Source: Candidatus Chloroploca asiatica (GTDB lineage Bacteria > Chloroflexota > Chloroflexia > Chloroflexales > Chloroflexaceae). Taken from it: a DNA stretch of 64,000 bases. The DNA lies in NCBI RefSeq assembly GCF_002532075.1, contig NZ_LYXE01000110.1, positions 62,001 through 126,000 of the forward strand, in the 5' to 3' direction. This document shows, in pieces, positions 1 to 64,000 of the stretch. The position numbers and the translations under genes are program-made. The first letter of the stretch is position 1. Every line of letters starts with the position of its first letter. Under the pieces are notes generated by a model. That model was given only the letters and a program-made list of their open reading frames with translations. It had not been told where the DNA came from and searched no databases.

Positions 1-1
1 C

Positions 2-106
2 AGGCAACGGCCGCTCTCGAGTGGCGAGTCTGGTCTTCGTGTGGTGCGTATCCTTGAGGCCGCTTCACGCTCGATGGCTCAGCACGGTCAGCCGATCAAG
101 TTGTAG
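2..106 (+). CDS. Gfo/Idh/MocA-family oxidoreductase, C-terminal end (partial)
   Basis: Frame 2 is open from the window edge to a TAG stop at 104-106 and gives 34 residues. The pattern 'SGESGLRVVRILEAASRS' followed by a short 'GQPIKL' end is what the last helix and tail of Gfo/Idh/MocA NAD(P)-dependent sugar dehydrogenases look like. The catalytic part lies outside the window, so substrate cannot be read. Its position directly before a DegT aminotransferase is the usual order in pathways where a sugar is oxidised to a 3-keto sugar and then aminated (WbpB-WbpE type). That pathway link is inferred from order only. Confidence 0.6.
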   Translation, partial: RQRPLSSGESGLRVVRILEAASRSMAQHGQPIKL

Positions 107-150
107 CAACAACCATGCGTTGTCCCTGAGGATCAGAAGGAGCTCGTTTT

Positions 151-1254
151 ATGATACCGTTTGTTGATCTGAAGGCTCAATATCTTTCAATAAAAGAAGA
201 GGTTGATCAGGCTGTGCTGGGGGTGCTGGCAAGCACGCAGTTTGTGCTGGGCAAAGAGGTCGCCGCCTTCGAGGAGCTCTTCAGTGCCTATACGCAAACG
301 AGCCATACGATTGGCGTGAATAGCGGCACGAGTGCGCTGCACCTCGCGCTGCTCGCCGGTGGCGTTGGCCCTGGCGATGAAGTCATTACGACACCACATA
401 CGTTCATTGCGACCGTGTCGGCGATTGACTATGCCCGTGCGACGCCTGTCTTCGTTGATATCGATCCGGTCAGTTTTACGCTTGATCCCGCTTTGCTCGA
501 GGCTGCCATTACGCCGCGGACGAAAGCCTTGCTGCCCGTCCACCTCTATGGGCAACCCGCCGATATGGATCCGATCATAGCGATCGCCCGTAAACACAAC
601 TTGCTCGTGATCGAGGATGCCGCCCAGGCGCACGGGGCCGAGTATAAGGGGCAACGCGTTGGATCGATTGGCGATATGGGCTGCTTTAGCTTCTATCCTG
701 GCAAAAACCTCGGGGCCTATGGCGAAGGTGGCGCAGTGACTACGAATAATCCTGAGTTTGCCCGTACCCTGCGTATGCTGCGCGATTGGGGGGCCGAACG
801 CAAGTATTACCACGATCTCAAGGGCTTTAACTATCGCCTCGAAGGCGTGCAAGGGGCTGTGCTCAAGGTCAAGATGAAGTATATCGAGGCCTGGACGGAA
901 GCGCGCCGGGCGGTGGCCGCACGCTATGATGCGCAGTTACCTCCACGCGGCATCGCTACCCCCGCTACGCTGCCGGATCGCCGCCATGTCTACCATGTCT
1001 ATGCGATCCGTGAGCCGAAACGCGATCAACTCCAGGCTTTTTTGCATGACCACGGTGTGAGCACCGGCATCCATTACCCTATTCCCGTCCATCGCCAACG
1101 CGCCTTCGCGGAACTGGGCTACCCCGAGGGGGCTTTCCCGCACGCCGAAGCAGCCGCCCGCGAGGTGCTCTCGCTGCCAATGTACCCCGAATTGACCCAC
1201 ATCCAGCAGGATGTCGTGGTGACAGGCTTGCATATGTGGGCCGATCAGGGATAA
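151..1254 (+). CDS. DegT/DnrJ/EryC1/StrS sugar aminotransferase
   Basis: A 367-residue, full-length PLP-dependent aminotransferase of the DegT family, which transfers an amino group (normally from glutamate) to a keto sugar bound to a nucleotide. The opening '[11 protein letters not shown]', the '[10 protein letters not shown]' cofactor loop near 58-68, 'EDAAQAHGA' near 155 and the PLP lysine K185 in '[14 protein letters not shown]' are all intact. The [10 protein letters not shown] stretch is closest to enzymes making 3-amino or 2,3-diamino sugars (WbpE, FdtB/QdtB types). AAGGAG lies just upstream of the ATG. The next gene starts 27 bp downstream, so it is probably cotranscribed with the epimerase and second DegT gene. 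The exact sugar is not determined. Confidence 0.92.
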
Positions 1255-1281
1255 TTAGTGTGTAAGGAGACAAGATCACGT

Positions 1282-2268
1282 ATGAGTAACCCCCAACCAC
1301 AGCGCGTACTTGTGACCGGCGGCGCCGGTTTGATTGGTTCGCATATTGTTGACCAGTTGATGGATGGCCGCGACCAGGGCAAGTACGGCGAGATCATTGT
1401 CGTTGATAACTTTGTCCGTGGTCGCCTCGAGAATCTGGCCGAGGCCCGCGCCCGTGGCGAGGTCACGCTCGTTGAAGGCGATATTTGTGATCGTGATTTG
1501 ATGCACCAGGTGATGCAAGGCGTTGATCTCGTCTTTCACCTCGCCGCGATTCGCATTACCCAGTGTGCCGAAGATCCACGCTTGGCCCACGATGTGCTGG
1601 CAACCGGGACGTTCAATGTGCTCGAAGCCGCTGTCCAGGCGGGGGTCAAGAAGGTCGTTGCTTCCTCGTCAGCCTCGGTCTATGGTCTCGCTGAGATCTT
1701 TCCGACGACCGAACGCCACCATCCCTACAATAATCGCACAATCTATGGGGCGACCAAGGTCTATAATGAGGCGCTGCTGCGCAGTTTCAACGAGATGTAT
1801 GGCCTACAGTATGTTGCCCTGCGCTATTTCAATGTCTATGGGCCGCGGATGGATATCTATGGGGCCTATACCGAAGTGCTGATCCGCTGGATGGATCGCC
1901 TGATCGAGGGCAAGCCGCCTGTGATTTTTGGTGATGGTACCCAGACCATGGATTTTGTCTATGCGCCTGATATTGCCCGCGCCAATATCCTTGCCGCCGA
2001 GGCCGATGTCTCTGATGAGGTCTTCAATGTTGCCTCTGGGGTCGAGACAAGTTTGCAGGAACTTGCCGAGACCCTGATGCGTACGATGGGCGTCGATCTG
2101 CCGATTGAGTATGGCCCCGAGCGCAAGGTCAATCCGGTGCCCCGCCGCCTCGCCGATATCAGCGCCGCCCGCGAGAAACTGGGTTTCGTGGCTCAGGTCG
2201 GGCTTGAAGCAGGGCTGCGCGATCTGGTCGCCTGGTGGAAAAGCCAAAAGAGCGGAGTGATCGCATGA
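1282..2268 (+). CDS. NAD-dependent epimerase/dehydratase (extended SDR)
   Basis: A nucleotide-sugar epimerase/dehydratase of about 328 residues with the Rossmann motif 'VTGGAGLIGS' at 11-20 and the catalytic Y155-xxx-K159 pair in 'YGATK'. The 'RYFNVYGPRMD' and 'FVYAPDIARA' motifs are typical of UDP-glucose/GlcNAc 4-epimerase-like SDRs. An in-frame GTG exists at 1258, but AAGGAGA at 1264-1270 is inside that extension and correctly spaced for the ATG at 1282, which I chose. Its stop overlaps the start of the next aminotransferase (ATGA). It probably supplies the 4-epimer or keto sugar used by the flanking DegT enzymes; the substrate is not resolved. Confidence 0.92.
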   Translation: MSNPQPQRVLVTGGAGLIGSHIVDQLMDGRDQGKYGEIIVVDNFVRGRLENLAEARARGEVTLVEGDICDRDLMHQVMQGVDLVFHLAAIRITQCAEDPRLAHDVLATGTFNVLEAAVQAGVKKVVASSSASVYGLAEIFPTTERHHPYNNRTIYGATKVYNEALLRSFNEMYGLQYVALRYFNVYGPRMDIYGAYTEVLIRWMDRLIEGKPPVIFGDGTQTMDFVYAPDIARANILAAEADVSDEVFNVASGVETSLQELAETLMRTMGVDLPIEYGPERKVNPVPRRLADISAAREKLGFVAQVGLEAGLRDLVAWWKSQKSGVIA

Positions 2269-3422
2269 CGACCGCAGCGAAGCAGATGACCATCCCGCTC
2301 ACCCGCCCGCTCGTCGGAGAGGCCGAAGCCGAGGCGTCACGTCGCCCAATTATGTCGGGATGGCTCACCCAGGGTCCCGAGGTGGCGGCGTTCGAACAAG
2401 AGTTTGCGGCCTATACTGGGGCCACCTACGCGACCGCTGTGTCGAATTGTACGACCGCCCTGCATCTGGCGTTACTGACCCTTGGCGTTGCCCCCGGTGA
2501 CGAGGTCATTACAGTGAGCCACTCGTATGTGGCAACGGCCAATGTGGTGCGCTATTGCCACGCGACCCCGGTCTTTGTTGATATCGAACCAGCCACGAGC
2601 AATCTCGATCCGACGAAGATCGCGGCCGCGATCACACCGCAGACCCGGGCGATCCTCTGCGTTCACCAGATGGGGATGCCCTGCGATCTGGCGGCGATCC
2701 TCACGATCGCGCAGGAACACGGGGTACCCGTGATCGAAGATGCCGCCTGCGCCAGTGGCAGCGAGATCCTGTGGCAGGGTAAATGGCAAAAGATTGGCCA
2801 GGCCCACGGTGACATTGCATGCTTTTCATTTCACCCGCGGAAGGTGATCACCACCGGCGATGGTGGCATGATCACAACCAATAACCCTGAGTATAACGCG
2901 CAGTTTCGTTTGCTCCGACAGCACGGAATGAGCGTGAACGACCGCGTCCGCCACAGTGCCAACCAGGTCATCTTTGAAGAACACGCGGTGATCGGCTACA
3001 ATTACCGCATGACTGATGTCCAAGCCGCCATTGGGCGCGAACAACTCAAGCGCTTGCCCACGATTGTGGCGGCCCGCCGCCGCCTCGGTGCACGCTATCA
3101 GCAGTTGCTCGCCGCCATTCCTGGCCTGACGCTCCCCCACGAACCATCATGGGCACGCACTAATTGGCAGAGTTTCTGGGTGCGCCTGCCTGATCACCTC
3201 GACCAGCGCGAAGTGATGCAGGGCATGCTCGACCGTGGGGTGGCGACACGCCGCGGCATTATGTGCGCCCACCGCGAAAAACCGTACCAGCGTGACGACG
3301 GCTATGATTTACCCGAGTCTGAGCGTGCCCAGGATCGCAACATCATCTTGCCCATGTATCCACAGATGACGGATGAAGAACAAGAGTATGTCGTCGCAAT
3401 GCTGACCGAGGTATTGCTGTAA
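2265..3422 (+). CDS. DegT/DnrJ/EryC1/StrS aminotransferase (second copy)
   Basis: A second DegT-family PLP aminotransferase of 385 residues, only distantly like the first. The PLP lysine is K193 in 'FSFHPRKVITTGDGG', with 'SNCTTALHLAL' near 60-70 and 'VIEDAACASG' near 156. An in-frame start at 2235 would overlap the epimerase by 34 bp; the ATG at 2265 overlaps its stop by four bases and has GCGGAG upstream, so it is preferred. The 'HPRKV' form of the lysine motif is typical of the ArnB/PseC/PglE side of the family, which aminates 4-keto sugars. Two aminotransferases of different subtypes in one operon suggest a diamino sugar or two separate amino sugars. Confidence 0.9.
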   Translation: MTTAAKQMTIPLTRPLVGEAEAEASRRPIMSGWLTQGPEVAAFEQEFAAYTGATYATAVSNCTTALHLALLTLGVAPGDEVITVSHSYVATANVVRYCHATPVFVDIEPATSNLDPTKIAAAITPQTRAILCVHQMGMPCDLAAILTIAQEHGVPVIEDAACASGSEILWQGKWQKIGQAHGDIACFSFHPRKVITTGDGGMITTNNPEYNAQFRLLRQHGMSVNDRVRHSANQVIFEEHAVIGYNYRMTDVQAAIGREQLKRLPTIVAARRRLGARYQQLLAAIPGLTLPHEPSWARTNWQSFWVRLPDHLDQREVMQGMLDRGVATRRGIMCAHREKPYQRDDGYDLPESERAQDRNIILPMYPQMTDEEQEYVVAMLTEVLL

Positions 3423-3464
3423 GCAGATTCCTGGCGAATGAACTGAAGACCGGAAAAGGCATCT

Positions 3465-4718
3465 ATGCAACCCAAAGACAAACCTTCAACGGTAGCAGCG
3501 ACAAGCGACGAGGATCAGGCAACAATCGCATCGCCTGAACACACGCCCTACACCAAGACTCCCGAAGAGCAACCTTCACCCCGCAAGCGCGTCCTGCTCT
3601 TTACCAATAGCGTGGCAATGGGCGGGATGGAAGAACACGTCGTTTTGCTGGCCCATCAGCTTGATCGCACCCGCTTTGAGGTCTTTGCGATCTGCCCTAA
3701 CTGGTCAAAGACGAAAGATCTCACCACCAGGCTGCATCTGGCCGCAGATCATGTCAGTGAGATCTCACCTGATCGACGCTATGGTTGCTGGGCACAGGTG
3801 TATGAAGGGTGGCGGATGTTCAAGCAACTGCGCACGTGGTCAATCGACGTGATGCACATGCACTCGACCGGCTACAAGGGTCAGTTGCTGGCGCTAATCC
3901 TGGCACGCCTCGCTGGGGTGCAACAGATCTATCTCACCGAACACCTCGCCCCCGACGAGCCACTGCCCCTCCCGATGCGCCTCCTCCGCGATCTCTTCAG
4001 CCTCCAGGTTGATGGCATTATCTGTGTGTCGGAAAAAAATTATCGTGCGCGGGGGATGCACCTCTATACGCCCCACGAACGGACGACCGTGGTGGTCAAT
4101 GGGGTTGATGTTGACAAATTTACTCCGGTGCCCGAAGAGGTTTTGCAGGATCTGCGTAGAGAGTATGATCTGCCCGATCAGGCTCAGATCATCGGGACAG
4201 TCGTGCGTTTTGAGCCAGAAAAAGGCTTGCACGACCTATTGGCGGCGTTCCCGACCATCCGCGAGGCATGTCCCAATGCCTATCTGTTGATGGTTGGCGA
4301 CGGCTCGCTACGTGAAGCGTTGCAACAGCAGGCCCGCGAGCTTGGCGTGGCCGACTATGTGCGTTTCACCGGTTTTCAACCGAATCCGCGGCCCTTTCTC
4401 GGGTTGATGGATGTCTTTGTTTTGCCGGTGCCCGTTGGTTCAATGTCGATCGGTCTCCTCGAAGCGATGGCGATGGGGCGTGCGGTGGTGATTACCTTTG
4501 GGGGCAAGGGTGAAGCCGTTATCCATGGCGAAAGTGGCTTCTGTGCCGAACCGTGCAATCCTGCCTCGATTGCCCATTTTGTGACCCAAATCCTCCAGAA
4601 TCCTGCGCTCCAACAGCAACTGAGTGACGCGGCACGCCAACGGGTTGAAACGTCCTTTTCGTCCCAACGCGTCGCAGAGGTACTCGGTGACTTGTATGCG
4701 CAAACCATGGTGCGTTGA
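3465..4718 (+). CDS. Glycosyltransferase, GT4 type (GT-B fold)
   Basis: A 417-residue cytosolic glycosyltransferase. After a hydrophilic 40-residue leader it has the GT-B N-domain 'VLLFTNSVAMGGMEEHVVLLA', which is the GxGGxE-like start of GT4 enzymes, 'VNGVDVDKF' near residue 210, 'GTVVRFEPEKG' and 'LLMVGDGSLREAL' in the nucleotide-binding half, and 'GLLEAMAMGRAVV' as the donor-binding EX7E-like region. The first Glu of EX7E appears replaced in 'PVGSMSIGLLEAMAMG', a mild deviation. It probably transfers the sugar made by the preceding genes to a lipid carrier or growing glycan. Donor and acceptor are unknown. Confidence 0.88.
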   Translation: MQPKDKPSTVAATSDEDQATIASPEHTPYTKTPEEQPSPRKRVLLFTNSVAMGGMEEHVVLLAHQLDRTRFEVFAICPNWSKTKDLTTRLHLAADHVSEISPDRRYGCWAQVYEGWRMFKQLRTWSIDVMHMHSTGYKGQLLALILARLAGVQQIYLTEHLAPDEPLPLPMRLLRDLFSLQVDGIICVSEKNYRARGMHLYTPHERTTVVVNGVDVDKFTPVPEEVLQDLRREYDLPDQAQIIGTVVRFEPEKGLHDLLAAFPTIREACPNAYLLMVGDGSLREALQQQARELGVADYVRFTGFQPNPRPFLGLMDVFVLPVPVGSMSIGLLEAMAMGRAVVITFGGKGEAVIHGESGFCAEPCNPASIAHFVTQILQNPALQQQLSDAARQRVETSFSSQRVAEVLGDLYAQTMVR

Positions 4719-4775
4719 AGAACCGCAGCAAGCCGCAAGCGCCTTGCCCAACATATGGGCCGAGAAGAAAGCCTT

Positions 4776-5498
4776 ATGTCGATCTTAAATCCAAAACGGG
4801 CCGCCGTAAAACTATTTGACACCGCAGGCACCAAACTACTCAGCCCGCCGGCAACGGGGTTTGGGTACTTTGTGAACCATGGCCCCCGCGACCAGCGCAA
4901 AGTGGCCTTGACCTTTGATGATGGCCCGAGTCGCCCCTGTACCGAGCAGTTGATCGAAGCGATGGATGCGCTGGAGGTCAAGGGGACGTTCTTTTGTCTC
5001 GGGATGAATGTGCGCTACCACCCTGATTTGCTGCTCCAGATGTACCAGGCAGGCCATGTAATCGGCAATCATTCGGGATGGCATAGCCGCAAAACCGGCC
5101 TGATGCCCGGTTCGAATATCAGCCATATCACCGCTGGCGAAGAAGCGATCCGCGAAGTGATCGGCGTACGGCCTCGTTTCTATCGCCCGCCCTGGGGCTG
5201 GCTAACGCCCTGGGAAGGCAAACGCCTCACAAAAGCAGGGTATACTATTATCGGGTGGGATGTCTACACGCTCGACTGGGTAATCCCCGAAGTTGACGGA
5301 ATGACACTCGCACATGATGCGTATCACGCTACCCAGCCAGGTTCGATCTTCTGCTTTCACGATGCCAAGCCCTGGGAAAAGATCTGGGAGAAACGCGAGA
5401 CAACCCGGGCAGTACGCACCCTCGTGCCCATGCTGCGCGATCAGGGCTATGAGTTTGTGACCGTCGCTGAGTTATTAAAGATGCCAGCCTATCGATAA
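4776..5498 (+). CDS. Polysaccharide deacetylase (NodB / CE4 family)
   Basis: A metal-dependent carbohydrate deacetylase of about 240 residues with all CE4 motifs: 'TFDDGPS' (D48, D49), the zinc-binding 'HSGWH', 'YRPPWGW', 'WDVYTLDW' and the C-terminal 'FCFHDA'. No signal peptide or membrane segment is visible, which suggests it works on a lipid-linked or nucleotide-linked sugar inside the cell rather than on wall polymer. An ATG at 4755 is also in frame, but AGAAG at 4763-4767 is better placed for the ATG at 4776. It sits in the glycan operon directly after the GT4 gene and would remove an N-acetyl group from the sugar being built. Confidence 0.9.
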   Translation: MSILNPKRAAVKLFDTAGTKLLSPPATGFGYFVNHGPRDQRKVALTFDDGPSRPCTEQLIEAMDALEVKGTFFCLGMNVRYHPDLLLQMYQAGHVIGNHSGWHSRKTGLMPGSNISHITAGEEAIREVIGVRPRFYRPPWGWLTPWEGKRLTKAGYTIIGWDVYTLDWVIPEVDGMTLAHDAYHATQPGSIFCFHDAKPWEKIWEKRETTRAVRTLVPMLRDQGYEFVTVAELLKMPAYR

Positions 5499-5533
5499 AT
5501 ACCACGAACGTTGATTAATACAAGGAGAACCTA

Positions 5534-6532
5534 TTGTCATTGCGAATCATGCAACCGGTACCCGAAGACTTTTGGTGGAATGTAGCGCGTCAATGTGAAT
5601 ATGCCACGTTTTATCATACCCCCCTCTGGCGAGATATTGCCCTTCAAGCTAACCCCCAAGCTCATCGTGATGAAACCTTTGCTGTCGTTCTTCCCAGTGG
5701 CGTTCGTGTCGTCTTTCCCATGATCAGTACGCGACAGCTAGGTTCTTTCCGCTGGCTTCAGGCTACATTTGAAAACTGCTATGGTGGTTTCATTGCTGAT
5801 GGACCCGTCGAACCACACGAGGCAACTGCGATCTATCAACATATATTTGATTGGAGCACCTACACCTTCTACAATATTGACAACCCACTTGGACCAGCGT
5901 TACCTGAAGAAATCCAGGCGCAATGTAGTGATGTGTATAACGAGCCAACGTATCTAGTTGAGCTTGACGCCGATTTTGAGACGGTCTTTGGTCGTTTTCA
6001 ACGCACACAGCGGAAAGATTACCGACGTGGTCTAAGAAATGGGGTTGCCGTTCGTCTTGCGCAATCCCTTGAAGAATATCGGATCTATTATGGCATTTAT
6101 CAGGATGCCCTTGATCGTTGGAGTGAAGGCACCCTTGCCAGCTACGAATGGCATCTGTTTGAATTATTCTATCAGTTTAGCCAAAACTATCCAGAAGAGA
6201 TCAAGCTCTGGGTCTTTACCTTAGAGGAGCAGATTGTTGGCGGCACCTTGATCTTCTATTGGGGAGCAGTAGCGTCAGCCTGGAATGGAACAGCCCATCG
6301 AGACTTTCTCAGCTATGATGTCATGCCCGTCGGCGATACCGAAATTATCCGTGATGCAATCAAGCGCGGGTACCGTTACTTTGATTTCAATACCAGTGGA
6401 AACAAAGAAGGTGTCCAAACCTACAAGCTACGCTTTGCCCCAACAACAAAGCCGATCCATATGTGGCGTTTCGAGAGTCCTCTTTTACAACCAATGCAAC
6501 AAATCTACTGGAAAGCGACCGGTAAGCGCTGA
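5534..6532 (+). CDS. GNAT/FemAB-like acyltransferase (BioF2-like domain)
   Basis: A 332-residue protein whose end 'YFDFNTSGNKEGVQTYKLRF' matches the conserved tail of the peptidoglycan-bridge-forming FemAB-like/Acetyltransf_6 family, which transfers an acyl or aminoacyl group to surface glycans or exopolysaccharide. The start is TTG at 5534 with AAGGAG at 5522-5527 six bases upstream; no ATG is as well placed. The gene is visibly poorer in G+C at third positions than the genes on either side, suggesting separate acquisition. It lies between a deacetylase and a hexapeptide acyltransferase, so it probably re-acylates the amino group freed upstream. The acyl donor is unknown. Confidence 0.8.
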   Translation: MSLRIMQPVPEDFWWNVARQCEYATFYHTPLWRDIALQANPQAHRDETFAVVLPSGVRVVFPMISTRQLGSFRWLQATFENCYGGFIADGPVEPHEATAIYQHIFDWSTYTFYNIDNPLGPALPEEIQAQCSDVYNEPTYLVELDADFETVFGRFQRTQRKDYRRGLRNGVAVRLAQSLEEYRIYYGIYQDALDRWSEGTLASYEWHLFELFYQFSQNYPEEIKLWVFTLEEQIVGGTLIFYWGAVASAWNGTAHRDFLSYDVMPVGDTEIIRDAIKRGYRYFDFNTSGNKEGVQTYKLRFAPTTKPIHMWRFESPLLQPMQQIYWKATGKR

Positions 6533-6599
6533 CTAGTGTTCAAGAGCTACTATCTTTTGGAGACATCCACCAGTCTGTAAAATACGATCAAAAAAGCCT

Positions 6600-7190
6600 A
6601 TGGAAACCCCTGAAGAGGAAGTCTTTTTACCCGGATCAAGCCAACCTCAATCCTACAAACTCAGAGAGATCTGGTCGAACGCGAGGGCGCTGCTACGCGC
6701 TTCGTGGTATTTGCGCCACGCGACATTTGTCGGGCGACGGGTACGTCTCTGGGGCAAGCCTGCGATCAACAATAGTGGCACACTCATTGTACAGAACCGC
6801 GTCCGCCTCGTTTCAACCATTGTCCCTCTGGAATTGTTTATCGGGCATCATGGGCACCTGGAAATTGGCGAGGGCAGCTTTGTCAATTATGGCTGCTCGA
6901 TTGCGGCAAGTCAGCTCGTGCATATCGGCGCAAACTGCAGCATTGGTTCACATGTGATTATCATGGACAATGATTTTCACCGCCTGGAACCTGAACGCCG
7001 TGAGGAGATGCCCCCTTCAGCGCCGATCATTCTCGAAGAAAATGTCTGGATTGGCGTGCGTGCCGTGATCCTGCGCGGTGTAAGGATCGGGGCAGGCAGT
7101 GTGATCGGGGCAGGCAGTGTTGTGACGCGTGACATCCCGCCGCGCTCGCTCGCCGCCGGGATGCCAGCCCGCGTCGTTCGGCAGCTCTAA
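6600..7190 (+). CDS. Hexapeptide-repeat acyltransferase (left-handed beta-helix)
   Basis: A 196-residue acyltransferase. The hexad repeats typical of LbH enzymes (I-G-x-x-x-x) run from about residue 75 and are clearest in 'IGVRAVILRGVRIGAGSVIG' and the following 'AGSVVTRDIPPRSLAAGMPA'. The probable catalytic histidine is in 'SHVIIMDNDFHRL'. The C-terminal 'GMPARVVRQL' is typical of the CysE/LacA/NodL group that uses acetyl-CoA. It is the last gene of the glycan operon and likely O- or N-acetylates the same sugar. A weak purine-rich sequence precedes the ATG. Confidence 0.88.
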   Translation: METPEEEVFLPGSSQPQSYKLREIWSNARALLRASWYLRHATFVGRRVRLWGKPAINNSGTLIVQNRVRLVSTIVPLELFIGHHGHLEIGEGSFVNYGCSIAASQLVHIGANCSIGSHVIIMDNDFHRLEPERREEMPPSAPIILEENVWIGVRAVILRGVRIGAGSVIGAGSVVTRDIPPRSLAAGMPARVVRQL

Positions 7191-7201
7191 CGCTCGCCTA
7201 C

Positions 7202-7270
7202 TTGACGCCAAGGCCCAAGGCTACGCATAGAGCGCCATCAAACCTTCGCGCCTCAGCGCCTTGGCGTCAA
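7202..7270. repeat. Dispersed inverted repeat, 'TTGACGCCAAGGC' type
   Basis: Two 13-bp arms, TTGACGCCAAGGC at 7202-7214 and GCCTTGGCGTCAA at 7258-7270, flank a 43-bp centre that includes 'CCTTCGCGCCTCAGCGCC'. The wording resembles the repeats at 23320-23398 and 33462-33600, so this is probably a worn copy of one intergenic family. It follows the last gene of the glycan operon and could act as its transcription terminator. Confidence 0.6.
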
Positions 7271-7403
7271 ACAAACCCTCTTCTTGGCATAGAACCATCG
7301 CCACAGACATCCCCCCGCTGCTTTGCCCTCATAATAGTTGCGCAAGAAAAGAAATCGCTACCAAAGGTTGTTCTGCTTTTACCTAGTGACGGCAGGCGCA
7401 ATA

Positions 7404-7409
7404 TATACT
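7404..7409 (+). promoter_or_regulatory. Probable -10 box upstream of nifJ
   Basis: TATACT at 7404-7409 lies 50 bp before the nifJ ATG in the only AT-rich stretch of the gap. The -35 region is not recognisable. A good ribosome site, AGAGAGGAG, follows at 7440-7448. Confidence 0.4.
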
Positions 7410-7459
7410 GAGTCTATCAGCATGTGACATGAGAAGTTCAGAGAGGAGCCGTTCGAGTT

Positions 7460-10400
7460 ATGGATGAACGCCAAGCACGTGATAGTGCGACCGGCCTTAT
7501 AGAGCCGATCCCACAGGTGACGATTGATGGCAACGAGGCTGTCGCAAATGTTGCCTATACGCTCAGTGAGGTGATCGCAATCTATCCGATCACGCCATCC
7601 ACCCCGATGGGTGAGTCAGCTGATGCGTTTGCAGCCGTGAAGCGACCGAATCTCTGGGGAACAGTCCCGACCGTCTATGAGATGCAGTCCGAGGGCGGGG
7701 CCGCCGGGGCGCTCCACGGGGCAATGCAGACCGGTGCGCTGACGACGACGTTTACGGCCTCGCAAGGGCTGCTGTTGATGATCCCTAATATGTATAAGAT
7801 CGCTGGCGAGTTGACCGCCACGGTTTTTCATGTGGCCGCCCGTTCACTGGCCGCCCAGGGGCTTTCGATCTATGGCGACCACGCCGATGTCATGGCAACC
7901 CGGGCCACTGGCTGGGCGCTGCTCTCGTCGGGTTCGGTTCAAGAGGCCCAGGATCTCGCGCTCGTGGCCCATGCAGCCACCCTCAAGGCGCGGGTACCCT
8001 TTATGCACTTCTTCGATGGGTTCCGTACGTCGCACGAGGTAAATAAGATCACGCCCGTTGATGAGATGATCATTCGGGCCATGATTGACGATGATCTGGT
8101 GCGTGCGCACCGTATGCGCGGGCTTTCGCCTGAACATCCGGTATTGCGTGGGACCGCCCAGAACCCTGATGTCTATTTCCAGGCGCGTGAGAGTGTCAAT
8201 CCGTTTTATGATGTTTGTCCTCGTATTGTCCAGGACGCAATGGATAAGTTCTATGCGTTGACTGGCCGTCGCTACAATCTCTTTGATTATGCCGGTGCCC
8301 CCGACGCCGAGCGCGTCATTATTATTATGGGTTCCGGCGGTGAGACCGCTGAAGAGACGGCACGCTATCTGGCAGCACAGGGCGAGAAGGTTGGTGTGCT
8401 GCGCGTACGCCTCTATCGGCCGTTTACCGCCGATGCGTTTGTGCATGCGTTGCCCGCTTCGACCCGCGCCATTGCGGTGCTCGATCGTACCAAAGAGCCA
8501 GGCAGCACCGGCGAGCCACTCTTCCTTGATGTCGTCTCGGCGGTCTACGCCTTTGGTGGCAGCCATTTCCTTGATGCACAGACGAGCGGGGCCACTGAAC
8601 AGCGTGAGTTACCAAAGATTATTGGCGGGCGCTACGGGCTTTCCTCGAAAGAATTCACCCCCGGGATGGTCAAGGCCGTCTTTGATGAACTGAGCCAGGC
8701 ACAGCCTCGTCCGCGGATTACAGTCGGGATCAACGACGATGTCGGTGGCACCAGTCTGACCTATGATCCATCGTTCAATGTCGAGCCATCCGGGACGGTA
8801 CGCTGTCTCTTCTTTGGCCTCGGGGCCGATGGTACGGTTGGAGCCAATAAGAATAGCATCAAAATCATCGGCGAAGAGACCCCGAATGATGCACAGGGCT
8901 ATTTTGTCTATGACTCGAAGAAGTCGGGGTCGATCACCACGTCACACTTGCGTTTTGGCCCTCAACCGATCCGTGCACCCTATCTGATTGGCGATGGGCA
9001 GGCCCAGTTTGTCGCGTGTCACCAGTTCAATTTCCTTGAACGCATTGATATGCTGCGCTATGCCAGCCCCGATGGCGTGTTGCTCCTCAACAGCCCGTAT
9101 GCGCCTGATGAGATTTGGGGGCATCTGCCCACCGAGGTGCGTAAGGCGATCCGGCAGAAGGGCCTGCACCTCTGGGTGATTGATGCTATTGCCGTGGCAA
9201 CCGCGACCGGGATGCGCGGGCGCATCAATACCGTGATGCAAACATGCTTCTTTGCGATCAGTGGGGTGCTGCCCCGCGATGAGGCGATCACTGAAATCAA
9301 ACGGAGCATCAAGAAGACCTATGGCAAGCGCGGTGATGCGATCATCAAGCAGAACTATATGGCGGTTGACCGCACCCTCGAAAATCTCTACGAGGTGACG
9401 ATCCCCACTACTGATGACACCGCCAATGGGATGCATCTCAAGCCCCCGGTGCCCGCTAACGCCCCCGCGTTTGTTCGCGACGTACTTGGCCCAATGATTG
9501 CCCAGCGCGGCGATGATCTGCCGGTCAGTGCGATGCCGGTTGATGGCACCTATCCAACCGGAACGACCAAATGGGAGAAGCGCAATATTGCGTTGGAAAT
9601 CCCCGTCTGGGAGCCAGATCTCTGCATCCAGTGCGCCAAGTGTGCCTTTGTCTGCCCCCACGCGGTGATCCGGCCCAAGGTCTATGAGCCTGCCGCCCTC
9701 GAGGGTGCGCCCGAGACCTTCAAGAGTACGACGGCGCGCTTTAAGGAATTGCCAGGACAACTCTTTACCCTCCAGGTCGCGCCCGAAGACTGCACCGGTT
9801 GTGGCCTCTGTGTCGAAGCATGTCCAGTCAAGGATAAACGCCAGACAGGCCGCAAGGCGATCAATATGACCCTGCAGCCACCGCTGCGCGAGAGTGAAGC
9901 AGCCAACTGGGACTTCTTCCTGAACCTACCTGAAGTTGATCGGACGCTGATCCAACTCAATAGCATCAAGAATTCACAGCTGCTCGAGCCGCTCTTTGAG
10001 TTCTCGGGGGCCTGTGGTGGCTGTGGCGAGACGCCCTATATCAAACTGGTGAGCCAACTCTATGGCGATCGCTCGGTCATTGCCAATGCCACCGGGTGTT
10101 CCTCAATCTATGGCGGCAACCTGCCCACGACACCCTGGACAGCAAACAAACAGGGACGAGGACCGGCCTGGTCCAACTCGCTCTTTGAGGATAACGCCGA
10201 ATTTGGTCTTGGGATGCGGCTAACGATTGACAAGCAGGCTGAGTATGCCCGTGAATTGTTACCCAGGCTTGCCAATTATATCAACCCTGATCTGATCAAA
10301 GATCTGCTCGCCGCAGATCAGCAGACTGATGCCGGCATCAACGTCCAGCGCGAACGCATTGCACTGCTCAATCAACAGATCGATGCAGCCCTGGCAGGCA

Positions 10401-11113
10401 ATGTCGGCAGCGATGCGTCGCTGCTCAAGGATCTGCGATCACTCTCGGATCTCCTGGCCCGCCGCAGTGTCTGGATCATCGGTGGTGACGGATGGGCCTA
10501 CGACATTGGCTATGGTGGGGTTGACCATGTGCTCGCCTCGGGCCGCAACATCAATATCCTCGTGCTCGATACCGAGGTCTATTCCAACACAGGTGGCCAG
10601 GCAAGCAAGTCAACGCCCCTCGGCGCGGTCGCCAAGTTCGCGGCCAGCGGCAAAGCCACTCCCAAGAAGGATCTTGGCCTGATTGCAATGGCCTATGGCA
10701 ATGTCTACGTCGCCCGGATCGCGATGGGCTATGACGATGTGCAGACCCTGCGGGCCATCCAAGAAGCCGAAGCATATGACGGACCATCGCTCGTCATCGC
10801 CTACAGCCACTGCATTGCGCACGGCATTGATATGCGCCGTGGTCTTGAACAACAAAAACTGGCGGTACAATCAGGGATGTGGACCCTCTACCGCTACAAT
10901 CCGCTGCTGGCGATGGCGGGCAAGAATCCGCTGATTATCGACTCGAAGCCCCCCTCGATCAGCCCCGAGAAATATATCGCCGGCGAGGGACGCTTCCAGA
11001 TCCTGGTACGCAGCGATCAAGAACGCGCCGATTATCTGATCGGCGAAGCCCAACGGACGAATGCCGAGCATTACCATCGCCTGCTTCAGATGATGTCCAA
11101 GGAAGAAAGTTGA
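7460..11113 (+). CDS. nifJ: Pyruvate:ferredoxin (flavodoxin) oxidoreductase
   Basis: A single-chain PFOR of 1217 residues, close to the usual length of about 1170-1200. It reversibly oxidises pyruvate and CoA to acetyl-CoA and CO2, reducing ferredoxin. The order is pyruvate-binding domain ('YPITPSTPMGESAD' near 40), transketolase-like domain, gamma domain ('GLGADGTVGANKNSIKIIGE' near 453), two 4Fe-4S sites beginning C722 ('CIQCAKCAFVCPHAV') and C778 ('CTGCGLCVEACPVKD'), then the TPP domain with 'CGGCGETPY', 'GDGWAYDIGYGG' and 'EVYSNTGGQASKSTPLGA'. All motifs are intact. It stands alone behind its own promoter region and ends at a long terminator. In a Chloroflexota host it could serve fermentation, CO2 fixation or low-potential electron supply. 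Confidence 0.97.
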   Translation: MDERQARDSATGLIEPIPQVTIDGNEAVANVAYTLSEVIAIYPITPSTPMGESADAFAAVKRPNLWGTVPTVYEMQSEGGAAGALHGAMQTGALTTTFTASQGLLLMIPNMYKIAGELTATVFHVAARSLAAQGLSIYGDHADVMATRATGWALLSSGSVQEAQDLALVAHAATLKARVPFMHFFDGFRTSHEVNKITPVDEMIIRAMIDDDLVRAHRMRGLSPEHPVLRGTAQNPDVYFQARESVNPFYDVCPRIVQDAMDKFYALTGRRYNLFDYAGAPDAERVIIIMGSGGETAEETARYLAAQGEKVGVLRVRLYRPFTADAFVHALPASTRAIAVLDRTKEPGSTGEPLFLDVVSAVYAFGGSHFLDAQTSGATEQRELPKIIGGRYGLSSKEFTPGMVKAVFDELSQAQPRPRITVGINDDVGGTSLTYDPSFNVEPSGTVRCLFFGLGADGTVGANKNSIKIIGEETPNDAQGYFVYDSKKSGSITTSHLRFGPQPIRAPYLIGDGQAQFVACHQFNFLERIDMLRYASPDGVLLLNSPYAPDEIWGHLPTEVRKAIRQKGLHLWVIDAIAVATATGMRGRINTVMQTCFFAISGVLPRDEAITEIKRSIKKTYGKRGDAIIKQNYMAVDRTLENLYEVTIPTTDDTANGMHLKPPVPANAPAFVRDVLGPMIAQRGDDLPVSAMPVDGTYPTGTTKWEKRNIALEIPVWEPDLCIQCAKCAFVCPHAVIRPKVYEPAALEGAPETFKSTTARFKELPGQLFTLQVAPEDCTGCGLCVEACPVKDKRQTGRKAINMTLQPPLRESEAANWDFFLNLPEVDRTLIQLNSIKNSQLLEPLFEFSGACGGCGETPYIKLVSQLYGDRSVIANATGCSSIYGGNLPTTPWTANKQGRGPAWSNSLFEDNAEFGLGMRLTIDKQAEYARELLPRLANYINPDLIKDLLAADQQTDAGINVQRERIALLNQQIDAALAGNVGSDASLLKDLRSLSDLLARRSVWIIGGDGWAYDIGYGGVDHVLASGRNINILVLDTEVYSNTGGQASKSTPLGAVAKFAASGKATPKKDLGLIAMAYGNVYVARIAMGYDDVQTLRAIQEAEAYDGPSLVIAYSHCIAHGIDMRRGLEQQKLAVQSGMWTLYRYNPLLAMAGKNPLIIDSKPPSISPEKYIAGEGRFQILVRSDQERADYLIGEAQRTNAEHYHRLLQMMSKEES

Positions 11114-11116
11114 GCA

Positions 11117-11166
11117 AACATTCACGCTGTGTGGAGGCGTTACCGCCTCCACACAGCGTGAATGTT
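11117..11166. terminator. Perfect 23-bp-stem hairpin after nifJ
   Basis: Arms 11117-11139 and 11144-11166 (AACATTCACGCTGTGTGG... and its complement) pair perfectly around a TTAC loop, three bases after the nifJ stop. It is followed by a short T-rich stretch. It probably terminates nifJ and separates it from the next gene, whose promoter (TATAAC near 11190) and AGGAG site come afterwards. Confidence 0.85.
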
Positions 11167-11233
11167 TATGTGTAACCAGATTGTGTATGATATAACATGC
11201 AGTGTCTACAAACCTCTGAACCAGGAGCACCCC

Positions 11234-12310
11234 ATGGTCGATCTGACCACTAGCTATCTCGGCCTCCCGCTACGCACGCCACTGGTGGCTTCGGCCTCAC
11301 CTATTTCCCAGCGGGTTGATAAGGTAAAGCGGCTGGAAGAGGCGGGCCTCGCAGCGATTGTGATGTACTCGCTCTTTGAAGAGCAGATCATCCATCAAAG
11401 CCTCGAAATCGACTACCTATTGAGCCACGGTGCCGATAGCTTTGCCGAGGCGCTCTCTTATCTACCTGATACCGGGCGCTACAGTATCGGCCCAGAACGA
11501 TACATCGAGCAACTGCACAAGTTGAAGAAGTCGGTTGATATTCCCGTCATCGGCAGTCTCAACGGTGTTTCGCCAGGCGGCTGGGTTCACTATGCCCAGT
11601 TGATGCAAGAGGCTGGTGCCGATGCGGTTGAACTCAATATTTACTATATTCCCACGGATCCCGCGATTACCAGTGCCGATCTTGAGCAGACGTATGTCGA
11701 TCTCGTGCGGGCCGTGCGGGCCGAAATTACGATCCCGCTCGCCGTCAAGTTGAGCCCCCAATTCACCGCCCTGCCCAATCTCGCGATGCGGCTGGCTGAC
11801 GCGGGAGCGAATGGCCTTGTCCTGTTTAATCGGTTCTATCAGGCCGACTTTGATCTCGAGAATCTCAATGTCGTCCCATCGCTCACCCTCAGCACGCCTG
11901 ACGAAGTGCGGCTGCCGCTGCGTGAAGTCGCTATCCTCTACGGGCGCGTGCCCGTTGATTTTGCGATCACGAGTGGCATCCACTCGGCTTCAGAAGTGCT
12001 CAAAGCAATGATGGCGGGGGCACGGGTCGCCATGATGGCATCAGCACTGCTGGTGGGCAATGCGACAGCGCATGTACGCGATATGCTCCACGACCTGCAG
12101 GCCTGGATGGAAGAGCACGAATACGAATCAATTGCCATGATGCAGGGCAGTATGAGCCAGAAAGCCGTCGCCGAACCAGCCGCCTTCGAACGGGCCAACT
12201 ATATGAAGGTGCTCGGCGCGTACCGCTTCAGCAGTGGCTCATCGGCCCACGCAGCCCTGACTGGCGATATGCTCTATCCGTTCCTCGGTGTCGGCATCGA
12301 AAACGACTAA
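11234..12310 (+). CDS. Dihydroorotate dehydrogenase-like flavoprotein
   Basis: A 358-residue TIM-barrel FMN protein of the DHOD class 1/PreA-like family. The start '[23 protein letters not shown]', the 'VIGSLNG' strand, 'ELNIYY', 'AVKLSPQF' and 'GLVLFNRFY' fit the FMN-binding core. The ORF can be extended to 11162, but that would begin inside the nifJ terminator; ATG 11234 has AGGAG at 11223-11227. Proteins of this subfamily commonly sit beside nifJ in cyanobacteria and Chloroflexota, so an electron-transfer role with PFOR is more likely than pyrimidine synthesis. That role is inferred from the neighbourhood. Confidence 0.85.
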
Positions 12311-12325
12311 AGCGAAAAACAACGT

Positions 12326-12370
12326 GGACATGCCAAGAGGCGCGGCAATGCCGCGCCTCTTGGCATGTCC
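12326..12370. terminator. Bidirectional terminator between convergent genes
   Basis: Perfect 21-bp arms, 12326-12346 and 12350-12370, around AAT (core GAGGCGCGGC-AAT-GCCGCGCCTC). It lies between the DHOD-like gene on the plus strand and the cytochrome gene on the minus strand and can stop both. Confidence 0.8.
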
Positions 12371-12381
12371 AATGCTCCTAC

Positions 12382-12753
12382 CTATTCGAGCGTCAGCATA
12401 TAGGCCACAAGCGCCTCAAGCTGATCAGGTCGCAGCGCTCGTTCATAATCAGACGGCATAAGCCCCGGGCTATAACCCGGCGTGACGACGGCATTGGGAT
12501 TGACCGTTTCACGGTAGAGCCATTCGGCTGCCGTCAGACCCTCGTCATTGTTCGCCGCACGCGTAGCGACCCCCGCAAGACTCGGCCCCAGCGCCGTCGG
12601 GCCATCAGGGTCAAGGCTATGACAGCCAATGCACCAGACCCGAAAGAGACGCTCACCCTCTAGAACCGGATCAACCGATGGAGGTTGTGCAGCCCCACAC
12701 GCAACCAGGCTCACAAGAAAAACGAGCCAGACGATCCCACGACCTAATGACAT
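12382..12753 (-). CDS. c-type cytochrome lipoprotein
   Basis: About 123 residues. The start 'MSLGRGIVWLVFLVSLVACGAAQ' is a lipoprotein signal with a lipobox (LVAC), so the mature protein is anchored outside the membrane by lipid. One haem-binding motif, C-I-G-C-H, follows, and 'GLMPSDYERALRPDQLEALVAYM' supplies the distal Met ligand and C-terminal helix of class I cytochromes c. A longer frame reaches 12933, but its first 60 residues are encoded by a GC-rich repeat and lack protein character, so I place the start at 12753. It probably shuttles electrons at the outer face; its partner is not in the window. Confidence 0.85.
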   Translation of the reverse strand: MSLGRGIVWLVFLVSLVACGAAQPPSVDPVLEGERLFRVWCIGCHSLDPDGPTALGPSLAGVATRAANNDEGLTAAEWLYRETVNPNAVVTPGYSPGLMPSDYERALRPDQLEALVAYMLTLE

Positions 12754-12770
12754 ACAAGACCATTTCCAGG

Positions 12771-12856
12771 AGGGGCACGGCTGGCCCGTGCCCCCCGGAC
12801 GGGCACGGGCCAGCCGTGCCCCTACAGCCGCCGTGCCCCCGTACGGGCACGGCGGC
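12771..12856. repeat. Pair of GC-rich palindromes ('GGGCACGG' family)
   Basis: Two adjacent hairpins fill the gap between the cytochrome and globin genes. The first has perfect 23-bp arms at 12771-12793 and 12801-12823; the second pairs GCCGCCGTGCCC (12827-12838) with GGGCACGGCGGC (12845-12856). Both are built from GGGCAC/GTGCCC words also present in the mobile-like elements at 18500, 33660 and 44368 and in the palindrome at 61875. They lie in the region that must carry both divergent promoters. Confidence 0.85.
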
Positions 12857-12884
12857 GCCGTGCCCCAACACCAGAGATTTCTAT

Positions 12885-12890
12885 TATAAT
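12885..12890 (+). promoter_or_regulatory. -10 box giving a leaderless globin mRNA
   Basis: A perfect TATAAT at 12885-12890 is followed by seven bases and the ATG at 12898. Transcription starting seven or eight bases after the -10 would begin at the A of the start codon, so the mRNA should be leaderless. The -35 position falls at the right edge of the GC-rich palindromes. Confidence 0.6.
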
Positions 12891-12897
12891 GGATCCT

Positions 12898-13290
12898 ATG
12901 AATGAAAAAAACGCACCAACGATCTACGAGCAAATTGGCGGGGCCGATGTTTTACGTCAACTCGTTGAGGCATTTTATACCCGCGTAGAACACGATCCGC
13001 GGTTGCGTCCGATGTTTCCCGACGACCTAGAGCCCGGGAAAGAGCATCAATTCCTCTTTCTGATGCAATATTTTGGTGGGCCTGGCGAATATGGGGAACG
13101 CCGCGGCCATCCGCGTTTGCGCATGCGGCATGCCCCCTACCCAATCGGCCCGGTTGAACGTAATGCCTGGCTTGAGCATATGCTTGCATCAATTGATGAG
13201 GTAGGCATTGACGAACCGGCTCGTTCAGTCATGCGCACCTACTTTGAACAGGCCGCCAACGCCATGATGAATCGCTACGCCCCCGAATGA
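12898..13290 (+). CDS. Truncated haemoglobin, group II (TrHbO-like)
   Basis: About 130 residues, standard for a 2-on-2 globin. 'TIYEQIGGADVLRQLVEAFYTRV' is helices A/B, 'FLMQYFGGPGEYGERRGHPRLRMRH' carries the group II signature with the proximal-side 'HPRLRMRHAP' and 'YFGGP', and 'NAWLEHM' is the G-helix Trp region. An ATG at 12889 is inside the -10 box and so cannot be the start of its own transcript; ATG 12898 is chosen. Group II globins bind O2 and handle NO or peroxide in the cytoplasm. The neighbour across the gap is a cytochrome c, so both may belong to an oxidative or nitrosative response. Confidence 0.92.
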   Translation: MNEKNAPTIYEQIGGADVLRQLVEAFYTRVEHDPRLRPMFPDDLEPGKEHQFLFLMQYFGGPGEYGERRGHPRLRMRHAPYPIGPVERNAWLEHMLASIDEVGIDEPARSVMRTYFEQAANAMMNRYAPE

Positions 13291-13360
13291 TCAGCACCTT
13301 GTCCTGTTGGCAACCGAAAAACTATCCTTAAACATAGGTGCAACTGAATCACCCTGGTTC

Positions 13361-13366
13361 TACAAT
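13361..13366 (+). promoter_or_regulatory. Probable -10 box for the structured leader and HdeD-like gene
   Basis: TACAAT followed by AGA. The same TACAATAGA word is used upstream of the genes at 34064, 36004 and (minus strand) 40654, which supports it as a real promoter element. Transcription would start near 13373 and carry a leader of about 230 bases. Confidence 0.5.
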
Positions 13367-13377
13367 AGAAGCACAGT

Positions 13378-13565
13378 CAGCCTGACATAGTCTTTGCTTC
13401 GCAGGAGACAAGGCAAGCATAGCTAGAGCACTGCTATCTGGGTTGTCTCCAGCAGTGCTGGCTGATGTCATGCTTAAAAACCATTAGCCGACTAAAGCCG
13501 GCACTCCTGAGCCGCACATCGGCTAGGATTGCTATGGCCTTGTTTCTAGCGAAGCAGCAAGGTGC
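13378..13565 (+). promoter_or_regulatory. Highly structured 5' leader, candidate cis-regulatory RNA
   Basis: This fills the 311-bp gap before the HdeD-like gene. A closing stem pairs 13394-13423 (TTGCTTCGC...CATAGC) with 13531-13560 (GCTATGG...GAAGCAGCAA) with small bulges. Inside are AGCACTGCT (13427-13435) with AGCAGTGCT (13451-13459), and TAGCCGA (13485-13491) with TCGGCTA (13519-13525), giving a three-way junction. GGAGACAA (13404-13411) can also pair with TTGTCTCC (13443-13450), which competes with the closing stem, an arrangement expected of a switch. A ribosome site (AGGAGAG) follows at 13591. It could instead be a worn palindromic mobile element; no known riboswitch class was recognised. 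Confidence 0.45.
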
Positions 13566-13601
13566 GAGAGCGTGTATATGCTATAGGATTAGGAGAGAGC
13601 G

Positions 13602-14135
13602 ATGTTGAAGATGCCGTCGGTTGCGCAAGAAGAGAAGGTTCCATTCTGGCTCGTGTTGGTGCTCGGTATTAGTTATGTCATCCTGGGCCTGCTGCTCCTC
13701 TTTCAACCCCTGCTGACAACGCTCTTTATTGTGCTCTTCATTGGAGCCTCGTGGTTGATTTCGGGGATCGCAGATCTGATCAGTCTGTTCCGTAGTCGCG
13801 AGCGGTGGTTTTTAACGCTGCTCAGTGGCGTGATTGGCATCTGGGCAGGCCTGGCCGTCTTGAGCCAACCGCTGCTCGGTGGCATCGTTGTGGCGACCTT
13901 TTATATCATTATGCTGGGCATTACGGGCCTTTTTATGGGCGGCGTCCGCATCGTGCAGGCCTTCCAGGGCGGGGGCATTGGGGTCGGCATCTGGGGGGCG
14001 CTCACCATTGTGTTGAGTATCTTGATCCTATCGTCACCGCTGGCCGGTGTGGTGGTGCTGCCCTTCGTCTTCGGGATCACGGCGCTTGTCGGTGGCATCA
14101 TGACCATTGCGGGAGCCTTCATCGCGAAAAAGTAG
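13602..14135 (+). CDS. HdeD-family (DUF308) integral membrane protein
   Basis: A 177-residue protein with six predicted membrane helices in three similar pairs, beginning 'VPFWLVLVLGISYVILGLLLLF'. The repeated pattern of G-x-x-x-I-x-x-G helices, 'LFIGASWLISGIADLI' and 'ITALVGGIMTIAGAF' is typical of HdeD/DUF308 proteins, linked in enterobacteria to acid resistance. Its biochemical activity is not known in any host. AGGAGAG precedes the ATG. The long structured leader suggests regulation at the RNA level. Confidence 0.85.
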   Translation: MLKMPSVAQEEKVPFWLVLVLGISYVILGLLLLFQPLLTTLFIVLFIGASWLISGIADLISLFRSRERWFLTLLSGVIGIWAGLAVLSQPLLGGIVVATFYIIMLGITGLFMGGVRIVQAFQGGGIGVGIWGALTIVLSILILSSPLAGVVVLPFVFGITALVGGIMTIAGAFIAKK

Positions 14136-14155
14136 CGCGGCACACAAGCGCAGCA

Positions 14156-14204
14156 CACATTTCAGCCAAAATGCCAGCAATGCTGGCATTTTGGCTGAAA
14201 TGTG
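14156..14204. terminator. Perfect 24-bp-arm palindrome with CCAGC-apex
   Basis: 49 bp of perfect dyad (CACATTTCAGCCAAAATGCCAGC ... mirrored) after the HdeD-like gene. The apex GCCAGC-AAT-GCTGGC is shared with five other hairpins in the window. It ends immediately before the TATAAT of the next transcription unit. Confidence 0.8.
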
Positions 14205-14205
14205 G

Positions 14206-14211
14206 TATAAT
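14206..14211 (+). promoter_or_regulatory. -10 box for the haem O/A synthesis unit
   Basis: TATAAT directly abuts the preceding terminator palindrome, so its -35 region lies in the terminator's right arm. Transcription would start near 14218, about 100 bases before the small membrane ORF. Confidence 0.5.
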
Positions 14212-14319
14212 CGCAACAAATCAGTAATTTGTGAATAACTCCACAAACTTGCACCCCTTCCCCTGGTAGGGCTGTGTCGCCTCGGCGCATTGCGCACAAC
14301 AAGAAAGCGAGCAAGCCTG

Positions 14320-14532
14320 ATGCAAATTCTTCTCTTCTGGGCCATCGTGGCCGTTTGTCTCATTGGACAGGCCTTGCTGATCCACGCCGCCTGGCGGCTA
14401 CGTCGGCAAACCACCGAACTGCCCGCCGGTGTTCCACAGAGCCACGGGGCCAGTGATCTGGCCTGGACAGTCGGAACGGCCGTGTTGACCGGGGTGCTGT
14501 TGTACGGCTCATTTCTTGCGCTCAGCGCGTAA
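14320..14532 (+). CDS. Small two-helix membrane protein resembling the CoxII N-terminus
   Basis: A 70-residue protein with two membrane helices, 'ILLFWAIVAVCLIGQALLI' and 'TVGTAVLTGVLLYGSFLAL', separated by a short charged loop. The wording 'SDLAWTVGTAVLTGVLLYGSFLAL' before the second helix resembles the E-x-x-W-T region that opens the second helix of cytochrome oxidase subunit II, but no CuA domain follows. The ORF can start at 14290; ATG 14320 removes a basic, poorly conserved-looking leader. It ends 17 bp before the haem synthase fusion gene, so a role in oxidase assembly is plausible but inferred. Confidence 0.6.
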   Translation: MQILLFWAIVAVCLIGQALLIHAAWRLRRQTTELPAGVPQSHGASDLAWTVGTAVLTGVLLYGSFLALSA

Positions 14533-14549
14533 TTCCCCACGGTGACAAT

Positions 14550-16292
14550 ATGCCAGATACGTTGTTACGTCGAAGCGCGGTCATCGGTTCCTTGTTGACC
14601 CTGGTCGCCATCGTGTCGGGTGGCCTGGTCAGTGCCACCGAAAGTGCCGCCGTCTGTACCGGCTGGCCGCTCTGTGCCGAGTTATTCACCAGCCCGGCGA
14701 CGCCGGCCCTCTGGCTCGCGTTTGGGCATCGGATCATTGTTGCGTTTGCGATGGTTGTGGCGCTGTTCATTGCCGCAATGGTCTGGCGTCGTCCTGACCT
14801 GGAGCGCTGGGTGCGGCTTCCCCTGCTGATCGCGCCACTCTTCGGGCTGGTCGAGGTCGCTGCTGGTGGCATCATGGTCGCCCTGGGTCTCTATGAGGCG
14901 ATCAATCTGGCCCACCTGGGGCTCGCACTGCTGATGCTTGGCGCGCAAGCCGTCGGGACGGCGGCACTGCTCCAGCCTGTGCCTGCGACACGCGCAGGTG
15001 GGCGGGCTACGCGTGAGGCGCGGCGCTTGAGCGGCCTCGCCTGGTGGACGGCAGGGGCTACGGGGGTGCTTGCCCTGGCGCTGAGTGCGCGTATTCTTGG
15101 TGACCCAGCCGCCAGTGCCGCTTCAGCATTGCCCATCAATGCCGGGGGTGCCCTGGCGATGGCTGGCATGCTTGCCAGCGGGACGTTCTGGCAGACGTGG
15201 CGTTCGCGACGAGGCGACTCCCTGCTTATTGGCGTCGCTGCGGCGGTGCTGCTCTTGATCCTCATTGAGATACCGCTGATCCTGTTGCCTCCAGCCGCCG
15301 CTGGCATGGGCGTCGGCCTCGCCGCACTTGTCTGGGGGGCCGCCCTTGCCCTGGCTGTGCTCGCGCTGCGCCGCCCGTTGCCTGCAACGATGCCGGTGGT
15401 TGCTGCACGCCCAGCGACTGATGAAGCGCCACCGCTCTGGAAAGATTATCTCAGCCTCACCAAACCCAAAGTCATCTCGTTGCTGCTGGTGACGACGGCA
15501 GGGGCGATGTATCTTACCGAGGCAGGCTCACCGTCGTTGTGGCTGGTCTTCTGGACGATGATCGGCGGCTATCTGGCAGCAGGCGGGGCCGGGGCCATCA
15601 ACTGCGCGTTCGATAGCGATATCGATATCAATATGGGACGTACCAGTCGGCGTCCCGTCCCTTCAGGACGAATCTCGCGGCGCAATGCGATGATCTTCGG
15701 GTTCGTCTTGAGTGCGCTCTCGGTTGTGGTGATGCTCGTCTTTACCACCCCGCTGGCAGCGCTGGTCTCGACCCTCGGCATCTTCTACTATGCCTGGTTC
15801 TATACCCAGTGGCTCAAGCGGAGCACCTGGCAAAATATTGTAATCGGTGGTGGGGCCGGTGCGCTACCGCCCCTGGTTGGCTGGACCGCCGTGACAGGTG
15901 AGTTGAGTGTGGCCGCCCTGCTGCTCTTTGCGATTGTCTTTTACTGGACGCCGCCCCATTTCTGGGCGCTGGCGCTGGTCAAGCAAAAGGACTATGCGCG
16001 GGCAGGGGTGCCGATGCTGCCCGTCGTCGCCGGTGAAGGCGAGACCCGGTGGCAGATCCTAGTCTATTCGGTCATCCTGGTGGCCCTCAGCCTCTTGCTC
16101 ACGGCCATCGGAGCGATGGGGTGGATCTACTTTGGCGGGGCCGCGGTGCTCGGCGTACTCTTTCTACAATCAGCCTGGCACGTCTGGAAGCGCGGCGATC
16201 AAGCCAGCATCTGGGGCCTCTACAAGTACAGCCTGCTCTATCTCGCCCTTTTGTTTGTCGTCATGGTCATTGACCGGGTGATGGCCTGGTAG
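14550..16292 (+). CDS. ctaB: CtaA-like half fused to haem O synthase (CtaB)
   Basis: 580 residues. Residues 1-275 resemble haem A synthase CtaA/COX15: the first half keeps 'SGGLVSATES', the C36-C42 pair in 'CTGWPLC', H60 in 'FGHR' and H122 in 'NLAHLGLAL', but the second four-helix half (about 165-275) has no His ligands. Residues 297-580 are a full protohaem IX farnesyltransferase with 'NCAFDSDIDINMGRTSRRP' (351-369), 'YTQWLKRSTWQNIVIGG', 'GALPPLVGW' and 'YWTPPHFWALAL'. It therefore makes haem O from haem B in the membrane and perhaps continues to haem A for a terminal oxidase. The oxidase genes are not in the window. Whether the N-terminal half is active is uncertain. Confidence 0.93.
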   Translation: MPDTLLRRSAVIGSLLTLVAIVSGGLVSATESAAVCTGWPLCAELFTSPATPALWLAFGHRIIVAFAMVVALFIAAMVWRRPDLERWVRLPLLIAPLFGLVEVAAGGIMVALGLYEAINLAHLGLALLMLGAQAVGTAALLQPVPATRAGGRATREARRLSGLAWWTAGATGVLALALSARILGDPAASAASALPINAGGALAMAGMLASGTFWQTWRSRRGDSLLIGVAAAVLLLILIEIPLILLPPAAAGMGVGLAALVWGAALALAVLALRRPLPATMPVVAARPATDEAPPLWKDYLSLTKPKVISLLLVTTAGAMYLTEAGSPSLWLVFWTMIGGYLAAGGAGAINCAFDSDIDINMGRTSRRPVPSGRISRRNAMIFGFVLSALSVVVMLVFTTPLAALVSTLGIFYYAWFYTQWLKRSTWQNIVIGGGAGALPPLVGWTAVTGELSVAALLLFAIVFYWTPPHFWALALVKQKDYARAGVPMLPVVAGEGETRWQILVYSVILVALSLLLTAIGAMGWIYFGGAAVLGVLFLQSAWHVWKRGDQASIWGLYKYSLLYLALLFVVMVIDRVMAW

Positions 16293-16316
16293 TTGCAGCG
16301 ATGTTTGCCTTCAATC

Positions 16317-16355
16317 ATCCGCTCGACCAGACCTCACCGGTCTGGTCGAGCGGAT
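16317..16355. terminator. Rho-independent terminator after ctaB fusion gene
   Basis: 17-bp perfect arms (ATCCGCTCGACCAGACC and its complement) around TCACC, followed by TTTTTAATT. Canonical intrinsic terminator on the plus strand. Confidence 0.9.
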
Positions 16356-16510
16356 TTTTAATTGTTTGCTCCTGCGGTGCTTCTTACCTCAGCGACCGTA
16401 AAAGGTCTGCTTCTTCTGAAATTATATTATATGCCTTGACCTTACCAAGCGTATTTCTCGCTTTCAGCGCAATCAAGCGCAAGGTTCACCCTACACCTGG
16501 AGGTTTCCGT

Positions 16511-16954
16511 ATGGCGTCTTTCAGCAAGCGTTTGCTGCAGTTGGCGATGTTCATCCACACACTGATCTACCGATTGTCGCACGGTCGGCTGCTCAATGTC
16601 GGCGACCACATTATTCTGCTCACCACGATTGGTCGCAAGAGTGGGCAGATGCGCACGGTGCCGCTCTATAGTGTGCATGACGGCGACGCCTATGTCGTCA
16701 TCGGCTCGTACGGTGGTGCCGATGCCCACCCGGCATGGTATCATAACCTCCAGGCGCGAGCGCACGCCCTCGTGACCGATCGCGGGCAGACTCTGCCCGT
16801 GATCGCTGCGGTCGTCGAAGGCACCGAGTACGAGCGGCTCTGGGCCTTGCTGACGACCGAGAATCCAAACTATGAGCGCTACCGCAGTCGCACGGCACGC
16901 ACGATCCCTATCGTTCGCCTGCACCATCGTGGCGCATCGCAACCAATGCCGTGA
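16511..16954 (+). CDS. Deazaflavin (F420)-dependent nitroreductase-family protein (DUF385/Ddn-like)
   Basis: 147 residues of the split-barrel Ddn/FGD-like family: 'LLTTIGRKSGQMRTVPLYSVHDGDAYVVIGS' is the signature strand-turn (T-x-G-R-x-S-G-x-x-R), and 'ADAHPAWYHNLQA' follows. A longer frame to 16301 exists, but CTGGAGG at 16496-16502 precisely serves ATG 16511. Such proteins bind coenzyme F420 and reduce quinones or nitro compounds; cofactor use is inferred from family. The next gene, 22 bp on, is another split-barrel enzyme. Confidence 0.85.
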   Translation: MASFSKRLLQLAMFIHTLIYRLSHGRLLNVGDHIILLTTIGRKSGQMRTVPLYSVHDGDAYVVIGSYGGADAHPAWYHNLQARAHALVTDRGQTLPVIAAVVEGTEYERLWALLTTENPNYERYRSRTARTIPIVRLHHRGASQPMP

Positions 16955-16976
16955 AGCTTAAACAAGGAGTGACTGT

Positions 16977-17372
16977 ATGGCTGAGACATCCGCGCCCCAC
17001 GCCTATTTTACGCCCCTGGATGGGGCAGAATTTATCGTTCTGACGACCTACCGCCGCACTGGTGCCGCAGTGCCGACGACCGTCTGGTTCGCCGAGGCTG
17101 GGGGTAAACTCTACGTCACCACTGGGGCACAGGCGGGCAAGGCAAAACGGCTCCGCGCCAACCCATCGGTGCTGGTTGCGCCGAGTGACCAGGTCGGCAA
17201 TGTCCAGGGGCCAGCCTTGCAAGGGCACGCCCGTGTGCTAGAACCGCACGAGGAGGCACCTGCCATCGCTGCGCTACAGCAGAAGTATGGCGCGGCCTTT
17301 ACCAACCTGACCGCCCAGATGGACGCCGCCCAGCCAACCAGAGGCCGAATCTACATCGTCGTGACGCCGTAA
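16977..17372 (+). CDS. PPOX-class (pyridoxamine oxidase-like) F420/FMN-dependent enzyme
   Basis: 131 residues with the split-barrel flavin-binding layout: 'YFTPLDGAEFIVLTTYRRTGAAVPTTVWFAEAGGKLYVTTG' then 'KAKRLRANPSVLVAPSDQVGN' and 'GHARVLE'. This is typical of PPOX-class F420-dependent reductases and distinct from PdxH, whose substrate residues are absent. AACAAGGAG ends about nine bases before the ATG. It pairs with the preceding DUF385 gene, suggesting one short operon. Substrate unknown. Confidence 0.85.
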   Translation: MAETSAPHAYFTPLDGAEFIVLTTYRRTGAAVPTTVWFAEAGGKLYVTTGAQAGKAKRLRANPSVLVAPSDQVGNVQGPALQGHARVLEPHEEAPAIAALQQKYGAAFTNLTAQMDAAQPTRGRIYIVVTP

Positions 17373-17608
17373 GGCAAGGATTTAGGAGATAGAAAACAGG
17401 AAATAGCTCAAGCGTATCTGGATACGGTGTGCGCCTCGGGACTGAAAAGTAGCCTGAAACCCTGGCTAACGAGGAAAGATGCGACGACTTTCACAAGAAA
17501 CCTCTAGCAATAGCGGCGGATCTCTGGTATACTTCCCTTCGAACCTCCCTGCTCAAACATGTGAGCAATGGTAGTGGCATAAAATATCAGGTTGAAGAGG
17601 AGTTGCAC

Positions 17609-18034
17609 ATGGCAACGATGGAACACACCCTGACCGAGGTGGCCGAGGCCGCTCCGATGCTCGTGGTGAGCGAGACCGCATCAAGCCGTCTGCTGGCAAT
17701 GATGGACGAAAAGCAACTCGAGGGATACTCTCTGCGCGTTTTTGTGTCGGGGGGCGGCTGCTCGGGGATGCAGTACGGGATGACGTTTGACGACGAAGTA
17801 CGTGAAGGCGATAGTCAGTTTAATGCCAGTGGCCTGAAGGTTCTGGTCGATCCGATCAGCGCCAACTATCTGCTGGGCGCTTCCATTGACTATGTTGATA
17901 GTCTGATGGGTGGTGGCTTCAAGATTGAAAACCCGAATGCAGTTTCGAGCTGTGGCTGTGGACATTCGTTCCGTACGGCCAATGACGGCGGCGAGGAAAG
18001 CAACGGGGGCGGTTGCGGCAGCTGTAGCGGCTAA
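17609..18034 (+). CDS. A-type Fe-S carrier (HesB/IscA/ErpA family) with Cys-rich tail
   Basis: 141 residues. The family core is complete: 'RVFVSGGGCSGMQYG' with C51 and 'SSCGCGHSF' with C115 and C117, the three cluster ligands. After the normal end (about 121) comes a 20-residue tail 'DGGEESNGGGCGSCSG' with C136 and C139, which is not part of standard ErpA/IscA. The frame opens at GTG 17561, but GAAGAGGAG at 17594-17602 serves ATG 17609. It delivers Fe-S clusters to apo-enzymes such as the PFOR, Complex I or cytochrome-associated proteins in this window. A GCTCA/TGAGC hairpin (17551-17566) and TATACT (17530-17535) lie upstream. Confidence 0.92.
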   Translation: MATMEHTLTEVAEAAPMLVVSETASSRLLAMMDEKQLEGYSLRVFVSGGGCSGMQYGMTFDDEVREGDSQFNASGLKVLVDPISANYLLGASIDYVDSLMGGGFKIENPNAVSSCGCGHSFRTANDGGEESNGGGCGSCSG

Positions 18035-18066
18035 GTGCGCAGTTGACCGGCCAGGGTACGCAGATA

Positions 18067-18094
18067 CCAGGGGAAGGCTTTCGCCTTCCCCTGG
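18067..18094. terminator. Hairpin between Fe-S carrier and DUF309 gene
   Basis: CCAGGGGAAGGC (18067-18078) pairs perfectly with GCCTTCCCCTGG (18083-18094) around TTTC. No T-run follows, so termination may be partial. Confidence 0.65.
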
Positions 18095-18115
18095 CTGATT
18101 CATAGGATCGTCCCG

Positions 18116-18463
18116 ATGCGTGAGGACACCGAGCACCTTGAAGTTGCTTACCGTGAGGGCCTCAGGCTCTTCAATGCCGGCCATTACTGGCATGCCCACG
18201 AACAGTGGGAGTATTGCTGGCTGCGGGTCGAGGGCGAAGCGGCGACGTTTTACAAGGCCATCATCCAGACCGCCGCGGCCCTCGTCAAATGGCAACAGGG
18301 CAACCGACGTGGCCTCGCGCTGAACTGGGCCAAGAGCCGTCAGCGGCTCCTGAGCCTGCCGCGTCACTATCAGGGCCTTGATCTCGTCAAGCTCCGTCAG
18401 GCGATGGACGCCCTCGATGACGGGGCATCGGAGGCCCCACCCGTGCTGATGGTTGTTCAGTGA
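18116..18463 (+). CDS. DUF309 family protein
   Basis: 115 residues with the DUF309 signature: 'GLRLFNAGHYWHAHEQWEYCWLRVEGEAATFYKAIIQTAAALVKW', where the H-x-x-x-E-x-W and 'QTAAAL.K' helices are diagnostic, and 'GNRRGLALNWAKSRQRL'. Members are small helical cytoplasmic proteins of unknown function. It is preceded by the Fe-S carrier terminator and followed by a MITE-like element, so it may be a single-gene unit. The ATG at 18116 has only a weak ribosome site. Confidence 0.85.
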   Translation: MREDTEHLEVAYREGLRLFNAGHYWHAHEQWEYCWLRVEGEAATFYKAIIQTAAALVKWQQGNRRGLALNWAKSRQRLLSLPRHYQGLDLVKLRQAMDALDDGASEAPPVLMVVQ

Positions 18464-18499
18464 TCTGGGAATGAAGTTTTCCGACATGCCTGAGAAGCG

Positions 18500-18907
18500 A
18501 GGGCGATTGCATCTTCCGTGTATGCACCCCACCAGGGCACCCGCAAGGGGTGCCCCTACAGGTCGGGGATCGGGCCGGGTGTACGGGCACCCCTTGCGGG
18601 TGCCCCTACAGGGTCGGGGATCGGGCCGGGTGTACGGGCACCCCTTGCGGGTGCCCCTACAGGGTCGGGGATCGGGCCGGGTGTACGGGCACCCCTTGCG
18701 GGTGCCCCTACAGGGTCGGGGATCGGGCCGGGTGTACGGGCACCCCTTGCGGGTGCCCCTACAGGTCGGGGATCGGGCCGGGTGTACGGGCACCCCTTGC
18801 GGGTGCCCCTACAGGGCCGGGGGCCGCCGTTTGCGCCGCTGGTTGCATACACATGCTGCCAAAGAGCGCGTATATTTGTCTCCGGTTTCGTATGATGCAA
18901 TCGCCCT
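18500..18907 (+). mobile_element. MITE-like element, copy 1 (408 bp, internally expanded)
   Basis: Starts AGGGCGATTGCATC and ends with its exact complement GATGCAATCGCCCT. The left end ('TTCCGTGTATGCACCCC') and right end ('GTTTGCGCCGCTGGTTGCAT', 'CCGGTTTCGTATGATG') match copies at 33660 and 44368. The centre contains GGGCACC palindromes expanded into five tandem units. No transposase frame is present. No clear target duplication is seen here (left flank TGAGAAGCG, right flank ACCCTCGCC), so it may be old. It occupies most of the 707-bp gap before the HD-GYP gene; the remainder (18908-19170) carries a probable TACAAT promoter near 19045. Confidence 0.85.
18561..18813 (+). repeat. Five tandem 50-51 bp units inside MITE-like copy 1
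   Basis: Units start at 18561, 18612, 18663, 18714 and 18764. Each reads GGTCGGGGATCGGGCCGGG, then TGTACGGGCACCCC, then TTGCGGGTGCCCCTACA, nearly without change. The other two element copies carry only one palindrome pair, so this is a local expansion. No unique spacers separate the units. Confidence 0.92.
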
Positions 18908-19170
18908 ACCCTCGCCCTCGAACGCTCCCCGAGAGCAGGAAGCCCGCGCTCCCAGGCTGGCCTCTTTCCCCGCATAGAGCATTAACAGCTTCCCGGAAGC
19001 TTCCCTGTTACAGCGTGGTATCATGAGCATGCTATCATAGGGTACAATACAGCATATCGTTGCCGATGTTCTTACCCTGATGGTAGACTCACATATACCG
19101 GCTAGATCTTCGGAAAGTTCATCAGGCAGTAGGGGGCGGCTTCCCTGCCACCTTCGAGAAAGGGACGGAC

Positions 19171-20160
19171 GTGTCAGCCAAGATTCTGGTTGTTGATGAT
19201 GACCCAGCCATCGTCAACCTGCTGGTACGTACACTCAAGCGCGATCACTATACACCAATTACCGCATCCAATGGGCTAGAAGCACTCGAAATGGTGGAAC
19301 GCGAGGCTCCCGACCTGATTTTGCTTGATGTGACGATGCCAATGCTGGATGGCTTCGCGGTGTGTCAACGCTTGAAAGATAATGAGGCGACCGCCCTCAT
19401 TCCCGTCACGATGCTGACTGGCCTCGATGATCGCGAGCATCGCCAACGTGGTCTCGAAGTTGGGGCTGATGACTTTCTCACCAAGCCGTTTGACCATAGC
19501 CTGTTGCGCGCACGCATCAGTTCACAACTACGGGTCAAAAGGCTGACTGACCAACTGGAACGCACCGAGCACGTCATTTTTATGCTGGCACTCGCCGTCG
19601 AGGCCAAAGACTCGTATACCGAAAGCCATCTGCGCCGTCTGTCGAGTTATAGCGAACAACTCGCCGTTGCCGCCCATATTCCCGCCGAGCAGCTCAAGGC
19701 GATCCGTTTTGGCGGTCTGTTGCACGATATCGGTAAAATCTCGGTGGATGACGCGATCCTGCGCAAACCCGGCAAGTTGACGAGCGAAGAGTATGAGCAG
19801 ATCAAGAAGCATCCCGAATATGGGGCACGCATTATTCAACCGATGCGCTTTGCCGCTGACGTAGGGCCGATTATTCGCCATCACCACGAGCGCTGGGACG
19901 GGCGCGGCTATCCGAGTGGGTTGGCCGGTGAGGCGATCCCGATTGGGGCACGCATTGTGGCTATTGTGGATGCCTATGATGCGATGATGACCGACCGCCC
20001 TTACCGGAAAGCCCTTGGCCTCCCCGAGACGCTTCGCCGCCTTCGTGATGGACAGGGTCGTGAATGGGATCCGCAGTTGCTCGATCTCTTCCTGGCCCTG
20101 GTCGAAGAAGGCCAGTTGATGGAACCGAAAGAAGTTGGTGTGTTGCTGATGGACGCGTAG
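19171..20160 (+). CDS. Response regulator with HD-GYP domain (RpfG type)
   Basis: 329 residues starting at GTG, with GAAAGGGA just upstream. Residues 4-120 are a receiver domain: acidic D9-D10-D11, phospho-acceptor D53 in 'LLDVTMPMLDG', K105 in 'FLTKPFD'. Residues about 140-320 are HD-GYP: H185-D186 in 'LLHDIGK' and 'HHHERWDGRGYPSGL' (237-251), both intact, so cyclic di-GMP hydrolysis is expected. The output is normally motility, biofilm or exopolysaccharide control, fitting a window rich in surface-glycan genes. No histidine kinase partner is adjacent. Confidence 0.93.
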   Translation: MSAKILVVDDDPAIVNLLVRTLKRDHYTPITASNGLEALEMVEREAPDLILLDVTMPMLDGFAVCQRLKDNEATALIPVTMLTGLDDREHRQRGLEVGADDFLTKPFDHSLLRARISSQLRVKRLTDQLERTEHVIFMLALAVEAKDSYTESHLRRLSSYSEQLAVAAHIPAEQLKAIRFGGLLHDIGKISVDDAILRKPGKLTSEEYEQIKKHPEYGARIIQPMRFAADVGPIIRHHHERWDGRGYPSGLAGEAIPIGARIVAIVDAYDAMMTDRPYRKALGLPETLRRLRDGQGREWDPQLLDLFLALVEEGQLMEPKEVGVLLMDA

Positions 20161-20190
20161 GGTCAATTGCGAGAGGAAACTGGTTGCTGT

Positions 20191-21018
20191 ATGTATGTTG
20201 AGGCGTTGGAATACCTGGCCTGTCCGCAGCATCCCGAGGTGCTGCTTGAGTTGATCGAAGGAGCCGAGTACGATGACCAGGGTGAACTGATCACGGGTGA
20301 GTTGCGCTGTCCGACGTGCGGGATGCGCGCGACTGTCCGTGAGGGTCTGGTCGATGTCATTGGCACCCCGCTGATGCCCGAGAGCATTGCGCAATTGGCG
20401 AATGTGCTGCCGGTCGCGGCCTGGGGCTATGAGCGTACCTGGCGGCCCCAGTCGTTGTCGTTGCTCGCCGGTGAGCCGTTCGATTATAACCGCGAGTTGC
20501 CCCTGCTAGTTGGGTTGACGATGCCCGAACGCGGCGGCCTGATTGTTGATGTCGCTTGCTCGAATGGCCTCTATGCGCGCACCCTTGAACAGGCACGCCA
20601 GGGGACGCCCGGACATGTGATTGGCATTGACCATTCGCTGGCAATGTTGCAACAGGCGCGTGCGTATGCCCTCGCCGAGGGTCTGCGCATTACCTATGTG
20701 CGCGCCAAAGCCCAGGCGTTGCCTTTTGCCCCCGGTGCAGCCGCGACAATGGCGATGGGCGGGTCGCTCAATGAGATCGGCGATATTCCGACCGCCCTGC
20801 GTGAACTGCGCCGTGTCCTCGACCCCACAGGCCGCTGTGTGTTAATGAATCTCGTCCAGGCTGAGGAATTGCCCGCCCGCGCCCTCCAGGGTTTGCTCGG
20901 GGCCGGCGGGGTAGCCTTTCCCGCAGTGGCCGAAGTGAATCGCCTCTTTGCCCTGGCCGGGTTACGCCTGCGTGCCCAGTGGCAATATGGGGTCGTGCTC
21001 TTTAGTCTGGTGACTTGA
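20191..21018 (+). CDS. Class I SAM methyltransferase with N-terminal zinc-ribbon-like segment
   Basis: 275 residues. The start 'LEYLACPQHPEVLLELIEG' and 'LRCPTCGMR' form a C-x2-H ... C-x2-C ribbon like Trm112 or the N-terminus of RlmA-type methyltransferases. The Rossmann motif follows, 'IVDVACSNGLYARTL', with 'VIGIDHSLAMLQQA' as the acidic SAM strand and 'AMGGSLNEIGD' as motif IV. A TTG at 20167 is in frame; ATG 20191 with GAGAGGA upstream is preferred. Substrate unknown. Confidence 0.85.
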   Translation: MYVEALEYLACPQHPEVLLELIEGAEYDDQGELITGELRCPTCGMRATVREGLVDVIGTPLMPESIAQLANVLPVAAWGYERTWRPQSLSLLAGEPFDYNRELPLLVGLTMPERGGLIVDVACSNGLYARTLEQARQGTPGHVIGIDHSLAMLQQARAYALAEGLRITYVRAKAQALPFAPGAAATMAMGGSLNEIGDIPTALRELRRVLDPTGRCVLMNLVQAEELPARALQGLLGAGGVAFPAVAEVNRLFALAGLRLRAQWQYGVVLFSLVT

Positions 21019-21032
21019 CCGCATTTTTCGCT

Positions 21033-21062
21033 TTGACGTGAGTTACTCAGGACAGGTATACT
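21033..21062 (+). promoter_or_regulatory. Promoter giving a leaderless DUF4175-operon mRNA
   Basis: TTGACG (21033-21038), an 18-bp spacer, TATACT (21057-21062), then six bases and the GTG start at 21069. Both boxes are near consensus. The transcript should begin at or next to the start codon, and no ribosome-binding site is present. Confidence 0.65.
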
Positions 21063-21068
21063 GTTACG

Positions 21069-22352
21069 GTGAGTAACCTTTCCCTTCAGACACAACTTGA
21101 ACGCCTCGCCAGTGACCGCTGGGCGCGCCGTGGGGTGCGGATTTTGCTGCGGGCAAGCGGGCTAGCTCTGTCGGTGGCCTGTCTCGCCCTTGGGCTGCAG
21201 TTACTGCTCGGCTGGTCGCTGATGTGGACGTGGGTCTCGACGCTGACGCTGATCTGCGTGGCGGTCGGGGCCTTGCTGGTTTTACGCCCACGGATGTCGA
21301 GCCACGAGGTGGCCCGGCGCCTCGACCGACGCTTTCAGTTGCACGATCAACTGGCGACGGCACTCGAAGTCGATCCCACGAGTGAAGGCGTTGCGGCGTA
21401 TCTCAATGAGCAGTCACGCCGTACGATGAACCAGATCAGGCGCCGCGTGATGGCCCATCGCGCCTTTCCCTGGGCTGAACTGGGCCTCGTTGTGGCCCTG
21501 GCGTTGCTGCTCGGGGGCCTGCTGATCATGGCTGGCGTGGGCGCTACCCTTCCCCAACCTGGAACAGAACCGCTGCCCGGGCTGGTCACTCCACCTGTGC
21601 GTAGCCCTGCCGATGAGGCGGCCCCGCCCGAGCCGCAGCCTCCTGAGGCGGCTGAAGCACAGCAGAATCAGGCCAGCCAGAATGAACTTGCGAATGCCGC
21701 TGCGCTTGAAGCGCTCGCTAATGCGTTGCGCGATCAGGGTCTTACCCGCCCAGCCGCCGAGTCAATCGATCAGGGCAATCCGGCCCAGGCCGCCCAACAA
21801 CTCCGCGATTTGGCCACCCAGGCCAGCGGTCTGACGAGTCAGACGCGCGCCGAACTGGCGCAGGATTTGCGCGCCGCTGCCGATCAGCTTGCGCCAACCA
21901 ATCCCGAGGTGGCCGAGCAGATTCGTGAAAGTGCCGATGCACTTGCGCCCGGGAGCACTACCCCGGAGGCAGGCTTTGAACAACTGGCCGATACGGTTGA
22001 GCAGCTCGGCCAGGGGCAGGGCAATCAGGGCGAAACAAATGGGCAGGAGGAGAACGCCGCTGCCGGTGCGGGTGGCGGTGCTGGGCAGACGGCGCAGCCA
22101 GGTGCCCAGCGCGAGCGCAGTAGCGACCGGCTCGGGGTGGATGGCGTGCCCCTCGAACTCGATGGTGCGGGGGAAGGCAATCAGCCAGCCCAGGGCAGTG
22201 GCAATGAAGCTGCAACGGAGGCCGGTACGGCTAATCCGCGTGGCGGGTTTGAACGTGGCGGTCAGAGTAGTCAACGGGTAGAAATTGGTGACGACCCGTT
22301 GCGTATCCCGGCGGATCTACGAGATGTGGTTCAAGACTATTTTTCGCCGTAA
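21069..22352 (+). CDS. Membrane protein with three N-terminal helices and Ala/Gln-rich domain (DUF4175-like)
   Basis: 427 residues starting at GTG. Two helices lie at about 20-65 ('ASGLALSVACLALGLQLLL' and 'VSTLTLICVAVGALLVL') and a third near 140-160, leaving residues 165-427 outside or free. 'RRLDRRFQLHDQLATALEV' between them is the conserved block of DUF4175-like proteins that accompany DUF58/VWA operons. The rest is a helical Ala/Gln region followed by low-complexity Gly/Gln. It overlaps the DUF58 gene by about 28 bp. Function unknown; it may scaffold the VWA complex encoded next. Confidence 0.75.
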   Translation: MSNLSLQTQLERLASDRWARRGVRILLRASGLALSVACLALGLQLLLGWSLMWTWVSTLTLICVAVGALLVLRPRMSSHEVARRLDRRFQLHDQLATALEVDPTSEGVAAYLNEQSRRTMNQIRRRVMAHRAFPWAELGLVVALALLLGGLLIMAGVGATLPQPGTEPLPGLVTPPVRSPADEAAPPEPQPPEAAEAQQNQASQNELANAAALEALANALRDQGLTRPAAESIDQGNPAQAAQQLRDLATQASGLTSQTRAELAQDLRAAADQLAPTNPEVAEQIRESADALAPGSTTPEAGFEQLADTVEQLGQGQGNQGETNGQEENAAAGAGGGAGQTAQPGAQRERSSDRLGVDGVPLELDGAGEGNQPAQGSGNEAATEAGTANPRGGFERGGQSSQRVEIGDDPLRIPADLRDVVQDYFSP

Positions 22353-23292
22353 GCAGCGAACTGCCGATGCCCTGGCGCGATCGAGCCAAGGGCAGGGCCA
22401 TACCAACTCCCACGGGCCACTCTTTGATGAAGCCTTCCTGCGCCGCATGCAACGGATGAGCCTCCAGGCCCAGCGGACACTCCGTGGCAACCCGGCGAGT
22501 GGTGAACACCCCAGTCGCCATCGGTTGCCTGCGACCGTTTTTAGTGACCATCGTCCCTATAGTAGCGGCGATGACTTGCGGTATGTTGACTGGAACGCCT
22601 ATGCGCGTCAGTCACATGTGCTGGTCAAGCTCGGCGATGCCGAACAGGATGTGCATATCCATCTGCTGCTCGATGCGTCACGCAGCATGATGCTCGGCCA
22701 GCCGTCCCGCCTGCGGTTGGCGCAACAGATTGTGGGTGCGCTCGGCTACCTTGCGCTTACCCATAGTGATCGCCTGCATATCGTGCCCTTTGGCCCAACG
22801 ACCCAGCGCCCATTCGGGCCGGTGCAGGGCAAGGCAAATATGCTGCGGATGTTCAAGTTTATCGAGCAGATTACGCCCCAGGATGAAACCCATCTGGCCC
22901 ATGTGGTCAAGCAGTATGCCCGTAGTCGGCCATTTGGCGGCATTCTTGTCATCTGTTCCGATCTGTTATCACCCGATAATTTAGAAGAAGCGTTGCGCTG
23001 GGTTGCGCCGCCGCGCTGGCAAACGGTTGTCTTGCACCTGCTTGATCAACGCGATCTGCAACCCGATCTCGATGGGCCGCTCGAATTGCAGGATAGCGAA
23101 ACGGGCGAACGGATCGAGTTGACGCTGAATGACGAGGTGCTGGGCCACTACAAGCGCCGAGTGGCCGCCTGGCGCGAAGAGCTAGCCCGGATCTGTGGAC
23201 AACGCGGCGCAACCTATGCCCCGGTGATGAGCCACTGGCCGATTGAAAAGATGGTGATACCCTACCTGCGTACCCGTCGGTTATTGCACTAG
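22324..23292 (+). CDS. DUF58 domain protein (MoxR-associated VWA-like fold)
   Basis: About 322 residues. 'RRGNPASGEHPSRHR', 'FSDHRPYSSGDDLRYVDWNAYARQ' and 'KLGDAEQDVHIHLLLDASRSMM' are the full DUF58 signature; the last carries a D-x-S-x-S metal-site motif. The frame can open at 22285 in the preceding gene, but ATG 22324 is the first standard start. DUF58 proteins normally work with a MoxR AAA+ ATPase and membrane VWA proteins in envelope or metal-insertion processes. MoxR is absent from this window, although the following two VWA genes are present. Confidence 0.88.
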   Translation: MWFKTIFRRKQRTADALARSSQGQGHTNSHGPLFDEAFLRRMQRMSLQAQRTLRGNPASGEHPSRHRLPATVFSDHRPYSSGDDLRYVDWNAYARQSHVLVKLGDAEQDVHIHLLLDASRSMMLGQPSRLRLAQQIVGALGYLALTHSDRLHIVPFGPTTQRPFGPVQGKANMLRMFKFIEQITPQDETHLAHVVKQYARSRPFGGILVICSDLLSPDNLEEALRWVAPPRWQTVVLHLLDQRDLQPDLDGPLELQDSETGERIELTLNDEVLGHYKRRVAAWREELARICGQRGATYAPVMSHWPIEKMVIPYLRTRRLLH

Positions 23293-23319
23293 ACCCACTA
23301 CCTTGCAAAGAAGGCGCTT

Positions 23320-23398
23320 GTTTTGACGCAAAGGCGCAACGTTTTTAGCGTACGTGAGCGAACCCTTCGCGCCTTCGCGTGAGCTTATTTGAAAAGTA
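23320..23398. repeat. Dispersed 'GACGCAAAGGCGCAA' repeat
   Basis: A left part, TTTTGACGCAAAGGCGCAAC, and a right part, CCTTCGCGCCTTCGCGTGAG then CTTATTTGAAAAG, partly complementary. The same arrangement, including CTTATT-GAAAG after the right part, occurs at 33462-33600. It separates the DUF58 and VWA genes. Confidence 0.75.
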
Positions 23399-23407
23399 AA
23401 GGCTGTC

Positions 23408-25309
23408 ATGTCGTTGCTCGCGCCCCTTGGCCTACTTGCCCTGTTGACGCTTCCAGTTATTCTCTTGCTGCATATGCTGCGCGAACGACGCCGCCGGGTT
23501 GTCGTTCCCTCGCTGTTGCTCTGGCAAGGGTTGCCCCAGCCGCAAGAGGCGCAACGGCGCCGCCGGTTGCCCTTGACGCTCTTGCTGCTGCTGCATCTGC
23601 TGGCGGCCCTGCTGATGGCACTCGCCCTGGCCCAACCACATTGGCGCTTTGCACTCTTTGGCCAGGCCGACCATCTGGCGATTGTGCTTGATACGTCAAC
23701 CAGCATGGCCGCACCTGCGTCCAACTTCGGCGGTTCGCGCCTCGATACGGCGCGCGAGGAGGCGCGACGCTTGATCAGTAGCCCAACCGCACCCACGCGG
23801 ATCACGTTGATTGAGGCTGGCCCACAGGCGCGCCTGCTCGATACGGCTAATCCCGAAAGCATGCCACGCCTGCTGATGGCCCTCGATAAGTTGCAGGCCG
23901 GCGGAACCGGCACCGATGTCGCGGGGGCACTGACCCTCGCCGAAGCAGCGCTCCAGGGCTTCCCCGAGGCTCGGGTGGTCGTCCTGACCGATGCGGCCCT
24001 CCCAGAAACCCAGGCTGCCAGTCTGGCAAGCCGCACGACAAGCGTGCCGGTTGAATGGGTAACGGTTGGTGGCCCGCGCGCGAATCGCGCCATCGTCACG
24101 CTCACCGCCCGCCCGCGCAGCAGCAACGGGCCAGTGCAAGTCTATGCCCGCGTCGTCAACTATGGCAATGAGCCAGAACGGACGATCTTGCGCCTCTTTG
24201 GCGATGACCAATTGCTTGATGCCCAGGTCATCACGCTCAGGCCACGCGGTGAGACCGAATTGACCTGGACGGTGCCGCGTGGCCTGGCGATCTTGCGCGC
24301 CGAGCTTGACGGCAACGATGATCTGCCGATTGATGATGTGGCAACGCTCAGCCTGAACCAGACGCGACCAGTCGCCGTCACCATTGTCTCGGCGCAACCC
24401 GAGATCCTGCAACGTGCGCTGCGTGCTGTGCCAAGGCTTACCGTGAGCACCGTGACCCCGACGAGCTATGGGCGTACCTTGGCGACGGTCGAGCCTGATC
24501 TGACCATCTTTGATGGCTTCCTTCCCGCGACCTGGCCCGCTGGCGGGGTGTTGGTGATCAACCCGCCTGCTGGTACGCCTTTGCTGGAGGTGAGCACGCA
24601 GCAACGCCAACCCGTGCCAGGGCAACTCGCGCTGCGCGTCACCGCAGCGCAGCCGACGCTCTTTGAAGGGGTGAGTCTCGATAGCGTCGAGTTCGGGCCA
24701 GTGGCGGTGATCCAGCCCCCCGCGTGGGCGACAACGCTCTTGCTGCGCGGCGACCAACCCCTGATGCTCCGCGGTCGTACCGGAACCAGCGAAATCGCGG
24801 TCTGGGCCTTTGATCTGGAACGCGGCAATCTGACGAGCCGCGTTGCGTTTCCCTTGCTGTTGACGCGCACGGTGCGCGATCTGACCCCGCCTGCCTTGCC
24901 CGGGGCAATCTTGGCCGGCGAAGCGCTGGTGGTCACACCCGATCCACGGACAACCCGCATCGAACTCGGGCGACCGGATAGCAGCGCCGAGGTGTTTATG
25001 GTCGAGCCAGGGTCCACGCAGGCGCTCGATCTCGCGCTACCGGGGGTCTACACCTTGCAAGAATACGCCAATCAACAAGTGCTTTATACTGGTCAACTGG
25101 CCGTCAATGCAGGTGCGCCTGCCGAGTCAGATCTGACACCGCGGACACTCCCGGCATCAGTAACACCAGGCCTTGAGCAGATGCTGGTCGAAGATGAGAC
25201 TGGTCAGCCCTTGTGGCCCTGGCTGCTCGGGCTAGTCCTGGTTGTCTTGCTCTTTGAATGGATCTATGTTCACAACCGGCGGCGCACGCCGGGTGAAAGC
25301 ACGGCATAA
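23408..25309 (+). CDS. BatA/VWA membrane protein
   Basis: 633 residues. The N-terminus 'LAPLGLLALLTLPVILLLHMLRERRRRVVVPSLLLW' is the BatA-type aerotolerance domain with its first helix; a second helix follows near 56-78. The VWA domain opens with 'AIVLDTSTSM' (D-x-S-x-S metal site) near 96. A beta-rich middle with 'RVVNYGNEPERTILRLFGDDQLLD' resembles CARDB-like domains and a third helix near 605-622 anchors the C-terminus. The bulk should face the outside. It overlaps the next VWA gene by one base. Confidence 0.88.
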   Translation: MSLLAPLGLLALLTLPVILLLHMLRERRRRVVVPSLLLWQGLPQPQEAQRRRRLPLTLLLLLHLLAALLMALALAQPHWRFALFGQADHLAIVLDTSTSMAAPASNFGGSRLDTAREEARRLISSPTAPTRITLIEAGPQARLLDTANPESMPRLLMALDKLQAGGTGTDVAGALTLAEAALQGFPEARVVVLTDAALPETQAASLASRTTSVPVEWVTVGGPRANRAIVTLTARPRSSNGPVQVYARVVNYGNEPERTILRLFGDDQLLDAQVITLRPRGETELTWTVPRGLAILRAELDGNDDLPIDDVATLSLNQTRPVAVTIVSAQPEILQRALRAVPRLTVSTVTPTSYGRTLATVEPDLTIFDGFLPATWPAGGVLVINPPAGTPLLEVSTQQRQPVPGQLALRVTAAQPTLFEGVSLDSVEFGPVAVIQPPAWATTLLLRGDQPLMLRGRTGTSEIAVWAFDLERGNLTSRVAFPLLLTRTVRDLTPPALPGAILAGEALVVTPDPRTTRIELGRPDSSAEVFMVEPGSTQALDLALPGVYTLQEYANQQVLYTGQLAVNAGAPAESDLTPRTLPASVTPGLEQMLVEDETGQPLWPWLLGLVLVVLLFEWIYVHNRRRTPGESTA

Positions 25310-27870
25310 TGTTTTTGCGTAACCCTCTGTTGCTCTCGTTGCTTTTGCTCCTCCCTCTTGTCGTCCTCTTCTGGTGGCGGCAACAGCGGCGGATGCGTCC
25401 GGTCATCCTGGTGCTACGGCTGGCGATCTTGGCCAGTCTGATCGTCGCGCTCGCTGATCCGGTCTTCGGCACGCCTCCGGCCCCACCAGGGCCACTGGTC
25501 GTGCTCGTTGACCAGTCCGACAGCCTGCCCGCCGAACTACGTGCGACGCTCCGTGCCCAGGCCGAGACTCTGGCGCGTGAGGGAGGCGACCAGGCGCGGG
25601 TGCTCTATGTCGGGGCGAATGTGGTGAGTGGGCCGCGCAGCGCCCAGGACGAGCCGGTGCTGCCCGATGGATCGGGCAGCGATCTGGCCGCCGGATTGCA
25701 GGCCGCACGGGCCTTGCTGCCCGGTGGAGGCAAGGTGCTTGTGCTCTCGGATGGCCTGGCAACCGGCGCTGATCCGCTGCGCGAAGCACAGATGGCCGCC
25801 GAAGCTGGCGTGAGCGTTGATGTCGTACCGCTGGCCCCACTCCGTCAGCCTGACGCCGCGATCATTGACCTCAGTGCGCCGGCGCGTCTCCGTGTCGGCG
25901 AAGAGTTCCCGATTACCATCAATACCCGCTACCATCCCGGTACCGCTGGCCCGACCGCTTCGGTGACCGGCCAGTTGCGGCTGTGGCAAGATGAGATCCT
26001 GCTTGGCGACGAGACCGTGACCCTCTTTGCCGGCGACGAGAGCTTCACCTTCCGCCACGAGGCAACCACCCCTGGGGTGATGCGCCTACGTGCCGAGCTT
26101 GATCTGGGCGAAGGCGATAGTTTTGACGCCAACAATCGCGGTAGCACCATCGCTGTGGTCAACGAGCCACCCGCCGTACTGGTCATTGCCAACAGTGCCG
26201 ACGAGGCGCTTTTGCTCACCGACGCCCTCGGGCGGCAGGCGCTTGTCACCCAGCGGATCAGCCCGCTTGAAGTGCCAACCCGCCTGGCCGATCTGATGGC
26301 CTTTGATGGGATGATTCTCATCGACGTCCCGGCGGCGGCGCTCTCGCTCGAACAGATGGCCAATATCCGCGAGTTTGTGCGCAGCGAGGGCAAAGGCCTC
26401 GTCGCTGTCGGCGGGCGAACCTCCTTCACCCTCGGCGAATACAAAGGCACCCCGCTCGAAGAGGTTTTGCCCGTGCAGATGGACCCGCCCCCACGCCCGC
26501 AGCGCGGCGAGATCGCCCTGCTCTTGATTGTCGATCGCTCGGCCAGCATGTCCTCGGCCTTTGGCGTCAGCAAGTTTGATATGGCCAAAGAAGCCGCGAT
26601 CCTCGCGACCGAGAGCCTCGGGCCAGAGGATCGCATTGGCATTCTATCCTTTGATACCGGCACCTTCTGGGTCGTTGATTTTCAGACCGTCGGCGAGACC
26701 ACCAATCGTTCACAGATCCAGCAAGCAATCCTGAACCTGCCCATTGGCGGGGGAACCGATATCGAACTCTCGCTCGCTACGGGCCTGCCCGCTCTGGCGG
26801 TGCAACCAACAGGCGTGCGCCATGCCGTGCTGCTCACCGATGGGCGTAGTTTCACCAACAATCCCGCCAACTATGAGCGCCTGATGGAAACCGCCCGCGC
26901 CAACGATATCACGCTGTCGACGATTGCCATTGGCGACGACGCCGATGCGATGCTGCTCAATCAACTGGCCCGGCTTGGCGGTGGGCGTTACTATTTTGCC
27001 AATCGGCCCGAGGATATCCCGCGCCTAACGTTGCTCGAGAGTGAACTGGCCCGCGCCGATCCTGCGGTCGAAGGGCTGATGCGAGCCAACCTGGGCCAAC
27101 CGCACCCGATGCTCCGCGATTTTGCGCCCGCCGAACTGCCCGACCTCAATGGCTACGTCGCCACGACCGCCCGCGAGACCGCCGAAGTGGTGCTGGAGGC
27201 CCCCGAAGCCGATCCGCTGCTCGCCGTCTGGCAGTATGGCCTGGGACGTGCGGTCGCCTGGACCCCCACCGTTGGCACGCCGTGGGCCAGCGAGTGGCGT
27301 ACCTGGGAGGGCTTTGAACGCTTCTGGGCGCAGATGGTACGCTACACCCTGCCCGAACCCGACAGCGGGCCGATTCAGGTCGCCGTTGAACAACGCCCCG
27401 GCGGGAGCCGCCTGGTGGTTGATGCGGTCTTGCCGGGGGGCGAACCACTCGATCTGGCGACCGTCAATGCCCGCGTGATCTTGCCCGACGGCAGCCAGCG
27501 CAGCTTTGATATCCGACAGAGTGCGCCAGGGCGCTATAGCCAGGATCTGGCGCTCGGCCTCCCCGGCGCCTATGTGCTCTCGGTGGCCCTGCAATACGAC
27601 GGCACCCGCGAGGTGCGCGAGATTGGCTATGTGCAACCTGTGCCCGCCGAATACCGGCTACTCGCCAACCCCGAGTCCGGGCAGGCGCTCCTCGCGCAAA
27701 TCGCTGACATAACTGGTGGTACCATACGTGAAGAACTGACGCCCGCGCTTGCCGAGGCCCCTGCCGAACGCACCACGAGCAGCGCGGGTCTCTGGATCTG
27801 GTTCCTGAGTCTTGCCCTGGCCCTCTGGGTCACTGAAATCGCCCTGCGCCGAGGTCGCTTGCGACGCTAA
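25309..27870 (+). CDS. VWA/glutamine-amidotransferase-like membrane protein
   Basis: 853 residues. Two N-terminal helices, a first VWA-like region ('VVLVDQSDSLPAEL'), a beta domain, a class I amidotransferase-like region ('GKGLVAVGGRTSFTLGEYKGTPLEEVLPV', without an obvious catalytic Cys), then a second VWA domain ('LLIVDRSASMSSAFG', 'LLTDGRSF') and a C-terminal helix 'LWIWFLSLALALWVTEIAL'. This layout is typical of the large VWA proteins that follow BatA/DUF58 genes. Starts inside the stop of the previous gene (TAATG), so translation is coupled. Likely part of an envelope complex; substrate unknown. Confidence 0.85.
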   Translation: MFLRNPLLLSLLLLLPLVVLFWWRQQRRMRPVILVLRLAILASLIVALADPVFGTPPAPPGPLVVLVDQSDSLPAELRATLRAQAETLAREGGDQARVLYVGANVVSGPRSAQDEPVLPDGSGSDLAAGLQAARALLPGGGKVLVLSDGLATGADPLREAQMAAEAGVSVDVVPLAPLRQPDAAIIDLSAPARLRVGEEFPITINTRYHPGTAGPTASVTGQLRLWQDEILLGDETVTLFAGDESFTFRHEATTPGVMRLRAELDLGEGDSFDANNRGSTIAVVNEPPAVLVIANSADEALLLTDALGRQALVTQRISPLEVPTRLADLMAFDGMILIDVPAAALSLEQMANIREFVRSEGKGLVAVGGRTSFTLGEYKGTPLEEVLPVQMDPPPRPQRGEIALLLIVDRSASMSSAFGVSKFDMAKEAAILATESLGPEDRIGILSFDTGTFWVVDFQTVGETTNRSQIQQAILNLPIGGGTDIELSLATGLPALAVQPTGVRHAVLLTDGRSFTNNPANYERLMETARANDITLSTIAIGDDADAMLLNQLARLGGGRYYFANRPEDIPRLTLLESELARADPAVEGLMRANLGQPHPMLRDFAPAELPDLNGYVATTARETAEVVLEAPEADPLLAVWQYGLGRAVAWTPTVGTPWASEWRTWEGFERFWAQMVRYTLPEPDSGPIQVAVEQRPGGSRLVVDAVLPGGEPLDLATVNARVILPDGSQRSFDIRQSAPGRYSQDLALGLPGAYVLSVALQYDGTREVREIGYVQPVPAEYRLLANPESGQALLAQIADITGGTIREELTPALAEAPAERTTSSAGLWIWFLSLALALWVTEIALRRGRLRR

Positions 27871-27876
27871 AAACCT

Positions 27877-28725
27877 ATGCATCCAACCAATCACCTTGCC
27901 TTTGGAGGCCAGGGGCCGATCCTGCACCTGGCCCCAGCCAACGGCTTTCCACCCGAAACGTACCGTCCGTTTGCCGAAGCCCTGACGCCACACTTCCGGG
28001 TGATCGGCCACCGTCCGCGCCCACTACGAGGCACGCACCCGCCCGCAAGTATCAGTTCGTGGCACGATCTGGCAGCGGATCTGTCCACCGATCTTGATTA
28101 CCTTGGCAACGAACGAATTATTGGCGTCGGCCACTCGCTCGGCGGCATTCTGAGCCTCTACTGTGCCGCCCGTCAGCCCGAGCGCTTTCGAGGCCTCGTC
28201 CTGATCGACCCGGTCTTGCTGCCGCACCTGCTCTTGCCGGTGCTCTGGCTGATGCGCAAACGCGGCTTGCAACACTACTTCCCGCTGGCACGGGGCGCAG
28301 CGCGACGACGGGATCGTTTTGCCAGTCACGACGAAGCCCGCACGCGCTACACCGGGCGCGGCGCCTTTGCCAATTTTGTCCCGGCGGCGTTCGACGGCTA
28401 CCTCGAAGGCGGCCTGCGCCCGGCCCCCGACGGCGGCTTCGAACTCGCCTGGCCGCGTGCATGGGAATCACACATCTTTGGGCTGGCCCCAATTGACGCC
28501 TGGAACGCCCTGCGGCATATTCACGTCCCCCTGCTCATCATTCGGGGCACAGAATCAGATCTGATCATCGATCGTAGCTGGGTCGAGCTACAACGCTACG
28601 CCCCGCACGCGCACCTCGCCGAAGTCGCCGGCGGCCACATGGTACCGATGGAACAACCCGAAGCCGTCGCCGAAGTGATTGTGGCGTGGGCACGGGGGGT
28701 AAATGCTGATAAAAAAGCCAGCTAA
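27877..28725 (+). CDS. Alpha/beta hydrolase
   Basis: 282 residues. 'ILHLAPANGFPPETYRPFAEAL' opens the fold, the nucleophile elbow is 'GVGHSLGGIL' with Ser near 88, an acid lies in 'IRGTESDLIID' and the His in 'AGGHMVPME', giving a full catalytic triad. It follows the VWA gene by six bases and appears to be the last gene of that operon. Its final codons and TAA stop lie inside the terminator palindrome at 28705. Substrate unknown. Confidence 0.9.
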   Translation: MHPTNHLAFGGQGPILHLAPANGFPPETYRPFAEALTPHFRVIGHRPRPLRGTHPPASISSWHDLAADLSTDLDYLGNERIIGVGHSLGGILSLYCAARQPERFRGLVLIDPVLLPHLLLPVLWLMRKRGLQHYFPLARGAARRRDRFASHDEARTRYTGRGAFANFVPAAFDGYLEGGLRPAPDGGFELAWPRAWESHIFGLAPIDAWNALRHIHVPLLIIRGTESDLIIDRSWVELQRYAPHAHLAEVAGGHMVPMEQPEAVAEVIVAWARGVNADKKAS

Positions 28726-28743
28726 GCTGGCTTTTTTATCAGC
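28705..28743. terminator. Bidirectional terminator containing both convergent stop codons
   Basis: 18-bp perfect arms (GCTGATAAAAAAGCCAGC and complement) around TAA, apex GCCAGC-TAA-GCTGGC. A-runs and T-runs in the arms give U-tracts on both strands. The hydrolase stop (28723-28725) and the minus-strand RibD-like stop (28722-28724) overlap in the loop. Confidence 0.93.
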
Positions 28744-29600
28744 GAAGAAGCCGGGGGTACGATCATCGCCCGTTGAAACAGATAATCCTCAAACCGCCGC
28801 AGGCTAACCAGGCGCAAACGCGGGGGATCGTCAGGGCTAAAGGCGGTGCCTTCGACAAGGCTGGTTCGCGGGGGCTCGGGCGGCGGACGATTCCCGACGA
28901 TGATCGGGCTAAGCGTGGTAAAGACTTCGTCAATCAGGCGATCTCGCAGCAGTTCGCCATAGATCCGTGCGCCACCTTCGCTCAGCAGCGTCGTGATGCC
29001 ATGCTCAACGCGCAGGGTCTGGAACAACGGGGCGAGTTCAACTCGTTCCCCAGGGGCCACGACGATCGTCAGGTTGGGATGGTCGGGCAAGGTGGCACGC
29101 ACGCGTTCCGCGCCGGCGGCGGTGGTCGCAATGAGCAACGGTTGACCAGGGACATGCAACGCGGGCGCACTGGCAGGCAGATCACCGCGGCCACTGATCA
29201 CCACCAGCATCGGCAACGGCTGACGACCCTCGGCAGCCCGGAGCGCCGCCAGTTCCACCTCGGCAGACGGAAACGTCTCCCACGGCGTCCAGCGATGGCG
29301 TTCAGCGACCCGCAGTGTCCCGCCGCCGGTCAGGATCGCGTCGGCGCGGGCGCGGATCAAGGCCATCAGCCAGACATCATGAGGAGCGTGGCGGCTCACT
29401 TCGCCCCCACCAGAACGGTGCGGCTCATCAAAGGAGATGCGTCCATCCTGGGAGACCACAAAATTGGTGAAGATGTAGGGACGTTCGGCGGGCGCGGGCG
29501 GCATGCGCCAATCGCTCCCGTACAGCGCCTGGAAAAGCAAAGGAAGACCAGGGCCACTGCCCCGGTCTTCATCAAAAAGCAGCGTATACGGCACAATCAC
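28722..29600 (-). CDS. RibD C-terminal / dihydrofolate-reductase-like pyrimidine reductase
   Basis: 292 residues. 'YIFTNFVVSQDGRISFDE', 'MALIRARADAILTGGGTLR' and 'ITTLLSEGGARIYGELLRDRLIDEVFTTLSPIIVG' are the NADPH- and substrate-binding signatures of the RibD_C family, which reduces the ribosyl group in riboflavin synthesis. No deaminase domain is attached. Other members act on unrelated substrates, and no other rib gene is nearby, so the precise reaction is open. Its ATG overlaps the stop of the upstream Psd-like gene by four bases, indicating one operon. Confidence 0.85.
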   Translation of the reverse strand: MIVPYTLLFDEDRGSGPGLPLLFQALYGSDWRMPPAPAERPYIFTNFVVSQDGRISFDEPHRSGGGEVSRHAPHDVWLMALIRARADAILTGGGTLRVAERHRWTPWETFPSAEVELAALRAAEGRQPLPMLVVISGRGDLPASAPALHVPGQPLLIATTAAGAERVRATLPDHPNLTIVVAPGERVELAPLFQTLRVEHGITTLLSEGGARIYGELLRDRLIDEVFTTLSPIIVGNRPPPEPPRTSLVEGTAFSPDDPPRLRLVSLRRFEDYLFQRAMIVPPASSLIKKPA

Positions 29601-30271
29601 AGAGGTACAACCATCCCCAGGCGACTCGTCCCAGCCGTGAGGCGATCACCGCTCTGCACCTGGAGGCGCGCCGAATCGCGTTGCAGATAGAGGTCAGCGC
29701 GGGTGCCGAAACGGGCAGTGCCAAGCCGCGCACCGGCGTCAACCCGATCGCCAGGACGCACCCGACAGACGAGGCGGCGGCCAATTGGCCCGGCGATCAT
29801 CGCCAGCAGGATTGGCCCCCACTCGGTGTGCAGGCCGAGGTAGATGCGATCATTGCGATCACCGGCCTCGGCATCGCCAACCGAGCGAAACTCGCCTGCG
29901 ACATGCTCGACCAGGCGCACCATCCCCGCAACCGGACTCCGCACAAATGGCACATTCAGTGCGCTGATGCCAATGCTGATCCGCAGACAATCGGAATGGA
30001 TAAACCGATGCTCGTAGACATCATCAACATTGAGCACGACGCCATCGGCGACCGCAAAGAGCGTCGCTGGCTCATAGGGCGTGGTGCGTTCGGGGTCGCG
30101 GTAGAGGGCAGCGGTCAGCGCGGTGAGCGCAAGCGGCACGGCGGCGAAACGAGGGCGCAAACCAAGGGTCAACCCGGTCAATCCAAGCCCAAGCCCGAGC
30201 AGAGGCGTCGCCTCAGGATCAAGTCCGGGGATCAGTTGCGGGCGTTCATTTGGAAGTGTCTGCTCTGGCAT
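29597..30271 (-). CDS. Phosphatidylserine decarboxylase-like protein with Thr at the processing site
   Basis: 224 residues. Two hydrophobic stretches at 24-60 are followed by the short-form Psd domain: 'AVADGVVLNVDDVYE', 'ISIGISALNVPFVRSPVAGMVR', 'HTEWGPILLAMIAGPIGRRLVC' and the end 'GTARFGTRADLYLQ'. In active Psd proteins the last motif is G-S, where the Ser becomes the pyruvoyl cofactor after self-cleavage; here it is G-T. The enzyme would normally make phosphatidylethanolamine (or the archaetidyl analogue) from the serine lipid. Activity with Thr is uncertain and the lipid substrate unknown. A minus-strand TAGAAT near 30336 could be its -10. Confidence 0.82.
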   Translation of the reverse strand: MPEQTLPNERPQLIPGLDPEATPLLGLGLGLTGLTLGLRPRFAAVPLALTALTAALYRDPERTTPYEPATLFAVADGVVLNVDDVYEHRFIHSDCLRISIGISALNVPFVRSPVAGMVRLVEHVAGEFRSVGDAEAGDRNDRIYLGLHTEWGPILLAMIAGPIGRRLVCRVRPGDRVDAGARLGTARFGTRADLYLQRDSARLQVQSGDRLTAGTSRLGMVVPL

Positions 30272-30371
30272 AAGGCGTATTGTCGGGGCAGGTGCCCATT
30301 AGTAAGCTTGTTTTATCCTCTATCTCCTGATTCTAGCACGGCCATCGCATGAACGCAACTAGAGAAACTGT

Positions 30372-30377
30372 TATAAT
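30372..30377 (+). promoter_or_regulatory. -10 box giving a leaderless DUF624 mRNA
   Basis: Perfect TATAAT followed by seven bases and the ATG at 30385, the same spacing as at the globin gene. No ribosome site is present between them. A -35 box is not obvious. Confidence 0.6.
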
Positions 30378-30384
30378 AGAAAGC

Positions 30385-31140
30385 ATGTCAAACCCATTTC
30401 GAGCTTTTGGCAGTGCGGTGCGGGATTTCTTTGACGAGATTGTCGTCCTGACCGTCTGTAACCTAATCTGGGCACTGCTCTGTCTCCCGACCTGGATCTT
30501 TGCCAACTTCTTGCTTGGCGAAGGTGAGCCACTGCTGGCCGGATTGACCGTGCTAGCCGGGATTTTGCCGACCGGCCCTGCGACGGCAGGGTTATCCTTT
30601 GTGGCCTACAGGGTCGTTGATGGGCGCGCCGTCAAGCTCAACGAGTATTTTGAGGGGATGCGACGCTACGCCCGCACAGGCTGGATAATGGCCGCCATCT
30701 GGCTCACCGGGTTTGTCACGATTATCTTCAACCTCAATTTTTATGGTGGTGAGAGCATCTTCAGCGTTCTGATGGTGGTCTTCTGGTTCTACATGCTGCT
30801 CTTTTGGCTTGCCACCCTGATCTACGCGCCAGCGCTGGTGCATCTGCAAGAGGAGCCAACCCTGCGTGTGCTTGTGCGCAATACATTCTTGATGGTCATG
30901 GGCCGTCCGATCTATACGCTGGTAACCCTGGTGTTGATGGGCTTGTTCTTTGGGTTAAGCCTGGTGCTCATCATCGTACCGCTGATGCTCACCTTCAGCT
31001 TCTTTGCCGTCTGGGGCGCACGAGCGACCAAGCAGCTTGTTGATGAAGCCCGTCGGCGACGGGAAGAAGCAACCGGTGGCCCGACAGCGGTGAGCGAGGG
31101 GGAAGAACGAGGCCGCAAAGGTCAGGTACGGCCTAAATAA
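30385..31140 (+). CDS. DUF624 (YesL-like) integral membrane protein
   Basis: 251 residues with five to six helices. 'NPFRAFGSAVRDFFDEIVVLTVCNLIWALLCLP' and 'GILPTGPATAGLSFVAYRVVDGRAV' are the DUF624 hallmarks, and the C-terminus is a charged cytoplasmic tail. The frame can begin at 30349, but that ATG lies upstream of the -10 box, so ATG 30385 is used. In Firmicutes YesL-type proteins lie with sugar transporters; here hisF follows 24 bp downstream with no functional link evident. Confidence 0.82.
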   Translation: MSNPFRAFGSAVRDFFDEIVVLTVCNLIWALLCLPTWIFANFLLGEGEPLLAGLTVLAGILPTGPATAGLSFVAYRVVDGRAVKLNEYFEGMRRYARTGWIMAAIWLTGFVTIIFNLNFYGGESIFSVLMVVFWFYMLLFWLATLIYAPALVHLQEEPTLRVLVRNTFLMVMGRPIYTLVTLVLMGLFFGLSLVLIIVPLMLTFSFFAVWGARATKQLVDEARRRREEATGGPTAVSEGEERGRKGQVRPK

Positions 31141-31164
31141 GCATTACCGCAGGAGAATGGCACT

Positions 31165-31944
31165 ATGCTTACCCGACGGATCATTCCGTGTCTCGATGTC
31201 AAAGCCGGTCGCGTCGTCAAAGGGATCTCGTTTGTCAACCACCGTGATGCCGGCGACCCGGTCGAACTCGCGGCGGACTACGATGCCGCAGGCGCGGATG
31301 AACTGGTCTTTTACGATATCACCGCCTCAAGCGACGAGCGGGCCATTATGTACGAGGTCGTCGAACGCACCGCTGCCCAAGTCTTTATCCCGCTCACCGT
31401 CGGTGGCGGATTGCGCACCGTCGAGGATATGTACCGCATGTTGCGCGCCGGGGCCGACAAGGTCTCGATCAATACCGCCGCCGTGCTCAACCCCCAGCTG
31501 ATCGAAGACGGTGCCCGTCGTTTTGGCAGCCAGTGCATCATGCTCTCGGTGGACGCCCGGCGGATCAATGCCGCCGACGAGCCGCCACGCTGGGCGGTCT
31601 TTACCCACACCGGGGCCAACCCGCGCCCGACCGGGCTCGATGCGATTGAATGGATCAAACGCGGCGTCGAACTCGGGGCCGGCGAGATCTGCATCAACAG
31701 TATGGACGCCGACGGGCAAAAACAGGGCTACGACCTCGAACTGCTGCAAGCCGTCAGCGACGCCGTGCCGGTGCCCGTCATCGCCTCGGGCGGGGCCGGT
31801 TCGCCCGACGACATGTACCGAGGCCTGGCCGAAGGCAGGGCCGACGCCGTCCTAGCCGCCTCGATCTTCCACTTCGGCGAATACACCATCGCCCAGGTCA
31901 AAGCCTTCCTCAGCGAACAGGGCGTGCCAATGCGCCGCATGTAA
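31165..31944 (+). CDS. hisF: Imidazole glycerol phosphate synthase, cyclase subunit
   Basis: 259 residues, standard for HisF. '[20 protein letters not shown]' carries the catalytic Asp (D11), 'VDARR' and '[21 protein letters not shown]' contain the second catalytic Asp and phosphate loop, and '[12 protein letters not shown]' the second phosphate site. With HisH it converts PRFAR and ammonia into imidazole glycerol phosphate and AICAR in histidine synthesis. CAGGAG precedes the ATG. hisH is not adjacent, so the his genes are scattered in this genome. Confidence 0.98.
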
Positions 31945-32056
31945 CCGTACACGCGCTACGTAACTGCACCGAGTACGATACACATGGCGGGGCGCGGACG
32001 GGCTGACGCCCCCGGCTTCTGCTTCAGCCCATGGCTGGCAATCCTGGAGGAATATA

Positions 32057-32458
32057 ATGGAGCACAGACTGCATATCGGACAACATGCCAGTATGCGCAA
32101 AACAATCACCGAAGCAGATGTGGTACTGTTTGCAAGCGTAAGTGGCGATCAAAACCCGGTACACATAGACGATATCGCCGCCCAGGACTCACGTTTTGGG
32201 CGACGCATTGCCCACGGCATGCTTGCCGCAGGGCTCATCTCAGCCGTACTTGGCATGCGGCTCCCGGGGCCAGGCACCATCTACCTCAAACAGAGTCTCA
32301 ACTTCCGCAAACCAATCTACATCAACGATACCATCACCACCACCGTCGAAGTGACCGAACTACGCGAAGACAAACCAATCGCCACCCTCGCAACCCGCGT
32401 CGTCAACCAGAACGGTGAAACCGTCGTTGACGGCGAATCGCTCGTCTTCTACGAATAG
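32057..32458 (+). CDS. MaoC-family (R)-enoyl-CoA hydratase
   Basis: 133 residues forming a single hot-dog domain. 'FASVSGDQNPVHIDDIAAQ' carries the catalytic Asp/His pair (D-x-N-P-x-H), followed by 'GRRIAHGMLAAGLIS'. This is the PhaJ-like type that hydrates trans-2-enoyl-CoA to (R)-3-hydroxyacyl-CoA in polyester or fatty-acid metabolism. GGAGGAA is eight bases before the ATG. It ends just before a long terminator and appears to be a single-gene unit. Confidence 0.92.
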   Translation: MEHRLHIGQHASMRKTITEADVVLFASVSGDQNPVHIDDIAAQDSRFGRRIAHGMLAAGLISAVLGMRLPGPGTIYLKQSLNFRKPIYINDTITTTVEVTELREDKPIATLATRVVNQNGETVVDGESLVFYE

Positions 32459-32472
32459 GTATCACGGTAAGA

Positions 32473-32513
32473 GATATGCCAACAGGCCAGCTTAGCTGGC
32501 CTGTTGGCATATC
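32473..32513. terminator. Bidirectional terminator, GCCAGC-TTA-GCTGGC apex
   Basis: Perfect 19-bp arms (GATATGCCAACAGGCCAGC and complement) around TTA, between the MaoC gene and the convergent pilin-like gene. Confidence 0.85.
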
Positions 32514-32518
32514 GTACC

Positions 32519-33025
32519 CTATTCCTCACGCACCACCAGTGTGCTCAGATCGACCTCATTTTCGGGGGCGACAGTATGGTAATAGCACTTGCCATCAGCC
32601 GCCTCGCACCAGATATTCCAGCCATCATAGAGCTTCCGCACCTTATTATCCCGATCAGTGACATAGATCTGCAAATTATCGCCGGGCCGATTCGCCAACC
32701 CGATCCGCGGCCCATTCGGATTCCAGACAACCCCGGCCACCGGCTGACTCCAATCAGCCGGATCGAGCCCAAGATCGGTAAAACGGGCGTCCCCCCAGCT
32801 ACGCGGCCAGCGATCATTCAGCTGATAAAACGCATTGATCCGACCGAGAAAATCGGCGGTAAGATCTTGCACCGACGGCGCACCTGCGGCCTGCTCGAAC
32901 GCCCGCGAAACGCCGCGCCCCAGCAGCGCCAGAGCACCGAGGGCAACCAGGGCCACCAGCGCGAGCAACAGACTATATTCAACCAGCGACTGGCCTTGGC
33001 CTGTTTTTCCTGGATGTAGAAGCAT
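32519..33025 (-). CDS. Flp-type prepilin with C-terminal globular extension
   Basis: 168 residues. 'GQGQSLVEYSLLLALVALVALGALALLG' is a class IVb (Flp/Tad) prepilin start: a short basic leader, a Gly/Gln cleavage site followed by E-Y, and one hydrophobic helix. Flp pilins are normally 50-70 residues; here about 115 residues follow, with many Trp and Asp and two Cys ('IWCEAADGKC') that may form a disulphide. AGGTGG lies six bases before ATG 33025. It could be a minor pilin or pseudopilin. No Tad assembly genes are in the window. Confidence 0.75.
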   Translation of the reverse strand: MLLHPGKTGQGQSLVEYSLLLALVALVALGALALLGRGVSRAFEQAAGAPSVQDLTADFLGRINAFYQLNDRWPRSWGDARFTDLGLDPADWSQPVAGVVWNPNGPRIGLANRPGDNLQIYVTDRDNKVRKLYDGWNIWCEAADGKCYYHTVAPENEVDLSTLVVREE

Positions 33026-33047
33026 CACACACCACCTCTGCGCAGCA

Positions 33048-33443
33048 TCACGGAATCATCAGCGTCCCAAGTGTCAGGGCCTGATCGGAAACAATCTCCA
33101 CCTCAAAGCGCACCGGCGCACCAACGACTGGCTCAAGCACCACCTGCTGACGACCCGGCGGAAGCTCGGCAAAAAAGAAACAGCCATCAGCATAGGTTGC
33201 CTTGCGCTGCGTACCAACGGTCACCATCGCCGTCACGGGCGCACCCTCGGGCGACGCAAGGCACCCATCGAGGCCACCGGGGGCAGCGGGAAAGAGCAAC
33301 CGCAGCACCAGCAGCAACTCGAGCAGAACAATAACAGCCACGGCACCCCAGATCCAGAAGCGCCGCCGATGAAACCAATCACGATTAAAGTGTTCCAAAC
33401 CAGGGCGAGGCCGGGGCAAACGAGGATTCGCATCAGACCGCAT
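33048..33443 (-). CDS. Membrane-anchored carboxypeptidase-regulatory-like domain protein
   Basis: 131 residues: a basic N-terminus, one helix 'FWIWGAVAVIVLLELLLVLRLL' (29-50) and an outer domain 'LDGCLASPEGAPVTAMVTVGTQRKATYADGCFFFAELPPGRQQV', which follows the transthyretin-like CarboxypepD_reg pattern. The frame runs to 33977, but that extension is made of two repeats, so ATG 33443 is chosen. It is 22 bp upstream of the pilin-like gene on the same strand, so the two are probably cotranscribed and may assemble together. Function unknown. Confidence 0.7.
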   Translation of the reverse strand: MRSDANPRLPRPRPGLEHFNRDWFHRRRFWIWGAVAVIVLLELLLVLRLLFPAAPGGLDGCLASPEGAPVTAMVTVGTQRKATYADGCFFFAELPPGRQQVVLEPVVGAPVRFEVEIVSDQALTLGTLMIP

Positions 33444-33461
33444 CGAACCACCTCCGCACAG

Positions 33462-33600
33462 CTTTTTTGACGCAAAGGCGCAAAGTTTTTTTGACGCAAA
33501 GGCGCAAAGGCGCAAAGTTTTTTTGACGCAAAGGCGCAACGGTTTGAGCGGAGGCACGCTCATCCTTCGCGCTTTGGCGGCTTGGCGTGAGCTTATTGGA
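33462..33600. repeat. Dispersed 'GACGCAAAGGCGCAA' repeat, left part in three copies
   Basis: TTTTTTGACGCAAAGGCGCAA occurs at about 33463, 33487 and 33518, followed at 33563-33600 by CCTTCGCGCTTTGGCGGCTT and GGCGTGAGCTTATTGGAAAG. Same family as 23320-23398. It sits just upstream of the minus-strand gene starting at 33443 and covers its promoter area. Confidence 0.85.
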
Positions 33601-33659
33601 AAGGTCTTGGATCTAGCATAGCAGAGGCGCATTACGAAAAAGGCAACGGGGAGCGCGAC

Positions 33660-33877
33660 AGGGCGATTGCATCTTCCGTGTATGCACCCCGCCAAGGCAC
33701 CCGCAAGGGCACCCGCAAGGGGTGCCCGTACACCGGATTCGGCCCCCGCCCCTGTAGGGGCACCCGCAAGGGGTGCCCCTACAGGGGCGGGTGCCGCCGT
33801 TTGCGCCGCTGGTTGCATGCACCTGCTGCCCCAGAGCGCGTATGGTTGTATCCGGTTTCGTATGATGCAATCGCCCT
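33660..33877 (+). mobile_element. MITE-like element, copy 2 (218 bp)
   Basis: Same 14-bp terminal inverted repeats (AGGGCGATTGCATC ... GATGCAATCGCCCT) and same internal ends as copies 1 and 3, with one GGGCACCC palindrome pair in the centre. Flanks GAGCGCGAC and GAGCGTAGC agree at six of nine positions and may be a worn target duplication. With the repeat before it, it fills most of the 620-bp gap 33444-34063. Confidence 0.85.
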
Positions 33878-33913
33878 GAGCGTAGCCCTCAGGCCCGTAT
33901 TCGCACGCCTCTA

Positions 33914-33934
33914 CCCATCTGCTACAATAGAGGC
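33914..33934 (+). promoter_or_regulatory. Repeated promoter block, copy A
   Basis: A 21-bp block beginning CCCATCTGC and containing TACAATAGA is identical at 35887-35907. TACAAT (33923-33928) is a plausible -10; transcription would start near 33935, about 130 bases before the GT87-like gene at 34064. Confidence 0.55.
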
Positions 33935-34063
33935 CAGCGCGAAAGGGCGCGTTCGCCCCAGGATCGCCTCGCCTCATCGATCATCATCGCAAGCATGGCG
34001 GCGCAGGGCAGGATGGTGGTGAGGGGATTGGGCGATAAGAATAATTTTTATTAGCTTAAAAAT

Positions 34064-34903
34064 ATGATAAAAAAACTATTATTTGCCCTTACGATTGGAC
34101 TCATCGTAGGCAGCACCCGATTGACCCAGGGATGGCAAACAAATGATCTCTGGCTCGCGTACGGGTCTGCCCAACTCTGGTGGGCAGGGCAACCACCCTA
34201 TGATTATCCAACCAACGGATGGCCTTCCAACCCGATGACAACCATTCTTGTCTTACTACCCTTTGCTTGCTGGTTGCCCCTGGATATTGTTGGCGCAGGC
34301 ATGGTCGCATTGTCAACCAGTGTCCTCGTCTATGGAATTGTGCAAAGTGGCAACCTGGCAAAACTCTGGGTTCTCGCAAGTTGGCCCTTCTGGTACAACG
34401 TCATCTATGCCCAATGGGGAATTCTCTTTCTTGCGATACTGATGGTGCCAAAGCTCACGTGGCTGGCACCGATCAAACCACAACTTGGGATGGGGATTTT
34501 TCTCGCCAACGTGCGATGGCGACAAATAGTGTACACCAGCCTCTTTCTTGCGCTCACCTGGCTCGCTGATCCTGGATGGCCGACCCGTTGGCTCGCACAG
34601 GTTGATTCATATGATGGATTTCTCCCCCTACTTTATGCTCCACTCGCTCTTGGAGGCCTACTAGCCATTCTGCTACACTACAGAGGATTGAATCGTAAAC
34701 GGCTCTGGTTTTTGATCTTTTGCCTTACACCCCAACGGCCCTGGCACGATCAAGTCCTGCTTTGGCATGGCCCAAATCAATTGTGGATGTTAGCATTGAT
34801 GTCCACTATGTCGTGGACAGCGATCCTATACCCAACGATTGATCATACGCCCGTATTGATAGGTTTATTTGTCGTCGCGGGCGTCGGGTTGATCATCAAA
34901 TAG
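34064..34903 (+). CDS. GT87/DUF2029-like polyprenol-dependent glycosyltransferase (short)
   Basis: 279 residues, mostly membrane helices. 'TQGWQTNDLWLAYGSAQLWWAGQPPYDYPTNGW' is the outside loop with the early Asp, 'SNPMTTILVLLPFACWLP' follows, and 'RWLAQVDSYDGFLPLLYAP' and 'LTPQRPWHDQVLLW' are shared with the next gene. GT87 enzymes use polyprenyl-phosphate sugars to glycosylate envelope lipids or polymers outside the membrane. Shorter than the usual 380-450 residues. The gene and its surroundings are clearly AT-richer than the window average. Donor and acceptor unknown. Confidence 0.65.
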   Translation: MIKKLLFALTIGLIVGSTRLTQGWQTNDLWLAYGSAQLWWAGQPPYDYPTNGWPSNPMTTILVLLPFACWLPLDIVGAGMVALSTSVLVYGIVQSGNLAKLWVLASWPFWYNVIYAQWGILFLAILMVPKLTWLAPIKPQLGMGIFLANVRWRQIVYTSLFLALTWLADPGWPTRWLAQVDSYDGFLPLLYAPLALGGLLAILLHYRGLNRKRLWFLIFCLTPQRPWHDQVLLWHGPNQLWMLALMSTMSWTAILYPTIDHTPVLIGLFVVAGVGLIIK

Positions 34904-34916
34904 TGACAGACGAACA

Positions 34917-35864
34917 ATGCGAAGCCCCTCACAAACCATGATGGCCTCACCACGCTTGTGGCTTGCCTGCAGCATCGGAATCATTGCTGGCCTGCTCATC
35001 AATGCCATTCACCCCAACTTTGACCAAGTCTTGACCGACATCGGATGGGCCTTTCAAGCTGCCCGTGATCTGCTTGCCAACCGTGATCCCTACCGGCATC
35101 CCGTGTCACCAAATCTTGTACCCTACCCCCTCACCGCCGCCATCGTCGTCATGCCATGGGCCTTGCTGCCCGACAACCTCGGCATCATGCTCTTCTTTGG
35201 GGGTAGCAGCGCCCTCCTTGCCTATGGTCTGCTTCGTGATGGGCAGTACTGGCGCTTGATTGTCTTTGTCTCACCTTCGTACTTTCTAGCACTCAGAACT
35301 GTTCAGTGGAGTCCGCTCTTGATGGCGGTCTTCTTCTTCCCGATGCTCGCTCCCCTGCTGCTTGCCAAGCCAACGCTGGCGCTGCCGGTCGCGCTGACCA
35401 TGCGCTGGAACCGATACGCGCTCATCGGCACAGGGGTCATTGTGGGACTATCACTGCTTGTGATGCCTGACTGGCCGGTGCGCTGGATTGCGCAGACAGG
35501 CCAGTACCAGGGCTTCATTCCTGTCTTCACATGGGCCGGGCCCCTATTGCTCACAAGCCTCTTCTTCTGGCGTAACCGGCAAGCGCGCATCTTGTTTCTG
35601 CTGACGATCACCCCGCAGCACTACTTTTTCTACGACCAACTCTTGTTATGGATGATCCCGCAAACACGACGGCAGATGCTCATTCTAACCCTTACGGCAT
35701 GGATCGGCATCCTGTCTACCTGGCACAAACATCCTTCGCTGTGGTATAGCGAGCCATACCTCTTGATGTTCGTCTACCTTCCAGCCTTGCTCATCGTGCT
35801 GTGGCAACAAGCAAGTGTGCAGCGGGTTATGGTGTTTTTGATGATGCGCATGCGGCTTTTCTAA
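34917..35864 (+). CDS. GT87/DUF2029-like glycosyltransferase, tandem paralogue
   Basis: 315 residues with about nine helices. It shares with the previous gene the loop 'AARDLLANRDPYRHPVSPNLVPYP', 'WPVRWIAQTGQYQGFIPVF' and 'TITPQHYFFYDQLLLW', so the two arose by tandem duplication and diverged. The start at 34917 is 13 bp after the upstream stop; MMASPRLW at 34938 is an alternative. Probably works with its neighbour on the same lipid-linked pathway. Confidence 0.65.
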   Translation: MRSPSQTMMASPRLWLACSIGIIAGLLINAIHPNFDQVLTDIGWAFQAARDLLANRDPYRHPVSPNLVPYPLTAAIVVMPWALLPDNLGIMLFFGGSSALLAYGLLRDGQYWRLIVFVSPSYFLALRTVQWSPLLMAVFFFPMLAPLLLAKPTLALPVALTMRWNRYALIGTGVIVGLSLLVMPDWPVRWIAQTGQYQGFIPVFTWAGPLLLTSLFFWRNRQARILFLLTITPQHYFFYDQLLLWMIPQTRRQMLILTLTAWIGILSTWHKHPSLWYSEPYLLMFVYLPALLIVLWQQASVQRVMVFLMMRMRLF

Positions 35865-35886
35865 GTAAGGTCTCACATCGGTAATG

Positions 35887-35907
35887 CCCATCTGCTACAA
35901 TAGAGGC
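35887..35907 (+). promoter_or_regulatory. Repeated promoter block, copy B
   Basis: Identical over 21 bp to 33914-33934. TACAAT at 35896-35901 would start transcription near 35908, 96 bases before the methyltransferase ATG at 36004. Confidence 0.55.
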
Positions 35908-36003
35908 GGTGTGGCAAGTGGAGAGCGAGGGCGCAACGAGTATGTAGTGGTATCTGTTTCGAGATTGCCTCGCCTGATAAGACTCAGGATCAGGAAGTAC
36001 GTC

Positions 36004-36783
36004 ATGCTTACCTTTGATTTCGGCGCAAATTGGCAAGCGTTCTCTGCTCAATATGTTGATGAAGAACGACTTATCATCGCAGCTCAATCGCTTCAGCAAC
36101 TCCTTGGCCGTGATAATTTGCAAGATCTGCGCGTACTTGATGTCGGTTGTGGAAGCGGGTTGTTTGCCATTGCGGCACATCAACTTGGAGCCAAAGAAAT
36201 TATTGGGATTGATATCAATCCGCGCTCAATTGCTGCTTCAGAACACAACAAAGCCCGGTTAAGCCCCACAGCCCCGATTACCTTCTACCAGATGTCGGCA
36301 CTTGACCAGGATGCACTGACAGGTCTTGGACAATTTGATCTTGTTTATGCCTGGGGGTCGTTGCACCATACTGGGGCAATGTGGCAAGCAATTGCCAACA
36401 CAGCCCAACGAGTTGCACCAGGTGGGACGCTCGTCCTGGGCCTCTACAAGCGCCACAGCACCTCGCCCATCTGGAAGGGGATCAAATGGTTCTACAATCG
36501 AGTACCACCTCTCATGCAACGTATTATGATTCCATTCTTCGCTGCTGTTATCTATCTAGCCAAGTTGCTGGTCACCCAACGCAACCCCCTAGAGAAGCAA
36601 CGCGGTATGGATTTTTGGTATGATGTGATTGATTGGGTGGGGGGCTACCCTTATGAGTATGCTACAGTTCAAGAAGTTAAGATTTTCGTTATACCTCTTG
36701 GCTTCCATCTACGCAAAATCGCATCAGACTCAGCTCCCACTGGAATTAACGAATTTATTTTTACGCAAGGCGATAAGGAATAA
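36004..36783 (+). CDS. Class I SAM-dependent methyltransferase
   Basis: 259 residues. 'LRVLDVGCGSGLFAIAAHQLGAKEIIGIDINPRSIAASEHN' is SAM motif I and the acidic loop; 'FDLVYAWGSLHHTGAMW' is motif IV and 'GGTLVLGLYKR' motif VI. The frame opens at 35884 inside the promoter block; ATG 36004, preceded by AGGAAG, is the start. The C-terminal half is long and basic. In this neighbourhood it probably methylates a glycan or its lipid carrier. AT-rich relative to the window. Confidence 0.88.
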   Translation: MLTFDFGANWQAFSAQYVDEERLIIAAQSLQQLLGRDNLQDLRVLDVGCGSGLFAIAAHQLGAKEIIGIDINPRSIAASEHNKARLSPTAPITFYQMSALDQDALTGLGQFDLVYAWGSLHHTGAMWQAIANTAQRVAPGGTLVLGLYKRHSTSPIWKGIKWFYNRVPPLMQRIMIPFFAAVIYLAKLLVTQRNPLEKQRGMDFWYDVIDWVGGYPYEYATVQEVKIFVIPLGFHLRKIASDSAPTGINEFIFTQGDKE

Positions 36784-36855
36784 GTCGCTTGCATCCTGAC
36801 AAGATGCACCTCTCCGAATAGGAAAGCAACCTGAAGTCTTGACCCAGCGAGAAAC

Positions 36856-37608
36856 ATGAATAAACAACAAAATATCAAACCTCTTCCCGCGATGTCTTTG
36901 GATAAGTATAGTTATGGTTGGGAAACCAAATGGGACGATGTGAAAAGATATGGCCCAATGTCACGCCATATTCGTCGAAATATCAAGCTGCTCATCAGAT
37001 CACTTGCATTTACAAGTGTACTTGATATTGGGTGTGGGCAAGGTTCATTGCTAGCTGAAATCCACCACGAGTTTCCACATGTCGAAGTATTTGGCTCAGA
37101 TTTTTCTACTTCAGCTGTCCTGATGGCAAGACAACAGGTGCCTGATGGAAAGTTTTGTGTGTTCGACCTCGAACGCGATCATCTCCAACGCCAATTTGAC
37201 CTCGTTGTATGTAGTGAGGTGCTTGAACACATTGTCGATGATGAGGCAGCACTGCGCCATCTCGCCGCAATGACGGGCAAGTATGTAGTCATTTCAACGG
37301 TGCAGGGGCGCATGCGGGGCTTCGAGGCAGGCGAAGTCGGACATGTCCGTAACTATGGCTACGGTGAACTGGTACGCAAGGTTGAAGAGGCTGGTCTCAA
37401 GGTGCAGCGGGTCATAGAATGGGGCTTTCCATTTTATTCCCCTCTTTACCGAGATTATCTCGATCTAACTGATATGCGAGGTACAACAGGCAAGTTTGGA
37501 TTAACAAGAAAGATTATTTCGAATTTAATTTATATGGTTTTTTTATTCAATTCTTCTCGTATTGGTGATGAAATTTTCATTTTGGCTGAACGAAAGTTTG
37601 ATGCATGA
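36856..37608 (+). CDS. Class I SAM-dependent methyltransferase
   Basis: 250 residues. 'SVLDIGCGQGSLLAEIHHEFPHVEVFGSDFSTSAVLMA' is motif I, 'FDLVVCSEVLEHIVDDEAAL' motif IV and 'YVVISTVQGRM' the following strand. This is the UbiG/Methyltransf_11-like group seen in glycan clusters. It is the most AT-rich gene of the region (for example the stretch 37500-37600), pointing to recent transfer. The start ATG has only weak ribosome-site support. Confidence 0.88.
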   Translation: MNKQQNIKPLPAMSLDKYSYGWETKWDDVKRYGPMSRHIRRNIKLLIRSLAFTSVLDIGCGQGSLLAEIHHEFPHVEVFGSDFSTSAVLMARQQVPDGKFCVFDLERDHLQRQFDLVVCSEVLEHIVDDEAALRHLAAMTGKYVVISTVQGRMRGFEAGEVGHVRNYGYGELVRKVEEAGLKVQRVIEWGFPFYSPLYRDYLDLTDMRGTTGKFGLTRKIISNLIYMVFLFNSSRIGDEIFILAERKFDA

Positions 37609-37657
37609 GAAAGTTTCACAATCAGGATGGGAGTACTCTATACTTTAGTGGGAGCGT

Positions 37658-38620
37658 ATGCACAGCAAACGGTGGCTTCGGAACATTCAAGTAATCGTAA
37701 CCCTTGGGCTGATTGTCTGGCTCAGTTGGCAGGCAAACTGGACGGATCTTGGACATATTCTAGGTCATGCCCAGTGGAACTGGATCTTCTTAGGCACACT
37801 ATTCGTACTGGTAAGCCATTGGATTAATATATTTCGATGGAAACTATTCATTCCTCCGTCAGGTGTCTCTTTTGTTTTACTCTTACGCTACTATGGAGCG
37901 GGGATTTTTAGTAACAATTTTCTACCCACAGGCATCGGCGGAGATGGCGTTCGCGCAGTTCTGCTGAGCAGACAGGCTTCGCTTTCCTCCAGCCTGCTAT
38001 CTGTTGGCAGTGATCGCATCTTAGGCCTCGTTGGGTTGCTCTCATTCGTCGTACCAGGTTTCGTGTTTGGTCTTCCGCCTGGCATAACCGCCTACTTTGC
38101 CAAATTTTTTTCAAGCCTCCCCTATAGCCTTACCATAGGGTTGATCCTGATCGGGTTGATCCTGGGACTCATAACCAGTTGGTGGACACGATTCTTGTGG
38201 TTCACGCCCTTGTCGCAAAGCCTGAAACAGTTTTCAACGGATATCCAACCGCACTCTTTCATCCTTGGTTATAGCTTCGCTCTTCTTTCGGCTCTCTGTC
38301 TAGTCTTCACCCATATGTGTATCCTCATAGCCTTTGATCAGGGAAGCTTGCCAGCAGCAGCCATCTGGCTCGTTGTCATGGGTTCGCTTTCAATGCTGAT
38401 CCCAATTAGCATCAATGGTCTTGGGGTAATGGAAAGTGTCTATGTGCTCGTCCTGGTCAACTATGGCATACAAACAGCTGCAGCGCTCTCGGTTGCGCTC
38501 GTGATCAGAACGCTTATCATAGGTTTTGGCTTACTTGGGGGCCTCCTCGCGCTACACCTCGGTATTCGAGGCAATCAGGTGCCTCCCCAAGAGCAGATGC
38601 GTGATATCCATAAACCCTAA
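37658..38620 (+). CDS. Lysylphosphatidylglycerol synthase TM-type flippase (UPF0104/AglD-like)
   Basis: 320 residues with eight helices. 'RWKLFIPPSGVSFVLLLRYYGAGIFSNNFLPTGIGGDGVRAVLL' and 'GLVGLLSFVVPGFVF' are the conserved core of the LPG_synthase_TM family, and 'LSMLIPISINGLGVMESVYVLVL' the C-terminal block. Members without the aminoacyl-transferase domain probably flip lipid-linked sugars or lipids. It fits between three methyltransferases and the GT87 genes. Confidence 0.85.
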   Translation: MHSKRWLRNIQVIVTLGLIVWLSWQANWTDLGHILGHAQWNWIFLGTLFVLVSHWINIFRWKLFIPPSGVSFVLLLRYYGAGIFSNNFLPTGIGGDGVRAVLLSRQASLSSSLLSVGSDRILGLVGLLSFVVPGFVFGLPPGITAYFAKFFSSLPYSLTIGLILIGLILGLITSWWTRFLWFTPLSQSLKQFSTDIQPHSFILGYSFALLSALCLVFTHMCILIAFDQGSLPAAAIWLVVMGSLSMLIPISINGLGVMESVYVLVLVNYGIQTAAALSVALVIRTLIIGFGLLGGLLALHLGIRGNQVPPQEQMRDIHKP

Positions 38621-38702
38621 ACCCGATGGATTCTTGCGGTACATATGCCAGCCATTTGTAACGTACCGTATGCAGTGAGATACCGTTGTACCAGGAACCC
38701 CT

Positions 38703-39506
38703 ATGAGCCCCCTTCCCAGCGATTACCCACGTTATGCCTGGCAGATGCTGTCCGGTCAACGGGCCGCGAAAGAGGCTGAGACCTATGCCCAGCGCATCCG
38801 TGACCTTGAGCCCTGGCTTGATCTCCGTCAACCGCGTGCGATCCTCGATGTTGGCAACGGGAGTTTGCGCCCACAGTATGCGTTGTTGCGCAAGGCACAC
38901 CATCAGGTGACCGGCATTGATTATGTCAATCGACCAGGTAGCAGTTGGAAGCGAAGTGCGTACCAGGTTTTGCGGCGGATGTTTGCGGCGCAATTGGGTC
39001 TAAACCAAGCGGCCATGGCCGCGCAAGGATTAGTGGGAGGCGATGTTACGGTTCTACCTTTTGCTGCCGATAGTTTTGATCTTGCTGTTTCGCAAGCAGC
39101 CTTCGAGCATTTTCTGGATGTACCTGCGGTCGTCCAAGAACTGGCCCGTGTTGTGCGTCCAGGAGGCATGCTGTGGATTGGCATCCATCTCTTTACGAGC
39201 CCGTCGGGTGGGCATAATGTCAGTTTCACGCAATACCCGTTACGGACGCTCCCACAAGGGGCCGAACCCTGGGATCATCTACGCCAGCGGCGACGACCGT
39301 TTACCGTCCCTCTCAACCAATGGCGCAAACACCAGTATCTCGAAACCTTTGCACGACATTTTGAAATACTCAAGGTATCCTGCAATCTACGCGAAGGCGA
39401 ACAGTGGCTCACCCCCGTACTCGAGGCAGAACTCAGTGCGTATACCCGTGATGAACTGACCTGTGGGCAACTGGTGATTGTGGCAAGGAAGATAGCCCAA
39501 GAGTAG
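38703..39506 (+). CDS. Class I SAM-dependent methyltransferase
   Basis: 267 residues. 'RAILDVGNGSLRPQYALLRKAHHQVTGIDYV' is a variant motif I (G-N-G for the usual G-C-G), 'FDLAVSQAAFEHFLDVPAVV' is motif IV and 'LARVVRPGGMLWIGIHLFTSPSGGHN' motif VI. Codon use returns to the GC-rich pattern. It ends the plus-strand glycan block; the next gene is convergent. Substrate unknown. Confidence 0.85.
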   Translation: MSPLPSDYPRYAWQMLSGQRAAKEAETYAQRIRDLEPWLDLRQPRAILDVGNGSLRPQYALLRKAHHQVTGIDYVNRPGSSWKRSAYQVLRRMFAAQLGLNQAAMAAQGLVGGDVTVLPFAADSFDLAVSQAAFEHFLDVPAVVQELARVVRPGGMLWIGIHLFTSPSGGHNVSFTQYPLRTLPQGAEPWDHLRQRRRPFTVPLNQWRKHQYLETFARHFEILKVSCNLREGEQWLTPVLEAELSAYTRDELTCGQLVIVARKIAQE

Positions 39507-39568
39507 TATCCTCAATGCCAACGTCGAGCTTGACGATGATCCAGAGGAAGGCATTGCGAGCAACTCAC

Positions 39569-40654
39569 TTACGCCTCAGACCCTAGCAGTTCCGGCCAGC
39601 AACAAACAAGCCAGCAGAGCGTAAGCATGATCGGTTGAAAGACCCCTCCTATGAGCGAGATCATAGCCCACGTGACCAGCGCAAGTAGGCGTGCGCGTCC
39701 ATTATGCTGCCACAGCACGGCAAGAGCGGGGAGCACCGTGACGGCCGAGTAGTGCCAGACCACCCCTGCGATCAGGAGGGGCAGAATGATGCTCACGGCA
39801 AAACCCATGGCCGGACTGATCTGACGCATGCGGAGCAGGCTGACGAGCAGCATGATCGCGGTCACAACAAGTGGCCCAACCGTAGCTACGCTTCCAGGCT
39901 GCTGACGCAGGATGGCTGTCCACGAGAGCAAAAGGGGTGACGTCCACGTGCTGGTTGCGGCATAGAGCGATCCGGTATACCAGACATCAATGGTGGTAAG
40001 AAGGAGTGAGCCAACCACCACGATCAATCCGGTTACGGCAGCAGCGACCAGACCACGCCACCGTTGGTGAACAGCCAGGACAAGCAAACTCAAGCCTGGT
40101 GTGATTTTCAACAGGGCACCAATAGCTAAAGCAACGCCAGCACGCACATCTTGATGCTGCAAGCAAGCCAGCAGCGCAAGCGTCAGAAGTACCGCAATCA
40201 ACGCGTTAATTTGCCCAAGCCAGAGCGACTGCCAGGTTGGTAAAAAGAAGAGCACACCGCAAAACGCGACATACCATGGAACCAGACGTTGCAGTACAAT
40301 GATGAGCACAAGCGTTGTTACGCCAACCAGAATCATCCAGAGCGCAAGCGCGGTAGGATAGGGCAACTGCGCAAGGGGAAGCAAGAGCAGCGCCAGGAAG
40401 GGTGGGTAGAGGTACACCGGAATCTCAGCCTCGGCCTCGGGAAGAAACCGTTCAAGCTGCACCTCGACTGGGTTCTGACCTTCACGCAAGACCCGTGCAG
40501 CGGCGATATACGAACGAGCATCACCACCCAGAGGAATGACAGTCACAGCATAGCGCATCACAAGGACGATATGCACGCATGAGAGAACCAGAAGAGCGCT
40601 CATTGCGACTAAGCGCATCAGTGTGGTTTGCTGAGTTGATCGTGAATAAGGCAC
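39569..40654 (-). CDS. GT87/DUF2029 polyprenol-linked glycosyltransferase
   Basis: About 361 residues with nine to ten helices. 'VIPLGGDARSYIAAARVLREGQNPVEVQ' is the first outside loop with the catalytic-type Asp, 'PVYLYPPFLALLLLPLAQLPYPTALALWMIL', 'QSLWLGQINALIAVLLTLALL' and 'GALLKITPGLSLLVLA' are typical DUF2029 blocks. Full length for the family, unlike the two paralogues at 34064-35864. The frame opens at TTG 40690; GTG 40654 has AAGGA eight bases upstream and is preferred, with ATG 40618 as another option. Likely mannosyl or arabinosyl transfer to envelope glycans. Confidence 0.8.
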   Translation of the reverse strand: MPYSRSTQQTTLMRLVAMSALLVLSCVHIVLVMRYAVTVIPLGGDARSYIAAARVLREGQNPVEVQLERFLPEAEAEIPVYLYPPFLALLLLPLAQLPYPTALALWMILVGVTTLVLIIVLQRLVPWYVAFCGVLFFLPTWQSLWLGQINALIAVLLTLALLACLQHQDVRAGVALAIGALLKITPGLSLLVLAVHQRWRGLVAAAVTGLIVVVGSLLLTTIDVWYTGSLYAATSTWTSPLLLSWTAILRQQPGSVATVGPLVVTAIMLLVSLLRMRQISPAMGFAVSIILPLLIAGVVWHYSAVTVLPALAVLWQHNGRARLLALVTWAMISLIGGVFQPIMLTLCWLVCCWPELLGSEA

Positions 40655-40709
40655 AACCAGGATCCTTATTGTGGGCGCACAACGTGACAAGCGCTATCAA
40701 ACTTACTCT

Positions 40710-40715
40710 ATTGTA
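40710..40715 (-). promoter_or_regulatory. -10 box for the minus-strand GT87 gene
   Basis: Minus-strand TACAATAGA (TACAAT at 40715-40710), the same word as in the other glycan-region promoters. The divergent GT39 gene begins only 22 bp to the right. Confidence 0.5.
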
Positions 40716-40736
40716 CCAGTCTAGTGAAACCGCTCT

Positions 40737-42350
40737 ATGAACAACGGGCACCAAACTGATCACACTGCCAAGACCAGACTGACATCCTCCTTTCAATGCC
40801 TCCTCCTCACCGTCGTCTTGCTCGCTTTTGGCCTCTGGAATCTGGACGGGCCGCCGATGTGGTGGGACGAGGAGTGGACGCTGTCGGTGGCGCGGCATTG
40901 GGTCGAACTGGATCATTACGGGCGTTTGCGTGATGGCGAACTGGCCCGCGGCGGACTCGAGGCGTCGTTTGTCGTGACGGTGCCGGTTGGCCTCAGTATG
41001 AAGCTGTTTGGAGTGGGTCTGTGGCAGGGCCGCCTCTTCGGGGTATTCTGTGCGGTTGGGGTGATCCTACTGCTTGCCGCGCTGGCCGACCGGCTCTTTG
41101 GCCGACAGGTAGCCTGGGCAACCGTCTTTGCGGCACTGCTTTTGACGATGCATCCCCAGATCCACCCGTTGCTCCAGGGACGCCAGGTGCTCGCCGAGAT
41201 GCCCATGTTGCTCTATCTGCTGGCGGGCTATCTCGCACTCTGGTGGGCCTTGCGGGGCCACTGGCTGGCCTTGCTGCCCGCCATGCTTGGCCTCGGGCTC
41301 GCCTGGATCAGCAAAGGGCAGACCGCGCCCTTTTTGCTCGCTTCGCTCGGGACAACGCTGGTCGCCGCGTTGCTCTGGCGGCAGTGGCGGGTCGCCGGGA
41401 TGGTCGGGCTTGCCATGCTTGGCAGTTATGGAACGACCCGCCTCCTTGGGCTATTGAGCGGGTGGCTCCCAGTTGATCCAGCTTTGCCCCTCGATCCGGT
41501 TGAGGGTCTCCTTGGGGTCATTGCGCTTGTCCTGAACCCCTTTAACCGCCAGTTTGCCCTGACCGTCCTCCTTGTTCTGGGGTTGCCAACGCTGGTAGCG
41601 CTGGGATGGGGGCTACGGAGCCTGTGGCAGCAGCGAGGGATGGCTGCGGGTGGCAAGGAAAGAGATACGTACGGCACGCTTGAAGCAGACCAGCAAGCGA
41701 CGCATGACAACCTGGCCCGCTGGTATATGCGGCTGGCGTTACTCGCCTTTATCGGCAGTTGGCTCGGCTGGTTTGTGCTGCTTTCGGTAGGGGTGCCACG
41801 TTATATTGCCCCCCCCGTTGTAATCGGCAGCATCTTTGTCGCGACAATGCTCCGCGACTTCACCGCAAACTTTGCCCTGGGCCAGAGCATGCGCCGCCTG
41901 ACTGATCTTGTGACGCTACGGAGCCCGAGCTGGCAAGGTGTCGGGGCACTGGTTGCCATCATTATGACGACAACGGCCCTGGCCCTGACGATCCAGGCCA
42001 TGGTGCGCTACTATCCCGGCGAAGACCAGGCCGCCTTCCGGGTCGCCGCGCTGCTCAACGCCGAGCCACCGGGGACGCGCATCGAGACCTACGAGAGTGA
42101 GTTGCACTTTCTGCTCAACCAGCCCTACACCTTCCCGCCGGATCAACTGCATGTCGAACTGAATCGGCGCAGCCTGCTGGGCGAAGAGGTGGTGATTGAC
42201 TATGACCCGCTGAAGAACGACCCTGATTACCTGGTTGTCGGGCGTTTTGCACGCGAGAATCGCCTCTACGAGCCAGTTATCGAACGTGGTGCCTTCCGGC
42301 TGATCCTGGAAGACAGCCAGTACAAAGTCTTCGAGCGCATCAGACCCTGA
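40737..42350 (+). CDS. GT39/PMT-like membrane glycosyltransferase
   Basis: 537 residues. 'GPPMWWDEEWTLSVARHW' in the first outside loop is the D-E catalytic motif of ArnT/PMT (GT-C) enzymes; 'GLWQGRLFGVFCAVGVILLLAALADRLFG' and 'GRQVLAEMPMLLYLLAGYLALWWALRG' follow the family pattern. About eleven helices, then a soluble C-terminal domain of about 120 residues. It uses a polyprenyl-phosphate sugar to modify lipids, proteins or glycans outside. Divergent from the GT87 gene, 82 bp between starts. Confidence 0.85.
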   Translation: MNNGHQTDHTAKTRLTSSFQCLLLTVVLLAFGLWNLDGPPMWWDEEWTLSVARHWVELDHYGRLRDGELARGGLEASFVVTVPVGLSMKLFGVGLWQGRLFGVFCAVGVILLLAALADRLFGRQVAWATVFAALLLTMHPQIHPLLQGRQVLAEMPMLLYLLAGYLALWWALRGHWLALLPAMLGLGLAWISKGQTAPFLLASLGTTLVAALLWRQWRVAGMVGLAMLGSYGTTRLLGLLSGWLPVDPALPLDPVEGLLGVIALVLNPFNRQFALTVLLVLGLPTLVALGWGLRSLWQQRGMAAGGKERDTYGTLEADQQATHDNLARWYMRLALLAFIGSWLGWFVLLSVGVPRYIAPPVVIGSIFVATMLRDFTANFALGQSMRRLTDLVTLRSPSWQGVGALVAIIMTTTALALTIQAMVRYYPGEDQAAFRVAALLNAEPPGTRIETYESELHFLLNQPYTFPPDQLHVELNRRSLLGEEVVIDYDPLKNDPDYLVVGRFARENRLYEPVIERGAFRLILEDSQYKVFERIRP

Positions 42351-42358
42351 CCCGAACC

Positions 42359-43126
42359 TCACTCCTCCATCTCAATCATCACCATCAGCGTACCCTGATC
42401 CTGGCGCAGTTGTTCAGCCGAGAGATCGATCACCTGGGCAATGCCCTGCGCATCGAAGGGGGCCTGATAACGATTAGCCCCGAGCTGCACCACGGCATGG
42501 CCGACAACGGGCGGAATAACACAGACACGAATCGCCCAGGTGCCATCGGTCTGGGGATGCACGCTGAGCTGAAAACTATAGCCCTCTTGCTCAACCTCGG
42601 TGATGAAGAGATCTTCATCTTCACCATAGGCCACACTCAGCGCCTCACGGGCCTGAATCATCCGCACAACCATTTGTGAAGGCACGGCGATGCGCCCAAG
42701 GAGACGATGCGAACGTGGGGGTGACGGGACGGGGCGACGTATCGGAACGCGGGAGGCAAAAGGGGGCAGCAACTGACCTTCACGTTCAGCCGTCGCGAGC
42801 GCAGCGGTACGAACAAACACCTCGGTACAATCGGCGCACTCCCAGAGATACCACCAGACCTGAGGGAAGGCCACGGCGGCGGCGCGGGCACCGGCATCAA
42901 GCGAGCGATCAACATACGCGGCCAGGGCATCATGGCACGCCTGACAACCGCCGCGAGGCTCATCGGCACCGGGGAGCAACAGGCCAAGAATGTGAGTACG
43001 GAGAGCCATGCACTCGGGACAACGACGCATATGGCGGGCAATCGCGGGCGTCTGCAGCGGCTTGTGGGTACTGGTAAGCGTCAGCAGCAATGCCTCACGG
43101 ATATCGTTACAAGAGGGAAGATTCAT
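42359..43126 (-). CDS. Putative zinc-binding anti-sigma factor
   Basis: 255 residues. Near the start 'IARHMRRCPECMA' gives H-x3-C-x2-C, the zinc anti-sigma (ZAS) pattern; 'GCQACHDALAAYVD' and 'WECADCTEVF' add two more C-x2-C/H sites. The C-terminal 110 residues look beta-rich ('YSFQLSVHPQTDGTWAIRVCVIPPVVG'). No membrane helix is seen, so it would be a soluble regulator. It lies just downstream of the sigma-factor gene on the same strand, separated by a strong terminator, so it is transcribed separately or by read-through. Function inferred from the motif and the neighbour. Confidence 0.65.
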   Translation of the reverse strand: MNLPSCNDIREALLLTLTSTHKPLQTPAIARHMRRCPECMALRTHILGLLLPGADEPRGGCQACHDALAAYVDRSLDAGARAAAVAFPQVWWYLWECADCTEVFVRTAALATAEREGQLLPPFASRVPIRRPVPSPPRSHRLLGRIAVPSQMVVRMIQAREALSVAYGEDEDLFITEVEQEGYSFQLSVHPQTDGTWAIRVCVIPPVVGHAVVQLGANRYQAPFDAQGIAQVIDLSAEQLRQDQGTLMVMIEMEE

Positions 43127-43264
43127 AGTATAACCTTCGTCCGAGTGTGCAACACCACCCGAACAACAAAAACACGTAACTCATTCTACCCTATCTGTAC
43201 CAAATCGCGCCAATTGACTCTTGTTTTCGTCACACCCGAACCGCGCCACGGGTGTACGGCGAAA

Positions 43265-43325
43265 AACCGTGTCGTACACCGAAAAAAGCCAGCTTAGCTG
43301 GCTTTTTTCGGTGTACGACACGGTT
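43265..43325. terminator. 29-bp-arm palindrome, GCCAGC-TTA-GCTGGC apex
   Basis: Perfect arms 43265-43293 and 43297-43325 around TTA, with GAAAAAAGCC in the left arm supplying a U-run on either strand. It begins three bases beyond the sigma-factor stop and ends the sigma transcript. Confidence 0.9.
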
Positions 43326-43327
43326 GC

Positions 43328-44098
43328 TTAATAGATTCCACCATCATGCCAATGGCGCAGATCAGGCCTGGCGCGGAGGTAAGCCCGTGCCTCGGCAATA
43401 ATCGCGTGGATGCGGGCCGTACTCAGATGCACCCGATGGCCAATCATCTCAGCGGAAAGATCATCGCACGCCCAGAGATGAAAAATCCGCGCATTGCGCT
43501 CACCCATTGTCCGGATCAATTCAGTCTCAACCAAACGATCGAGCATCCGACCAAGCGCCATTTTTTCAGGCGTATCGGGATCAGGATCTTCCACCGGCAG
43601 CGTCATCCAATCAACAGTACGATCAAACGTACCAGAGCGTTTGCGTGCGTGCAGATCGCGCAGATGGCGGTTGACCGCATTGGAAATCACCTGATAGGCC
43701 CAGGTCGAAAAGCGACTAGCAAAGCGAAACGAAGGAAGCGAGCGCAGCAGTTCAACCAGAGCCACCTGCGCAAGATCATCGAGATCGACGGCATCATCGC
43801 TCACCCAATCGAGGCCCGTATGGTGAAGAATCGCCCGCGCCTGCCCAAACCATGCCAACCACTCAGCTTCGTGGTCGGTCGCATCACGCGAACGCAACGC
43901 ATCAACGAGAGGCGCATCGCAATAGACATTCCACGCCACCGAGCGCACGTCCTCATCGCTGCAATCAGGTGAGACACAGATCGCCACGCGTTGAGCGAGC
44001 GCCAATTGCTCAGCCTCAGTCAACAGCCATTGTTCAGCCACCACCACACGACGTACCACAGCGAGACAACGCACACCAGGGGAATCACACGGCTCCAT
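43328..44098 (-). CDS. Sigma-70 family RNA polymerase sigma factor
   Basis: 256 residues. Region 2 is clear: 'DLDDLAQVALVELLRSLPSFRFASRFSTWAYQVISNAVNRHLRD' (core-binding and -10 recognition helix). Region 4 is 'ARIFHLWACDDLSAEMIGHRVHLSTARIHAIIAEARAYL', with the helix-turn-helix. A 90-residue N-terminal part precedes region 2, longer than usual ECF factors. The frame opens at 44143; ATG 44098 has GGAG six bases upstream. A minus-strand TATGAT near 44224-44219 could be the -10. It points away from the phospho-signalling array, which suggests it is that array's transcriptional arm; that link is inferred. Confidence 0.85.
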   Translation of the reverse strand: MEPCDSPGVRCLAVVRRVVVAEQWLLTEAEQLALAQRVAICVSPDCSDEDVRSVAWNVYCDAPLVDALRSRDATDHEAEWLAWFGQARAILHHTGLDWVSDDAVDLDDLAQVALVELLRSLPSFRFASRFSTWAYQVISNAVNRHLRDLHARKRSGTFDRTVDWMTLPVEDPDPDTPEKMALGRMLDRLVETELIRTMGERNARIFHLWACDDLSAEMIGHRVHLSTARIHAIIAEARAYLRARPDLRHWHDGGIY

Positions 44099-44317
44099 CA
44101 GAGGCTCCGACTTGCTACAGAAGGATCGAGTGAACAGAAACAAGTCATCTGACAGGAGGAGTGGCGTACCAGGAGTCAGGGCGGCTCACGCCAGCACCGC
44201 AACCTCGTCATAGACCTAATCATAGCATATATGTCAGCCATTACCAACATATGACCAAAAGGTTACAAGAATCTAACCGTGGTTAAGGAGGGGTTAAGAG
44301 GAAGCTACAGCCAATGC

Positions 44318-44366
44318 GTGTGCTACCGAAAACGACCAGCTTTGCTGGTCGTTTTCGGTAGCACAC
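44318..44366. terminator. 23-bp-arm palindrome, CCAGC-TTT-GCTGG apex
   Basis: Arms 44318-44340 and 44344-44366 (GTGTGCTACCGAAAACG... mirrored) pair perfectly. It lies in the 734-bp gap between the sigma factor and the signalling array, not directly after a gene. The MITE-like copy 3 is inserted in its right edge. Confidence 0.75.
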
Positions 44367-44367
44367 T

Positions 44368-44573
44368 AGGGCGATTGCATCTTCCGTGTATGCACCCCAC
44401 CAGGGCACCCGCAAGGGGTGCCCGTACACCGGACCCGGCCCCCGGCCCTGTAGGGGCACCCGCAAGGGGTGCCCCTACAGGGCCGGGGGCCGGCGTTTGC
44501 GCCGCTGGTTGCAGGCACATGCCACCAAATAGCATATATGTTTGCATCCGGTTTCGTATGATGCAATCGCCCT
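44368..44573 (+). mobile_element. MITE-like element, copy 3 (206 bp) with 10-bp target duplication
   Basis: AGGGCGATTGCATC at the left and its complement at the right; the centre has one GGGCACCC palindrome pair. One base further out on both sides, GGTAGCACAC occurs at 44357-44366 and again at 44575-44584, a perfect 10-bp direct repeat expected of recent transposition. The left copy is the end of the preceding palindrome. No transposase is encoded, so it would need one supplied elsewhere. Confidence 0.9.
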
Positions 44574-44584
44574 AGGTAGCACAC

Positions 44585-44832
44585 GCAGATATTTTGAGGG
44601 CACATTCCCCAAACCCATAGAGCATACAACCGCCACTCCGAAGATTAAAAAATCTTAACCAAAAAAAGCAAGAGTCAAAAAGGGGGAATTGGTACAGATG
44701 AGGATGTCGGGGGTAAAACAGAGTCGAGTGGGGCGGGTAGCAAGAGATTAGCATCAGCTAACGAGCGGATAAGGCACTCATCGTGAGTAAAGCATGCATC
44801 CTTCGCTGTGTGTGGTCGAGTGAGGAATAGAT
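44585..44832. other. AT-rich gap before the signalling array
   Basis: No gene, hairpin or confident promoter was seen. It contains A-rich stretches (44645-44685) and a good ribosome site (GAGGAA) before the PP2C start. The promoter of the whole array probably lies here but cannot be pinned down by eye. Confidence 0.5.
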
Positions 44833-45714
44833 ATGCCCCGTTTTGGACCCTTCATTGTTGGTGCCTGCACCGATCGCGGGATGGTACGGGAGGAAAACGA
44901 GGACAATTACGGCCTCCCGTTGACCAGTCCTCTGCTGCTTCAAGAACGAGGGTATCTATTTGCCGTCGCTGATGGCGTAGGGGGATATGGCAATGGACAG
45001 CAGGCCAGTGCCTTGACGATCGAGACCCTCTACACTCGCTACTATGGCGAAGAAACTGTGAGTCTGCCCCAGGCCATCCAGAGTGCGAATATGGCAGTGC
45101 GTCGCGAGGCGTTGCAAGTCAAGGGCTATGACCAGCGGATGGGGGCAACGCTTGTTGCGTTGCTGTTACAGGATCAGGTGCTTCAGATTGCCCATGTAGG
45201 CGATAGTCGAGCGTATCTGGTTCGTCAGCAGATGATTCAGCCCCTGACGCTCGATCATTCCTTCGTGCAGGAACAAGTGCAGGCTGGCTTGATGAATGCT
45301 GAACAAGCCCGTGTGCATCAACGCAAGAATGTGATTACCCGAGCAATGGGCAATGATAGCGTTGTGACACCCGATATGTTGCATATCACTGACCTCCAAC
45401 CTGGAGATATCTTTATCCTCTGTTCTGATGGTCTGAACAACCATGTCACTGATCTCGAAATTGCCACCCTCGCAACCCAGACACCGCCTGAAAAAGCTGT
45501 CGCACAGCTTACTCAACTGGCAAACCAGAATGGTGGGTCTGACAATATTACCGTAATGGTCTTGAAATATGCACCTATCGGCAAAAGGGTCGGGTTTTTA
45601 GGGCAAACAGAGGTTCGTCCAGACCATCAATGGGCACGTGTCATGCTCTGGGTCTTGATGAGTCTCGGTATTGGAGGTGTTGTAGCAGGGGTACTCTTTT
45701 TTGTACTGACATAA
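44833..45714 (+). CDS. PP2C-type Ser/Thr phosphatase, membrane-tethered
   Basis: 293 residues. All PP2C metal-site motifs are present: 'REENEDNYG' near 20, 'VADGVGGYGNG' near 47, 'HVGDSRAYL', 'LCSDGLNNHV' and 'GGSDNITVMVL'. One helix at about 270-291 ('VMLWVLMSLGIGGVVAGVLFFVL') ends the protein, so the catalytic domain is cytoplasmic and there is no outer part, unlike the two other PP2C proteins of the array. It should remove phosphates put on by the array's kinases. First gene of the array; 100 bp separate it from the next. Confidence 0.93.
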   Translation: MPRFGPFIVGACTDRGMVREENEDNYGLPLTSPLLLQERGYLFAVADGVGGYGNGQQASALTIETLYTRYYGEETVSLPQAIQSANMAVRREALQVKGYDQRMGATLVALLLQDQVLQIAHVGDSRAYLVRQQMIQPLTLDHSFVQEQVQAGLMNAEQARVHQRKNVITRAMGNDSVVTPDMLHITDLQPGDIFILCSDGLNNHVTDLEIATLATQTPPEKAVAQLTQLANQNGGSDNITVMVLKYAPIGKRVGFLGQTEVRPDHQWARVMLWVLMSLGIGGVVAGVLFFVLT

Positions 45715-45814
45715 GCCTTTACTCTTTGTGTTGCGATCCAGCAGAGCAATAAAACGGTACGGTTCAGCCCGCTCTGTAGCATGTCTGACAAGGCCGAGTT
45801 GAGGAGCAGCGGTT

Positions 45815-47836
45815 ATGAAAGCTTTCTTCCGATGGATTGGTCTCTTCTTCATCCTGGGCAGTTTGTTCCCTCTGTCAATTGGACACACCCAGACATCGCC
45901 CGTCTTGACGATCACCCATGTTGATACTAGCGCCTACCCTCAAGTCAAGCTCTTGATCAGTGCGCCAAATGGAGCACTTCCTGATCCCGCGTCATTGCAG
46001 ATCACGGAAGACCGGAAAGCAATTGCTGCTGAGGAAATCGAGGCCAATGCCGAGCGTACAGGGGTCGCGGTTGCCGTGGTTATTGATACGTCACGCAGCA
46101 TGCGCGGGCGGGGGATGCCCGAGAGTGCCGACCGCCTCGAAGATGCCCGTGAACAGGCCATTGCATTGGCAAAAGCGCTGGATTTTGACACTGATTTGAT
46201 CAGTATTTTCGCGTTCCACCGCGACGTCGTGCCGATTATGCCTCTCTCACGCGTGGATGGCGGTGCCGTAGAAAATAGCATTAAAACCAGTGACGTCCTC
46301 GGCGAGATGCCAATCCAACCAACGGGAAACCGTCGTCCGACTGATGAAGAACTGAGGAATGACGAGCGAGCCTTCTCGGCTTTTTCTCAGACGATTAGCC
46401 GGGCCATTGATGAACTGAATAATCCGCAAACGTCCGACGCCTATATTCGCGAAAATCTGCCGCTGATGCAAAAGGTCATCATTGTGTTTGCCGATAGTTG
46501 CGATGATACGCTTGATGCCCGCGGCAGCAAGACCTGTAGTATCCCGCTTGATGTGCAGACGAAGTTGCAGGATGTGGTTCGATCCGGCAACCTTTCGATC
46601 TTTAGCGTTGGCCTCGGGTCACCAGTTGAAAATCAGGCGCTCCCAAAACCACCCCAACGGGCCGAGCCAGGGTTTCTCTATGCTGCTCGCTTCGAGCTTT
46701 TGCAACTCTATGCGCAACAGATTCCGCATAGTCGGTTTTTCCAATTCTATACTGCCGATCCAGCAGCGTCAGCCACCGTCCGTGAGGAATTCAAAACCCA
46801 AATGATCGATCCCATCATCAGTCGTGGCAACCAGATCGCGGTCAGCTATGCATCGCAGGTCGGTAGTGCCGGGCAACAACGCCAGATCGTTGTGAGTGAT
46901 GGCACTCTGCAAGTAGCCTCCACCTTTGAAGAGCCACGCATCCCGCCCCTGGTTGCGGTGATTGCTGAAGAGAGCAACGACCGCCTGATCATCCGGCCCG
47001 AGATTATCTATAGCCAGTCGCCCCTGGCCCGCGTCGATTACTACGTCAATAACAATAGTGTCCCCCTTCCTGGTGACCCACCTACCTTTGCCCTGGATTG
47101 GAGCGGGATCGAACCAGGGTTGCAACAGATTGCCGTGGAGGCAACCGATCAACGGGGCGAACGCTCGCTCCGCAGTGCCGCCATCGAACTCGATATCCCT
47201 GTTGCGCCAGCCCCTGAACGTCCGTTTGTTGTGCTGCCACCCGATGAAGAGCCAACGTTCTTGAATCAGCTCAATCGCTTTATCCTGAATAACGTTATCT
47301 CGCTCATCACGCTCTTGCTCGTCATTATTCTGGCCATTGTGGTGCTCGTGAATCCTCGCGGTCGGGCTGCCGCCAGTCAGATGACCAGTCGGGTCACCGG
47401 GGTCATTCAACGGATGACCCGCCCTATTTCGGCCACCTCGGCCGTTAGTGCCGCCAATGCCGACTTCGTACTCGTCGTGCAGCAGGGTGGTATCACCGGT
47501 ACCGAGTATCCACTCGCGAATTTGAATACCTATGTGGGAGCCGACCCAAGCCTGGTGGATATTGTGCTCGATGATCCTCATGTCTCAGGACGCCATGCGT
47601 CGATCAATCGCGAGGAGAACGATCTCTATGTGACGGATCTTGGCAGTACCAATGGCACATATATCAACCGGAATCCCTTAACCCCCAACGCGCGCGTCCA
47701 ACTCCACGCCAAAGATCAACTCACGATCGGTGGCATTACCCTGGAATGTATCTGGCGCGGGGGCGTTCCTACGAGCATGACACCCAATAGTGTCGAGCCA
47801 TCATCAACCGTCGTGCATGCAAATGGAAACAGCTAA
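45815..47836 (+). CDS. VWA (outside) - TM - FHA (inside) signalling protein
   Basis: 673 residues. A signal segment ('WIGLFFILGSLFPLSIG', 7-23) sends residues 25-485 outside; these include a VWA domain with D91-T-S-R-S metal site ('VVIDTSRSMRGRG') and a beta-rich part. A helix lies at about 490-513 ('VISLITLLLVIILAIVVLVN'). The cytoplasmic end carries an FHA domain at about 555-645 with 'VSGRHASI' and 'DLGSTNGTYINR', the phosphothreonine-binding core. It could convert ligand or matrix binding outside into docking of phosphorylated kinase inside. GAGGAGC precedes the ATG, and the kinase starts at the base after its stop. Confidence 0.9.
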   Translation: MKAFFRWIGLFFILGSLFPLSIGHTQTSPVLTITHVDTSAYPQVKLLISAPNGALPDPASLQITEDRKAIAAEEIEANAERTGVAVAVVIDTSRSMRGRGMPESADRLEDAREQAIALAKALDFDTDLISIFAFHRDVVPIMPLSRVDGGAVENSIKTSDVLGEMPIQPTGNRRPTDEELRNDERAFSAFSQTISRAIDELNNPQTSDAYIRENLPLMQKVIIVFADSCDDTLDARGSKTCSIPLDVQTKLQDVVRSGNLSIFSVGLGSPVENQALPKPPQRAEPGFLYAARFELLQLYAQQIPHSRFFQFYTADPAASATVREEFKTQMIDPIISRGNQIAVSYASQVGSAGQQRQIVVSDGTLQVASTFEEPRIPPLVAVIAEESNDRLIIRPEIIYSQSPLARVDYYVNNNSVPLPGDPPTFALDWSGIEPGLQQIAVEATDQRGERSLRSAAIELDIPVAPAPERPFVVLPPDEEPTFLNQLNRFILNNVISLITLLLVIILAIVVLVNPRGRAAASQMTSRVTGVIQRMTRPISATSAVSAANADFVLVVQQGGITGTEYPLANLNTYVGADPSLVDIVLDDPHVSGRHASINREENDLYVTDLGSTNGTYINRNPLTPNARVQLHAKDQLTIGGITLECIWRGGVPTSMTPNSVEPSSTVVHANGNS

Positions 47837-49573
47837 ATGAAGACTTATCCACGCGGGACTCACATTGGCCCCTATGAGATCCTGTCCCTCCTGCCGGCGG
47901 GGAAGGGAGGGATGGGTGCCGTCTATCTCGCTCGTCCACGGCCAAAGTATGCCGGTTCAAGCCCGCCCCTGGTTGCGCTCAAGATGGCCTATGGCTCACA
48001 TAATGACTTCCTCAAGTATGAGGTAGAACATATGGAGCGGATGAGCCATCCCCATGTGCTGCGGGTGTTGCCGATTCCCAATGCGGGAACCAACCAGGGC
48101 CGCCCCATCTATATTGCGAAAGCTGAACCAAAAGATCCCAAGTCACCGTACTACATCGTTGTGGAGTATATGCAGGGGGGGTCGGTTGAGCAATTGCTCC
48201 AACTGCGTAAGCACCTGAGCCCAGCCGAGGGGATAGAAATTACCAACCAGGTGGCCGAAGCGCTCATCCATATTCATAGCCACCAGATTGTCCATCTCGA
48301 TATCAAAGATAGCAATATCCTCTTGCGCAACCGCCTATCACGCTGGTCGAAGCAGGTACCTCAGGTCGTTGTCTCTGATTTTGGCATTGCCTGGTCAACC
48401 GAACGACGCCAACTGCCGACCGTGTATGGGAGTCAATTCTATACTGCCCCCGAACGCGCCGCTGGCGGCGATCCCCATCCGCGGAATGATGTCTTTTCAC
48501 TGGGCGTATTGCTCTATGAGATGCTGGTAGGGCGTACCCCCTTTACCAGTGTCGTGGTGCCCGGCACCAGGATTATGGAGCATTCACGGCCAACTGCGCT
48601 CAATCGCAATATCTCGCCTGAGCTTGAACGGGTTATGCTGCGTGCGCTGGCGACCGAACCAGCCCAACGGTATCAGTCAGTCCAGGAGTTCAAAGCGGAT
48701 CTCGATCGCGTCCAAGGCCTCCCTCGCCCCGGAAGAGTCAAGGTTCCGCTGCTCCAGGATACCCGCGAGTATCTGATTGCAGGCTTGAGCAGCACGGCTG
48801 TGCTGATGTTAATCATTCTGCTGACCGCAGTAGGCGTCAATGCCGCGGCGAACCAGAAGGCGAATGGCGGGGCTTCCGTGGGGTCTACCGAGATCGTCCT
48901 CACGACGATGACCGCAGAGGTCGGTGTGACCGTGATCTCCTCGCCAGTTCGCGCAACCGCCACCAAGATGCCGGTACCATCAGATATTCCCGTGCCAGTC
49001 GAGACGCGAAGACCGACCAGTACCACTCTGGCAAATATCACGCTCCCAACCGAACGATCATCTGCCCCTGCACCAACCAATCCGCCAGGACAACGGGCCA
49101 CATCAACAACCATCCCGGCAACCACAACCAGCGAGCCAACGTCACTACCAGCAACCCGCGTGCCAGCAACGCGGGTGCCGCCCACCCGCGTGCCCCCAAC
49201 GCAGGCACCAGGCGTAACGAGTTTGCCCACCCTGGTACCGCCAACGAACCCACCGGCTGCACCGCCGCCGACCAACCCACCGGCTGCACCGCCGACAGCT
49301 GCGCCACCGCCGCCAACCAATCCACCGGCTGCACCGCCGCCGACCAACCCGCCGGCTGCACCGCCGACAGCTGCGCCACCGCCGCCGACCAACCCACCGG
49401 CTGCACCGCCGCCAACCAACCCGCCGGCCCCGCCACCGTCGGAACCGCCGCCGACCGCCGCGCCACCGCCGCCGACCGCCGCGCCGCCGCCACCGCCGCC
49501 GGAGCCGGAGCCGCCACCGGATCAGCCGCCGACCGCTGCGCCGCCACCAACGGAGCCGCCAGTAGAACTGTAA
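47837..49573 (+). CDS. Transmembrane Ser/Thr kinase (non-RD) with Pro-rich outer stalk
   Basis: 578 residues. Kinase at about 8-290: Gly loop 'AGKGGMGAVYLA', Lys in 'VALKMAYG', catalytic loop 'HLDIKDSNILLR' (about 152) where the usual HRD Arg is Leu, and 'SDFGIAWSTE' plus 'YTAPERAAGG'. A helix near 315-338 is followed by a 240-residue outer tail of Thr/Pro repeats (PPTNPPAAPP), with no globular domain. The HLD form makes it a non-RD kinase, a class that often does not need activation-loop phosphorylation. Part of the tail is nearly identical to the tail of the next gene's phosphatase. Confidence 0.92.
   Translation: MKTYPRGTHIGPYEILSLLPAGKGGMGAVYLARPRPKYAGSSPPLVALKMAYGSHNDFLKYEVEHMERMSHPHVLRVLPIPNAGTNQGRPIYIAKAEPKDPKSPYYIVVEYMQGGSVEQLLQLRKHLSPAEGIEITNQVAEALIHIHSHQIVHLDIKDSNILLRNRLSRWSKQVPQVVVSDFGIAWSTERRQLPTVYGSQFYTAPERAAGGDPHPRNDVFSLGVLLYEMLVGRTPFTSVVVPGTRIMEHSRPTALNRNISPELERVMLRALATEPAQRYQSVQEFKADLDRVQGLPRPGRVKVPLLQDTREYLIAGLSSTAVLMLIILLTAVGVNAAANQKANGGASVGSTEIVLTTMTAEVGVTVISSPVRATATKMPVPSDIPVPVETRRPTSTTLANITLPTERSSAPAPTNPPGQRATSTTIPATTTSEPTSLPATRVPATRVPPTRVPPTQAPGVTSLPTLVPPTNPPAAPPPTNPPAAPPTAAPPPPTNPPAAPPPTNPPAAPPTAAPPPPTNPPAAPPPTNPPAPPPSEPPPTAAPPPPTAAPPPPPPEPEPPPDQPPTAAPPPTEPPVEL
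49151..49257 (+). repeat. Tail segment shared with the adjacent phosphatase gene (copy in kinase)
   Basis: These 107 bp agree with 50756-50862 at about 96 positions by eye. They encode 'VPATRVPPTRVPPTQAPG' and 'VTSLPTLVPPTNP'. Surrounding stalk sequence is much less alike, so this is a discrete duplicated block. Confidence 0.85.
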
Positions 49574-49618
49574 CACTTCGCCTCTGGTACTGAACCGATC
49601 TGGCGAAAGGAAGAATAT

Positions 49619-51040
49619 ATGTCTGTTGCCAAACAACAACCACATCAACCCTTGCCTAACAAGCGTGAGAGCCTGCGTATTGGGAGCTGTACCGATGCGG
49701 CAGGACGTGAAGTCAACGAAGACAACTGCACGCAGACGGCGTTGTCACGCACTGGCCTCGAACATCTTGGCAAGCTCGTTGCCGTCGCCGATGGCATGGG
49801 CGGAGGTGAAGCGGGCAAGACCGCAAGCAGCATCGCGATTGGGGCATTTGGTGAGGCCTATTTCGAGAGCGGGAGTGACAATCCGTTGCAAAGTTTGCAG
49901 CGTGCGGTCAACCAGGCCAATAGCGCAGTCTATGCCTTCACGGTCAATGCCCGCAAGTCAGGCACCGTCGGCACGACCATGGTCGCTGCGGCGATCGTTG
50001 GTTCACGAGCCTATCTGGTCAATGTTGGCGATAGCCAGGCCTATCTGATCAGGGATGGGCAGGCACGCCTGTTGACCAAGGATCACAACTGGGCCAATCA
50101 GCAGATCGAACTGGGGCGACTCAGCGCCGAGCAAGCCTTTGCGCATGAAAATGCCCCGCTGCTGACCCATGTGCTCGGGCAGGGGGCCAATCTGCAGATC
50201 CCGCTGGGCGGCCAGGCCGACGGCAAATTCAGCTTTCAAGTCGATCTGCAACCAGGTGACGCGCTCGTGCTCTGCTCTGATGGGGTTTCTGGGGTTGTCC
50301 CACCCCATGAATTAGCGCGCTTGGCAGTGAATGGCGACGCCTCACAGGCTGCGTCACAGATTGTCGCACGGGCCAAGACACGTCGCACCACTGATAATGC
50401 CACCGCTGTGGTGGTACAGTATGGCCCCCCCGTCAGCGCAGCAAGCGGCTTGCCACGCTGGATCTGGCTGGCCGGCGGCGCAGCAGCAGTCCTCCTTGCG
50501 CTGCTCACAGCCAGTGTCCTGGCTATTTCTGGTGGCAATGACGAGACACGCGTCGCAACACCACCCGCCATCACAGGAACTCCTGGATCGAGCAGCGTTG
50601 GGGCGACGGTTCCCCCAATCGAAGAACCAACGCCGGCACCTGGCGAGACTCGTCGGCCAACATCAACGAGCCTTCCGGCAACCTCAACCCCGCCTCCAAC
50701 GAATACATCTCCACCGAGGCCAACTTCACCACCACCACCAACGGGAGTCCCAGGTGCAACGCGGGTGCCAGCAACGCGCGTGCCGACGACCCGCGTGCCC
50801 CCAACACAGGCACCAGGCGTAACGAGTTTGCCCACCCTAGTACCGCCGACCAACCCGACGGCAGCGCCACCGCAGCCGACCGCCGCGCCGCCGACCGCCG
50901 CGCCGCCGACCAACCCGCCAGCAAGCCCACTGCCAACCAACCGTCCGCCGGAACCGGAACCGGAACCGGAACCGGAACCGGAACCGGAACCGGAACCGGA
51001 ACCGGAACCGGAACCGGAACCGGAACCGCCAGTGGATTAG
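49619..51040 (+). CDS. PP2C phosphatase - TM - Pro/Glu-rich outer stalk
   Basis: 473 residues. PP2C at about 15-270 with 'REVNEDNC', 'VADGMGGGEAG', 'NVGDSQAYL', 'LCSDGVSGVV' and 'TTDNATAVVV'. Helix at 281-305 ('WIWLAGGAAAVLLALLTASVLAIS'), then an outer tail rich in Pro/Thr that contains the block shared with the preceding kinase and finishes with 13 Glu-Pro pairs. Kinase and phosphatase would therefore reach the same wall layer. AAGGAAG precedes the ATG. Membrane-bound PP2C proteins are known; a stalk matched to a kinase is unusual. Confidence 0.92.
   Translation: MSVAKQQPHQPLPNKRESLRIGSCTDAAGREVNEDNCTQTALSRTGLEHLGKLVAVADGMGGGEAGKTASSIAIGAFGEAYFESGSDNPLQSLQRAVNQANSAVYAFTVNARKSGTVGTTMVAAAIVGSRAYLVNVGDSQAYLIRDGQARLLTKDHNWANQQIELGRLSAEQAFAHENAPLLTHVLGQGANLQIPLGGQADGKFSFQVDLQPGDALVLCSDGVSGVVPPHELARLAVNGDASQAASQIVARAKTRRTTDNATAVVVQYGPPVSAASGLPRWIWLAGGAAAVLLALLTASVLAISGGNDETRVATPPAITGTPGSSSVGATVPPIEEPTPAPGETRRPTSTSLPATSTPPPTNTSPPRPTSPPPPTGVPGATRVPATRVPTTRVPPTQAPGVTSLPTLVPPTNPTAAPPQPTAAPPTAAPPTNPPASPLPTNRPPEPEPEPEPEPEPEPEPEPEPEPEPEPPVD
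50756..50862 (+). repeat. Tail segment shared with the kinase gene (copy in phosphatase)
   Basis: Second copy of the 107-bp block at 49151-49257; the central part encoding 'TQAPGVTSLPTLVPPTNP' differs at only a few bases. Either a duplication or gene conversion between the two genes. Confidence 0.85.
50951..51028 (+). repeat. Hexanucleotide repeat (GAACCG) x13
   Basis: Thirteen perfect in-frame copies coding Glu-Pro at the end of the PP2C stalk. Slippage would change stalk length by two residues per unit without shifting frame. Confidence 0.95.
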
Positions 51041-51061
51041 TTAAGTGAGAAAGAGAGAGCG

Positions 51062-52276
51062 ATGAAAAACAGTACCCATAACCTGGCAACCCACACCCGA
51101 CAGCGAAGGTTGCTTGCGCACCCGACAGCGCTTATTTTCACCCTCACAGGGATCGGGCTTGGCTTGCTCTTCTGGATCGTACTGAGCAGCGCCAGTGCCC
51201 AGAGTCTGGCGAATGTCACGTTGAACTGGGTCTCACCAGGAACAAGTGCCACAGTAAATACGCCAGTGCCATTTGAGGTCGGTGCGACCGGGCTTGCCGA
51301 TGGCACGTTTACGCATGCATGGACGATTGATGGAACAACAACCTTGACGGATACGGCGACCGCTGCGGATGGGGCGGCAACCTTCACCCAGACCTACACC
51401 TTCGGCGAGCTTGGTCGGTTTATCATTGCGTCAAAACTCACCGATGGAACCAAAATTCTGACAACTACCTTCCGTCAGGTGCTAGTGACCGGCACCCTCG
51501 ATATTACCCGCACGGCTGTGTCGACAGCTGAACCGACGACCTTTGTGGTGACGATGCCAGAACTGCGCGCCGCCGGTGCCAGTGAGGGGGCGGTCTACAA
51601 TCTCGTGATCGAGTACGGTGATGCCATCGATAGCTTCGAGCGGCTTAGGATTCTTACAGGTACCACCACGATGACCACGACCCATCAGTATCTGATCGGT
51701 GGCACCTTCGAGGTCACGGCCCGGATTGAATTGATCGACATCTACAACGACTACGATGCCGATGTGCTGGCGACGGGGAGTGTCCAGACCGTCGTTACTC
51801 AGCAGATCTACATGCCAATCATTGGCACTGATCCTGAACCACCTGCACCACCGGTTATTCCAGAGTGCGAGGACATCAATAACAGTACTGCTCAAGCACC
51901 AAAGTATATCCCCCGCACAGAGCTTATTGGCACTGAGGGATGGCGATGCAGAGGCACCCTCGCGGATCGTGACGTAGGGCGAAGTAACTACTACTCAACA
52001 CAGTTGAATAGTGGGGACATCTTAGTATTTAGTATCAGCGAATTAGCTGCTGATGCCGATTACGATCTCTATCTCTATGACAACAACACGCCAGGCAATA
52101 CCACTTCGGTTGCTCGATCAGTGACCCGAGAACAGGGAACAACCGAGTCGGTCAGTTACCTCTATGAGGACACAATCAATGACCGATTGCACTACATACG
52201 CGTCTTGCAGTACACACGATCAGCGTCGCAACACAGCTATCTTTTGACGATCAAGATTAGTCCGGCGACACCGTAG
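51062..52276 (+). CDS. Secreted or surface-anchored protein with PKD-like and PPC-like domains
   Basis: 404 residues. A signal or anchor helix at 27-47 ('LIFTLTGIGLGLLFWIVLSS'), two beta-sandwich repeats at about 50-140 and 145-255 rich in Thr and Gly ('TFTHAWTIDGTTTLTD', 'GTFEVTARIEL'), a linker 'QIYMPIIGTDPEPPAPP' of a kind common in Chloroflexota exported proteins, then a PPC-type domain ending 'ADADYDLYLYDNN'. Lies between a phosphatase and a kinase gene with 21 and 31 bp gaps, so it is cotranscribed. It may be the ligand or wall partner of the VWA and stalk domains; that is inference. Confidence 0.75.
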   Translation: MKNSTHNLATHTRQRRLLAHPTALIFTLTGIGLGLLFWIVLSSASAQSLANVTLNWVSPGTSATVNTPVPFEVGATGLADGTFTHAWTIDGTTTLTDTATAADGAATFTQTYTFGELGRFIIASKLTDGTKILTTTFRQVLVTGTLDITRTAVSTAEPTTFVVTMPELRAAGASEGAVYNLVIEYGDAIDSFERLRILTGTTTMTTTHQYLIGGTFEVTARIELIDIYNDYDADVLATGSVQTVVTQQIYMPIIGTDPEPPAPPVIPECEDINNSTAQAPKYIPRTELIGTEGWRCRGTLADRDVGRSNYYSTQLNSGDILVFSISELAADADYDLYLYDNNTPGNTTSVARSVTREQGTTESVSYLYEDTINDRLHYIRVLQYTRSASQHSYLLTIKISPATP

Positions 52277-52307
52277 CCACTACATTCTGGTGGAGAGCGA
52301 GAAGTTT

Positions 52308-54002
52308 ATGGGAGCCGTCGTTGTCATTCTTCTGGTGCTCTTGCTTATCATCGCAGGCGCTGCGGTAGGCGTAGCGATCTGGATGAGCCAGAAAGCATCG
52401 CATGCAGGCGCAGCATCAGGCGAACGCGCCCACCTGCAGGTGGTTTTCGCCAATGGACCAGTGCGAGCGATCGCCCTGCCCAGACGTGGGGTGGTGACGA
52501 TTGGACGTGATGCAGGCTGTACGCTTCCCGTTGAACACCATCTGGTTTCGCGTCGGCACGCACGCATCATGGTCGAGAGCAATGCCTGGCTTCTCGAAGA
52601 TACCGAGAGTGCCAACGGGACCTTCTTGAATGGACGCTCGGTTATGGGGGCGCGCCTCAAACCGGGGGATATGATCGAAATTGGCCCGGCCCGGATCACG
52701 CTCGTGGTACCGGCCGGGTTCAACCCGAGTCAGGTTGTCACCCAATCCCGACCGATGGGCAAACCAGGCCCGTCAACCGGAGGCGCAGGAGGCAATACCA
52801 GTCATCAACTCTTTGGCAACTATGCCGTGGTACGGAGCCTTGGGGAAGGAGGCTTTGGCAAGATCATGCTGGCCCAGGATCAGCGCGACCGGCGCCTGGT
52901 CGCGCTGAAACTGCTCAACACAGCCGACGATTACCTGACGCAGAAATTTCGCCAGGAAGGAGCGATCAAACTTGACCATCAGCATATTGCCCGGATCTAC
53001 GATGCTGGTGAAGTGAATGGCCGATCCTATATCGCGATGGAATATGTCGAGGGGATCAGTCTCTACAAACTCTTGAACGGACGCCCCCTTCCCATCGAGA
53101 CCGCGTTGATCATTGCGGGGCAGATTTTGCTGGCACTGGAGTATGCCCACCGGAACAAGATCATTCACCGCGACATCAAACCCGAGAATATTATGCTCTC
53201 GGTGCATCATGGGGTGAAAATCATCGACTTCGGCATCGCCAAAGTCCTCTCCAGCGTGACGCGGACACGCGATGGCATGGTGATTGGCACACCCCAGTAT
53301 ATGTCGTACGAGCAAGCGATGGGTCAACCGGTAACCCCGGCAAGCGACATCTACGCAACAGCCATTGTGATCTACGAAATGCTGACGGCGAATGTCCCCT
53401 TTAGCGCCGATCAATCGATCGACATCGTACGCATGCACCAGAGTGCCTTGCCCATGCCACCGGGCCAACTCAACGCCAACATCCCTGCATCAATTGATGA
53501 AGCCATCATGCGGGCCCTGGAAAAGGAACAGAACCTACGCTTTCAGAGTGCGATCGAATTCGCTACTTCCCTTGGGTGTCCCTTGGGAAAACCATTACCA
53601 CCTGAGATTATTACTGAAATCGCACGGCAAACCCCGCCAGTGATCAACGAACGGAGCAACGCATCACACCTCCCTACCCGCGCACCGTCCGCATTGCCCC
53701 AGATGACCGGGCAGGGTCAGGCCGCCTTGCGCGTGCAAAGCGGGCCACGTCGCGGACAAGTCATTGCCATCACCGGACAGACCATCATCGGGCGTCTGGA
53801 GATCGACCCATCAGATGGAACTATTTCACGCCAGCATTTTCGGCTTGAGCGACAGAATGGGAGGTACCTGATCTGGGACAGTTCAAGTCATGGAACAGTC
53901 GTAGACGGAACCCGTCTACGCAACGGCACGTCACATCCGCTAAAACACGGCACACAGATCCAGGTCGGACAAACAATTCTGATCTATGAAGACCAGACGT
54001 GA
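52308..54002 (+). CDS. Membrane-anchored FHA - Ser/Thr kinase - FHA protein
   Basis: 564 residues. One N-terminal helix ('VVVILLVLLLIIAGAAVGVAIWM', 3-26) with everything else cytoplasmic. FHA1 about 45-130 ('VTIGRDAG', 'VSRRHARIM', 'SANGTFLNGR'). Kinase about 168-430 with 'LGEGGFGKIML', 'HRDIKPENIML' and 'DFGIAKVL'. FHA2 about 475-560 ('TIIGRLEI', 'ISRQHFRLE'). All canonical residues are present. Two phosphothreonine-binding domains around one kinase suggest an assembly hub or feed-forward recruitment. GTG 52290 is in frame; ATG 52308 is preferred. Stop is 12 bp before the next FHA gene. Confidence 0.93.
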   Translation: MGAVVVILLVLLLIIAGAAVGVAIWMSQKASHAGAASGERAHLQVVFANGPVRAIALPRRGVVTIGRDAGCTLPVEHHLVSRRHARIMVESNAWLLEDTESANGTFLNGRSVMGARLKPGDMIEIGPARITLVVPAGFNPSQVVTQSRPMGKPGPSTGGAGGNTSHQLFGNYAVVRSLGEGGFGKIMLAQDQRDRRLVALKLLNTADDYLTQKFRQEGAIKLDHQHIARIYDAGEVNGRSYIAMEYVEGISLYKLLNGRPLPIETALIIAGQILLALEYAHRNKIIHRDIKPENIMLSVHHGVKIIDFGIAKVLSSVTRTRDGMVIGTPQYMSYEQAMGQPVTPASDIYATAIVIYEMLTANVPFSADQSIDIVRMHQSALPMPPGQLNANIPASIDEAIMRALEKEQNLRFQSAIEFATSLGCPLGKPLPPEIITEIARQTPPVINERSNASHLPTRAPSALPQMTGQGQAALRVQSGPRRGQVIAITGQTIIGRLEIDPSDGTISRQHFRLERQNGRYLIWDSSSHGTVVDGTRLRNGTSHPLKHGTQIQVGQTILIYEDQT

Positions 54003-54013
54003 AGGAGCATGCC

Positions 54014-54457
54014 ATGAGTGACCCAAACGAGCCAAACTATCAACCATCAAACATCCCGCGAACTATCCTGGACGATGCGGTCTATACCACACCAGGCCCA
54101 TCACGCCCGGCTGAACGCACCGAATTGTTGAGCGACGAAACACCGCCCGCAGTCATGGCATGGCTGATCATTGTGAGTGACGGCGCACGTCATGGCGAAA
54201 TGTTCCGTCTCATCGGCAAATCGCTCACGATCGGGCGTGCCGATGACTGCGAAATTCAGCTTGAAGACCGGGCGATTTCACGTCAACACGCTAAAGTCCG
54301 GCTCGAAGGCAGCAATGAAACAACTCGTTATATGCTGCACGACCTGGCAACTGATAATGGAACGTTCGTGAATGGCGACCCCACCACCCCGGTCGAACTA
54401 AAGAATGGTGATACGATCAAAATTGGTCGTACAGAACTTATGTTCAAACGTGTGTAA
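54014..54457 (+). CDS. Small cytoplasmic FHA-domain protein
   Basis: 147 residues with an FHA domain at about 55-145: 'LTIGRADDCEIQLEDRAISRQHAKVRLEG' and 'DLATDNGTFVNGDPTTPVELKNGD'. The first 45 residues are flexible and contain Thr residues ('PRTILDDAVYTTPG') in a T-x-x-D/E context that could be kinase targets read by other FHA domains. ATG 54014 has GAAGGAG six bases upstream; a GTG at 53999 overlaps the kinase stop. Likely an adaptor in the array. Confidence 0.92.
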   Translation: MSDPNEPNYQPSNIPRTILDDAVYTTPGPSRPAERTELLSDETPPAVMAWLIIVSDGARHGEMFRLIGKSLTIGRADDCEIQLEDRAISRQHAKVRLEGSNETTRYMLHDLATDNGTFVNGDPTTPVELKNGDTIKIGRTELMFKRV

Positions 54458-54484
54458 GCGTGCATCCTGGTACACGGGCTGCCT

Positions 54485-54513
54485 GGCTGCGCACAGCGTA
54501 ACCGTGCGCAGCC
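54485..54513. terminator. Hairpin within the array, after the small FHA gene
   Basis: GGCTGCGCAC (54485-54494) pairs with GTGCGCAGCC (54504-54513). No T-run follows, so it may only reduce read-through or protect the 3' end. Confidence 0.5.
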
Positions 54514-54588
54514 ACACAAACGCCTTTCCAAACCCGTCAGGGTTACGAGAACCCACAAGCAACAAGCCATCTAGGAGGAGCGACGATC

Positions 54589-55518
54589 ATGAAGTACAAC
54601 GGATGGGGACTGGCCTCAGGCATCTACAATGCCCTCTCTTCACTGGTAGATATCGTGATAGGTATCGCCGTGCTCATTGTCTACAGTTCTTTGTTAGACA
54701 TTGCCCAGGAATTTTTTTCCTTTGTGCCAGAACTGGCCAATCTGACCTGGTTTCCCATTCTCCTGAGCATCTACTCGATCTTGAACGGCGTGTGGCGGAT
54801 GGTCATCGCCTATGGCCTCTTTACCGGGCGTAACTGGGCGCGGATCATGGCGATCATCATCCACTTGTCCACCGCAATGAGTAACCTCATCGTGGTTGTT
54901 GGATTACTCCAGATCGGTTTCATCGGCACCTCAATCCTACCGATTCTGATCATCATTGCCAACATCACATTGCTGGTCGGCATGTTCCTGCGCAGCACGG
55001 TCGATATCTATTCAGGCAATGGCATGAATATGAACATGGGGCGCCAGACACAGATCGCGCCGCCGATGAACACCTCGTTTGCTTTTGTGCAAGCAGCACC
55101 AACCCAGGCCGCCCCGCCCCCACCGCAACCAGCGCCGCCCTCAAATACAAGCTATGTCGAGCCACGTAAAGCCGGGGTCGCTCGTACCGAAGTGGCCGGG
55201 CCAACAAGCCCCCAGGTCATTGCATGGCTTGTGGAACGCAATGGGCCACGGCCTGGCAAAGAGCATCGGCTTGCGCAACAGATCACGATTGGACGCGATC
55301 CTTCGCGCTGTGAGATCGTGCTGGACGATGCAAAAATCTCGGGCGAACACGCACGCATTCGCTTCGAGCAAGGACGGTACATTCTGTTTGATCTCGCGAG
55401 CACGAACCACGTCTATGTCAACAATCAAGAAGTCCAGAAGCACGCCCTACGCGATGGTGATCTGATTAAACTCGGCCCGAATGTGCAACTGACCTTTATG
55501 CAGGCCGATCGAATCTAG
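54589..55518 (+). CDS. Four-helix membrane protein with C-terminal FHA domain
   Basis: 309 residues. Four helices in the first 145 residues ('LVDIVIGIAVLIVYSSLL', 'WFPILLSIYSILNGVWRMVIAYGLF', 'MAIIIHLSTAMSNLIVVVGLL', 'ILPILIIIANITLLVGMFL'), a Pro/Ala/Gln linker, and an FHA domain at about 215-305 ('ITIGRDPSRCEIVLDDAKISGEHARIRFEQG', 'DLASTNHVYVNN'). The linker has Thr residues that could be phosphorylated. AGGAGGAG gives strong translation initiation. It could be a membrane docking site for phosphorylated partners; function unknown. Confidence 0.88.
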   Translation: MKYNGWGLASGIYNALSSLVDIVIGIAVLIVYSSLLDIAQEFFSFVPELANLTWFPILLSIYSILNGVWRMVIAYGLFTGRNWARIMAIIIHLSTAMSNLIVVVGLLQIGFIGTSILPILIIIANITLLVGMFLRSTVDIYSGNGMNMNMGRQTQIAPPMNTSFAFVQAAPTQAAPPPPQPAPPSNTSYVEPRKAGVARTEVAGPTSPQVIAWLVERNGPRPGKEHRLAQQITIGRDPSRCEIVLDDAKISGEHARIRFEQGRYILFDLASTNHVYVNNQEVQKHALRDGDLIKLGPNVQLTFMQADRI

Positions 55519-55526
55519 CTATCCTG

Positions 55527-55550
55527 GCGCACCGCGTCCTGGCGGTGCGC
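55527..55550. terminator. Hairpin within the array, before the second VWA-FHA gene
   Basis: GCGCACCGC (55527-55535) and GCGGTGCGC (55542-55550) around GTCCTG, sixteen bases before the next ATG region. Probably a partial terminator or mRNA-stability element. Confidence 0.5.
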
Positions 55551-55569
55551 TAGGTAAAGACACACGACT

Positions 55570-57369
55570 ATGCGCACGTTCCTCACGAAACTAGTGCTGG
55601 GGCTAAGTCTCTTCAGCCTAATGATCGCTTCGTCAGTTCATGCTCAGGCTGAAGTCAACCTTCGCATTGACCGGGTAGACGATACCACGTTTCCCGAAAT
55701 CCGCCTCTTTACGACGATTACGGACATTCAGGGACGCACGATTGCGAATCTGCAACCTGACAGCTTTGTCTTGCGCGAAGCAGGCAATGCCATTTCGCTC
55801 ACGAACGTAGAACAGGTACCAGCCGAGGACGTCGCACTACGAGTCGTGCTGGCGCTTGATATCAGCAAGAGCATCACCGCCGACCTTGACCGGATCAAGG
55901 CCTCGGCCACCCAATTTGTACGTTCGCTGAACCCTGACGATGAGGTAGCGCTTGTGCTCTTTGGCAACACCGCACGGATTGCGCAAGCCTTCACGTCTGA
56001 TCATGGGATGATCACGAATAGCATTTTGAGCATTGGACCAGATCAACTCGAGGACTATACTGCGCTCTACAATGGCACCTTTGAGAGTACACGCCTGGCC
56101 TCGAGCGGGGCTATCAGTGGACGACGCGTCGTTGTCTTATTGACTGATGGCAAGAATACAACCCCTCCTGGTAGCGACAGTCTCACCCTGACCGCAGTGC
56201 AACGCGAAGCCAGTGATCGGGGCATTCCGATCTATGTCATCGGGGTGGGGCCACAGGTCTCTGAGCAAGAACTCCGGATCATTGCAACTGAAGGGCGTCT
56301 GCTCCAGGTAGATCAAGCCGATGAACTCAATACAGCTTTTCGTGAGCTTGCCACCGAGCTTCGTCAACAGTACATGCTCACCTATAATTCTGCCTTGCCC
56401 GCTGATAGTGGGGCCTATCCGCTTGATCTGACGGTGAATGCCCCGGCAGGCAGCGCCGAGACTCGCGCAAACCTGCGCACACGCCCACCAGAAACGCCCT
56501 ATCTGCGCGTACAGTTGCCGGACGAAGTCGAGCGTGGGCAACCTGTCACCCTACCGATTGAAATTCTCTCACAGTACCAACCAATCCTTGGCGAGGTATT
56601 GTTCAACGGTGAAATCGTCCTGAGCGAAGCATTGCAGGGCCGATCCTGGGAACCAGTATGGACACCAACCGAAGATTTGGAAGCAGGAGCATATACGCTT
56701 GAGATCCGCATCACCGACGAACGCGGGAACATCGGTGGAACCGCAAGCGATGCACTGCAACTCATCCAGGGGCAGGCAGGCGTGAATATCCCGCTGTGGT
56801 TCTGGATCGTGCTCGGAGTCATTGTGGTCGGAGCCATCGGGACGGGCACCGCATTGTTCATCCGGCAACGGAATAGCTATGCCAGTCAGCCCTTGACCAG
56901 CCCTATGTCAACCTTTCCTTACAGCGGGCTAACTAGTCCTGTTGGTGCCGAGCGTCCGCCACCAAAGACCGCACAGAGCATACCCAACCCATCGGTGCGA
57001 GCAAAGCGCAGCAACCAACCCATCGCAGCAACCGTTGTTGACGGGACAATGGCACTTGATCCAGGCAGGGCCAGCCTTGTTGTCGAACGCGGCAAAGCGA
57101 GTCCTATCGAACTCAATTTGCGTGCGGGAAAAGATATCGTGATTGGGCGCAAGCCTGATGCGGATCTCGTGCTGAACGACTCACGTGCTTCGGCAGAACA
57201 CGCACGGATCCGTTTTCTAGAGCACGCATTTGTAATCGCCGACCTGAACAGTACCAATGGTATGCAGATCAATGGAAAACGCACCGAGCGCGTACGTCTG
57301 CAGGACGGTGACCGCATCGAGATTGGTGGGGTAAGCATCATCTTCAAACAGCCAAAGGCGAAAGGCTAA
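55570..57369 (+). CDS. VWA (outside) - TM - FHA (inside) signalling protein, second copy
   Basis: 599 residues with the same plan as the gene at 45815. Signal segment 'FLTKLVLGLSLFSLMIASSVHA' (3-24), VWA domain with D97-I-S-K-S metal site and 'VVLLTDGKNTTPPGS', a beta domain, helix at about 409-432 ('LWFWIVLGVIVVGAIGTGTALFI') and a cytoplasmic FHA at about 505-595 ('IVIGRKPDADLVLNDSRASAEHARIRF', 'DLNSTNGMQINGK'). The two share little sequence outside the domains, so the duplication is old. The PP2C follows ten bases after its stop. Confidence 0.9.
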   Translation: MRTFLTKLVLGLSLFSLMIASSVHAQAEVNLRIDRVDDTTFPEIRLFTTITDIQGRTIANLQPDSFVLREAGNAISLTNVEQVPAEDVALRVVLALDISKSITADLDRIKASATQFVRSLNPDDEVALVLFGNTARIAQAFTSDHGMITNSILSIGPDQLEDYTALYNGTFESTRLASSGAISGRRVVVLLTDGKNTTPPGSDSLTLTAVQREASDRGIPIYVIGVGPQVSEQELRIIATEGRLLQVDQADELNTAFRELATELRQQYMLTYNSALPADSGAYPLDLTVNAPAGSAETRANLRTRPPETPYLRVQLPDEVERGQPVTLPIEILSQYQPILGEVLFNGEIVLSEALQGRSWEPVWTPTEDLEAGAYTLEIRITDERGNIGGTASDALQLIQGQAGVNIPLWFWIVLGVIVVGAIGTGTALFIRQRNSYASQPLTSPMSTFPYSGLTSPVGAERPPPKTAQSIPNPSVRAKRSNQPIAATVVDGTMALDPGRASLVVERGKASPIELNLRAGKDIVIGRKPDADLVLNDSRASAEHARIRFLEHAFVIADLNSTNGMQINGKRTERVRLQDGDRIEIGGVSIIFKQPKAKG

Positions 57370-57378
57370 CCAGACGAC

Positions 57379-58884
57379 ATGGATGCTCTCTTGCAATGGT
57401 TTAGCGCAACGCATCGCGGTCGGGTACGCGAAGTCAACGAAGACTCGGTCATGAGTTATCCGATCGCTGAAGAACTGAAACGGCACCCCTATCTCCAGCC
57501 ACCAGGTGGACGGCTCTGCATTGTCGCCGATGGCATGGGGGGGCATCGCGGCGGGCGCGAAGCAAGCCGCATGGCGATCCAACGGATCAGTCAGTTCTAC
57601 TACAACCAGGAAGATCTGACGCCTGATCAGGCCCTTGTGGCCGCGATCCAGCAGACGAATCGGGATATGCTCCTGGTGAGCCAGAGTGATGCGAAACTTG
57701 CAGGCATGGGCACTACGATCGTGCTGGTTGCGGCTGAGGGGTCAACAATCTATACCGCCAATATTGGCGATAGCCGGTGTTATCACTGGCGGAACGGCCA
57801 TTTGCAACTGCTCTCGGTAGACGACCGCTGGGTCGCAGTACAGGTACGCGAGGGCATCCTGAGTGAAGAACAAGCGAACGCACATACCTATCGTAGTGTG
57901 CTCACTCAGCACCTGGGCAGTGACCGAGGGGTCAATCCACATCTTAGCGCGTTCACCCTTGAAACAGGTGATCGCCTGCTTCTCTGCACTGATGGCCTCT
58001 TTGAAGTGGTACACGACCACGAGATTGCCACTATCCTCGGCGCAGAACTCCCCGAGAACGCACCTCAGCGCCTCGTGAATCTCGCTTTGCAACGAGGAGC
58101 ACCAGACAATGTGACGGTCGCAGTGGGATATTATGGCCCGCTGCGACCGCACAAAAGCAACGGCGTTGCGCGCTGGCTCGGATGGATCGGAGGCATCGCC
58201 ACACTTCTGATCCTGGCAATTCTTTTGATCGGAGGGATCCAGTTGCTGGGCGCAATGTCGTCACAGAGCACTGCGACTGTAACTCCTCTTGCAGCAACCG
58301 AAGCAGTTGCCTCGCAACAACCGACGACCGCCCCAACCTCAACCGTTATACCACCAACAGAAACGCAGACCGCCACCACCGAACTGACCGCCACCACCGA
58401 ACTGACCGCCACCACCGAACTGACCGCCACCACCGAACTGACCGCCACCACCGAACTGACCGCCACCACCGAACTGACCGCCACCACCGAACTGACCGCC
58501 ACCACCGAACTGACCGCCACAACATCAGCACCAATCCAAATAGCAGGCCCCATCGAGAGTAGGGATGATCCCAAATTGACAGATGAAGAAAGAGAGGTTT
58601 ATGACGCATGTTCACGTATCATCATAGGGGGCCAGCCTGGGACGGCGTTAATTATTTTTGCACGATCACGATCTGCAACAAGTGATATTAGTGTACCTCT
58701 CACTTTCAAAGTACCATCAGGTGAATCAATCGTTATTGAAGCAGATTACACTGTACGTAAAAGTGGTAATTATCAGTGTTTTCCATTGAGATCTGGAGAA
58801 AACACTATTTCTGTAAATAGTGACAGCACAACACACACATTTGAAGCCAATAAGATCTATCTCGTTAGATACAATCCATCATAA
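57379..58884 (+). CDS. PP2C phosphatase - TM - Thr-rich repeats - small outer domain
   Basis: 501 residues. PP2C at about 5-255 with 'REVNEDSVM', 'VADGMGGHRGG', 'NIGDSRCYH', 'LCTDGLFEVV' and 'GAPDNVTVAVG'. Helix near 264-290 ('WIGGIATLLILAILLIGGIQLL'), a Thr/Ala linker containing eight exact TATTEL repeats (331-378), then a C-terminal domain of about 110 residues (from 390) that is beta-rich with three Cys and noticeably AT-richer at DNA level than the rest of the gene. That domain is not recognised. It may have been acquired separately as a sensor. Confidence 0.9.
   Translation: MDALLQWFSATHRGRVREVNEDSVMSYPIAEELKRHPYLQPPGGRLCIVADGMGGHRGGREASRMAIQRISQFYYNQEDLTPDQALVAAIQQTNRDMLLVSQSDAKLAGMGTTIVLVAAEGSTIYTANIGDSRCYHWRNGHLQLLSVDDRWVAVQVREGILSEEQANAHTYRSVLTQHLGSDRGVNPHLSAFTLETGDRLLLCTDGLFEVVHDHEIATILGAELPENAPQRLVNLALQRGAPDNVTVAVGYYGPLRPHKSNGVARWLGWIGGIATLLILAILLIGGIQLLGAMSSQSTATVTPLAATEAVASQQPTTAPTSTVIPPTETQTATTELTATTELTATTELTATTELTATTELTATTELTATTELTATTELTATTSAPIQIAGPIESRDDPKLTDEEREVYDACSRIIIGGQPGTALIIFARSRSATSDISVPLTFKVPSGESIVIEADYTVRKSGNYQCFPLRSGENTISVNSDSTTHTFEANKIYLVRYNPS
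58369..58512 (+). repeat. Eight perfect 18-bp tandem repeats in the PP2C gene
   Basis: Unit ACCGCCACCACCGAACTG, repeated eight times without change, encoding TATTEL. In-frame copy-number change would alter the length of the outer linker. Confidence 0.97.
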
Positions 58885-58886
58885 CC

Positions 58887-59882
58887 ATGCATCGCACATC
58901 ATCGCCACCATCACAGATTGGGCAATACCGCCTTCTTCAGCAGATTGGTGAAGGGGGGCTTGCACGCGTCTATCTTGCCCGTCACCCTCACTATGGGCAG
59001 GTTGCCTTGAAATTACCCCTGGCAGCGGTGAGGCGGAATCGAGAATTAGAGCGACGGTTTCAGACGGAAGCGCGGCTTTTGCATCGGCTTCACCACCCTA
59101 ATATCTTGCATGTGCTTGAGACAGGGGCTGTGACGTTGCCTGATGAACAGACACAATATTTCATTGCGACTGAGTATCTGCCAGACGGCTCGCTGATGGA
59201 TCTGTTACAAAAAGGCAAACTAAGTGAACATTACGTTCTAGTCTTAGCTGTACAAATCGCCGATGCACTCGCCTATGCGCATGATCGTGGTGTCATCCAC
59301 CGTGATATTAAGCCAAGCAATCTGTTGATGCGAGGACCATATACGGTCGTACTGGCTGATTTTGGCATTGCGCGGCCCCTCGCCGAAGAGACCATTACCC
59401 AGGGCAAACGGGTGCTTGGCACCCTGGCCTATATGTCCCCAGAACAGACTCTCGGTGACCGTCGACTTGTCCGCCGCGGAAGCGATATCTATGCCTTTGG
59501 CCTTGTCCTCTATGAGATGCTCAGCGGGTACCAACCTCGCAACAATCCTAACCTACCCGACATTGTGGTGGTGCAGATGATTCGGCAACAACCACTGCCG
59601 CTCTTGACCCAGATTGCCCCACATGTCAGTCGGGAATTTGCCGGAATCATTCACCGCTGTCTTCAACCAAACCGTAGTCAACGCTACAGCACAATGCACC
59701 ACGTTGCGCAGGATTTACGGAGTTTAGCAGCCCACAAGGGGTATGCCTTGCCAAGCAAGGTCAACGAACCAGTGACAACCCGCACACAACAAATATCCTG
59801 GGGGTGGATCGTTGGCATCGGGACAGGCATTGGCATGATTCTTCTGGTGATCGTGCTTGTCTTGATTTTGCAAAGCGGATAG
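58887..59882 (+). CDS. Ser/Thr protein kinase with C-terminal membrane anchor
   Basis: 331 residues. Kinase at about 10-280 with 'IGEGGLARVYLARH', 'VALKLPLAAV', 'HRDIKPSNLLM', 'DFGIARPLAEE' and 'GTLAYMSPEQTLG', a full RD-type set. Helix at about 304-326 ('WGWIVGIGTGIGMILLVIVLVLIL') is followed by only a few residues, so it has no outer part. It lacks a ribosome site and follows the PP2C stop by two bases, so translation is probably coupled to the phosphatase. Last gene of the array. Confidence 0.93.
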   Translation: MHRTSSPPSQIGQYRLLQQIGEGGLARVYLARHPHYGQVALKLPLAAVRRNRELERRFQTEARLLHRLHHPNILHVLETGAVTLPDEQTQYFIATEYLPDGSLMDLLQKGKLSEHYVLVLAVQIADALAYAHDRGVIHRDIKPSNLLMRGPYTVVLADFGIARPLAEETITQGKRVLGTLAYMSPEQTLGDRRLVRRGSDIYAFGLVLYEMLSGYQPRNNPNLPDIVVVQMIRQQPLPLLTQIAPHVSREFAGIIHRCLQPNRSQRYSTMHHVAQDLRSLAAHKGYALPSKVNEPVTTRTQQISWGWIVGIGTGIGMILLVIVLVLILQSG

Positions 59883-59917
59883 TCGTCAATTGCCAGAGAG
59901 AAGTGAAAAGCCCCACT

Positions 59918-59956
59918 CGCACCTCGTGTGCCAGCATAGCTGGTACACGAGGTGCG
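59918..59956. terminator. Terminator between the array and icd, GCCAGC-ATA-GCTGG apex
   Basis: 18-bp arms (CGCACCTCGTGTGCCAGC; complement with one mismatch that pairs as G-U) around ATA, between convergent genes. Stops both the signalling array and, on the other strand, icd. Confidence 0.8.
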
Positions 59957-59963
59957 CCTTCAT

Positions 59964-61775
59964 TTACGCCTGCTCTTCAACCGAGCGGAAGATGTCGGTT
60001 TCGCTGATGATGCCGATGGGGTGGTTGTCGCGGGCGACGACGATGCGCCGGATGTTCTTTTCGAGCATCAGCCGCGCACATTCTTTGAGGCTGAGTTCAG
60101 GCGCGATGGTGATCAGGGGTCGGGTGGCGATGTGATCGACGGTGATGCCGTCGAGTGACCGGTCTTCGCGGACGATCTTTTTGAGGACGTCGCGCATGGT
60201 CATGATGCCCCACCTGCCGGCGGCGTCGGGTTCGACGACGACGCTGGTGATGCCCCGTGAGCGCATCAGGTGCGTGGTGTCGTGCAGCGGGGCTGACCCT
60301 GCGACTGAGACGACGCCACGGGTCATCAGGGCACCGACGGTGTCGCGTGGGTAGGTGGCGGTTTCGATGGGGCGGACGAGTTCTGGGCCGAAGGCGGGGT
60401 GAATGCGCTGTTCGTCTCCCAGCAAGCGATCCATGTTGGCGATCATGGCGTCGGCAAATTCTGAGGTTTTGACCTCTTTGGCGTCGGGCATCATGCGCGC
60501 AAAGTCGTAGGTAACGATTTTCTGCCCAATGGTGCGCTCAAGTGAGCCGATGATCAGATCCGCCGCTTCGGTCCAGCCCATGTACCGCAACATCATGTCG
60601 CCCGACAGGATCACTGAGCCGGGGTTGACTTTGTCGAGATTGGCGTATTTCGGAGCTGTGCCGTGCGTCGCTTCGAAGATGGCATGCCCGGTGACGTAGT
60701 TGATGTTGCCGCCAGGGGCGATGCCGATGCCGCCTACCTGCGCTGCCAAGGCGTCAGAGAGGTAGTCGCCGTTGAGGTTGAGCGTGGCGATGACGTCAAA
60801 TTCATCGGGGCGGGTCAGGATTTGCTGGAGTGTGATGTCGGCGATGGCGTCTTTGACCAGGATTTTGCCACTGGCGAGCGCGGCTTTCTGCTCGTCGTTC
60901 GCCGCCGATTCGCGGTACATCGAACGGGTGCGCTCCCACTGGGCCCAGGTGTAGACGTAGTCGCCAAAGGTGCGTTCGGCATATTCGTAGCCCCAGTCGC
61001 GAAAGGCACCTTCGGTGAATTTCTGGATGTTGCCTTTGTGAACCAGGGTGACGCTCTTGCGCTTGAAGGCGATGGCGTATTGGATCGCGGCCCGCACGAG
61101 CCGTTCCGTACCAACACGGCTGACCGGTTTGATGCCAATGCCCATGTCAACCCGGCCATCCAGAGGCGCACCAATCATGCCCAGGAATTCGTCAACCTTT
61201 TCGACAGTGCCAAAACGGATCTTGGCAAAATCTTTGGGATAGCTCTGCTCAATGAATTCGAGCACCCGGCTGGCTTCGGGTGTGCCCGCCCGATACTCGA
61301 TACCGGTGTAGATGTCCTCGGTATTCTCCCGAAAGATGACCATGTCCACCCGTTCGGGATGAAATACCGGTGAGGGGACGCCGGTAAAGTAGCGCACCGG
61401 GCGCAGACAGACATAAAGGTCGAGCATCTGGCGAAGCGCCACGTTGAGTGAGCGAATGCCCCCACCGATCGGCGTGGTCAGCGGTCCTTTGATGCCAACA
61501 AGGTAGTGTTTGAAGTCCTCAACCGTCTCGTCAGGAAGCCAGTTACCCGTCTCACGGAAAGCCTTTTCACCAGCCAAAACTTCGTGCCAGGCAATTTTGC
61601 GGGCGCCGCCGTAGGCCTTGGCGACCGCAGCGTCAAAGACCCGCACACTGGCACGCCAGATGTCAGGGCCTGTCCCGTCACCCTCCACAAAGGGAATGAT
61701 CGGGTTGTCCGGAACAATCAGCGTGCCATCCTTGAGCGTAATGCGCTCACCGGTTGGGGTTGTTCGCGTGGGCAT
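59964..61775 (-). CDS. icd: NADP isocitrate dehydrogenase fused to a CBS-domain pair
   Basis: 603 residues. Residues 1-475 are a complete bacterial NADP-IDH: '[12 protein letters not shown]', '[19 protein letters not shown]' (with the Ser that IDH kinase targets in E. coli), '[13 protein letters not shown]', '[20 protein letters not shown]', '[25 protein letters not shown]' and '[11 protein letters not shown]'. Residues about 480-603 are two CBS motifs ('[14 protein letters not shown]', '[11 protein letters not shown]', '[10 protein letters not shown]', then '[32 protein letters not shown]' and 'GIISETDIF'). CBS pairs bind AMP/ATP or similar, so the TCA step may be tuned allosterically by energy charge. 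The frame extends to 61829; GAGGAAG favours ATG 61775. Confidence 0.95.
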
Positions 61776-61874
61776 GCGTTGTTTCTTCCTCTCCTCATAT
61801 TCGTCAAAGCCTGGGTACATTGGAGCCATTATAGCCTAAGAGGGAGGATTTAGGAGAGAGGAGAGAGGAAAAAG

Positions 61875-61903
61875 GTGGGGGCACGGCGCCGCCGTGCCCC
61901 CAC
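61875..61903. repeat. GC-rich palindrome ('GGGCACGG' family)
   Basis: GTGGGGGCACGGCG-CC-GCCGTGCCCCCAC pairs almost perfectly and is followed by a partial third copy (GCCGTGCCCCCACC). Related to the palindromes at 12771-12856. It lies between icd and the nuo promoter in the 356-bp gap. Confidence 0.75.
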
Positions 61904-61971
61904 GCCGTGCCCCCACCCTCGCTCAAGGCAAATCAATAGAATGCAATGCTCTTGTTCACTCTTCGTTCCCG

Positions 61972-61999
61972 TTGACACAAGTTTGATCATTGGTATAAT
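61972..61999 (+). promoter_or_regulatory. Near-consensus promoter of the nuo operon
   Basis: TTGACA (61972-61977), 16-bp spacer, TATAAT (61994-61999). Both boxes are perfect matches to the housekeeping sigma consensus. The leader to nuoA is about 125 bases and carries a GGAGAGGG ribosome site near 62119. Confidence 0.85.
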
Positions 62000-62131
62000 T
62001 CCAATGCACATCTGAGCACACCGCCCGCGTATTGTGTTATTTTTTGCCTATTCACTTGGGTAGGCTGACACAGTCGCACCACTGCACGCTGCGACGCATC
62101 GCTTGGCGTCACGTCGCCTGGAGAGGGTCCT

Positions 62132-62488
62132 ATGCTCGGTTCATTTCTACCCATTCTTGTTCTCTTCCTCATCGCTGCGTTTATCGCTGTTTTTGTGATT
62201 ACGGTTTCGTCGCTGCTTGGCCCGCGTAAGAGTACCCCACGCAAACTCGCACCCTATGAGTCGGGCATGGAGCCGATTGGGGCGGCGATTCGTCGTATTC
62301 CGGTCAAGTTCTATGTGGTGGCAATGCTCTTTATCGTCTTCGATATCGAGGTCATCTTCTTCTATCCCTATGCGCTCGTCTTTCGCGAACTGGGGGTGCC
62401 GGGGTTGATGGCGATGGGCTTCTTCTTCCTGGTGCTGGTGGTGGGCTTTGTGTATGAGTGGAAGAAAGGGGCGCTGAAATGGGATTAG
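62132..62488 (+). CDS. nuoA: NADH-quinone oxidoreductase subunit A
   Basis: 118 residues, standard length, with three membrane helices. '[41 protein letters not shown]' is the invariant NuoA block, with the conserved Glu/Asp pair. It forms part of the membrane arm near the quinone site of Complex I. First gene of the operon; its end overlaps nuoB by ten bases. Confidence 0.98.
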
Positions 62489-63021
62489 AAACGAAGGCTG
62501 GCGATCTGGGGGTCGTGACGACTTCGCTCGAATATGTGGTCAATTGGGGTCGTACCAATGCGATGTGGCCGCTGCTCTTTGGTCTGGCCTGCTGCGCGAT
62601 CGAGATGATGGGTGCGCAGAGTCCTAATTATGATATGTCACGCTTTGGCATGGAGATTAATCGGGCTTCGCCCCGTCAGGCTGATCTGATGATCGTGGCG
62701 GGCCGCGTGAGCCGCAAGATGGCTCCCGTGGTGCGCCGCCTCTACGATCAGATGAGTGAGCCTAAGTGGGTGGTCGCGATGGGCGATTGCGCTTCGTGTG
62801 GGGGCATTTTCAATAATTATGCGATTGTCCAGGGGGTTGATGAGATTGTGCCGGTGGATGTCTATGTGGCCGGCTGTCCCCCGCGCCCCGAGGCGCTTAT
62901 TGATGGCATTATGATGCTGCACGAGAAGGTGAAGCGTGAGAAGATTAGTGGCATCAAAGAGCAGCCGCTGCGCCTCGAGCAGCCGCTGATCCAGCAGGTG
63001 GATGTGAAGAAGTATGGATAA
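62479..63021 (+). CDS. nuoB: NADH-quinone oxidoreductase subunit B
   Basis: 180 residues. '[16 protein letters not shown]' supplies the tandem Cys pair, '[43 protein letters not shown]' the other two ligands of cluster N2, next to the quinone pocket. The frame can open at GTG 62458; ATG 62479 with GAAAGGGG upstream gives the usual N-terminus. Confidence 0.98.
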
Positions 63022-63532
63022 TCAGACAATTCGTGATCGGCTTCAGGCGCAGTTTCCTCAGGCGATCCTGGCCGTTAGTGAACGGTTCGGTGATCTGAGT
63101 GTGACGCTCCGCCGTGAGGATCTGCTCGCCGTTGTGACCTGGTTGCGCGATCATCCCGAGGTGCCCTACGATTTTCTTGAACACCTCTCGGGGGTTGATT
63201 ACCTTGGGCGTACGCCGCGCTTCGAGGTGGTGATCCATCTTATGAGCCTCCGCTATCTCCATCGGATCTGCCTGAAGGTCACAGCACCCGAGGATGATCC
63301 TCACGTGCCCTCACTGACGCCGCTCTATCCAACGGCCAATTATCAAGAGCGCGAGACCTGGGATCTGCTTGGCATTGTCTTTGACGGCCATCCTTCGTTG
63401 CAACGCATTCTGATGCCCGATGACTGGATCGGCCATCCGCAACGCAAGGATCATCCGCTCGGCGAAGAAGAGGTTGCGTTTACCTTTAATCAGGAACGTA
63501 TCTACGCCCAGAAGCCTTTTGCAAAAGAGTAA
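63014..63532 (+). CDS. nuoC: NADH-quinone oxidoreductase subunit C
   Basis: 172 residues of the 30-kDa subunit: '[13 protein letters not shown]', '[46 protein letters not shown]' is the family signature. Hydrophilic arm, next to NuoB and NuoD. Not fused to NuoD. Its ATG overlaps the nuoB stop. Confidence 0.97.
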
Positions 63533-63536
63533 GTCT

Positions 63537-64000
63537 ATGACGATTCTTGAGGTTCCAACTCCTCACGATATTACCGAGCCCGCCCTCGCTGGCACCACCG
63601 AGACGATGGTGCTCAATATGGGGCCGCACCACCCGAGTACCCACGGGGTGCTGCGCTTGGTGCTTGAGCTCGACGGCGAGATTGTGATTAGCGCTGCCCC
63701 TGATGTCGGCTTCCTCCATACGGGTATCGAAAAGAATATGGAGAGCAAGACCTATCAGAAGGCGCTGGTCATGACTGACCGGATGGATTATCTTGCCCCG
63801 CTTTCGAATAATCTCTGTTATGCGCTGGCCGTTGAGAAGTTGATGCAGGTCGAGATCCCCGAACGGGTGCAGGTGATCCGGGTGTTGCTGGTCGAGTTGC
63901 AACGCATTTCGTCGCACCTGGTCTGGCTCGGGACGCACGCGCTTGACCTGGCGGCAATGAGTGTCTTTCTCTATGCGATGCGCGAGCGCGAGCAGATCCT
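63537..64000 (+). CDS. nuoD: NADH-quinone oxidoreductase subunit D (partial)
   Basis: The first 154 residues of the 49-kDa subunit; the frame runs off the window. 'LNMGPHHPSTHGVLRLVLELDGE' with the quinone-site His, 'DVGFLHTGIEKNMESKTYQK' and 'RMDYLAPLSNNLCYALAVEKL' identify it. It begins four bases after the nuoC stop. The remaining nuo genes presumably follow outside the window. Confidence 0.97.
   Translation, partial: MTILEVPTPHDITEPALAGTTETMVLNMGPHHPSTHGVLRLVLELDGEIVISAAPDVGFLHTGIEKNMESKTYQKALVMTDRMDYLAPLSNNLCYALAVEKLMQVEIPERVQVIRVLLVELQRISSHLVWLGTHALDLAAMSVFLYAMREREQI

Follow-up and report, generated by a model that had tools for sequence, protein, structure and literature searches.

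An eleven-gene VWA, FHA, Ser/Thr kinase and PP2C operon in Candidatus Chloroploca asiatica lies where sister species carry a type VII secretion cluster

Genes and features of the locus

The window, that is the whole stretch of 64,000 nt analysed here, contains eleven ORFs on the + strand within positions 44833-59882 (Table 1). They encode three PP2C phosphatases, three Ser/Thr kinases, two proteins in which a secreted VWA domain is joined by a TM helix to a cytoplasmic FHA domain, two other FHA proteins, and one secreted protein. This inventory, made in the first-pass annotation, was upheld by the ORFs and by Pfam and NCBIfam matches to the domains. The count of FHA domains had to be corrected to six in five proteins because the middle kinase, g6, has the order TM-FHA-kinase-FHA. 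The successive intergenic gaps from g1 to g11 are 100, 0, 45, 21, 13, -4, 131, 51, 9, and 2 bp, and of the terminator-like hairpins on this strand the only strong one, with 18 pairs, follows the last gene, which agrees with the proposed one-strand, tightly packed operon.

Table 1. Features of the array and its flanks (window coordinates)
Feature	Position	Strand	Remarks
Putative anti-sigma gene	42359..43126	-	DNA about 90-93% identical in sisters
Sigma-factor-like gene	43328..44143	-	Divergent from array; 92-95% identical in sisters
Promoter block of array	44618..44719	+	Also precedes the T7SS operon in both sister genomes
g1: PP2C phosphatase with C-terminal TM helix	44833..45714	+	Orthologue in G079
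g2: signal peptide - VWA - stalk - TM(494-512) - FHA	45815..47836	+	
g3: Ser/Thr kinase - TM - long Pro-rich outer tail	47837..49573	+	Orthologue adjoins g2 in G064
g4: PP2C - TM - Pro-rich/(PE)n outer tail	49619..51040	+	
g5: secreted protein with weak PPC domain	51062..52276	+	
g6: TM - FHA - Ser/Thr kinase - FHA	52290..54002	+	Orthologues in G064, G070, G079
g7: cytoplasmic FHA protein, GarA/OdhI-like layout	53999..54457	+	
g8: multi-TM - linker with invariant VARTE - FHA	54589..55518	+	
g9: signal peptide - VWA - Ig-like stalk - TM(413-431) - FHA	55570..57369	+	
g10: PP2C - TM - outer tail with 18-bp repeat (8.5 copies)	57379..58884	+	
g11: Ser/Thr kinase with C-terminal TM	58887..59882	+	
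Terminator-like hairpin closing the operon	59918..59956	+	From 59926 on, again homologous to sister G046
Isocitrate-dehydrogenase-type gene, right flank	59964..61829	-	Protein 98% identical in both sister species

The catalytic motifs are intact in all three kinases, one of which has HLD for HRD, and in all three PP2Cs. The phosphothreonine-binding residues are kept in four of the six FHA domains and are missing from the other two; in the FHA domain of g2, Ala replaces the binding Arg. The VWA domain of g2 scored just under the Pfam cut-off (26.7 versus 27.0 bits) and has a MIDAS-type DTSRS motif. The search found no named match for g2, its structure model was too poor for use (pLDDT 45), and its orthologue in G064 is 63% identical. 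The VWA domain of g9 is solid (64 bits), and the structure model of g9, of moderate confidence (pLDDT 60), matches a BatB-type VWA domain, Ig-like modules, and a GarA/FhaA-type FHA domain. The FHA fold of g7 has the phosphothreonine-binding residues GR, SxxH, and N and is preceded by a conserved N-terminal Thr motif, AERTELL, of which the Thr in ERTELL is present in the three orthologues read. Hydropathy and charge predict that the VWA domains and stalks are outside and that the FHA, kinase, and PP2C domains are inside, as had been claimed earlier.

Conservation of the array among relatives

The same gene order was found in G064 (Ca. Viridilinea halotolerans) and in the Oscillochloris MAGs G070 and G079; it recurs across four genera. 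Since orthologues stand in the same order in three other genera, the array is more than a chance grouping, and, contrary to the refuting condition set in the first-pass annotation, the gene order is not limited to this strain. A strain-only feature or an assembly artefact was also rejected because the contig is 225 kb long and syntenic on both sides. The array is present in only 4 of the 41 family genomes examined, plus one diverged fragment; the phylum-wide scan, in which just three candidates per genome were scored with the VWA-FHA profile, is therefore an under-count. G064, G070, and G079 are fragmented MAGs, in which the array extends over two contigs (G064) or is cut within g6 (G070), and identity of both flanks is proven within the window genus only. 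The G064 gene beside isocitrate dehydrogenase has no array or T7SS counterpart, so the same position is not proven thereby.

A type VII secretion cluster at the same site in sister species

The array is absent from both same-genus relatives (G044 and G046); the identical site is occupied there by a type VII secretion (T7SS) cluster of 16 kb. The flanks are 90-95% identical on both sides, as in a clean exchange of cassettes, and a promoter core of ~55 bp, present in one copy per genome, is near-identical between the array and the sister T7SS operons. In the sister species, the counterpart of the sigma-factor-like gene is divergent from the T7SS cluster. A homologue of the putative anti-sigma gene (30%) lies next to the G058 T7SS. 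The motif CTTAACC, shared by the regions preceding the sigma gene and the array, occurs six times in the window versus 3.25 expected, which is not significant. The sister cluster contains ubiquitin-like, WXG100, EccC, and EspG-like genes together with its own TM-FHA, VWA-TM, kinase (STK), and PP2C genes, and its EccC scored above both the EccCa and EccCb cut-offs. None of the eleven array genes encodes the EccC/EssC ATPase that is present in the sisters at the same site. There is likewise no WXG100 gene at the array, and the only one found in the window genome is weak and lies beside a second T7SS. Thus, the array occupies a T7SS locus by site and promoter block but not by gene composition. 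The first-pass annotation had stated that no T6SS or Ter gene is present. The lack of a secretion system holds for the window but gives a misleading picture of the locus, because a T7SS with the same promoter and flanks is there in the sisters and the arrays have accessory genes in common with T7SS loci; the overall interpretation in that annotation therefore stands for the operon, gene order, and topology, but it missed the T7SS link.

Alternation between species was also observed in a second genus (array in G064, T7SS in G058) and a third (array in G070, T7SS in G050 and G008). Four types of accessory gene in the arrays are homologous to genes of T7SS loci, namely a secreted PPC protein, a propeller protein (40% identical over the full length), Ub-TPR (43-72%), and zinc-ribbon/2TM (48%); for g5, the homologues (E 9e-20) belong to T7SS loci of both G008 and G009. 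Because the array and the T7SS cluster share the same spot, the same control DNA, and the same kinds of parts, they look like interchangeable modules.

The phylogenetic trees set the array PP2Cs and kinases apart from their Chloroflexales T7SS counterparts. The T7SS clade of the PP2C tree (support 100/100) contains no array members, and neither does that of the STK tree, whose support is weaker (81/88). As the array PP2Cs and kinases fall outside the T7SS clades, the array does not represent a degraded form of the sister cluster, and in-place decay was rejected; judged from these trees, the array kinases and phosphatases are of separate descent from those of the T7SS clusters. Insertion at a tRNA or via a mobile element was likewise rejected, since there is no tRNA in the window, no transposase was noticed in the block, and the composition is not odd. 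It is reasonably probable that g1 to g11 constitute a single operon encoding a Ser/Thr-phosphorylation array that spans the membrane, and that this array is an interchangeable, non-orthologous occupant of the T7SS locus, sharing with the T7SS cluster the promoter block and the adjacent sigma/anti-sigma pair.

The shared locus, promoter block, and accessory genes would also be expected if the array were a control part of a T7SS, either acting in trans or left as a remnant after loss of the export genes. A trans link to secretion is conceivable because the window genome retains a second, distant T7SS (G000:C89; EccC of 1415 aa), which has a YukD-FHA gene and no kinase or PP2C among the neighbour genes scanned. 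In Herpetosiphonaceae, moreover, WXG100 and EccC are a few genes away from a trio of VWA-TM-FHA, kinase, and PP2C genes. However, the array enzymes fall outside the T7SS clades, the second T7SS also occurs in the sisters, which have no array, and the array is kept together in four genera without EccC. In one array genome, G070, neither EccC (E<=1e-60) nor a WXG100 match was found. We therefore consider a T7SS control part unlikely.

The T7SSc locus of Bacillota comprises WXG100, ubiquitin-like, EccC-type, EspG-like, VWA, TM Ser/Thr kinase, and PPM/PP2C components (PMC11217815). All of these kinds are present in the sister-species cluster at the array site, whereas EccC, WXG100, ubiquitin-like, and EspG genes are all missing from the window array. 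The array resembles TscD/TscE/TscF in having VWA, TM kinase, and PPM phosphatase genes together. Its VWA proteins g2 and g9 have a signal peptide and a TM helix, being exported, TM-anchored, and FHA-fused, whereas TscE is cytoplasmic (PMC11217815), and it has three kinases and three phosphatases where T7SSc has one each. In closely related genomes, one locus thus holds either a T7SS with one each of FHA, VWA, kinase, and PP2C or an expanded set alone. Through this natural experiment, the role that the phosphorylation parts of newer T7SS types play by themselves becomes open to testing. The locus further suggests that Chloroflexota possess a T7SS whose VWA control set is membrane-exposed; for this phylum, the literature searched mentions only a few WXG100 sequences.

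Proposed mechanism and relation to known phosphothreonine systems

The best reading is that the array is a self-contained envelope phosphothreonine signalling module, whose ligand and output we infer: in this filamentous Chloroflexota bacterium it may sense wall, matrix, or cell contact, the ligand presumably, by analogy, being sensed by the VWA domains. The VWA/Ig-like ectodomains, together with the outer Pro-rich tails of g3 (kinase) and g4 (PP2C), would bind the wall or a secreted partner such as g5, and the resulting ectodomain-driven clustering would activate the kinases. These would phosphorylate linker Thr residues just before the FHA domains (the RTE motifs of g7 and g8 and similar sites in g9), to which FHA domains could bind within or between molecules, building or locking a complex that the three PP2Cs would reset. 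It is quite unlikely that the array constitutes a full, independent envelope machine functionally replacing the T7SS, in which a phosphothreonine-assembled, VWA-tipped transmembrane complex, swapped as a cassette for the T7SS behind one promoter and working with the same kinds of secreted partners, would make contact between filament cells or with other organisms.

The grouping of FHA, PP2C, and PknB-like kinase genes in one operon resembles the actinobacterial FhaA/FhaB-PstP-PknA/PknB cluster, and the FhaB, GarA/OdhI, and PknB models match, as would be expected of a general wall or cell-division control set. GarA and OdhI are also the best solved-structure matches of g7, which is like them a short cytoplasmic FHA protein with a conserved Thr motif before the FHA domain. 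The N-terminal Thr motif of OdhI is ETT; that of g7 is RTELL, and g7 belongs to an envelope array. The model matches are far under the curated cut-offs (59 bits for g7 with the OdhI model, cut-off 200), and the array has VWA ectodomains and no RodA or PBP/PbpA gene or PASTA domain in the operon. Its patchy occurrence is unlike that of a housekeeping set, a role for which the genome has a further candidate pair, an FHA and a PP2C within 2 kb at C175. A wall or division control set is thus very unlikely.

Like the TerY-P triad and vWA-MoxR systems (PMC7159879), the array has VWA, kinase, and PP2C genes in one operon, and its kinases match PADLOC kinase models. In the TerY-P triad, the VWA protein is soluble and encoded near ter genes, whereas the array VWA proteins are predicted to be exported rather than cytoplasmic, the array is FHA-rich, and no MoxR, VMAP, Ter, or nuclease domain is found in the operon. 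The PADLOC matches are generic kinase matches only, and identity as a defence system was rejected on this ground; a conflict or defence triad of the TerY-P or another type is extremely unlikely.

The self-contained signalling module that we favour also follows the kinase/phosphatase/FHA logic of the T6SS threonine-phosphorylation pathway. No T6SS structural gene was seen in the operon, and against a cut-off of 120 bits the TagH-type model gave 36-45 bits for the single-FHA proteins and 77 bits for g6, which has two FHA domains.

Architecture and conservation of the array

The eleven ORFs of the array (g1–g11) are genuine, lie on the + strand throughout and almost abut one another. Their architectures were assigned by Pfam, NCBIfam and hydropathy (Table), which confirmed the gene content described in the first-pass annotation, although that description had missed the two FHA domains of the kinase g6. 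The catalytic motifs of the kinases and PP2Cs are intact, with HLD replacing HRD in g3. Four FHA domains (the first of g6 and those of g7, g8 and g9) retain the four residues characteristic of phosphothreonine binding, Arg, Ser, His and Asn; the second FHA domain of g6 is without the Asn, and that of g2 has lost the Arg, as it has in the g2 orthologue. Hydropathy analysis predicted a signal peptide, an outer VWA domain with a stalk, a single TM and an inner FHA domain for g2 and g9, with positive charges flanking the TM on the FHA side. A structure model of g9, of moderate confidence, matched the BatB VWA domain, Ig-like modules and the GarA/FhaA FHA domain. Conserved Thr residues are present in linkers preceding the FHA domains, in ERTELL of g7 and in an invariant VARTE or ARTE of g8.

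We propose that the outer VWA/Ig domains would bind the wall or a secreted partner and that the kinases would phosphorylate the linker Thr, upon which the FHA domains may bind and lock complexes, after GarA/OdhI, until the PP2Cs reset the array. At the sequence level, the parts of this scheme, their order, the predicted topology and the conserved linker Thr before the FHA domains are demonstrated.

Conserved gene order in relatives, a check suggested by the first-pass annotation, was found in three genomes. The orthologues stand in the same order in Ca. Viridilinea halotolerans (G064), where they are divided over two contigs (g2-g3 and g4-secreted-g6-g7-g8-g9-PP2C), and in two Oscillochloris MAGs, G079 (g1-peptidase C39 protein-g4-g6-g7-g8-g9-g10-extra kinase-g11) and G070 (g6-g7-g8-g9-g10-extra kinase-zinc-ribbon/2TM-g11-Ub/TPR). 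A g8 profile search of the whole set found the array in 4 of the 41 family genomes, and a diverged g7-g8-g9 fragment was found beyond these in G440. Since the orthologues keep the same order across genera but occur in few genomes, the array is conserved as a unit and distributed patchily. A looser array (FHA, PP2C, VWA-TM-FHA, kinase, VWA-TM-FHA, PP2C) is present in the distant Chloroflexota genome G231 (L160, C203); one of its VWA-TM-FHA proteins has an extra N-terminal domain, and a very long repetitive protein is also encoded. Many genera of the family carry the VWA-TM-FHA proteins in split form, as a gene pair for an exported VWA protein (~460 aa) and then an FHA protein (~288 aa) (L025, L026, L028, L031–L034).

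Table. Features of the locus and related gene sets (window positions unless a contig is named; protein lengths in aa)
Feature	Position	Content
Array	44833-59882	g1, PP2C-TM; g2, VWA-TM-FHA; g3, kinase-TM-Pro-rich tail; g4, PP2C-TM-Pro/PE tail; g5, secreted, weak PPC; g6, TM-FHA-kinase-FHA; g7, FHA; g8, multi-TM-FHA; g9, VWA-TM-FHA; g10, PP2C-TM-tail; g11, kinase-TM
Flanks alignable with sisters	38.7-44.3 kb; 59.93 kb-window end	about 90-95% identity
GGTTAAG pair	44278-44298	11 bp apart, upstream of sigma gene
Hairpin	44318-44366	23 bp, perfect
MITE-like insert	44318-44575	upstream of promoter block
Inverted repeats of insert	44366-44386; 44555-44575	21 bp, enclosing a perfect 27-bp inverted repeat
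Promoter block	44618-44719	83% identity to sisters; core of ~55 bp near-identical
(CCGGAA)n tract	50948-51028	encodes (PE)n tail of PP2C g4
Sister block (G044/G046)		ubiquitin-like 242, WXG100, EccC 1525, EspG-like, WXG100-lipase; TM-FHA 274, VWA-TM 414, kinase-TM 459, PP2C-TM 455; secreted propeller-like 656, ubiquitin-like/TPR 501
Chloroflexales T7SS cluster		ubiquitin-like, WXG100, EccC, EspG-like, TM-FHA, exported VWA-TM, kinase-TM, PP2C-TM
Herpetosiphonaceae locus L101	G025:C2, 206-11856	VWA-TM-FHA 613, kinase 402, PP2C 476, TPR 390, WXG100, EccC 1441 (consecutive genes)

A type VII secretion cluster at the same site

The array was absent from the same-genus sister species G044 and G046, in which a flanking protein is 98% identical. 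In both, the sigma and isocitrate-dehydrogenase genes that border the array in the window enclose a different block of ~16 kb. Its EccC scored above the curated cut-offs for both EccCa and EccCb, and its WXG100 scored above its own; the ubiquitin-like labels come from sequence reading and gene order, and the 242-aa protein had no YukD match in Pfam. Between the alignable flanks, alignment of the window with the sisters was limited to the promoter block and a low-complexity (PE)n tail. The promoter block occurs once each in the window genome, G044 and G046, and in none of 11 other genomes searched. The shared flanks and promoter block around different contents thus indicate a single locus that can be occupied by either the array or the T7SS cluster.

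The (CCGGAA)n tract has a near-identical counterpart in the T7SS PP2C of the sisters, possibly through gene conversion or simple-repeat convergence. The hairpin lies directly outside the inverted repeats of the MITE-like insert. The GGTTAAG copies, with one CTTAACC in the array promoter, are possible regulator boxes, their count not being significant.

The Viridilinea genus has the array in G064 and the T7SS cluster in G058, where it is adjoined by a sigma gene and an anti-sigma gene (36% and 30% identity, respectively); the genus of G070 has the array in G070 and the cluster in G050/G008. G079 holds the array together with T7SS fragments, and mutual exclusion is therefore not absolute. By sequence comparison, arrays and T7SS loci have accessory genes in common. 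The secreted 614-aa protein within the G064 array aligns along its full length with the T7SS propeller protein, at 40% identity. The gene following g11 in G070 shares 43-72% identity with the Ub/TPR gene of the T7SS; outside G070, the full-length form of the latter is found only in genomes with this T7SS. The zinc-ribbon/2TM gene of the G070 array is 48% identical to one adjoining the T7SS genes of G058. The G008 T7SS locus encodes a 440-aa homologue of the window g5 (E 9e-20; shuffles ≤24 bits). The C39-type gene of G079 was the sole accessory gene among the arrays seen without a T7SS-locus counterpart.

Relation of the array to T7SS and other known systems

The nearest described systems are T7SSc–T7SSj, in which EccC is often accompanied by kinases, phosphatases and FHA proteins, and in T7SSc additionally by a VWA protein (PMC11217815). 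That study deals with Bacillota and Actinomycetota and makes no mention of Chloroflexota, for which just a few WXG100 sequences are mentioned in PMC10765036 and PMC3935865; our literature search found no paper on the array or on a Chloroflexota T7SS with these parts. The array, being without EccC and WXG100, does not qualify as a T7SS, nor does it qualify as a TerY-P or FhaAB-PknAB system.

Descent of the array from a decayed T7SS was rejected. In a PP2C tree including background paralogues, the T7SS phosphatases formed one clade (100/100) with zero array members, apart from a long-branched Herpetosiphonaceae T7SS phosphatase that fell outside it, and g1, g4 and g10 formed three deep orthologue groups. 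The kinase tree agreed at weaker support. Neither EccC (E≤1e-60) nor WXG100 was found in G070, indicating, within the limits of a 96% complete MAG, that a T7SS is not required for the array to be present.

The Chloroflexales T7SS cluster was found in several families of the order (L051, L052, L087, L088, L090–L094, L102). Elsewhere this architecture does accompany a T7SS: in Herpetosiphonaceae, WXG100 and EccC are encoded a few genes away from a trio of VWA-TM-FHA, kinase and PP2C. A second, distant T7SS is encoded in the window genome (G000:C89, L086) and in both sisters, with an EccC of 1415 aa and a YukD-FHA protein of 224 aa; its WXG100 is weak, and MeaB and B12-binding genes adjoin it.
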